22,799 nt of DNA from positions 1 to 22,799 of the IMG/VR virus record IMGVR_UViG_3300032562_002061. One strand, written 5' to 3'. Below, in pieces: positions 1 through 22,799 of this stretch. A program made the position numbers and the translations under genes. The notes under the pieces were generated by a model. It saw nothing but the letters and a program-made list of their open reading frames with translations. It had not been told where the DNA came from and did no database searches. Positions within the stretch are counted from its first letter, which is position 1. Each line of letters starts with the position of its first letter. This DNA comes from a virus.

Positions 1-97
1 CCCGCATCTTATGACGCGCGCACTGACGGCAGCCGATTACGATCTGGAGTACGTGATGGCGCAGTCGCAACAGGATTTGCAGAAGGTGGCGGCGTGA
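1..97 (+). CDS. C-terminal end of an unidentified CDS (partial)
   Basis: An open frame enters from the left edge (reading from base 2) and stops with TGA at 95-97. The visible end reads RALTAADYDLEYVMAQSQQ and then DLQKVAA, a helical, Gln-rich tail. The start codon is outside the window. The stop overlaps the next gene's GTG start in a GTGA, so the two are probably translationally coupled. The family cannot be named from 31 residues. Its position upstream of head-tail genes suggests a capsid-region protein, which is inference only. Confidence 0.6.
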   Translation, partial: PHLMTRALTAADYDLEYVMAQSQQDLQKVAA

Positions 98-390
98 AGG
101 CTCCCGTGGCAAGCCGTCCGCTCGTTCTCAAGATGCCGGAGGGCGTCCATGCGCCCGCCCCAGCCTACAAGCCCGCGTATACACTCACGCTCGTAACCAA
201 GCAAATCGACCGCACCACCTGGTGGAAGAACTGCGACCGCAAGCAGCCCGCGAACGTGTGGTGGTTGACGGGCGGCGGGTTGAATCGGCTGGCGACGGAC
301 GTGGAAGTGGATCTCTGGCTACAGTTGCAAGCGGCCAAGGGGACGTTGGAACCCGCGATGATTCCGAAAGCGGACTGGTTCGAAATATGA
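94..390 (+). CDS. Small Trp-rich hypothetical phage protein
   Basis: A 98-residue protein starts with GTG at 94, overlapping the upstream TGA. Its own TGA overlaps the ATG of the next gene, so it sits inside a coupled chain, which supports it being real. The middle is rich in aromatics (TTWWKNCDR, NVWWLTGGG, VDLWLQL). No signal peptide, membrane segment or catalytic motif is visible and I do not recognise the family. Its place between the capsid side and the head-tail connector suggests a virion-assembly or accessory role (inference). It contains one GTATAC site at 177-182. Confidence 0.65.
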   Translation: MKAPVASRPLVLKMPEGVHAPAPAYKPAYTLTLVTKQIDRTTWWKNCDRKQPANVWWLTGGGLNRLATDVEVDLWLQLQAAKGTLEPAMIPKADWFEI

Positions 391-539
391 CCGCGTTTGG
401 CTGGGCGCTTATCGCCGCATTGATCGCGGCGCTTTTGGCGGGCGCGTTTTGGTCCGGACGCCAGCGGCGACGGCATGACCGGGACGAAGAGATGAAACGC
501 CACGTGCGGTACGAGGATCTTCGGCGCGGCCTGCACTGA
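387..539 (+). CDS. Small single-pass membrane protein
   Basis: A 50-residue ORF starts with ATG at 387, overlapping the upstream TGA (ATGA). Residues 5-22 form one hydrophobic helix (GWALIAALIAALLAGAFW). A strongly basic tail follows (GRQRRRHDRD, then EEMKRHVRYEDLRRGLH), giving an N-out or signal-anchor-like topology with a cytoplasmic charged end. The function is unknown. Small one-helix proteins occur in phage late regions as holin-like or superinfection-related factors, but nothing here identifies one. Its 3' 131 bases overlap the end of the minus-strand gene at 409-651. Confidence 0.55.
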   Translation: MTAFGWALIAALIAALLAGAFWSGRQRRRHDRDEEMKRHVRYEDLRRGLH

Positions 540-651
540 TCTTTCCGTCCTCCAGCGCGCGAATCGCGGCATACCATTCAACTCGATCATGCAAGCGAGC
601 CAAGCCGTCTATAAGCCGGTCAACCCGTCTCCATTTTTCCTCGGTCGTCAT
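409..651 (-). CDS. Antisense small gene B: helical hypothetical protein
   Basis: An 80-residue frame starts at ATG 651-649, overlapping the stop of the preceding minus-strand gene in an ATGA, so translation is probably coupled. The first ~38 residues look like a real amphipathic helix (EEKWRRVDRLIDGLARLHDR, then VEWYAAIRALEDGKI). The C-terminal half is Arg/Pro-rich and lies antisense to the coding part of the membrane-protein gene at 387-539. Either the two genes truly overlap tail-to-tail by 131 bases, or one stop is displaced by a mutation. Family unknown. With gene A it forms a two-gene minus-strand cassette inside the + strand late operon. Confidence 0.5.
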   Translation of the reverse strand: MTTEEKWRRVDRLIDGLARLHDRVEWYAAIRALEDGKISAGRAEDPRTARGVSSLRPGHAVAAGVRTKTRPPKAPRSMRR

Positions 652-893
652 AGGATCATCCGCAAAGGTATCGCCAACACCGCGACCGATGGCGCGCGGT
701 GCTCGCGGCTCTTCAGTTCGGCTTCGAACTGGCTTTGATCCTGATCGTCCGCCACCGCCAGGCGCGTGATGTAGCAATGCACCGGGATGCCCCGGTCCGT
801 GACTCCCTCCCAGATGCGCGCTTCGATCTCCGCACCGCCGTGCGCTGCCGCGAGGGTCACGATTTTCGTAGTGCTCTCGACCGTGATTTTCAT
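648..893 (-). CDS. Antisense small gene A: conserved-looking hypothetical phage protein
   Basis: An 81-residue protein starts at ATG 893-891. The sequence is well formed: MKITVESTTKIVTL, ARIWEGVTDRGIPVHCYITR, DQSQFEAELKSREHRAPS, AIPLRMIL. It resembles small uncharacterised proteins I recall from other phages (from memory, no search). It looks like a compact alpha/beta fold with no catalytic signature. Its ATG shares the bases CATG (891-894) with the + strand connector's ATG. A TATGAT hexamer lies 7 nt upstream, the spacing expected for a leaderless transcript. A longer frame up to 1022 is open, but that part is antisense to the connector and is unlikely to be translated. Confidence 0.75.
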   Translation of the reverse strand: MKITVESTTKIVTLAAAHGGAEIEARIWEGVTDRGIPVHCYITRLAVADDQDQSQFEAELKSREHRAPSVAVLAIPLRMIL

Positions 894-1848
894 GCAACCC
901 ATCATAGCGAGTCTCAATCCGCCCTCCGCGCTCTCCGGAGGCGCCGCATTTGCGCTCGTTCTGACGGGATCGAATTTCGGCACCGATAGCGTGGTCTTCT
1001 GGGGATCCCTGGCGCTGGCCACCAGCTACGTCTCGGCCACCCAGGTTTCCGCGGCCGTGCCCGCTGCGCTGATCCAGTTCGGCGGAGGCGTACAGATCTC
1101 TCTCGCCACCGGCGGCTTCACCAGCCCGCCCGGCGGCCCCATATTCGGCATCTTGAACGCCCCGACGCTTATCGATCTTTGCACCGTGGGCCAGGTCAAG
1201 TCGTGGCTCTCGGCGAACGGCGCGCCGACGCTCAACGCCGGCGACGACAACAACATCCAGTCGGCCATCACGAGCTGGGGAGCGGAGTTCCTACGGCGCA
1301 CGGGGAACGAGAATAGCGACGGCTCTATTCCGCCTGTGTCGCCCTTTGTGGCGCCCGTGGCCTACAACGAGACCTATGACGGGACCGGGACTACCGAACA
1401 GTTCCTACGCCATTTTCCGTGCGTCTCCGTTCAGCAAGCGATGATCAACGGCGTGGTGATCCCCGGCTCCACCGGCTATGGCGCGCTGGGCTGGCTGATC
1501 GCTCCCGGCGGCCGAAGCCTTATCCTGGTTCCCGGCGGCGCGTACGGCGCCAACGCACCGATCGTCTCGGCGTTCTACTTCTGCTGGGATTTCACGTGGA
1601 CCAAGGGCGGCCAGCTCAATCGCATGAACGTCAACATCCAGTACACCGCTGGCTACGCGGCCACGCCGGCGGATGTGACGTTGCTGGCGATTGAGACCGT
1701 GGCTCTCACCTATCGGCGGCGGGATTACATCGATCAGGCGAGCCAGTCTATGGCGCAGGGCGCGGGCACTACACGGTATCGGGATTGGGAGCTTCCGCCG
1801 CACTCGCTGAAGGTGATTCGGGGATACGCGCGTCTGGCGGTCGCTTAG
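892..1848 (+). CDS. Head-tail connector (gp6-like) with N-terminal IPT/TIG domain
   Basis: A 318-residue protein. Residues ~3-88 look like an IPT/TIG Ig-like domain (SLNPPSALSGG, VLTGSNFGTDSVVFW, YVSATQVSAAVP). Residues ~92-318 have the layout of the HK97-gp6 / head-tail connector family: an N-terminal helix (DLCTVGQVKSWL), a second helix (DDNNIQSAITSWGAEFLRR) with TGNEN, a central beta region (YNETYDGTGTTEQFLRHFP) and the closing VNIQYTAGYAATPADVTLLA with a final helix. gp6 family proteins form the ring joining portal to tail. I placed the start at 892, where the IPT/TIG domain begins. The frame is open to 787, but those residues are antisense to gene A. No clear Shine-Dalgarno is seen. The IPT/TIG fusion is unusual for this family. 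Confidence 0.75.
   Translation: MQPIIASLNPPSALSGGAAFALVLTGSNFGTDSVVFWGSLALATSYVSATQVSAAVPAALIQFGGGVQISLATGGFTSPPGGPIFGILNAPTLIDLCTVGQVKSWLSANGAPTLNAGDDNNIQSAITSWGAEFLRRTGNENSDGSIPPVSPFVAPVAYNETYDGTGTTEQFLRHFPCVSVQQAMINGVVIPGSTGYGALGWLIAPGGRSLILVPGGAYGANAPIVSAFYFCWDFTWTKGGQLNRMNVNIQYTAGYAATPADVTLLAIETVALTYRRRDYIDQASQSMAQGAGTTRYRDWELPPHSLKVIRGYARLAVA
901..906 (-). promoter_or_regulatory. Putative -10 (TATGAT) for antisense cassette A/B
   Basis: The minus strand reads TATGAT, followed by 7 nt and then the ATG of gene A at 893. That spacing would put the transcription start at or next to the start codon, giving a leaderless mRNA. No convincing -35 is seen. This is inferred from spacing and hexamer match only. 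Confidence 0.35.
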
Positions 1849-1957
1849 GCCAATGCCAGCATGGCCCGTGAACCGGGCAGGTTTTAATTTGGCATTCCGT
1901 TGGCCGAATCTCCGGAATATCGGAAAATTCGCACCACTCGCACGTCCAAACGATCAT
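1769..1957 (-). CDS. Antisense small gene D: Cys-rich zinc-binding-like protein
   Basis: A 62-residue protein starts at ATG 1957-1955, overlapping the stop of gene C (ATGA). The N-terminal half carries TCEWCEF, a 12-residue gap, then ECQIKTCPVHGPCWHWP. These paired Cys/His residues are typical of a small zinc knuckle or ribbon. The C-terminal ~25 residues are Pro/Ala/Ser-rich and probably disordered. That part is antisense to the last 80 bases of the connector gene. No known partner. It is probably co-expressed with gene C. Metal binding is inferred from residue pattern only. Confidence 0.6.
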   Translation of the reverse strand: MIVWTCEWCEFSDIPEIRPTECQIKTCPVHGPCWHWPKRPPDARIPESPSASAAEAPNPDTV

Positions 1958-2172
1958 TGCGCGCTCTCCGACGACGAGTCGTCTTCCAGCGTTTCCGAGT
2001 CGGACTCTTCACCGTCCGCGCATGTGCATGGGACACCTGGAACGCCGAGATCGCAGGCGTCGCACGGTGGGTACTTTGCTCTGAGCCGTTCCAACGCTTC
2101 GCGCGCCTCGCGGATTTCCTCCGAAGATAAGCGTTGCCGGCGGCGGGTGAGACGGTCCAGACCAAGGCTCAT
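1954..2172 (-). CDS. Antisense small gene C: helix plus CxxC, acidic tail
   Basis: A 72-residue protein starts at ATG 2172-2170. It begins with a charged helix (RRRQRLSSEEIREAREALER), then a Cys cluster (CDACDLGVPGVPCTC), and ends in a Ser/Asp/Glu-rich tail (ESDSETLEDDSSSESAQ). The design suggests a small metal-binding regulator or inhibitor with a DNA-mimic-like acidic end, but that is speculation. Only 6 bases separate its ATG from the divergent ATG of the neck protein at 2179. A TACCAT hexamer sits 6 nt before the start, suggesting a leaderless transcript. An open frame extends to 2286 but is antisense to the neck gene. Confidence 0.65.
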   Translation of the reverse strand: MSLGLDRLTRRRQRLSSEEIREAREALERLRAKYPPCDACDLGVPGVPCTCADGEESDSETLEDDSSSESAQ

Positions 2173-2178
2173 GCTGAC

Positions 2179-2184
2179 ATGGTA
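2179..2184 (-). promoter_or_regulatory. Putative -10 (TACCAT) for antisense cassette C/D
   Basis: The minus strand reads TACCAT, 6 nt before the ATG of gene C. The hexamer overlaps the start codon of the divergent neck-protein gene. Four of six positions match TATAAT. Weak on its own, but the spacing matches the sites before genes A and G. Confidence 0.25.
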
Positions 2185-2775
2185 AACCTTTCCTTCCAGA
2201 TCCGCGCCGAGGGCGTCCGCCAGCAATTCGATGCGGTCCAGCCGCGCATCGTGGAAGCCGTCCGCCGCACGATGGACGAGCAGCACGTGGCGCAGCAGGC
2301 GCGGATCATAGATAAGCTATCGGGCGAGGTATTGCAGTCGCACACGGGCGAACTGGTGGCCAGCGTTCGGCTGCTGAACGCGGTTATCGACGCGTCGGGT
2401 GTCGAAGGCGGCGTCGAGGCTGGCGGCGGCACCGCGTTCTACGGCAAGTTCTTAGAGGACGGATCGGAGCCGCATATCATCGCGCCCGTGAATGCGAAGG
2501 CTCTCGCGTTCTTTCCCTCGGGTTCGGAAGGCGCGGGGATCGGCAGCGGACCGGTCGCCCAGGCGCTCTATCAGGGGACGCGCGGCGTGAATCGATCGAT
2601 CAAGCCAGGGAAGGGACCGGCGGCGTCCGGACTAGGCGGCGTGGTCGTGATGTTCGTGCATCACCCCGGCACGAAGGCCACGCACTTCATGGCAGGCACA
2701 CAGGACGAAATGAAGGACGAAGAGATCGCGGCTTATCAAGAGGCGATCAACGACGCGCTGCAACCGGGCGGTTAG
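2179..2775 (+). CDS. HK97-gp10-like neck / tail-completion protein
   Basis: A 198-residue protein matching the gp10-like family layout: an N-terminal helix (FQIRAEGVRQQFDAVQPRIV), the stretch SHTGELVASVRL, the YGKFLEDGSEPHIIAP block with AKALAFF (family consensus roughly Y..f.E.GT..H.I.P...kaL.F), and the HHPGTKATHFM motif before a C-terminal helix. Members sit at the head-tail joint. I chose ATG 2179 because the frame upstream to 2134 is antisense to gene C. AAGG at 2164-2167 is a weak, distant Shine-Dalgarno. Its stop TAG (2773-2775) overlaps the stop of antisense gene E. Confidence 0.75.
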   Translation: MVNLSFQIRAEGVRQQFDAVQPRIVEAVRRTMDEQHVAQQARIIDKLSGEVLQSHTGELVASVRLLNAVIDASGVEGGVEAGGGTAFYGKFLEDGSEPHIIAPVNAKALAFFPSGSEGAGIGSGPVAQALYQGTRGVNRSIKPGKGPAASGLGGVVVMFVHHPGTKATHFMAGTQDEMKDEEIAAYQEAINDALQPGG

Positions 2776-2894
2776 CTCAGACTCAGCAGGATCGACGCTC
2801 CGCGAATACACCAGACGTGCGTACAGCGCAGGCAGCGCCACTTGCAGCCGATGAACGGCGGCCCGCAGTAACCCTCCGCCACGGGCGTTATCAT
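2772..2894 (-). CDS. Antisense small gene E: 40-residue Cys-rich mini-protein
   Basis: A 40-residue frame starts at ATG 2894-2892 and stops with TAA at 2774-2772. The sequence carries GYCGPPFIGCKWRCLRCTHV and then WCIRG. The CxxC with following aromatic and Cys resembles half of a zinc ribbon. It fills the 117-base gap between two structural genes exactly: its TAA overlaps the neck gene's TAG (TTAG, 2772-2775), and its ATG shares CATG with the first in-frame ATG of the next + gene (2893). That fit, repeated at other gaps, is the main support. No Shine-Dalgarno or promoter is evident. Confidence 0.5.
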   Translation of the reverse strand: MITPVAEGYCGPPFIGCKWRCLRCTHVWCIRGASILLSLS

Positions 2895-3411
2895 GCCGAC
2901 GCTCGCAAGCGGCGTTCTTCCCGACTCGACCAGCACCATGAATACCTCCCGATCCGCAGTCTCGAAGGCGCTGTTTCAACTCTGCACCCGCGCCTACTCG
3001 TTCCAGTATACAGAACGCCGCGGCGAGGTGCCGATGGACGTTGCCGCGAATGCGCAGCCCGCGTTCTATCTGGTTCGCCCGTTCGAAGATCAGAAGCAGC
3101 CGCAGGCCTACGGGCTGGGCAAGTACGATCTGCACTACGGCGGGCTCGTGTATCTCTTGCGCGATCAGATCCGCGGCGATCTTCAGTATCTCGACGTGCT
3201 CGACGCGATCTTAGACGGCTTCGATATCGCGTTTCTGCGCACAAATCCCGACGGCTCGCCTAAGCCTCCGAACGTCCCGCAGATGCTCGTGACCAACGGC
3301 ACGCCGCTGGTGCAGAACGCGTGGATCGACGGGACTGTACACATCATGTCGGGGATTCTCGGGAAGTACACCGCGATCACGATTCCGATTCACGTCATCA
3401 CCGGGATGTAA
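2893..3411 (+). CDS. Tail terminator / tail completion protein candidate
   Basis: Up to 172 residues. The body starts SRSAVSKALFQLCTRAYSF, like the opening helix of small tail-terminator proteins. Beta-rich segments follow (AFYLVRPFEDQ, LHYGGLVYLL), and it ends in MSGILGKYTAITIPIHVITG. Position between the gp10-like protein and the tail tube is where tail terminators sit in HK97/lambda-type gene order. Two starts are possible: ATG 2893 (sharing CATG with antisense gene E) or ATG 2938 (MNTSRSAVSKALF, closer to the usual family N-terminus). Neither has a clear Shine-Dalgarno. The assignment rests on gene order plus general architecture. Confidence 0.55.
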   Translation: MPTLASGVLPDSTSTMNTSRSAVSKALFQLCTRAYSFQYTERRGEVPMDVAANAQPAFYLVRPFEDQKQPQAYGLGKYDLHYGGLVYLLRDQIRGDLQYLDVLDAILDGFDIAFLRTNPDGSPKPPNVPQMLVTNGTPLVQNAWIDGTVHIMSGILGKYTAITIPIHVITGM

Positions 3412-3485
3412 CAGCTTTTTCCGCGCCTCTCTCCTGTCGGAGCGGCCCTCACGTTTTCAATTTCGCTTCGACAAGGAGACCCATC

Positions 3486-4250
3486 ATGGAAGTACAGTTT
3501 GGCATCGGCGGCGCAATGGCCGTCTCTGTAGGGGGCAACAAGGCCACCCCCGACGTTCCGATTCAACTATTCGCAATCCAGGAAGCCACCGCGGATATCA
3601 GCCAAAAGCTGGTCGCCCTCATGGGGCAGTTCAAAGGTCCGGACGACGTGGCGCCCTCGGATATGAAGATCACGGGCAAGTGCGGCTTCGGCCACCTCGA
3701 TGTGAACACTTACAACGCGCTGATGTTCGGCGAGACGATCACGACCGGCCTTACTGTCTCGGTCCCCATTCCCGGAATCCAGACCACCATCGGAGCGACC
3801 GTTACCCCGACCGTGCCCAACACCGGAACGTGGATCAAGGATGGCGGTGTGTTCTATTCCGCCACGGGGCAGCCCTTGAAGCGCGTCGCCTCGTCGCCGA
3901 GTACGGGGCAGTACGCGGTCTCGACGGGCACGTATACATTCAACACGGCGGAGCCGGCGGTGGCCGCGCAGTTCTATTTCGTATACACGGAAGCGGCCGG
4001 CCAGACCCTCACTGTGACCAATCGCCTGCAGGGCTACGGCCCGGTCTTCGAGCTGTATCTCTCGATGCCCTATTCGCAGTTCCAGGGGCTCACCACCAAC
4101 CAGAACGGGCTGCACATCTACCAGGCGCGCTTCAGCAAAACGAGTTTCCCGCTGAAACGCGACGCCTATGTGCTCTCGGATTTCGAATTCGAGGCGTACC
4201 CCAACGCGGCGGGCAACTGGTTCGATTTCTTCGAGGCGGACTCGTTCTAA
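3486..4250 (+). CDS. Major tail tube protein
   Basis: A 254-residue protein with a strong Shine-Dalgarno (AAGGAGA at 3474-3480) before ATG 3486, consistent with high expression. It is rich in Ala/Gly/Thr beta strands (MAVSVGGNKATPDVPIQLF, GKCGFGHLDVNTYNALMFGE, YLSMPYSQFQGLTTNQNGLH) and ends VLSDFEFEAYPNAAGNWFDF. Length, composition and position between the terminator candidate and the chaperone/tape-measure genes fit the tube subunit that polymerises around the tape measure. A frame open from 3321 upstream is not used. A hairpin follows the gene at 4316-4332, which could reduce read-through to the chaperones. Confidence 0.75.
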   Translation: MEVQFGIGGAMAVSVGGNKATPDVPIQLFAIQEATADISQKLVALMGQFKGPDDVAPSDMKITGKCGFGHLDVNTYNALMFGETITTGLTVSVPIPGIQTTIGATVTPTVPNTGTWIKDGGVFYSATGQPLKRVASSPSTGQYAVSTGTYTFNTAEPAVAAQFYFVYTEAAGQTLTVTNRLQGYGPVFELYLSMPYSQFQGLTTNQNGLHIYQARFSKTSFPLKRDAYVLSDFEFEAYPNAAGNWFDFFEADSF

Positions 4251-4315
4251 GGAAGACAGCGCCGCTTTGTTTCAGTGAGCAGCACCGGGACACTAAGCCG
4301 GGATGTTTGTCACGT

Positions 4316-4332
4316 GCCGAAGTCTCTTCGGC
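4316..4332 (+). terminator. Stem-loop after the tail tube gene
   Basis: GCCGAAG-TCT-CTTCGGC forms a perfect 7-bp stem with a 3-base loop in the 130-base gap between the tail tube gene and the chaperone gene. No T-run follows, so it is more likely an attenuator or an mRNA stability/processing element than a full intrinsic terminator. It could explain how tube protein is made in excess over downstream products (inference). Confidence 0.45.
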
Positions 4333-4380
4333 CACCATACGCGGCGCTTCGATTCCAACATACCAAAACAGGGAGTGATC

Positions 4381-4725
4381 ATGCGGAGACGCAAACAAGT
4401 AGAGATGGACGGGGCGAGGTTCACGATCTCGCCCTTGACGCTGGAGCAGGTAGGCGTGCTTGGCGACGACGGCGAAGTGCGCCCCGTTCCAAAGTCCGTA
4501 TACGAGACGGTGGTCGACGGGCTGAATAACGGGCAACTGGCGATCGCTGAGGATCTTTGCGGCGCCGGATTGACGGCAGTCCCATGGACGGTCCAACGCG
4601 TCAAGAGCGAGATGGATCTTCTGCTCTGGAAATTTCTCCACGCCGAAATCCTGGACTTCTCAGGATTGAAAATCGAGGCCAAATCCGCGGGGGAAACCGA
4701 GGCTCCGGCTCCCGTGGCTCCGTAG
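4381..4725 (+). CDS. Tail assembly chaperone, upstream frame (G-like)
   Basis: A 114-residue protein starts at ATG 4381 with GGGAGTG 3-9 nt upstream. It is small and helical with VEMDGARFTISPLTLEQVGVL near the N-terminus, LNNGQLAIAEDLCGAGL in the middle, and an Ala/Pro/Glu-rich end (GETEAPAPVAP). Position directly before the tape measure, plus an overlapping frame that continues for another ~340 bases, marks it as the G-type half of the G/GT chaperone pair that loads the tape measure. Its stop is TAG at 4723-4725. The frame upstream to 4303 is ignored because of the RBS at 4381. Confidence 0.65.
   Translation: MRRRKQVEMDGARFTISPLTLEQVGVLGDDGEVRPVPKSVYETVVDGLNNGQLAIAEDLCGAGLTAVPWTVQRVKSEMDLLLWKFLHAEILDFSGLKIEAKSAGETEAPAPVAP
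4689..4696 (+). promoter_or_regulatory. Candidate -1 ribosomal frameshift site
   Basis: GGGGGAAA sits ~30 bases before the G-frame stop. The second open frame lies at -1 relative to the first, as in lambda G/GT. In-frame codons are GCG GGG GAA ACC. A GGG tRNA can re-pair with GGG one base back. The site is not a textbook X XXY YYZ heptamer because GAA would become GGA, so P-site slippage on the G-run is the more plausible route. Confidence 0.4.
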
Positions 4726-5063
4726 CCGAGATTCGGAGCCGCATCATCACCGCCCTGCACTACACCGCCGGCCAGGCGAACGCCATGGAGTGGCCGGACG
4801 TGCAGGACCTGCTGGACTACTGGGCTTTACATCCGCCTATCCACGATCTCGCGCGCATGGTGGCGGAAGCTTTTGGAGTAAAAATCAAAATGACGAAAAC
4901 GACGAATCTGAACAAGGGGAACGGCGCGATGCCGGGCGGCCTGGCTGTGCCGCAGACCGAGCCGGGCCACGCACCTCCCGCGAACGTGAAGACGTTCGAT
5001 CAGCTTCCCCTCGCGGTACAGAAGCTTTTCCACGACGCCAAACACGCCAACGATCCGAAGTAA
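4692..5063 (+). CDS. Tail assembly chaperone, downstream frame (T-like, made by -1 frameshift)
   Basis: The -1 frame runs through the end of G and continues to TAA at 5061-5063. If joined at the G-run, the fusion would be about 227 residues. The T part has helices IRSRIITALHYTAGQ and DVQDLLDYWALHPPIHDLAR, then a Lys/Asn/Pro linker and a final helix (TFDQLPLAVQKLFHDAKHAN). There is no ATG/GTG start with a Shine-Dalgarno in the overlap; the first ATG in this frame is at 4785 with a poor RBS. The long out-of-frame extension before the tape measure fits the GT chaperone arrangement. The alternative is independent initiation at 4785 (92-residue protein). Confidence 0.6.
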   Translation, partial: GNRGSGSRGSVAEIRSRIITALHYTAGQANAMEWPDVQDLLDYWALHPPIHDLARMVAEAFGVKIKMTKTTNLNKGNGAMPGGLAVPQTEPGHAPPANVKTFDQLPLAVQKLFHDAKHANDPK

Positions 5064-5068
5064 ACTAA

Positions 5069-7462
5069 GTGCCCGACGAAGGAACGCTGAAAATTACTAC
5101 CGCGGTCGATCTGTCCGGCCTGCAAACCGGTATGACCGGAGCCGCGTCCATCGTGCAGACGACCACCAATCAGATGGCGTCGGATGCCCAGTCGGCCGCG
5201 GCTCGCGTAAAGGCCGCGCAACTGGACCTCGCCAGCGCGCAACAGCAGATGGGGGCGTGGGCGGCGGCCGGAAACGCGGAGGCCGCGGCGTCCATCGCGA
5301 GCTACGAGGCGGCACTGGCCGAAGCTACGGCCGCACTGAACGCGGAGAGCGAAGCGGCGGCTACCAACGTGGTGGCCATCGATTCGGTCGCCACGTCTCA
5401 CACCCAGGCGCGCTTCGCCGCTCAGTTATTGGCCCGCGATTTAGGCGTGGCTATGCCGCGAGCTCTTTCGAGCGTGGCTGCTCAATCCGAGATGCTCGCG
5501 CCTCTGTTGCAAGCCGCGTTCCCCGTCGTGGCAGGAATTGCGCTTATCGAGGTGCTGGTAAAGGTCGCCGAGAAGATCGGGACAGTCATTGACTCGCTTG
5601 GCGGGTGGGATGCCAAGACAAAGGAAGTGTACGCCGAGATCGAGGCGGAGAACGTAAAGATATACAACTCTTACGAGCACGTCGCCGAACAGATCGACCA
5701 CATCAAAAACATTGGGAAGACCGGCAGCGGGGCGGCCGCGGCTACACAAGACGAAGTCGCGGCGTCCATTGCGCGGGTCAACCATGAGTTGGGTATCAAC
5801 AAACAAGCGCTTGCAGATGCGGAGGTTGCCGTAACCAAGTGGATGGCTCCGTTTGATACGGCGGCGCACCACCTCGAAGACGAAGCCGAGAAGAACATCC
5901 CGTTCTACCGCGAGCAAATTCAGCGGCTCACGCTCGCTCTAAACGAGCTGAACATGATCAAGCGGCCGACGGCGGCCGCGGACGCGGGCAAGGTCGCGAC
6001 CACTGACAACGACGCGCTGGATAAGGCCAAGATCGAAAACCAGCACAAGGTAGACGAATCGATCTACCACTCGCGGGTCGATTACATCAAGCAGTGGGCG
6101 GAACAGGAGCGGGCGTCCGGCGTTGACGAGGCCTTTATCATTGCGGACACGCTCAAGCGCACGGTAGAAGCCGATCAGCAGAAGCTGGTTGCCGACCGCG
6201 CGTACTATGACGCCAAGAAGTCGTTGGCCGAGCGCGAGGGCCGAACCGGCAAAGACGTACGCCCGGAGCTGTCTACCCTCGTCACAGACGAGGCTCTCGC
6301 CACGGATGAGGCCATCCGTAAGGGCGTCGAGGCGCAGCGCATGGCGGAAAAAGAGTACGAGGAACTGTATCGCAAGCAGGTCGAAAAGGCCAAGCAGGCG
6401 CAGGAAGCCATCGCGAAAATCTTTGGCACGCTGGGCGGTCCCATCGGCGAGATCGGCAAGGAGTGGGAGCGGGAGTCTCAGGTAGAACGCGAGGCCGCCG
6501 GCAAGACGCTGGAGGACGCGAAGCGCATTGCGATGGAGAAACTCGCGCTTGCGAAAGAGACTGCGAACAACGAATTGAAGGCCGCCGAATTCGCGGACGA
6601 CGAGGCTCTGAAACACGGGCGCATGTCCTCTGCGCAGTGGGCGCAAGCCAAAATCGACGCGATCAATAAGTGGAAGGCCGAGCAGCTCCAAGCCATCGAC
6701 GCGGTCCTCGCCGCTAACAAGCGGAGCGACGCGGAAGAGTTGCAAGCCTACAAAAAGCTGAAGCAGGAAGAGGTCCAGGTCAGCCAGCAAGCGGCTCAGC
6801 AGATTGAGAAAATACAGGATCAGCAAGAGCAGAAGGCGATGCAGCTTTACAAGACGCTGGCAAATACCGTCGCCAACTCGCTGAACCAGATGCTCACGTC
6901 GCACAAAAAGTTCAGCCAGGAAGTCATCCAGCTTGGCGACGCCATGCTGATGGATCTTATTAAGTTCGGCGAACAGGAATTGATCGCGTACCTTGGAAAC
7001 CTCGTAAAGAAAGATGTCCTCGACAAGGTTTTCGCCACTCAGAAGAAAGTAACGACCGCGGTGAGCAACGATGCAACCATTGTCTCGGATGCGGGCGCGG
7101 CGGCTGCGGCTGCCTTCGCTTCGGTCATGGAAGCGCTGCCTTTCCCGGCCAACGTGGCGGCGGCTCCCGGCGTTGCTGCCGCGGCGTTCGCGCAGACGCT
7201 TTCGTTCGTCGTGGCCGGCTCCGCGGCCCAGGGCGGCATTGTCCCCATCAACGCGCACGCCGGCGAAATGATCCTACCCGCGCACATCTCGCGTTGGGTG
7301 CAGAACGCGGCGGGCGAGGGCGGCAAGAGCGGCGCGAGCCATAGCTTCCACATCGCGCCCACGTTCATTTCGAAAAAGGATTTCACCGAGGCGGATATCG
7401 CGCGGCACTCGCGTACCATCGCGGCCACCGTCGAGCGCGAGCATCGGAAGTTTAATCGGTAA
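5069..7462 (+). CDS. Tape measure protein
   Basis: A 797-residue protein starting with GTG 5069, five bases after the T frame stop. Residues ~1-115 are Ala/Gln-rich coiled coil. Residues ~142-172 are hydrophobic (MLAPLLQAAFPVVAGIALIE), as in tape-measure membrane segments. The middle is long charged coiled coil (QVEKAKQAQEAIAKIFG, LKQEEVQVSQQAAQQIEKI). The C-terminus has a Gly/Ala-rich patch with GGIVPINAHAGEMILPAHIS, a motif I recognise from tape-measure C-termini. It sets tail length and is ejected during infection. At about 0.15 nm per residue, it suggests a tail near 120 nm (family rule of thumb). Antisense long frames here are composition artefacts. Confidence 0.9.
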   Translation: MPDEGTLKITTAVDLSGLQTGMTGAASIVQTTTNQMASDAQSAAARVKAAQLDLASAQQQMGAWAAAGNAEAAASIASYEAALAEATAALNAESEAAATNVVAIDSVATSHTQARFAAQLLARDLGVAMPRALSSVAAQSEMLAPLLQAAFPVVAGIALIEVLVKVAEKIGTVIDSLGGWDAKTKEVYAEIEAENVKIYNSYEHVAEQIDHIKNIGKTGSGAAAATQDEVAASIARVNHELGINKQALADAEVAVTKWMAPFDTAAHHLEDEAEKNIPFYREQIQRLTLALNELNMIKRPTAAADAGKVATTDNDALDKAKIENQHKVDESIYHSRVDYIKQWAEQERASGVDEAFIIADTLKRTVEADQQKLVADRAYYDAKKSLAEREGRTGKDVRPELSTLVTDEALATDEAIRKGVEAQRMAEKEYEELYRKQVEKAKQAQEAIAKIFGTLGGPIGEIGKEWERESQVEREAAGKTLEDAKRIAMEKLALAKETANNELKAAEFADDEALKHGRMSSAQWAQAKIDAINKWKAEQLQAIDAVLAANKRSDAEELQAYKKLKQEEVQVSQQAAQQIEKIQDQQEQKAMQLYKTLANTVANSLNQMLTSHKKFSQEVIQLGDAMLMDLIKFGEQELIAYLGNLVKKDVLDKVFATQKKVTTAVSNDATIVSDAGAAAAAAFASVMEALPFPANVAAAPGVAAAAFAQTLSFVVAGSAAQGGIVPINAHAGEMILPAHISRWVQNAAGEGGKSGASHSFHIAPTFISKKDFTEADIARHSRTIAATVEREHRKFNR

Positions 7463-7470
7463 GCAGGCAT

Positions 7471-7590
7471 ATGATGCTTCCCTGGGACTGGCCCGAAGAC
7501 GAACTTTACGAGCTTACGAGCTGGGATTTGCCCGCACGTGCGCGAGCCTCACTTAAGGAAAAACCATGGCAAACATCACCGCGTCTCTGA
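7471..7590 (+). CDS. Possible 39-residue ORF between tape measure and next tail gene
   Basis: ATG 7471 opens a 39-residue frame (MMLPWDWPEDELYELTSWDL, then PARARASLKEKPWQTSPRL) that overlaps the start of the next gene by 25 bases. The first 20 residues are acidic and Trp-rich and do not look random. AAGCAGG is a mediocre Shine-Dalgarno upstream. It fills most of the 103-base gap after the tape measure. No family recognised. It may instead be the leader of the next gene. Confidence 0.3.
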   Translation: MMLPWDWPEDELYELTSWDLPARARASLKEKPWQTSPRL

Positions 7591-8318
7591 ATGCATCGAT
7601 CGTCGCCGGCGACGGCCTCACCGGCAACGGCGCCCTCACCAAACTGATCACGGGACTGTCGTTCGCCACCGCGGTGAACATGCAGTATCTGTTCCCGGAG
7701 ACCATCGGAGTCGCCCCGCCCGCCCAGCCGGTCTGCACGCCGGGTACCGGGGGGTCCATGACCTCGGGAAACTATCTGGTCAAGATCACCTATGTGAACG
7801 CGCCGCAAGGCGAGAGCCTGCCGTCTGTCGAAAGCGCGTCCCAGACGGTTTCCTCCAGCGGAACGCTGGTGGTCACATCGCCAGCCGCGTCCTCGCCGGC
7901 CACCGCGTACAACGTATACATCACGGCCTCCGGAGGATCGACGGGCACGGAGACGCTTCAGAACGTCGCGCCGATCGCCATCGGAACGAACTATACGCAG
8001 ACCGCGGCCGTCTCCGCCGGCGCCGCGCTTCCGGGGGCGAACACTACCCTCGTTTTCCAGTTCACTCTGCCACAGTCGCCCGCCCAGGCCGTCTACGTGC
8101 GAAACCTTTCCACGTCCTCGCAGGTGGCATCCGTCGCGTGGACCAAGCAGGGCGGTACGTCTGTCGCGGTGTGCGATTTAATCGCCGGCGCCGCCGGCGT
8201 CGGCTCGTCGATCATGCTGTGGGAAGTTGCGGCGGGCACGAACCAGGGCGGCATCACGGCGGTGAACGTCACCGTCTCCGCGGTGCAAGCCGTGGTGGAC
8301 GCGTTCTTCGCGGGCTAG
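7566..8318 (+). CDS. Virion protein with Fn3-like domain
   Basis: A 250-residue protein with a good Shine-Dalgarno (AAGGAA) before ATG 7566. It is almost entirely beta-type, with no charged helices. Residues ~63-150 read like a Fn3/Ig-like repeat (SGNYLVKITYVNAPQGESLP, TAYNVYITASGGSTGTE, IGTNYTQTAAVSAGAALPG). A C-terminal beta domain contains FTLPQSPAQAVYVRNLSTSS. It lies between the tape measure and the distal-tail module, so a distal-tail or tube-decoration role is likely (inference). It is an extra gene compared with the g11-g12 spacing of gene transfer agents. Its TAG overlaps the stop of antisense gene F at CTAG 8315-8318. Confidence 0.6.
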   Translation: MANITASLNASIVAGDGLTGNGALTKLITGLSFATAVNMQYLFPETIGVAPPAQPVCTPGTGGSMTSGNYLVKITYVNAPQGESLPSVESASQTVSSSGTLVVTSPAASSPATAYNVYITASGGSTGTETLQNVAPIAIGTNYTQTAAVSAGAALPGANTTLVFQFTLPQSPAQAVYVRNLSTSSQVASVAWTKQGGTSVAVCDLIAGAAGVGSSIMLWEVAAGTNQGGITAVNVTVSAVQAVVDAFFAG

Positions 8319-8530
8319 TCTGTCGAGATTTCATAGAAGTGGTCGGAAGCCGGGACCGACAACTCCTGTTCCTCGCCGTCGCAATCCGTTATGTATTCGT
8401 CCTTGGTCGCTTCCCGCAGCACAAGGAACGGCTGGTTGGGATGATATTTGCGATTGTCGTCCGAAAGGCCGTGTTCGATCTCTCCCACACGCAACCGAAG
8501 CACGCTGTGAATTATCACTTTGCCGTTCAT
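8315..8530 (-). CDS. Antisense small gene F: hypothetical acidic protein
   Basis: A 71-residue protein starts at ATG 8530-8528 and stops at TAG 8317-8315, sharing CTAG with the convergent stop of the Fn3-like gene. The sequence looks genuine: MNGKVIIHSVLRLRVGEIEH, NRKYHPNQPFLVLREATKDE, YITDCDGEEQELSVPASDHF. It looks like a small beta-barrel-like fold with no catalytic motif. It fills the 229-base gap before the DUF2460-like gene (ATG 8548). A weak GAG lies 6-8 nt upstream of the start. Family unknown. Confidence 0.7.
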   Translation of the reverse strand: MNGKVIIHSVLRLRVGEIEHGLSDDNRKYHPNQPFLVLREATKDEYITDCDGEEQELSVPASDHFYEISTD

Positions 8531-8547
8531 ATTAGCTCAGATCCCAA

Positions 8548-9276
8548 ATGTCCAACGCCGTCTTTCCCGCCAACATCAAAGGCTTGACCTGGACGGTAAC
8601 TAAATCTTTCGAATTCGCCACCATCTCTCAGAAGTCGCCCAATCAGTACGAGCAAACCATCTCGCAGACGCAGAATCCCATCTGGCACTGGGTGCTGATT
8701 TACGACTATCTGTACGACGGCTTTGTCACTCCCAACGATCTGATGCCGTACGCGCCATACACGGACTTCCGGACGCTGCTTGGCTTCATGCTGGCGCGGC
8801 AGGGGATGTTCGACTCGTTTTTGTATACGGATCCCACGGATCACTTCGTGGGCCCGGGCGAAACGCTGGGCGTGCCGAATCCGCAAGCGCAGCTTCAGCT
8901 CGTCAACGACGGCGCCGGCAACTATTACTCGCCGATCCAGCGCAACATGGGCGGCCTGTTCCTGGAGGACATCACCGATCTGAACGGCGCGCTCGCGCTC
9001 TATCAGAACGGCGTGCTGGTGACCTCGGGCTATACGCTCATGGGGCCCGGCCTGGCGCTTCCTGGCTATTCGTTTCAGGGACTGTACGTCAAGTGGAGTG
9101 TCATCCCGGCCGCTCCGGTCACGGCGTCATTTAATTTCTACTTCCGAGTCAAGTGCGAACTCGACACTCAGGACTACGAGGAATTCATGGCGGGCCTGTG
9201 GACCATCGGCGGCTCCGGATCGAAGAACGGATCGGGGCAACTCAAGCTGATGACGCGGCGGCCGCCTACGGCTTAG
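8548..9276 (+). CDS. DUF2460-like distal tail protein (GTA g12-like)
   Basis: A 242-residue protein. It opens MSNAVFPANIKGLTWTVTKS, then a conserved-looking FRTLLGFMLARQGMFDSFLY with TDPTDHFVGPGE, followed by LQLVND and a second beta half ending CELDTQDYEEFMAG. That pattern (trimming of inputs, an L.GF..AR.G...F.F.DP.D block, then pairing of L.L) fits DUF2460, called the g12 distal-tail/tail-tip adaptor in Rhodobacter gene transfer agent. It is followed by DUF2163-like, NlpC/P60 and hub genes in the same order. No Shine-Dalgarno is visible. Confidence 0.7.
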   Translation: MSNAVFPANIKGLTWTVTKSFEFATISQKSPNQYEQTISQTQNPIWHWVLIYDYLYDGFVTPNDLMPYAPYTDFRTLLGFMLARQGMFDSFLYTDPTDHFVGPGETLGVPNPQAQLQLVNDGAGNYYSPIQRNMGGLFLEDITDLNGALALYQNGVLVTSGYTLMGPGLALPGYSFQGLYVKWSVIPAAPVTASFNFYFRVKCELDTQDYEEFMAGLWTIGGSGSKNGSGQLKLMTRRPPTA

Positions 9277-9300
9277 TCGGATGCGACGAGGTAGAAAACA

Positions 9301-10224
9301 ATGCGTCAAGTAATCTCCGGCTACCTTCAGGACTCGACCGCAGCGGCACAAGCTTATCTCCAGACGGCGCAACAACTCACCCTCCCAAATCTGTATCTGA
9401 TCGGCTACCCCGAGGACCCGAACGCGCTGTGGCTCACCGATTGGGAGTCCCCGATCTGGTGGCCGTGCTGGGGCAGCTCTGCGTACCTCCCCGCGAATAT
9501 CTCGCGCGGCGCGGTCCCGAGCAAAACGGGCTTGGACGTGGACACGCTCGATCTGACGTACACCCCGAGCTATGTGACCTACGGCCTCACTACGGCCACC
9601 GCAAACGTCTGGCAGGCCGCGCAACAAGGGCTGTACGATAACATCCCCGTGCGCGTGTGGACGTGCTATCTGCTGCCCGGCGGCGACGCCATGACCCTCG
9701 GGTGCTCGACGTGCTTCGGCGGGCGCATCGGCCGGGCAAAGGTGGACCGCGGCAAAATCGTCTTCACGGTCAACTCGTTTTTGGACGTGGTGAACCAGCA
9801 GCTTCCGCCGAACACAATCGAGATGTATTCGCAGACGGCCGCCTATTCCGGCGCGACGCCGCCGGCCGGCTTCTCGATCATCCCGCAGTTCAACGTGGAA
9901 CGCGGCGCGTCGACGACCGTCGTCGTCGGCGACTGCACAAATATCGGGCCGCATCACATCTTCGGCACGAACGTGCTGCGGGGCGGCTATCTCGTTTTCA
10001 ATCCCGGCTCGACGCTGGGGCCAACGAGCTGGTCGGCGATTCAGCAAAACGTGGAAGTGAATATCGGCGGAAACAATTACAACCAATTCGTCCTGTATGC
10101 GCCGCTGCTGTTTCCCCCGACGTTTCCAGGGGACACGTTTTACGTGAGCGCGCCCTCGCCGAACGGCGGGACGGAAGAGAACGGCTTCCTCTTTTTGCCT
10201 GCCCCAGCCATCGGCGGATCATGA
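9301..10224 (+). CDS. DUF2163 / phage BR0599-like tail hub protein (GTA g13-like)
   Basis: A 307-residue protein with GAGG 9 nt before ATG 9301. The middle shows the DUF2163 pattern: TGLDVDTLDLTYTP, then AAQQGLYDNIPVRVWTCYL, then a loop with FGGRIGRAKVDRGKIVF and LDVVNQQLPPNT. The end (PSPNGGTEENGFLFLPAP) is an extended beta region. Six cysteines are present, including a GCSTC pair near 130. In this family the protein builds the ring that joins distal tail to hub. The TGA overlaps the NlpC/P60 ATG (ATGA), so the peptidase is coupled to it. Confidence 0.7.
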   Translation: MRQVISGYLQDSTAAAQAYLQTAQQLTLPNLYLIGYPEDPNALWLTDWESPIWWPCWGSSAYLPANISRGAVPSKTGLDVDTLDLTYTPSYVTYGLTTATANVWQAAQQGLYDNIPVRVWTCYLLPGGDAMTLGCSTCFGGRIGRAKVDRGKIVFTVNSFLDVVNQQLPPNTIEMYSQTAAYSGATPPAGFSIIPQFNVERGASTTVVVGDCTNIGPHHIFGTNVLRGGYLVFNPGSTLGPTSWSAIQQNVEVNIGGNNYNQFVLYAPLLFPPTFPGDTFYVSAPSPNGGTEENGFLFLPAPAIGGS

Positions 10225-10709
10225 TTTATTACGACCTCGGCGGCCGGCGCGCGGCTCTTGTGGAGATCGCGAAGACCTTCGTTGGGACGCCTTACGTTTT
10301 GGGCGCGCGAGTCAAAGGCGCAGGAATTGACTGTGCAAGTTTTCTTGGTCAGTGCCTCATAGAATCGGGGCTGGCGACGGCAGAGTCAGTGTACGGCGGG
10401 CTCGAAGTCTACCACCAGGACTGGCACCTCCACGCGCCCGACGAGCGCTACATGCTGCGTTTGCTGCGGCACGCGCAGAAGGCGATGGAAGGCGTGGCCA
10501 GCAAGTCGTCGCGCATCGAGCCGGGCAACCTACTGCTCTGCCGCGCGTTCGGAACGCGGAAGTACTCGCACGGGGGAATAGTGATCAAGTGGCCGATGAT
10601 CCTGCACGCGATCGCGCCGTGCGTGCGGTGGGCGGACGCGACGCGCGATCCTATGTGGGCGCATCGGGAGATAGCGGTGTTCGATCCATTCGCAACGCGG
10701 ACCGGCTGA
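10221..10709 (+). CDS. NlpC/P60 tail-associated peptidoglycan hydrolase (GTA g14-like)
   Basis: A 162-residue protein. Residues 13-29 are VEIAKTFVGTPYVLGAR, followed by GIDCASFLGQCL with catalytic Cys38, and later YSHGGIVIKW with His117 and MILHAI with His129. Cys-His-His is the NlpC/P60 catalytic triad, which cleaves peptide stems in peptidoglycan. In tailed phages the enzyme sits at the tail tip and opens the cell wall for DNA entry. It is a single-domain version, with start overlapping the upstream gene (ATGA). Length is normal for the family. High confidence for family; tail location is from context. Confidence 0.9.
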   Translation: MIYYDLGGRRAALVEIAKTFVGTPYVLGARVKGAGIDCASFLGQCLIESGLATAESVYGGLEVYHQDWHLHAPDERYMLRLLRHAQKAMEGVASKSSRIEPGNLLLCRAFGTRKYSHGGIVIKWPMILHAIAPCVRWADATRDPMWAHREIAVFDPFATRTG

Positions 10710-10755
10710 AGGCACGGTCCGCGCGCGTTCCTCTCACCTTTTAGTCCGTTTCGCA

Positions 10756-10779
10756 CCTTCCTTTCTTTTCTTTCTCTTT
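10756..10779 (+). other. 24-base uninterrupted pyrimidine tract
   Basis: All 24 bases are C or T, in the 84-base gap before the tail-hub gene. It contains a mirror symmetry (TTTCTTTTCTTT). The hub start at 10794 has no Shine-Dalgarno. The tract could be an intramolecular triplex-forming or protein-binding element, or an A/G-rich antisense leader. No function is established. Confidence 0.5.
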
Positions 10780-10793
10780 ACAACACTACCAAA

Positions 10794-13700
10794 ATGATCG
10801 GCGGCAAACCTTCCTCTAAGGTCAAACCAGTCGCGCTTGGCACGGATGTAAACAGCGGCTCGTACGGCCAGACCATCCCGGTCGGGTGGGGCATGACCAA
10901 GGGCTCCGTCTATCTGATCTGGATGGCAAATCTCCGCCAGGGCAGCGGCAAGAAAGCGAAGAAATCGAAAGCTCCGCCCGATTACGTCGCGAACATCGAC
11001 GCGCTCGTCTGCACGAATCCTTGCATGGGGATTCTGCAGATGTATGTCAATCAAAACCAGTGGCTCCAGCTCAACTTCGTCGAGAATTCGCAGACATTCA
11101 CCAGCGGCAGCAAGCCCGCCTCTGTCACAGTCCCCGATAGCAAGCTGCTCACTGTGCTCGCGGTCACTGTAACCCTTCCTTACAATTTCAATTACAACGG
11201 CTCCGGCTCCGGGAACGTCACCTTCGACGATTACGGCGGGCAAGGTTCGGCGACGGTCAACGGCTCATATGAGATTCCGCTGTGGAACGCCGCGTGGAAC
11301 GGTCCCGACCCCGTGCACGCGTCGGCTTGCCGCAACGCTCCGTATACTTACTACTGGACTCCCGCCCTCGGTCAAACCATCCTTACGCCCTTCGCCGCCC
11401 TCGACGCTTATTCGCTGGGCGCGTACACGATCAACGTGTACTATTCGCAGATTCCGAATTTCAACCAGGTCTCGACGAACAATCTCCAGGTGACCGGCGG
11501 CTTGAATAATTCCAAGTCGGGAGCGGATGCGCCGTTGGGCGCCATGAACGCGTTTTTCGAGCCTACGCTTGGCGACGGTTCCGAATTCGCCGGCACCGAC
11601 TCGACCACCGGCGATCCGCTCGACGACGAGCAAGTGCTCTATCCGCACTACGCGGGTATGGGATCGGACGCGTTCGCGTTCGGCTCGACGCAAACGATGC
11701 CGAATTGCCAGGTGGAATTGCAGCTTCCCTTCGGCGTGAATCCGTCCGGGGACGCGGACTTCGCCGACATGGTCGAGGATTGCTTCTACGGCGCCACGCA
11801 AGCGGGGATCGGCAACGATGTTCCGCAGACCCCGATTCAGCACGGGCTGAATTGCGGGCAGCTCCCGGGCACCGTGCAGCAGGCAAACTATCAGTTTATT
11901 CAATCCATCGCGCCAAGCCCGAACACGTTCGCCTATCCGCTACCGAACGTCGCCGGCAACTGGCTGGTGGTGATCGCCGCGGGCCAGAATTCGGCTCCGC
12001 CCTCGATTTCCGACACCGCCGGCAACACGTGGACCCCGCTCTTCACGGGCAAAAACAATATCCAGATCTGGTACGCCAACGCGAAGGCGCACAACACCAA
12101 CGACCAGGGCACGGCCGTAACCATCACGATGGACTGGTTTGGCGAAGCCCTCGCGGAAATTGCGCTGCTCGAAATCGCCGGCGTGGACACGCTCGACGCC
12201 ACCGTCATCGCGGCGGGAACCACCGCCAGCATCACTACCAGCGGGGTGCAGGGCACGCCAATGTACATGCTCGCGTTCGCGGATTTCACCGCCAACACAA
12301 ACGCTGGCACGGTTCCCCCGGCTACGCTTTGGAGTTATTTGCTAAATCCGGACACGAATCCGGATGCCGCCTCGGAGGCCATGTTTCGCCTGCAGGCGCG
12401 CATCGTGAGCTGGCCGAACACGTATACTTACGTCTCGCCTCCAGTCACGCAGGGCATCACCATAATTAACGCCGGCAACGTGGCGCTTCTCGCTTTCAAA
12501 TGTTCGCAGCCTCCCGCCTATCCGCCCGCGCTTGGAAACATTATCGGCGACATCATCCACAAGCCCTCGCTGCAGGTGGTCCGTAACCAGTGCCGCGCCG
12601 CGGGATTGTTCGGCTCGCTGCTGCTCGACTCGCAGAGCAAGGGCTCCGATGTGATCGGCCAGCTTTACGAGGCAATGGACGCGTGGCCGGTCTGGTCGGG
12701 ATTCCAGCTTAAGTCGATCGCGCGATCGGAGGTCTCCGCGGTCGGCAACGGCGCCGTCTATTATGCGCCGACGTCGACCGGTCCGATCGTCAACCTCCAG
12801 GAAAGCGATTTCTATGTCGAGAACGAAAAGGACCCGCCCGTAACGGTCACCCGCAAGGCGCAGGTCGACGTCCCCGATATCCTTTCCGTGCAGCTCCCGA
12901 ACCGCGAATCCCAGTACAACGACATCGTGGTTTCGCAGCCCGAAACGGGATATGTGGCGCTGTTCGGCCCGCGCAAGGACTCGCCAAAAATGATGCGGAT
13001 GTTCCAGTCGCCGGCCGTCGCGCTGATGTATTTGGGCATTCAGATCCGGCTGAATAATTACGTTCGCAACTCCTACGAGTTCTCGCTGAACGCGAAACAA
13101 AAGCTGCTGGAGGCTGGCGACCTGATCACTATCCCGCTCGCCTCGACGATGCCTAATTCCATCGCGCCCGGCGGCGCCGCGCCCGTGCCCTATGTCCCCA
13201 TCCCCTTACGGCTGCTGTCGGCGGAGGAAGACGCGGACCACGGAATCAAGTGCACCGCGGAGCCATTCATCTACGGCTGCTACGCGCCGCTGCCACCCGT
13301 GGCAGCCACGGCCCAGGGAGGCTATGTCCCGCAGACCGGCGGCAACCCCGGCAGCGTCAACCCTCCGGTTATTTTCGAGCCGGTCCCGCGCCTGGCGGGC
13401 GGAGGCACGCAGACGGAATTGTGGCTGGTGGTATCGGGCGGCAAAACCATTCCCGGCCCACCTATCGTCACCCCGAATTACGGCGGCTGCTTTGTATACG
13501 TCTCTACCGATGGCGGCATTTCGTACAATCCCGCGCAACCTCTCACCAGCAGCGGGAGCGTCGTGGGGGGACCAACACCGCCCGCATCGAATGCGATTCT
13601 CGGAAACGGGATCACGGGCGAGGTAGGCAACGGCGGCAACATAGCCTACCTTGAGTGGCCGGCCGCGGATTCTCCGGATACGGTAAACGATCTGTATCTC

Positions 13701-15236
13701 GACCTCACCGAATCGCACGGCTCGCTTGAATCCTACTCCGTCGTCGATGAGGATCAGAACACCTATCCCTGCTATGTCGGGGGTGGTGCGACTACTCCGC
13801 TCTTCGTGCAGCAGCTCGCGATTGAAGCCCAGGGCGCCAGCTCCGCCGCCGGGCCATTTGCGAACGCGAACAACCTGGGAAACAGCATCCTTGTCGCCGT
13901 ATCCGTGTACCAGGGCAATCCGCTGGGCACAGTGAGCGTAGCCGATAGCAACGGGAACGCTTACATCCAAATCTGCAAGACGACCTTCCGCAACGACTTC
14001 GGAACAGACTCGGTCCTTTATGTTTTCTGCGCGTCTCTGATTAACGCGGGCGCCAACACCATCACCGCCAGTGTCACCGATGGCGCGGGAACCGGAGGCA
14101 CGCCCGAGGCCGTGATGTTTTGCGCCGCGGAGTTCTCCGACCTGGCCGCCGGCGCCTCGATCTTGCCAATTAACTTCGCGGTGAATTCCATCGATGGAAT
14201 CTCGTACCCCGTCGCGGATTTTCCGAGCGGAGCTTTTTCGGTTATCCAGGCGGGCGGGATCTACTTCGCCGCGGTCTACGACAAACAGAACGAGACCGAC
14301 GAATATGTGATCACGCCGGCTTTCGGCTGGCACCAGCGGGCCACCATCAACGGCTCTACCAACTCTGGCACGCTCGCGATTTTCGACGCGGCCTCGGGCG
14401 CGGCCTCCGCCCAGCAGATATTCGCCTCCACCGTGGCCGGCCACCCCGGCTCCGGAAGCAGCGCGGGCTTCCACATCGCGGCACTAAGCGTTAGCGCCGC
14501 GGAGACATCCTCGGGGATCCCTTACGAGCTGATGACATACGCGGTGGCGGATCTTACGTCGCCGAATCTGTATACACTAAAAGCCACCGGCGGTGGCACC
14601 AACCATCTGGACCGCGGCGTGGACGGAGCTCCGGCGCCGGGCGTGGGCGTGGCGCATGCGGTGGGGAATCGATTCGCGTTTGTGGGGCCGCCGTACCCGG
14701 GCATTTTCAAGATGGCTCTGGACCCGAGCTGGATCGGGCAAACGCTTTATTTCAAGTTCGCGGCATTCAACGCGTTCATCGGCAATGTCGAGGATCTCAC
14801 GGACTGCACGGTGTACGAGTACATGCCTACCGGGCTGCCCACCGGCGGGCCTGGCGGCGGCGGCACCAATCCGACCAGCTACACGACCAACCCGGCAAGC
14901 CCTCTCTCGAATCCGACGGCCACCACTATCGCGATGGCCCAGACCACCGTGCAATTCGCCTCGAATTCGGTGAACTACAACGCGCGGACTTTTACGATTC
15001 CGACGCCTTCGGTGCCGACCACCTACTATGTGACCATTACCGATCCGGGCTTCACGGGGGACACCGGATCGGAAACGAATCTGACGGCTATCTGCCAGAC
15101 CTCGGACGCGCTGGTGGGCGTGGCGGGCAACACATACATGGGTTCGATTGTCGCCTTGCCGGCGGGCGGGGGCACACAAGGCACACCTGGCGGTCTGCCT
15201 CAGACCGAATTTGTTCTGTTGATTAACGGCCAGTAA
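10794..15236 (+). CDS. Tail hub / host-specificity protein (phage-tail_3, GTA g15-like)
   Basis: A 1480-residue protein. The N-terminus (VALGTDVNSGSYGQTIPVGW, WMANLRQG, KKAKKSKAP) matches the opening of central tail-hub proteins of the phage-tail_3/gpJ type. Residues ~600-830 form the hub core (IIGDIIHKPSLQVVRNQCRA, QLYEAMDAWPVWSGFQLKSI). Two similar-looking beta-sandwich domains are inserted, at ~370-520 (NWLVVIAAG, ISDTAGNTWTPL, IWYANAKAHNTND) and ~1010-1190 (NSILVAVSV, VADSNGNAYIQ, LYVFCASLINAGANTI). They resemble concanavalin/CBM-like domains and are probable receptor- or glycan-binding modules. The C-terminus is a Gly/Thr/Pro-rich stalk. It follows the NlpC/P60 gene as in gene transfer agents. 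Confidence 0.8.
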   Translation: MIGGKPSSKVKPVALGTDVNSGSYGQTIPVGWGMTKGSVYLIWMANLRQGSGKKAKKSKAPPDYVANIDALVCTNPCMGILQMYVNQNQWLQLNFVENSQTFTSGSKPASVTVPDSKLLTVLAVTVTLPYNFNYNGSGSGNVTFDDYGGQGSATVNGSYEIPLWNAAWNGPDPVHASACRNAPYTYYWTPALGQTILTPFAALDAYSLGAYTINVYYSQIPNFNQVSTNNLQVTGGLNNSKSGADAPLGAMNAFFEPTLGDGSEFAGTDSTTGDPLDDEQVLYPHYAGMGSDAFAFGSTQTMPNCQVELQLPFGVNPSGDADFADMVEDCFYGATQAGIGNDVPQTPIQHGLNCGQLPGTVQQANYQFIQSIAPSPNTFAYPLPNVAGNWLVVIAAGQNSAPPSISDTAGNTWTPLFTGKNNIQIWYANAKAHNTNDQGTAVTITMDWFGEALAEIALLEIAGVDTLDATVIAAGTTASITTSGVQGTPMYMLAFADFTANTNAGTVPPATLWSYLLNPDTNPDAASEAMFRLQARIVSWPNTYTYVSPPVTQGITIINAGNVALLAFKCSQPPAYPPALGNIIGDIIHKPSLQVVRNQCRAAGLFGSLLLDSQSKGSDVIGQLYEAMDAWPVWSGFQLKSIARSEVSAVGNGAVYYAPTSTGPIVNLQESDFYVENEKDPPVTVTRKAQVDVPDILSVQLPNRESQYNDIVVSQPETGYVALFGPRKDSPKMMRMFQSPAVALMYLGIQIRLNNYVRNSYEFSLNAKQKLLEAGDLITIPLASTMPNSIAPGGAAPVPYVPIPLRLLSAEEDADHGIKCTAEPFIYGCYAPLPPVAATAQGGYVPQTGGNPGSVNPPVIFEPVPRLAGGGTQTELWLVVSGGKTIPGPPIVTPNYGGCFVYVSTDGGISYNPAQPLTSSGSVVGGPTPPASNAILGNGITGEVGNGGNIAYLEWPAADSPDTVNDLYLDLTESHGSLESYSVVDEDQNTYPCYVGGGATTPLFVQQLAIEAQGASSAAGPFANANNLGNSILVAVSVYQGNPLGTVSVADSNGNAYIQICKTTFRNDFGTDSVLYVFCASLINAGANTITASVTDGAGTGGTPEAVMFCAAEFSDLAAGASILPINFAVNSIDGISYPVADFPSGAFSVIQAGGIYFAAVYDKQNETDEYVITPAFGWHQRATINGSTNSGTLAIFDAASGAASAQQIFASTVAGHPGSGSSAGFHIAALSVSAAETSSGIPYELMTYAVADLTSPNLYTLKATGGGTNHLDRGVDGAPAPGVGVAHAVGNRFAFVGPPYPGIFKMALDPSWIGQTLYFKFAAFNAFIGNVEDLTDCTVYEYMPTGLPTGGPGGGGTNPTSYTTNPASPLSNPTATTIAMAQTTVQFASNSVNYNARTFTIPTPSVPTTYYVTITDPGFTGDTGSETNLTAICQTSDALVGVAGNTYMGSIVALPAGGGTQGTPGGLPQTEFVLLINGQ

Positions 15237-15237
15237 A

Positions 15238-15471
15238 TCACGCGCATCTGGACCGGGCGTGAAAGATAGGGAGCCGCGCGCCCTCAACCGCATGCTGCAC
15301 CTTTTTTCGTTCGATGCCTTCGCCGCACGCCGGACAGTCGAGCAAGCGATGGCACGGGCACTCGCAGCGCGCCTGGCGATTAGATGCGATGGTGCTCACG
15401 CGGTAGCAAACGCCCGCATCGCGCGCTACGCACGAACACCCCTGACGTAAGACGGCCTCGGCCCAAAGCAT
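15238..15471 (-). CDS. Antisense small gene G: Cys-rich zinc-finger-like protein
   Basis: A 77-residue protein starts at ATG 15471-15469. Cysteines cluster as GCSCVARDAGVC, CECPCHRLLDCPACGEGIER. The CPAC-type pairs suggest one or two zinc sites. The stop TGA (15240-15238) lies one base after the hub's TAA (15234-15236). The start lies 20 bases before the fibre gene's ATG, so it fills the 255-base gap. A TATACT hexamer is 8 nt upstream of the start, as for a leaderless transcript. A longer open frame reaches 15597, but its extra residues lie antisense to the fibre gene. Confidence 0.65.
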   Translation of the reverse strand: MLWAEAVLRQGCSCVARDAGVCYRVSTIASNRQARCECPCHRLLDCPACGEGIERKKVQHAVEGARLPIFHARSRCA

Positions 15472-15479
15472 CGCAATCA

Positions 15480-15487
15480 AGTATAAC
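15480..15487. promoter_or_regulatory. Putative divergent -10 element (AGTATAAC)
   Basis: The + strand reads TATAAC at 15482-15487, 4 nt before ATG 15492. The minus strand reads TATACT (from 15485 down to 15480), 8 nt before the ATG of gene G at 15471. One A/T core could serve both directions, as in reported symmetric bidirectional bacterial promoters. The + strand spacing is short. No clear -35 on either side. Confidence 0.3.
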
Positions 15488-15491
15488 TCGC

Positions 15492-16547
15492 ATGCCTTCC
15501 CCTCAACAGCAGGATTTGACGAACGCGACGCCGGCGGCCCCCTCGGGCTACCAGAATGTCTCGTGGCAGCACGACAGCTCTCTGCCGCGGAATGCATCCG
15601 CCAACGTGCCGATCACCGGCGGGGTAAACGTGCAGACCGGCGGCTATACGATCCTCACGACCGACTGCGGCGGGCTGATCGTACACAACAGCGGATCGGC
15701 CGGCACGTTCCTGCTTCCGGCGGCTCCGCCGTTCACGCAATTCTGCGTATTCATCGAGAATCAGGGCGCCGGCATCCTCACGCTTTCGCCCAACGGCCTG
15801 AACATCGATGGCGGGTCGAGCAGCATCACCCTCGCGCAGAATAACGGGGTATACGTTGCAACGGATGGAATCAACTACTTCAGCTCGCGAGGCGAATCCG
15901 TTGCACCAACCACGATTACCCTGGAAACTAACAGCGTAAACAACAGCTCGCAAACCGTGCTCAATCTGGAGTCTGGGAGTGGAATCACGGTGGCGAATCC
16001 CAGCGGAGGAAACGTCACCATCACATACAATGGCGGCGGGATTTCAGGCGGTGGCTCGCCGAACATCGCGCCAATCGGTGGTCCCACTGCCACGAACAAT
16101 AATTGGTCGAACTTCACCCTCGCCGGGTATTTCCCGGCGGGTCTGATCATCGCCGCGGCGAACACCTGGAAGATTGTAATCTCAAATGTCAGCGCCTCAT
16201 CCGTTGGACACGTGGCGGCATTCGTAGTGCGCCGCACGTTGCCGGGGAGTCCCACCTATATCGATTCCACGACGATCAAAGTGTCGGGGGCCAGCGCCTA
16301 CAATTTCCCGGTTGGCCAGCTCACGAGCGATGTAATCTCGCTGGCCGTCGACGCGGCGCACGATTACTGGTTCCTTTGCTACTTCGACTCGACCGCTGGA
16401 AATACCGCGCTGGTGATTCCTGCCGGAGTCACGCCCTACGCTTGCTATTACAACACCGGAAACAAAACGGCGGACGCCAACACTGCGGGTGTGCTTGCAA
16501 ATCAGCGCGCCGGGCAATTGTACGTTCAGTGGCCGTGGGTAAGTTAG
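15492..16547 (+). CDS. Tail fibre / appendage protein
   Basis: A 351-residue protein. ATG 15492 is chosen because the frame upstream is antisense to gene G. Residues ~40-130 carry a motif seen in many phage appendage proteins: YTILTTDCGGLIVHNSGSAG, TFLLPAAPPFTQFCVFIENQ and GILTLSPNGLNIDGG, then NNGVYVATDGINYFSSRG. The rest is Asn/Ser/Thr/Gly-rich beta structure with a Gly-rich hinge (GGGISGGGSPN) and a C-terminal beta domain ending in WPWVS. It is the last structural gene before the promoter of the cargo gene, and is probably a distal fibre or hub decoration. Receptor binding is inferred from position and composition. Confidence 0.6.
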   Translation: MPSPQQQDLTNATPAAPSGYQNVSWQHDSSLPRNASANVPITGGVNVQTGGYTILTTDCGGLIVHNSGSAGTFLLPAAPPFTQFCVFIENQGAGILTLSPNGLNIDGGSSSITLAQNNGVYVATDGINYFSSRGESVAPTTITLETNSVNNSSQTVLNLESGSGITVANPSGGNVTITYNGGGISGGGSPNIAPIGGPTATNNNWSNFTLAGYFPAGLIIAAANTWKIVISNVSASSVGHVAAFVVRRTLPGSPTYIDSTTIKVSGASAYNFPVGQLTSDVISLAVDAAHDYWFLCYFDSTAGNTALVIPAGVTPYACYYNTGNKTADANTAGVLANQRAGQLYVQWPWVS

Positions 16548-16552
16548 ACAGC

Positions 16553-16583
16553 TTGACACCCGCCCCACGCGCCGTGCTATCGT
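16553..16583 (+). promoter_or_regulatory. Sigma70-like promoter for the cargo gene
   Basis: A perfect -35 TTGACA (16553-16558) is followed after 19 bases by TATCGT (16578-16583), a 4/6 -10. An alternative hexamer CTATCG gives 18 bp. It begins 5 bases after the fibre gene's stop. The next ATG is 110 bases downstream, leaving a ~100-base leader that carries the palindrome at 16643-16660. The only consensus -35 noticed in the late arm. Confidence 0.6.
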
Positions 16584-16642
16584 CTTTTCTGTCGCCCGCG
16601 GAGTGGGGAGACTTTGCGGGTCAAATCGCTTTCCGCCCTTGC

Positions 16643-16660
16643 TTCCCGTGTACACGGGAA
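16643..16660. promoter_or_regulatory. Perfect 18-bp palindrome in cargo-gene leader (operator candidate)
   Basis: TTCCCGTGTACACGGGAA is perfectly self-complementary. It lies between the sigma70-like promoter and ATG 16693, at about +53 to +70 from a start near 16590. Such a site suits a dimeric repressor blocking elongation, or an RNA hairpin. It is followed by no T-run, so a terminator role is unlikely. A second, imperfect pair (CCCGC...GCGGG) precedes it at 16600-16620. Confidence 0.5.
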
Positions 16661-16692
16661 CGCTTCAGCCTCTTAGTCTCTGAACCCACCTT

Positions 16693-17400
16693 ATGAAAAT
16701 CATTGCGCTTGTGATGTCTCTCGTGAGTATGCATTGGTGTATACAACTGGCGGCCCAGACAGTGCCCCTCGGCCCCGTCGTCAACATCGATATCCCGAGC
16801 ATCAATCAGATTCACGGCTGGGCCGTCAGCTCGGTAGCGATCGCGCGCGTGGCTCTTACCGTCGATGGCGTTGCCGTCGCCACCGTTCCAGTCCCGCGCG
16901 GCGACGTCTGCAAGGCCTACGCCGCGCCGGGCTGCCCCTACGTGGGATGGGAAGCCCCGTGGCTGCCCACGTTCAACGTGGCGCACGTAATGACGATTAC
17001 GGCCACGGACGCGAACGGACGCGCGGCTTCGCAGTCGCTTGCATGGGGATGGGGGAGTATCGCGGGCGCGCCAGGCGCGCAAGGTATACAAGGTATACAA
17101 GGACCGCCAGGCGCGGCCGGTTCTCCCGGAGGCGGGACGGGCGGCGTGTATACAATCAACTGCCCGAACGAGTGGCTTTTGGAGACGCTGACATTCGCCG
17201 GCGGATCCGCGTGGAATTTCGCGGGGGTAGTGAATGGCTCGGCGGTGGATGTGCGGGTGAACGGCGCGACGCTGCCTACCGTGTGCTACGGGGTATCGCG
17301 GGTTTCAACGACCGGACCGGATGCGATTGTGTTCGTCGTGGCGCTGGGCTGCCCCGCCGTTCCATCCGCTGGCGCGGATGTGGAAGCGTTCCACTTCTAG
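16693..17400 (+). CDS. Secreted/exported cargo ('moron') protein: Ig-like plus collagen-like repeats
   Basis: A 235-residue protein. Residues 1-22 are a signal peptide (basic K2, hydrophobic core IIALVMSLVSMHW, end LAAQ). Residues ~25-118 resemble an Ig-like domain with DVCKAYAAPGCPYVGW at 71-86, a signature I associate with Acidobacteriota secreted proteins. Residues 125-151 are a collagen-like stretch with seven Gly-X-Y triplets (GAPGAQGIQGIQGPP). A C-terminal beta domain (152-235) has two cysteines. Collagen-like segments usually trimerise. It has its own promoter and leader palindrome, unlike the structural genes. Signal peptide and promoter suggest expression as a cell-surface or secreted factor in lysogens (inference). 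No Shine-Dalgarno is visible. Its TAG shares CTAG with the convergent operon. Confidence 0.7.
   Translation: MKIIALVMSLVSMHWCIQLAAQTVPLGPVVNIDIPSINQIHGWAVSSVAIARVALTVDGVAVATVPVPRGDVCKAYAAPGCPYVGWEAPWLPTFNVAHVMTITATDANGRAASQSLAWGWGSIAGAPGAQGIQGIQGPPGAAGSPGGGTGGVYTINCPNEWLLETLTFAGGSAWNFAGVVNGSAVDVRVNGATLPTVCYGVSRVSTTGPDAIVFVVALGCPAVPSAGADVEAFHF
17082..17099 (+). repeat. Tandem 9-bp repeat with GTATAC
   Basis: The 9-mer AGGTATACA is present twice head-to-tail (17082-17090, 17091-17099), encoding GIQGIQ in the collagen-like stretch. Each copy contains the GTATAC palindrome. It could be a simple coding repeat, or a site for a factor recognising GTATAC. Confidence 0.6.
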
Positions 17401-17642
17401 CCTTCGCGCGGCTTCGCTCTGCGCCGCGCTTGGGCGCGTTTCTGCTGGCGATCTACGGCCGCCCGCCGGCAATCCGGGCAACGAAAGTTGCGCGTCCGGA
17501 CGCTGGTCTCGATCTGCACGTGGCAGTCGGTACACTCGCGCGCGAAAGTCTCGCGGGCAGCTTCGGCGACGGTAGGCACGCCGCCGGGGCGCGCCGTCGA
17601 AGGGGGAAACAGGAATTCGCGGATGGGGCGTTGCGCTTTCAT
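17397..17642 (-). CDS. Small zinc-binding-like protein, last gene of minus operon
   Basis: An 81-residue protein, coupled by ATGA to the upstream gene at 17639. It has CTDC and FRCPDCRR separated by ~14 residues, forming a CxxC-x14-CxxC zinc ribbon, followed by a basic Arg/Lys/Gln-rich tail (DRQQKRAQARRRAKPRE). This suggests nucleic-acid contact. Its TAG (17399-17397) shares CTAG with the convergent stop of the cargo gene, so no room remains for a terminator between the operons. Confidence 0.7.
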   Translation of the reverse strand: MKAQRPIREFLFPPSTARPGGVPTVAEAARETFARECTDCHVQIETSVRTRNFRCPDCRRAAVDRQQKRAQARRRAKPREG

Positions 17643-17911
17643 GTGATTCGCCGCGGCTCAACCATCATCGACGGATCGTTGCCGAAGCGAAAGAATCGAT
17701 CTTTCAGCGGCGCGTCGATAAACTCGACCTCGATCATGTGCGGCGGCTGCGGATCGACATCGATGCCTAGAAGCGCGCTATGCATTGCGACCAGCTCGTC
17801 CATCGCCAACCCCAGAACATCATTGTCATCCACGAGACTGTCGGGAAGGTCCTCGCGATCCTCGAACACCAGCGCGCCGCGTAGCCAGCCGCGAAATATG
17901 ACGCGGGTCAT
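17639..17911 (-). CDS. Hypothetical acidic small protein
   Basis: A 90-residue protein, ATG 17911, overlapping the stop of its upstream neighbour and the start of its downstream one by ATGA. It contains VFEDREDLPDSLVDD, PPHMIEVEFIDAPLKDRFFR, FGNDPSMMVEPRRIT. The latter pattern looks like a small conserved phage domain but I do not recognise a name. No membrane segment or catalytic motif. Predicted cytoplasmic. Confidence 0.65.
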   Translation of the reverse strand: MTRVIFRGWLRGALVFEDREDLPDSLVDDNDVLGLAMDELVAMHSALLGIDVDPQPPHMIEVEFIDAPLKDRFFRFGNDPSMMVEPRRIT

Positions 17912-18192
17912 TCGCTTTCCTCCGCGAGCCGGGCAATGCGATCAATTTCGCTGTGGCGCACGCATACCTTTTCTCCGGTGCAAGCGCACACGCGCGGGAA
18001 GCGCCGCAGGTAGCAGCCGGCCACCGGGCGCTGCGTTTCCGTCGCCAGATACTCCCGCAATCGCTCCAGCCATTCGCGCTCCCAGCGATCCTCCGCGCCG
18101 TGGCGCCTTTCCCAGCGCGCGATCAGCACCATCTGCGCGTAGGCGCGCGCCCGCCAGCCACGCGCCATGCTGCGCCGTAGCTCGGCTCTCAT
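17908..18192 (-). CDS. Hypothetical Trp/Arg-rich protein with C-terminal Cys cluster
   Basis: A 94-residue protein, coupled by ATGA at both ends. The N-terminal ~60 residues are a basic, Trp/Arg-rich helix (RGWRARAYAQMVLIARWERR, EREWLERLREYLATE). The end has GCYLRRFPRVCACTGEKVC, then VRHSEIDRIARL, a possible metal site of C-C-x-C-x4-C-x2-H type. The function is unknown. It could be a small nucleic-acid-associated factor (inference). Confidence 0.6.
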   Translation of the reverse strand: MRAELRRSMARGWRARAYAQMVLIARWERRHGAEDRWEREWLERLREYLATETQRPVAGCYLRRFPRVCACTGEKVCVRHSEIDRIARLAEESE

Positions 18193-18425
18193 TGGTTTGG
18201 CCTCGGCTGGCTTCGCGGGCGATCATCGTCCGGCGCGCGCCGCACGAGCACAGCTTTCTCGACGACGAACTCGTAGGGTAGCCACCACCGCGCGCGGCTC
18301 CCGCGTGTCCTCGCGAATGTGACCCTGCCATCTTTCGTCTCGACCACATAGCAGTCGCATGTCCCTCCGCCGTGAAGAGGGATGCGAAGCAGCGCACCGG
18401 AATAGATCTCGCGCGAGTCCATCAT
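18189..18425 (-). CDS. Hypothetical small beta-rich protein
   Basis: A 78-residue protein starting at ATG 18425, which overlaps the stop of the 54-residue gene upstream (ATGA). GGGAGG lies 5 nt before it. The sequence MMDSREIYSGALLRIPLHGG, DCYVVETKDGRVTFARTR, WWLPYEFVVEKAVLVRRAP looks like a small SH3-like barrel with a Pro/Arg-rich tail. No known family. Conservative start choice: a longer frame reaches 18470 but would run through the upstream gene. Confidence 0.6.
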   Translation of the reverse strand: MMDSREIYSGALLRIPLHGGGTCDCYVVETKDGRVTFARTRGSRARWWLPYEFVVEKAVLVRRAPDDDRPRSQPRPNQ

Positions 18426-18586
18426 CGCCGCCTCCCGTGAATCAGCGTGAACGCGAACGCACGCAGCCACTCCGCGGCCGTGCGCTTGCCGCCCATCGCG
18501 CAGCTTTTCGGCGATCCGATCGCGACGGCCAGCGCGAGCGCGAGCGCGGCAATTGCGGCTGGCATCACACTCCCAGCATCCATCAT
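18422..18586 (-). CDS. 54-residue membrane or secreted small protein
   Basis: ATG 18586 overlaps the stop of the nuclease gene (ATGA), and its TGA overlaps the next ATG. The translation is MMDAGSVMPAAIAALALALA, VAIGSPKSCAMGGKRTAAEW, LRAFAFTLIHGRRR. Residues 9-23 are an Ala/Leu hydrophobic helix, then GSPKSC and a basic amphipathic end. Exact ATGA coupling on both sides makes it a likely real gene. It may be a signal-anchor membrane peptide. Family unknown. Confidence 0.55.
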   Translation of the reverse strand: MMDAGSVMPAAIAALALALAVAIGSPKSCAMGGKRTAAEWLRAFAFTLIHGRRR

Positions 18587-19476
18587 TCCGCTTTCCCCTG
18601 CTTCACCCGCCCCCCAAACTCGTCCTCACACTCAGCCCAGAAGTTGCAATACTTCCGGCTGCACAGATTACTCCCCCGATTCGGAAGCACCATCCCATCG
18701 CGCATCGCCTGCTGCACGCGCGGGTATACACGCTCCGTCATCAGCCGGTCCGCCGCGGAAACAGTGTAGCTCATAGTCACAATCGACGGCGTCTTGGTGC
18801 AGACGGCCGTATCGATCCGCGCCTCGCCCGAGGCCTGCGGCAGGAGCTGCGAATACGTCGCGATCTGAAACCCATACGACGCGGCCACACCCGCGGGCTT
18901 GCGCGCCGCGGATTTCAAGTCGATGATCCGGCCGCTGGTGTCGAGCAGGTCCACGATGCCGTGGATCTCGACGCCGCCGATGCGGCCGGCCACCGGCAGC
19001 TCGACGCCGGCCGGATCGATCTTCGGCGCTACCTCGCCCAGATAGCGTGCGGTGATGGCGGCCGCCTGGTCGCGCAGCGCGTCGACGTCGTCGCCCGCGA
19101 CGAACAGCGCGCCGTCGCACTCCGACTCCCACGCGAGCGCGAACGGCTGATCGAGATCCGCGAACGTGGGCGCGTCGCCGGCGAGCCGTGCGCGGTAATA
19201 CATCTCGACCACCTGGTGCATCACCCGGCCGCGAATCAGCGCGGCGCCGGGCGGGTCGGGCAGATTAAGGCCGGTCGAGTACCACCATTTTGCGCTGCAA
19301 TCGAGGTACGTGCGCACCTGGGACGGCGAGAGAACCTCGGCGACCGCGTCCGCGATACCTCCGGAGGCCTCCGGACGCGCTGGCGGGCAGCCAGGCGCTG
19401 CGGTTGCGGTGTTTTTGCGCGGTTGGCGAACGGCGGGGGCGCATGCGCGCCCCCTTGTCTTCGTTTGGCGGATCAT
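18583..19476 (-). CDS. RecB/Cas4-like PD-(D/E)XK nuclease with Fe-S cluster
   Basis: A 297-residue protein starting at ATG 19476, with GGAGG 8 nt upstream and overlapping the upstream stop (ATGA). After an Ala/Pro/Arg-rich N-terminus (1-45) it reads LSPSQVRTYLDCSAKWWY (Cys60), GRVMHQVVEMYY (His87), HGIVDLLDTSGRIIDLKSAA (Asp176, Asp186-Leu-Lys188) and QIATYSQ (Gln204). That is the His-Asp-DxK-QxxxY array of the RecB/Cas4/AddB nuclease clade. C272-x4-C277-x5-C283 with Cys60 form the four-Cys Fe-S site of Cas4/AddB. It is likely a phage recombination exonuclease. The basic N-terminal extension is atypical. Confidence 0.85.
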   Translation of the reverse strand: MIRQTKTRGRACAPAVRQPRKNTATAAPGCPPARPEASGGIADAVAEVLSPSQVRTYLDCSAKWWYSTGLNLPDPPGAALIRGRVMHQVVEMYYRARLAGDAPTFADLDQPFALAWESECDGALFVAGDDVDALRDQAAAITARYLGEVAPKIDPAGVELPVAGRIGGVEIHGIVDLLDTSGRIIDLKSAARKPAGVAASYGFQIATYSQLLPQASGEARIDTAVCTKTPSIVTMSYTVSAADRLMTERVYPRVQQAMRDGMVLPNRGSNLCSRKYCNFWAECEDEFGGRVKQGKAE

Positions 19477-19490
19477 TGCGGAGGCCTCCG
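19362..19490. repeat. Repeated 12-bp palindrome CGGAGGCCTCCG
   Basis: The palindrome occurs at 19362-19373 (within a 16-bp one, TCCGGAGGCCTCCGGA, 19360-19375) and 19479-19490. The copies are 117 bp apart, exactly 39 codons. The second carries the GGAGG Shine-Dalgarno of the nuclease. The enclosed segment encodes the atypical N-terminal extension. This could be an in-frame insertion or duplication by microhomology, or an autoregulatory site pair. Confidence 0.5.
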
Positions 19491-19745
19491 GTCAAACCGT
19501 GAATCGCGGATTAATACGGCGCCGTCCTTGACGCTGCCGCGAGCCTGGAAAAACCGTCCGCAGCAATCGCATAGACGCGAACCCGGAACGTATCCCGCCT
19601 CGTGCCAGCGGATCGTGCCACCGGCACAAACCGGACAGGGAACGTCGGTGACGTTAGCCCAGTAGTCTGTCTGAGAGACGACGGGCATAACGTAGGCAGC
19701 GTGTTTCCGCACGCCGTCCCCGAGATCAAGCTCCTCATATCTCAT
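19473..19745 (-). CDS. Small zinc-ribbon protein
   Basis: A 90-residue protein, ATG 19745 overlapping the upstream stop and its TGA overlapping the nuclease ATG. It contains CPVCAGGTIRWHEAGY and LCDCCGRFFQA, that is CxxC-x17-CxCC, a zinc ribbon. The N-terminus (MRYEELDLGDGVRKHAAYVM) is an ordinary beta/helix mix. It is probably a small nucleic-acid-binding or transcription-associated factor, co-expressed with the nuclease. Confidence 0.7.
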   Translation of the reverse strand: MRYEELDLGDGVRKHAAYVMPVVSQTDYWANVTDVPCPVCAGGTIRWHEAGYVPGSRLCDCCGRFFQARGSVKDGAVLIRDSRFDRRPPQ

Positions 19746-20590
19746 CGGTGGCCCCCGTTCGCGGCGGCTTGCTTACCGATCATCAGTGTATTTACTAAGC
19801 GGCAGTGCTCGTCGCCGTTGAACGCGGGCAGGTCGTATCCCTGCTCTTTCGCGAACGCGCGGGCCTTGACGCACGCTGCGATTACGGTGCAGAGCGCGTC
19901 CTCAAGCATCGTCGCGGAGCGCTGTGGCGCGTGCGCGGCGGTGGTATTATGATTCTGCTGTGTTTCCGAAGCTGTGGTCTGGGCTGCAGCCGGCGGCGCG
20001 GGCGGGTGAAGACCGTTCGCGCCGTTCGTTTTTGGCTTGGCCTTCTTCGCCTGCAGCAGCGCGAGTGAATCGCGAAGCTGCTTCTCCAACTCGCTGGCGG
20101 GCTCGGCCACGCGGCCCTTCGCCAGCTTGCGCGCCTCGATCAGCATGATCGAGTCCTCCAACTGCTTCATCAGCGCCGCGTCGTCGGCCGCGGCCGGCGG
20201 CGGTGGGGTGGGTGGCTCCGGATCGGCGGGCTCAGGTGGGTACTGCGCGCTGCTGCGCCGCACCGCGAATGTCCCGTCGCCCTGCTCGCCCGTGAGGCCC
20301 ACGCGGGAGAGGAACCAGCGCACGTTCTTGCGCCCGCCGGGCTGGGGCACATCGCGCTTCACGATCTCGATCAGCTCGCCGGCCTGTATGCCGGTCGAGC
20401 GAATCTGATCGTTGAAGATGTTCCCGACCGCCTCGCTCACATAAAACAGCTTGTCGTCGGTCGTGGAAAAAAGGTACTGCATCTGGGGCTTGCCGCGCAC
20501 CTCGAATTTCGAGGGCGACGGCTTGCCCTCCGCGTAGCGCAGGCGCAGGCGGACCGGAATGTTTGTGGAGAACGTAATCTTTTCAGGCAT
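19742..20590 (-). CDS. Unrecognised DNA-metabolism-region protein (282 residues)
   Basis: ATG 20590 has GGAGG 6 nt upstream and overlaps the upstream stop by 8 bases, so I chose it over ATG 20617. Residues 1-110 are beta-rich (KITFSTNIPVRLRLRY, QMQYLFSTTDDKLFYVSEAV, LIEIVKRDVPQPGGRKNVRW) and could be an OB-like fold. A Pro-rich linker follows (115-135), then two related helices (KQLEDSIMLIEARKLAK and KQLRDSLALLQAKKAK), a Gln/Ala/Thr-rich linker and a C-terminal helical domain (226-272, with DLPAFNGDEHCRLVNTLMIG). Placement next to a recombination nuclease suggests an ssDNA-binding or annealing partner (inference). No confident family. Confidence 0.6.
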   Translation of the reverse strand: MPEKITFSTNIPVRLRLRYAEGKPSPSKFEVRGKPQMQYLFSTTDDKLFYVSEAVGNIFNDQIRSTGIQAGELIEIVKRDVPQPGGRKNVRWFLSRVGLTGEQGDGTFAVRRSSAQYPPEPADPEPPTPPPPAAADDAALMKQLEDSIMLIEARKLAKGRVAEPASELEKQLRDSLALLQAKKAKPKTNGANGLHPPAPPAAAQTTASETQQNHNTTAAHAPQRSATMLEDALCTVIAACVKARAFAKEQGYDLPAFNGDEHCRLVNTLMIGKQAAANGGHR

Positions 20591-20762
20591 CGCGTTCCTC
20601 CTCCGAATCGTCATCACTCTCTAAAATCCGCACCGTCTCGTAGCCCTTGGCGGTCATAGCGATCGCCGCTTCCTCCGCGCGGGCACGCGAGCGGTAGGGG
20701 CCGGACGACATTTCGCCCCCCGCCCGATTCGAATAATTGGATACTGCCGTATACACTTTCAT
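20583..20762 (-). CDS. Small protein of the GP[FY]-x-SR-x2-AE type (paralogue 1)
   Basis: A 59-residue protein. ATG 20762 follows GGAG 9 nt upstream. An alternative ATG at 20810 adds MEAVRGSRVIELEKKH. It reads MKVYTAVSNYSNRAGGEMSS, GPYRSRARAEEAAIAM, KGYETVRILESDDDSEEERD. The GP-aromatic-x-SR block followed by an AE helix and a closing V-R-I strand is shared with the 71-residue protein at 21120-21335. A compact alpha/beta fold with an acidic end. Function unknown. Confidence 0.6.
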   Translation of the reverse strand: MKVYTAVSNYSNRAGGEMSSGPYRSRARAEEAAIAMTAKGYETVRILESDDDSEEERDA

Positions 20763-20924
20763 GTGTTTTTTCTCCAGCTCGATTACCCGCGAGCCGCGGA
20801 CGGCCTCCATAAGCGCTGGCCAGGCGCGCGAACGTTACCGCTCGCTTTCTGCTAGTGGCGTCCTCGCCGAATCCATCCGAGTCGCCGTCCCACTGGATCT
20901 GCGGGTGCGTCCCGCGCGCCGGGC

Positions 20925-21074
20925 TCAAAAGCTGCGCCCTGCCGCTTCATGCGGCGGGTCATTCTCCGCGTCGGCATCGGCGCATGTGCGACACAGGACC
21001 AGATCGTCTCCGCAGAAGCCCTCGGACTCGGGAAATTCGGCTCCGCAATCTTGGCACGTCCTTATTTCGTCCAT
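20925..21074 (-). CDS. 49-residue zinc-ribbon mini-protein
   Basis: ATG 21074 has GAGAGG 5 nt upstream. Protein: MDEIRTCQDCGAEFPESEGF, CGDDLVLCRTCADADAENDP, PHEAAGRSF. Spacing CxxC-x16-CxxC with an extra Cys between is a canonical treble-clef/ribbon zinc site. Its TGA overlaps an in-frame TTG (20928) of an uncertain frame downstream. It is too short to be spotted by simple length cut-offs. Probably a regulator or DNA-contact factor (inference). Confidence 0.7.
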   Translation of the reverse strand: MDEIRTCQDCGAEFPESEGFCGDDLVLCRTCADADAENDPPHEAAGRSF

Positions 21075-21119
21075 TTCATCCTCTCCATCCCCTGTATCGC
21101 TGGGGGAGCGGATCGCAAC

Positions 21120-21335
21120 TCACTTCTCTCCAGGGAGGTTCCCACCATGCACTCTGACTTCCGCCGCCTGGATCGTTGAGCGCGCGGACAACTGCACCAC
21201 ACACTGCTCCGCCGCCTCGCGTGAGGCGAACGGGCCGAAGGTTTCCAAATACTGCCCCCCGGCATTTGGATTCTGTCGTTTCTCGCGGTCGGAAATGCCG
21301 ACCTGGCGCTGCTTCGTTTCGATTGTGAAATACAT
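21120..21335 (-). CDS. Small protein of the GP[FY]-x-SR-x2-AE type (paralogue 2)
   Basis: A 71-residue protein. ATG 21335 has AGAGGA 5-6 nt upstream. It reads MYFTIETKQRQVGISDREKR, GGQYLETFGPFASREAAEQC, VVQLSARSTIQAAEVRVHGG. The order of strand, loop, GPFASREAAE helix and a closing EVRV strand matches the 59-residue protein at 20583-20762. The two are likely paralogues. Function unknown. A long open frame to 21500 extends upstream but has no RBS and crosses the neighbouring gene. Confidence 0.65.
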   Translation of the reverse strand: MYFTIETKQRQVGISDREKRQNPNAGGQYLETFGPFASREAAEQCVVQLSARSTIQAAEVRVHGGNLPGEK

Positions 21336-21391
21336 CGATTCCTCTTTTTTGGCCTCCTTCGCGCTGGCCAGGCGCCGCGTTGTTACGCGCG

Positions 21392-21514
21392 TCAGAATTT
21401 TCGAATCTTGCGTCCGGAGATCCGTACGAACTCCCCGCGATTGTCGCAGTAAACGGCGCGGATCTGACCGTCCGCACACATCCGCATTCCGACCAACCAT
21501 TCCGTGTTTTTCAC
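21392..21514 (-). CDS. 40-residue hypothetical protein
   Basis: GTG 21514 overlaps the stop of the upstream gene (GTGA) and has a strong GGGAGG 4-5 nt upstream. It reads VKNTEWLVGMRMCADGQIRA, VYCDNRGEFVRISGRKIRKF. Strongly basic at the C-terminus, with two Cys that could be half of a metal site. A longer frame begins at 21598 but has no comparable RBS. Family unknown. Confidence 0.55.
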   Translation of the reverse strand: MKNTEWLVGMRMCADGQIRAVYCDNRGEFVRISGRKIRKF

Positions 21515-21711
21515 GCGGCCTCCCTTTCTGCGTCCTTCATCGCCGCTTCGGCGCAAGCAATCGCCGTGCGGGCACTCCACAACAATCTCGATCTGCACTC
21601 CTGCGTTCGCTGCGAGTCTCCCGTGAGCCTATCGGCGCGCGCCCGTAGGCGGCGGGCCCGTGTTTGCCAGCGGGCGGCCTCGGTGGTGTAGCTGCGGGCG
21701 AGGAAGGTCAT
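21511..21711 (-). CDS. Basic helical small protein
   Basis: A 66-residue protein. ATG 21711 overlaps the upstream gene's stop (ATGA). It is one long charged helix or helix-turn-helix-like stretch (TEAARWQTRARRLRARADRL, SRLLWSARTAIACAEAAMKD), basic and Ala/Arg-rich. The fold would suit nucleic-acid association or a small coiled-coil. Not identified. Confidence 0.6.
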   Translation of the reverse strand: MTFLARSYTTEAARWQTRARRLRARADRLTGDSQRTQECRSRLLWSARTAIACAEAAMKDAEREAA

Positions 21712-21956
21712 GCCGGTATCTCCTGACAAAGAGGGCAATAATCGCTCAGCGGAGCGTCCACCCAGTTGTCGCCGTCGTGATAGCTGAGATCGTCTCCGTC
21801 GAGCGGCCCGCTCTCATACTGCTCGACAGTCAGTTCCGAGGCAGTGCAGCGATTCCAGTTGCGGGACATGAAACACTCCTCTTGGACGTGCCCGTCGTGC
21901 ATTTCAGCGACGTGGATGTGCTCGTTGGAAAATCGGCGGACTTTATAATCGGGCAT
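21708..21956 (-). CDS. Acidic small protein with terminal Cys pair
   Basis: An 82-residue protein, ATG 21956 sharing TAATG with the upstream gene's TAA. It reads MPDYKVRRFSNEHIHVAEMH, DGHVQEECFMSRNWNRCTAS, DAPLSDYCPLCQEIPA. A CPLC pair at the end, with earlier Cys/His, could bind a metal. Rich in Asp/Glu. Function unknown. Probably co-expressed through translational coupling. Confidence 0.6.
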   Translation of the reverse strand: MPDYKVRRFSNEHIHVAEMHDGHVQEECFMSRNWNRCTASELTVEQYESGPLDGDDLSYHDGDNWVDAPLSDYCPLCQEIPA

Positions 21957-22342
21957 TATGCAACCTCCCGATAATCCCTATAATCCAATTCCCACTGCAT
22001 CGACGCGGCCGGCTTCCGCAGCGGCTCCGACGTATACACGTCCGCGATTGTGTAGTCCGCGAGCACCCGCGCCATGATCGCGGCGGCGGGCTCGAGGGCG
22101 GGGACAATCGCCGGCAGCCGGTCCACGTATGGATCGCGGTGGCGGCAGTTCGGGCACTCGAAGAGCAGGAACTCCTCGTCGCCCATCTCCCAGCAGAGAT
22201 CGAGCAGCCGTGGTTCGCCGATCCAATGGCATACCGGGCACTCCCAGGTCGATTCCGGTTCCTCGGGCTCGGGCGGGTCGTACGCGCCGCAGTAGCGGTC
22301 GTACTGGTCGGTGGTGGCGCCGTCGGGCATGTTCCAGCTCAC
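21956..22342 (-). CDS. Zinc-ribbon protein (128 residues)
   Basis: GTG 22342 overlaps the upstream gene's stop (GTGA) and has GGAGG 7 nt upstream, so I preferred it to ATG 22330. Residues ~35-75 contain WECPVCHWIGEPRL and LFECPNCRHRDPYV, a CxxC-x29-CxxC zinc ribbon. The C-terminal half is helical (AIMARVLADYTIADVYTSEP, MQWELDYRDYREVA). Probably a small nucleic-acid-associated factor. Family not recognised. Confidence 0.65.
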   Translation of the reverse strand: MSWNMPDGATTDQYDRYCGAYDPPEPEEPESTWECPVCHWIGEPRLLDLCWEMGDEEFLLFECPNCRHRDPYVDRLPAIVPALEPAAAIMARVLADYTIADVYTSEPLRKPAASMQWELDYRDYREVA

Positions 22343-22644
22343 TCCGACACCTCCCCTTCGAGCGCTGCCAGATCCGCCGGCAGCTCGTGGCCGTTGGCGA
22401 TCAGCCAGCGCGTCGCCTCGTGGTTGCTCACCCACTCGGCGTGGGGCGTGCTCCCCTGCCACTGGCTCTCATGCTCGATGTAGTACCGCCCCTTGCGCGA
22501 GCGGTAGAGCGTCTGGTGATTCCACTGGCTCCCCGTGGCCACACTGATGTGATTGTTGCCGTTCCAGCGCGTCGCTTCCCCCCACATCGCGCTTCTGTTT
22601 TCCGTCTTGACTACCGTTCCGTCGTCCATGCGATACGTTGACAT
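22339..22644 (-). CDS. Hypothetical protein, first recognised gene of the minus operon
   Basis: A 101-residue protein. ATG 22644 has GGGAGG 7 nt upstream, a strong RBS. Reads MSTYRMDDGTVVKTENRSAM, WGEATRWNGNNHISVATGSQ, RSRKGRYYIEHESQWQGS, then a helical end HEATRWLIANGHELPADLAA. It looks like a small beta domain followed by a helix. Family unknown. The operon's promoter is expected in 22645-22799 or beyond the window edge. I see no clear -10/-35 there. Confidence 0.65.
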   Translation of the reverse strand: MSTYRMDDGTVVKTENRSAMWGEATRWNGNNHISVATGSQWNHQTLYRSRKGRYYIEHESQWQGSTPHAEWVSNHEATRWLIANGHELPADLAALEGEVSE

Positions 22645-22799
22645 CGTTTTTCCTCCCGCGTTTCCGCGTTCGTGATCTCGCGCGGCCTTCGCCCGCGCCT
22701 GCGATTTTGGAGCGGGGGGTACGAGAATGCGAGCAGCAGCGCATTTCCTCCGCTCGCGCGAAGGCCCCCCGCGTAAGTTAGTCCGCCGTGGGCTGGGCG

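Follow-up and report, generated by a model that had tools for sequence, protein, structure and literature searches.

A candidate exported adhesin with an acidobacterial Ig-like domain at the end of the late operon of a soil phage

The DNA analysed here (hereafter the window) is the entire 22,799-nt stretch of a 22.8-kb IMG/VR phage record. Its rightward late operon encodes a head-tail adaptor, DUF2460 and baseplate-hub-like proteins, a 1480-aa tail tip with a Phage-tail_3 domain (10794-15236, plus strand), which serves as a marker of this phage group, and a fibre (15492-16547, plus strand; homology makes the start at 15492 likelier than one at 15384). The operon ends in a gene that a reading of the sequence alone had placed directly after the fibre gene, and this ORF proves to be real: it runs from an ATG at 16693 to 17400 on the plus strand and encodes a protein of 235 aa, P0001, in which a signal-like N-terminus is followed by an Ig-like domain, a run of Gly-X-Y triplets and a unique C-terminus. 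The late operon runs tail to tail against a leftward operon that includes a PD-(D/E)XK exonuclease gene, and the stop of the first convergent ORF (17397-17642, minus strand) overlaps that of P0001 by two bases. Neither a tRNA nor an Rfam family was detected in the window. The head-tail adaptor homologue (phrog_442; 787-1848) also carries an Ig-like domain, of the TIG/IPT type, at its N-terminus.

The first 21 residues of P0001 (16693-16755, plus strand) resemble a signal peptide, with cleavage predicted between MKIIALVMSLVSMHWCIQLAA and QTVPL (LAA/QTV). This and all other signal calls given here derive from a simple n/h/c-region rule written for this analysis and not from SignalP; 1.8% of random N-termini with the composition of mature P0001 pass it, and 0.2% reach the score of P0001. 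The h-region contains histidine, tryptophan, cysteine and glutamine, which counts against export; the signal peptide of the sequence-only reading is retained as a prediction. Further candidate starts lie at residues 8 and 13 (M8 and M13), and no Shine-Dalgarno sequence precedes the ATG or either of these alternatives. Such sequences are absent from most late plus-strand genes and present in about half of the leftward genes.

Residues 28-120 (16774-17052, plus strand) form the Ig-like domain, which is delineated by profile, alignment and structural model and contains two conserved cysteines, C73 and C81. Against a profile built from 64 host domains picked by motif, with P0001 left out, it scores 60.6 bits (E 2.7e-18), the best of 2000 shuffles reaching 10.8 bits; the P0001 frame is the only one of the six to match this model, and the next best score in the window is 3.3 bits. 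When aligned with 31 host domains, P0001 retains all eleven invariant columns, including the cysteine pair and the CPxVGW core (an invariance that by definition counts P0001 itself), at an identity of only about 25-45%. AlphaFold2 predicts an Ig-like fold for residues 36-120 with pLDDT of about 80-93, and structural comparison ranks Ig-type domains, with the IgY CH2 domain at Z 8.7 and rmsd 2.5 over 91 residues; Foldseek searches of PDB and BFVD with the P0001 model gave no match under E 0.001. The Ig-like domain noticed in the sequence is thus borne out.

The family to which this domain belongs is characterized by the motif DVC..Y..CPxVGW; the search pattern was modelled on acidobacterial proteins and was then put to the test by a genome scan. 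In 84,980 species genomes, all 24 matches bear acidobacterial names, namely Acidobacteriaceae, Acidobacteriia, Bryobacteraceae, Bryobacterales, Terriglobia and Paludibaculum. The profile finds members in 68 of 257 genomes of the order to which one Bryobacteraceae genome (G002) belongs; in a sample of 396 genomes spanning the phylum, P0001 alone as query finds matches in 3. The family is found only in Acidobacteriota, mainly in Bryobacterales. The host proteins are mostly 700-1750 aa long with tandem repeats, several of them starting with a signal-like N-terminus. A name for the family was found in neither Pfam nor NCBIfam, and no host protein with the whole architecture of P0001 was found; the suggestion of a captured host gene accordingly holds for the Ig domain and not for the gene as a whole. 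Motif and profile searches of viral contigs yielded no other carrier, in collections that may omit records near the window, and a widespread viral Ig family is not supported by this result. Since no viral contig matched the motif, capture of the domain by this phage or its near relatives would be the simplest account. Given the distribution of the Ig family and the presence, in one Bryobacteraceae genome from this host set, of a homologue of the tail tip (E 6e-197), these sequence relationships point to a host in Bryobacterales, and the host-derived Ig domain offers a usable marker linking an otherwise anonymous soil phage to this order.

Downstream of the Ig domain, residues 125-146 (17065-17130, plus strand) comprise seven Gly-X-Y triplets, recognized by eye. 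The collagen-like stretch claimed earlier is present in this sense, but it scores 10.7 bits against Pfam Collagen, below the cut-off of 27.2; it also matches a tail protein family, phrog_819, at E 0.013. The C-terminal 89 residues (147-235; 17131-17397, plus strand) contain three cysteines, are modelled with low confidence and have no detected relatives; a search for this part in 396 genomes of the phylum gave no match and, being run without a positive control, is uninformative. Relatives of P0001 were found neither in IMG/VR, using a peptide pattern, nor among GenBank phages, and a comparison with plasmids gave a single chance-level match (E 0.5). The architecture is known from a single contig.

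The gap between the fibre gene and P0001 measures 145 nt and contains a promoter-like site (16553-16583, plus strand), which is weak. The exact TTGACA at 16553, 6 nt past the fibre stop, accords with the consensus -35 element reported previously; its partner, TATCGT with an upstream TG, agrees with the -10 consensus at only 4 of 6 positions across a long spacer of 19 nt, and a standard scan allowing 16-18 nt found no promoter in 10000-20000. Under a looser rule, chosen after the site had been seen, it is the sole match in the window with 0.18 expected. The leader also contains a perfect 18-bp palindrome, TTCCCGTGTACACGGGAA (16643-16660, plus strand), without a second copy in the window. Since 44 of 200 simulated windows contain an 18-bp palindrome, this one is notable solely for its place in the leader, where it is a possible operator. 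The leader RNA shows no unusual degree of structure (z -0.94); with this value and the lack of Rfam families in the window, a riboregulator is unsupported.

Examination of the same phage and its relatives revealed further ORFs with signal-like starts beside tail genes. A sibling contig of 28.7 kb (L056) is 100% identical to the window over 1-11068 and adds 17.7 kb upstream, where two overlapping ORFs of 580 and 513 aa both have signal-like starts. The 580-aa ORF contains repeated SAADWSSFNAKG-type segments, which we take to be of the kind found in tail fibres. In two relatives with tail tips about 60% identical, L058 and L060, a signal-bearing ORF (477 and 321 aa, respectively) lies one to three genes beyond the tail tip and begins 1-10 nt after a tail or fibre gene; both relatives encode integrases, whereas the window and the sibling contig yielded none. 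A more distant Bryobacteraceae contig, L067, has a 487-aa signal-bearing ORF, likewise one to three genes beyond the tail tip and before an endolysin-like ORF, and one Bryobacterales genome has two contigs with signal-bearing ORFs after an ORF of 1650-1770 aa. In the phage L002, no such ORF follows the tail tip; the C-terminal half of its fibre, which has no signal, shares 41% identity with the exported-type L060 protein over 270 aa. The same module recurs in L080 on the first of three signal-bearing ORFs that lie in a row (2215-6197) after a portal-like ORF. This sharing of a module among L060, L080 and L002 is the best clue that the exported-type proteins may be adhesins of the fibre kind. 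P0001 itself has no domain in common with the other signal-bearing ORFs; the 580-aa ORF of the sibling contig did not match the L060 protein, BLASTP shows no similarity between the L058 and L067 spikes, and a search with the N-terminal domain of the fibre brought up no additional phages.

The pattern extends to cultured phages. Tunturi 1 (L069, PP887698) and Tunturi 2 (L070, PP885685) each have five signal-bearing late genes (gp12, gp13, gp14, gp16 and gp17; 10371-23028 and 9802-22744, respectively), including genes annotated as tail spike or pectin lyase and, in Tunturi 2, also as tail fibre. Tunturi 3 has no signal-bearing late gene, and in Tunturi 4 the only signal-like start is on a 219-aa ORF near its endolysin. 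The main text of the paper describing these phages mentions neither signal peptides nor mass spectrometry, and the open-access literature searched, where absence is weak evidence, yielded no paper describing signal peptides on fibres of acidobacterial phages. As controls we used seven phages of other phyla, at least two of them with related tail tips. Of their late genes of at least 145 aa, 5 of 98 pass the signal rule, all encoding 155-208 aa, among them lambda lom and a pair of adjacent N4 genes, one of which is the N-acetylmuramidase. Among genes of at least 210 aa, a cut chosen after seeing the data in small, hand-picked sets, none of 70 in the controls passes, versus 4 of 15 in Tunturi 1. 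Counting by hand the signal-bearing genes at most three genes from a tail tip, a set too small for the comparison to reach significance, gave p 0.27 against the controls. Cysteine makes up 2.18% of the signal-bearing proteins versus 0.80% of the remaining late proteins in these phages (Mann-Whitney p 1.8e-5), in hand-picked sets that count related sequences separately and include a possibly spurious ORF at 7538 of the window. The occurrence of the pattern in Tunturi 1 and 2 makes it directly testable.

Comparison with known systems helps to place P0001. With the exported multi-Ig proteins of Bryobacterales and Terriglobia it shares the Ig domain, the eleven invariant columns, the cysteine pair and the signal-like N-terminus. 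It differs from them in having one significant domain in 235 aa instead of mostly tandem repeats in proteins of 700-1750 aa, four and not five residues between the tyrosine and the second cysteine, an added collagen-like stretch and unique C-terminus, and a location in a phage; it thus matches the family at the domain level, by profile and two-cysteine motif, and lacks the tandem repeats. With the genes of L056, L058, L060, L067, L080 and Tunturi 1 and 2 it shares a signal-like start and tail-module position, the features that define this set here (it is not an established family), as well as a cysteine-rich, K/R-poor composition and a variable distal module; within the set, only P0001 has the host Ig domain and a long upstream gap with a promoter-like site. 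The gene for lambda Lom likewise follows directly on a tail tip gene, with J on one side and the side tail fibre genes on the other, and Lom has a signal peptide, that of P0001 being predicted. Lom is an outer-membrane beta-barrel (PMC12309495), whereas P0001 is predicted to be Ig-like plus collagen-like, and its model shows no barrel, with a confident Ig-like domain and a low-confidence C-terminus. The Ig-like domain also recalls virion proteins such as T4 Hoc, and a short Gly-X-Y stretch occurs in many phage fibres; the repeat of P0001 falls short of the Pfam cut-off that would place it with the collagen-like fibres. We know of no cleavable signal peptide on virion proteins with such Ig-like or collagen-like parts.

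Computation shows how the domains are laid out, that the Ig family originates from the host, where the gene lies and that predicted signals recur on fibre-like genes. From this we propose that P0001 is probably a Sec-exported, fibre-type accessory adhesin of the phage tail module with a host-derived Ig domain, and one of several predicted signal-bearing, cysteine-rich, fibre- or spike-like proteins encoded beside tail genes in Acidobacteriota phages. The signal peptide would direct it to the periplasm, where the Ig domain, taken from the exported Ig-repeat family of the host, might close its conserved cysteine bridge; a short trimeric stalk may be provided by the Gly-X-Y stretch, and a tip that binds the host surface by the variable C-terminus. 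Tailed-phage virions assemble in the cytoplasm, and an exported virion part would therefore need to be attached after lysis; for the same reason, fibre-like proteins with export signals call for an explanation such as late attachment, decoys or surface coating. An encounter of P0001 with virions or host surfaces at lysis appears the most likely of these fates, ahead of a free decoy or receptor blocker or display on the lysogen surface, though we favour it only tentatively. A broader and rather doubtful generalization is that many Acidobacteriota tailed phages send part of their spike and fibre set through the host Sec system, fold it with disulfides in the periplasm, and let it attach to virions, or cover cells and debris, no earlier than lysis, P0001 being a member with a host Ig domain.

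The sequence-only reading, whose description of the gene is largely right, had instead favoured a lysogenic-conversion factor on the premise that virion-type proteins normally lack signal peptides. This premise fails, as fibre- and spike-like genes of Tunturi 1 and 2 and of the present phage group often carry predicted ones; a signal peptide alone is hence no mark of lysogenic-conversion cargo, and what survives of the argument is the predicted export signal and a possible promoter of its own. A moron that the prophage expresses and the lysogen displays or secretes would fit the 145-nt gap with its promoter-like site and palindrome, the integrases of L058 and L060 and, by analogy, the position and signal peptide of lambda lom. 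We nonetheless consider it unlikely, given the weak -10 element and long spacer, the absence of an integrase from the window and sibling contig, and the equivalents in L058 and L060, which follow a tail or fibre gene too closely to leave room for a promoter and look like a fibre module.

That P0001 is an ordinary virion fibre protein assembled with the tail in the cytoplasm, its N-terminus being an anchor or assembly segment or translation starting at M8 or M13, would agree with the tail-module position, the Gly-X-Y stretch and the alternative starts, none of the starts having a Shine-Dalgarno sequence. At least five unrelated fibre-like proteins of the group, however, have signal-like starts that are independent of one another and place small residues at the predicted cut, the signal-bearing proteins are enriched in cysteine and the Ig family stems from exported proteins, which together make this reading quite improbable. 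Very improbable, in our view, is a passenger, host DNA acquired recently that does nothing for the phage: the Ig domain is of a host family, and the gene is found on a single contig without viral relatives, but its ORF is intact, stop to stop against its neighbour, and no host counterpart of the C-terminal part emerged from the uncontrolled search of 396 phylum genomes. Moreover, the identity of about 25-45% means that the domain is not a fresh copy of any sampled host domain.

The sibling contig offers two further observations. Positions 1-45, just before its signal-bearing fibre-like ORFs, look like the 3' portion of a tRNA gene, with the T-arm GTTCGATTC; this may be a phage tRNA or an attachment site. 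Its head genes include a glycosyltransferase-like ORF (15702-16847; PF13439, E 2.4e-6, just below the cut-off), and a glycosyltransferase is likewise encoded among the head genes of Tunturi 4.
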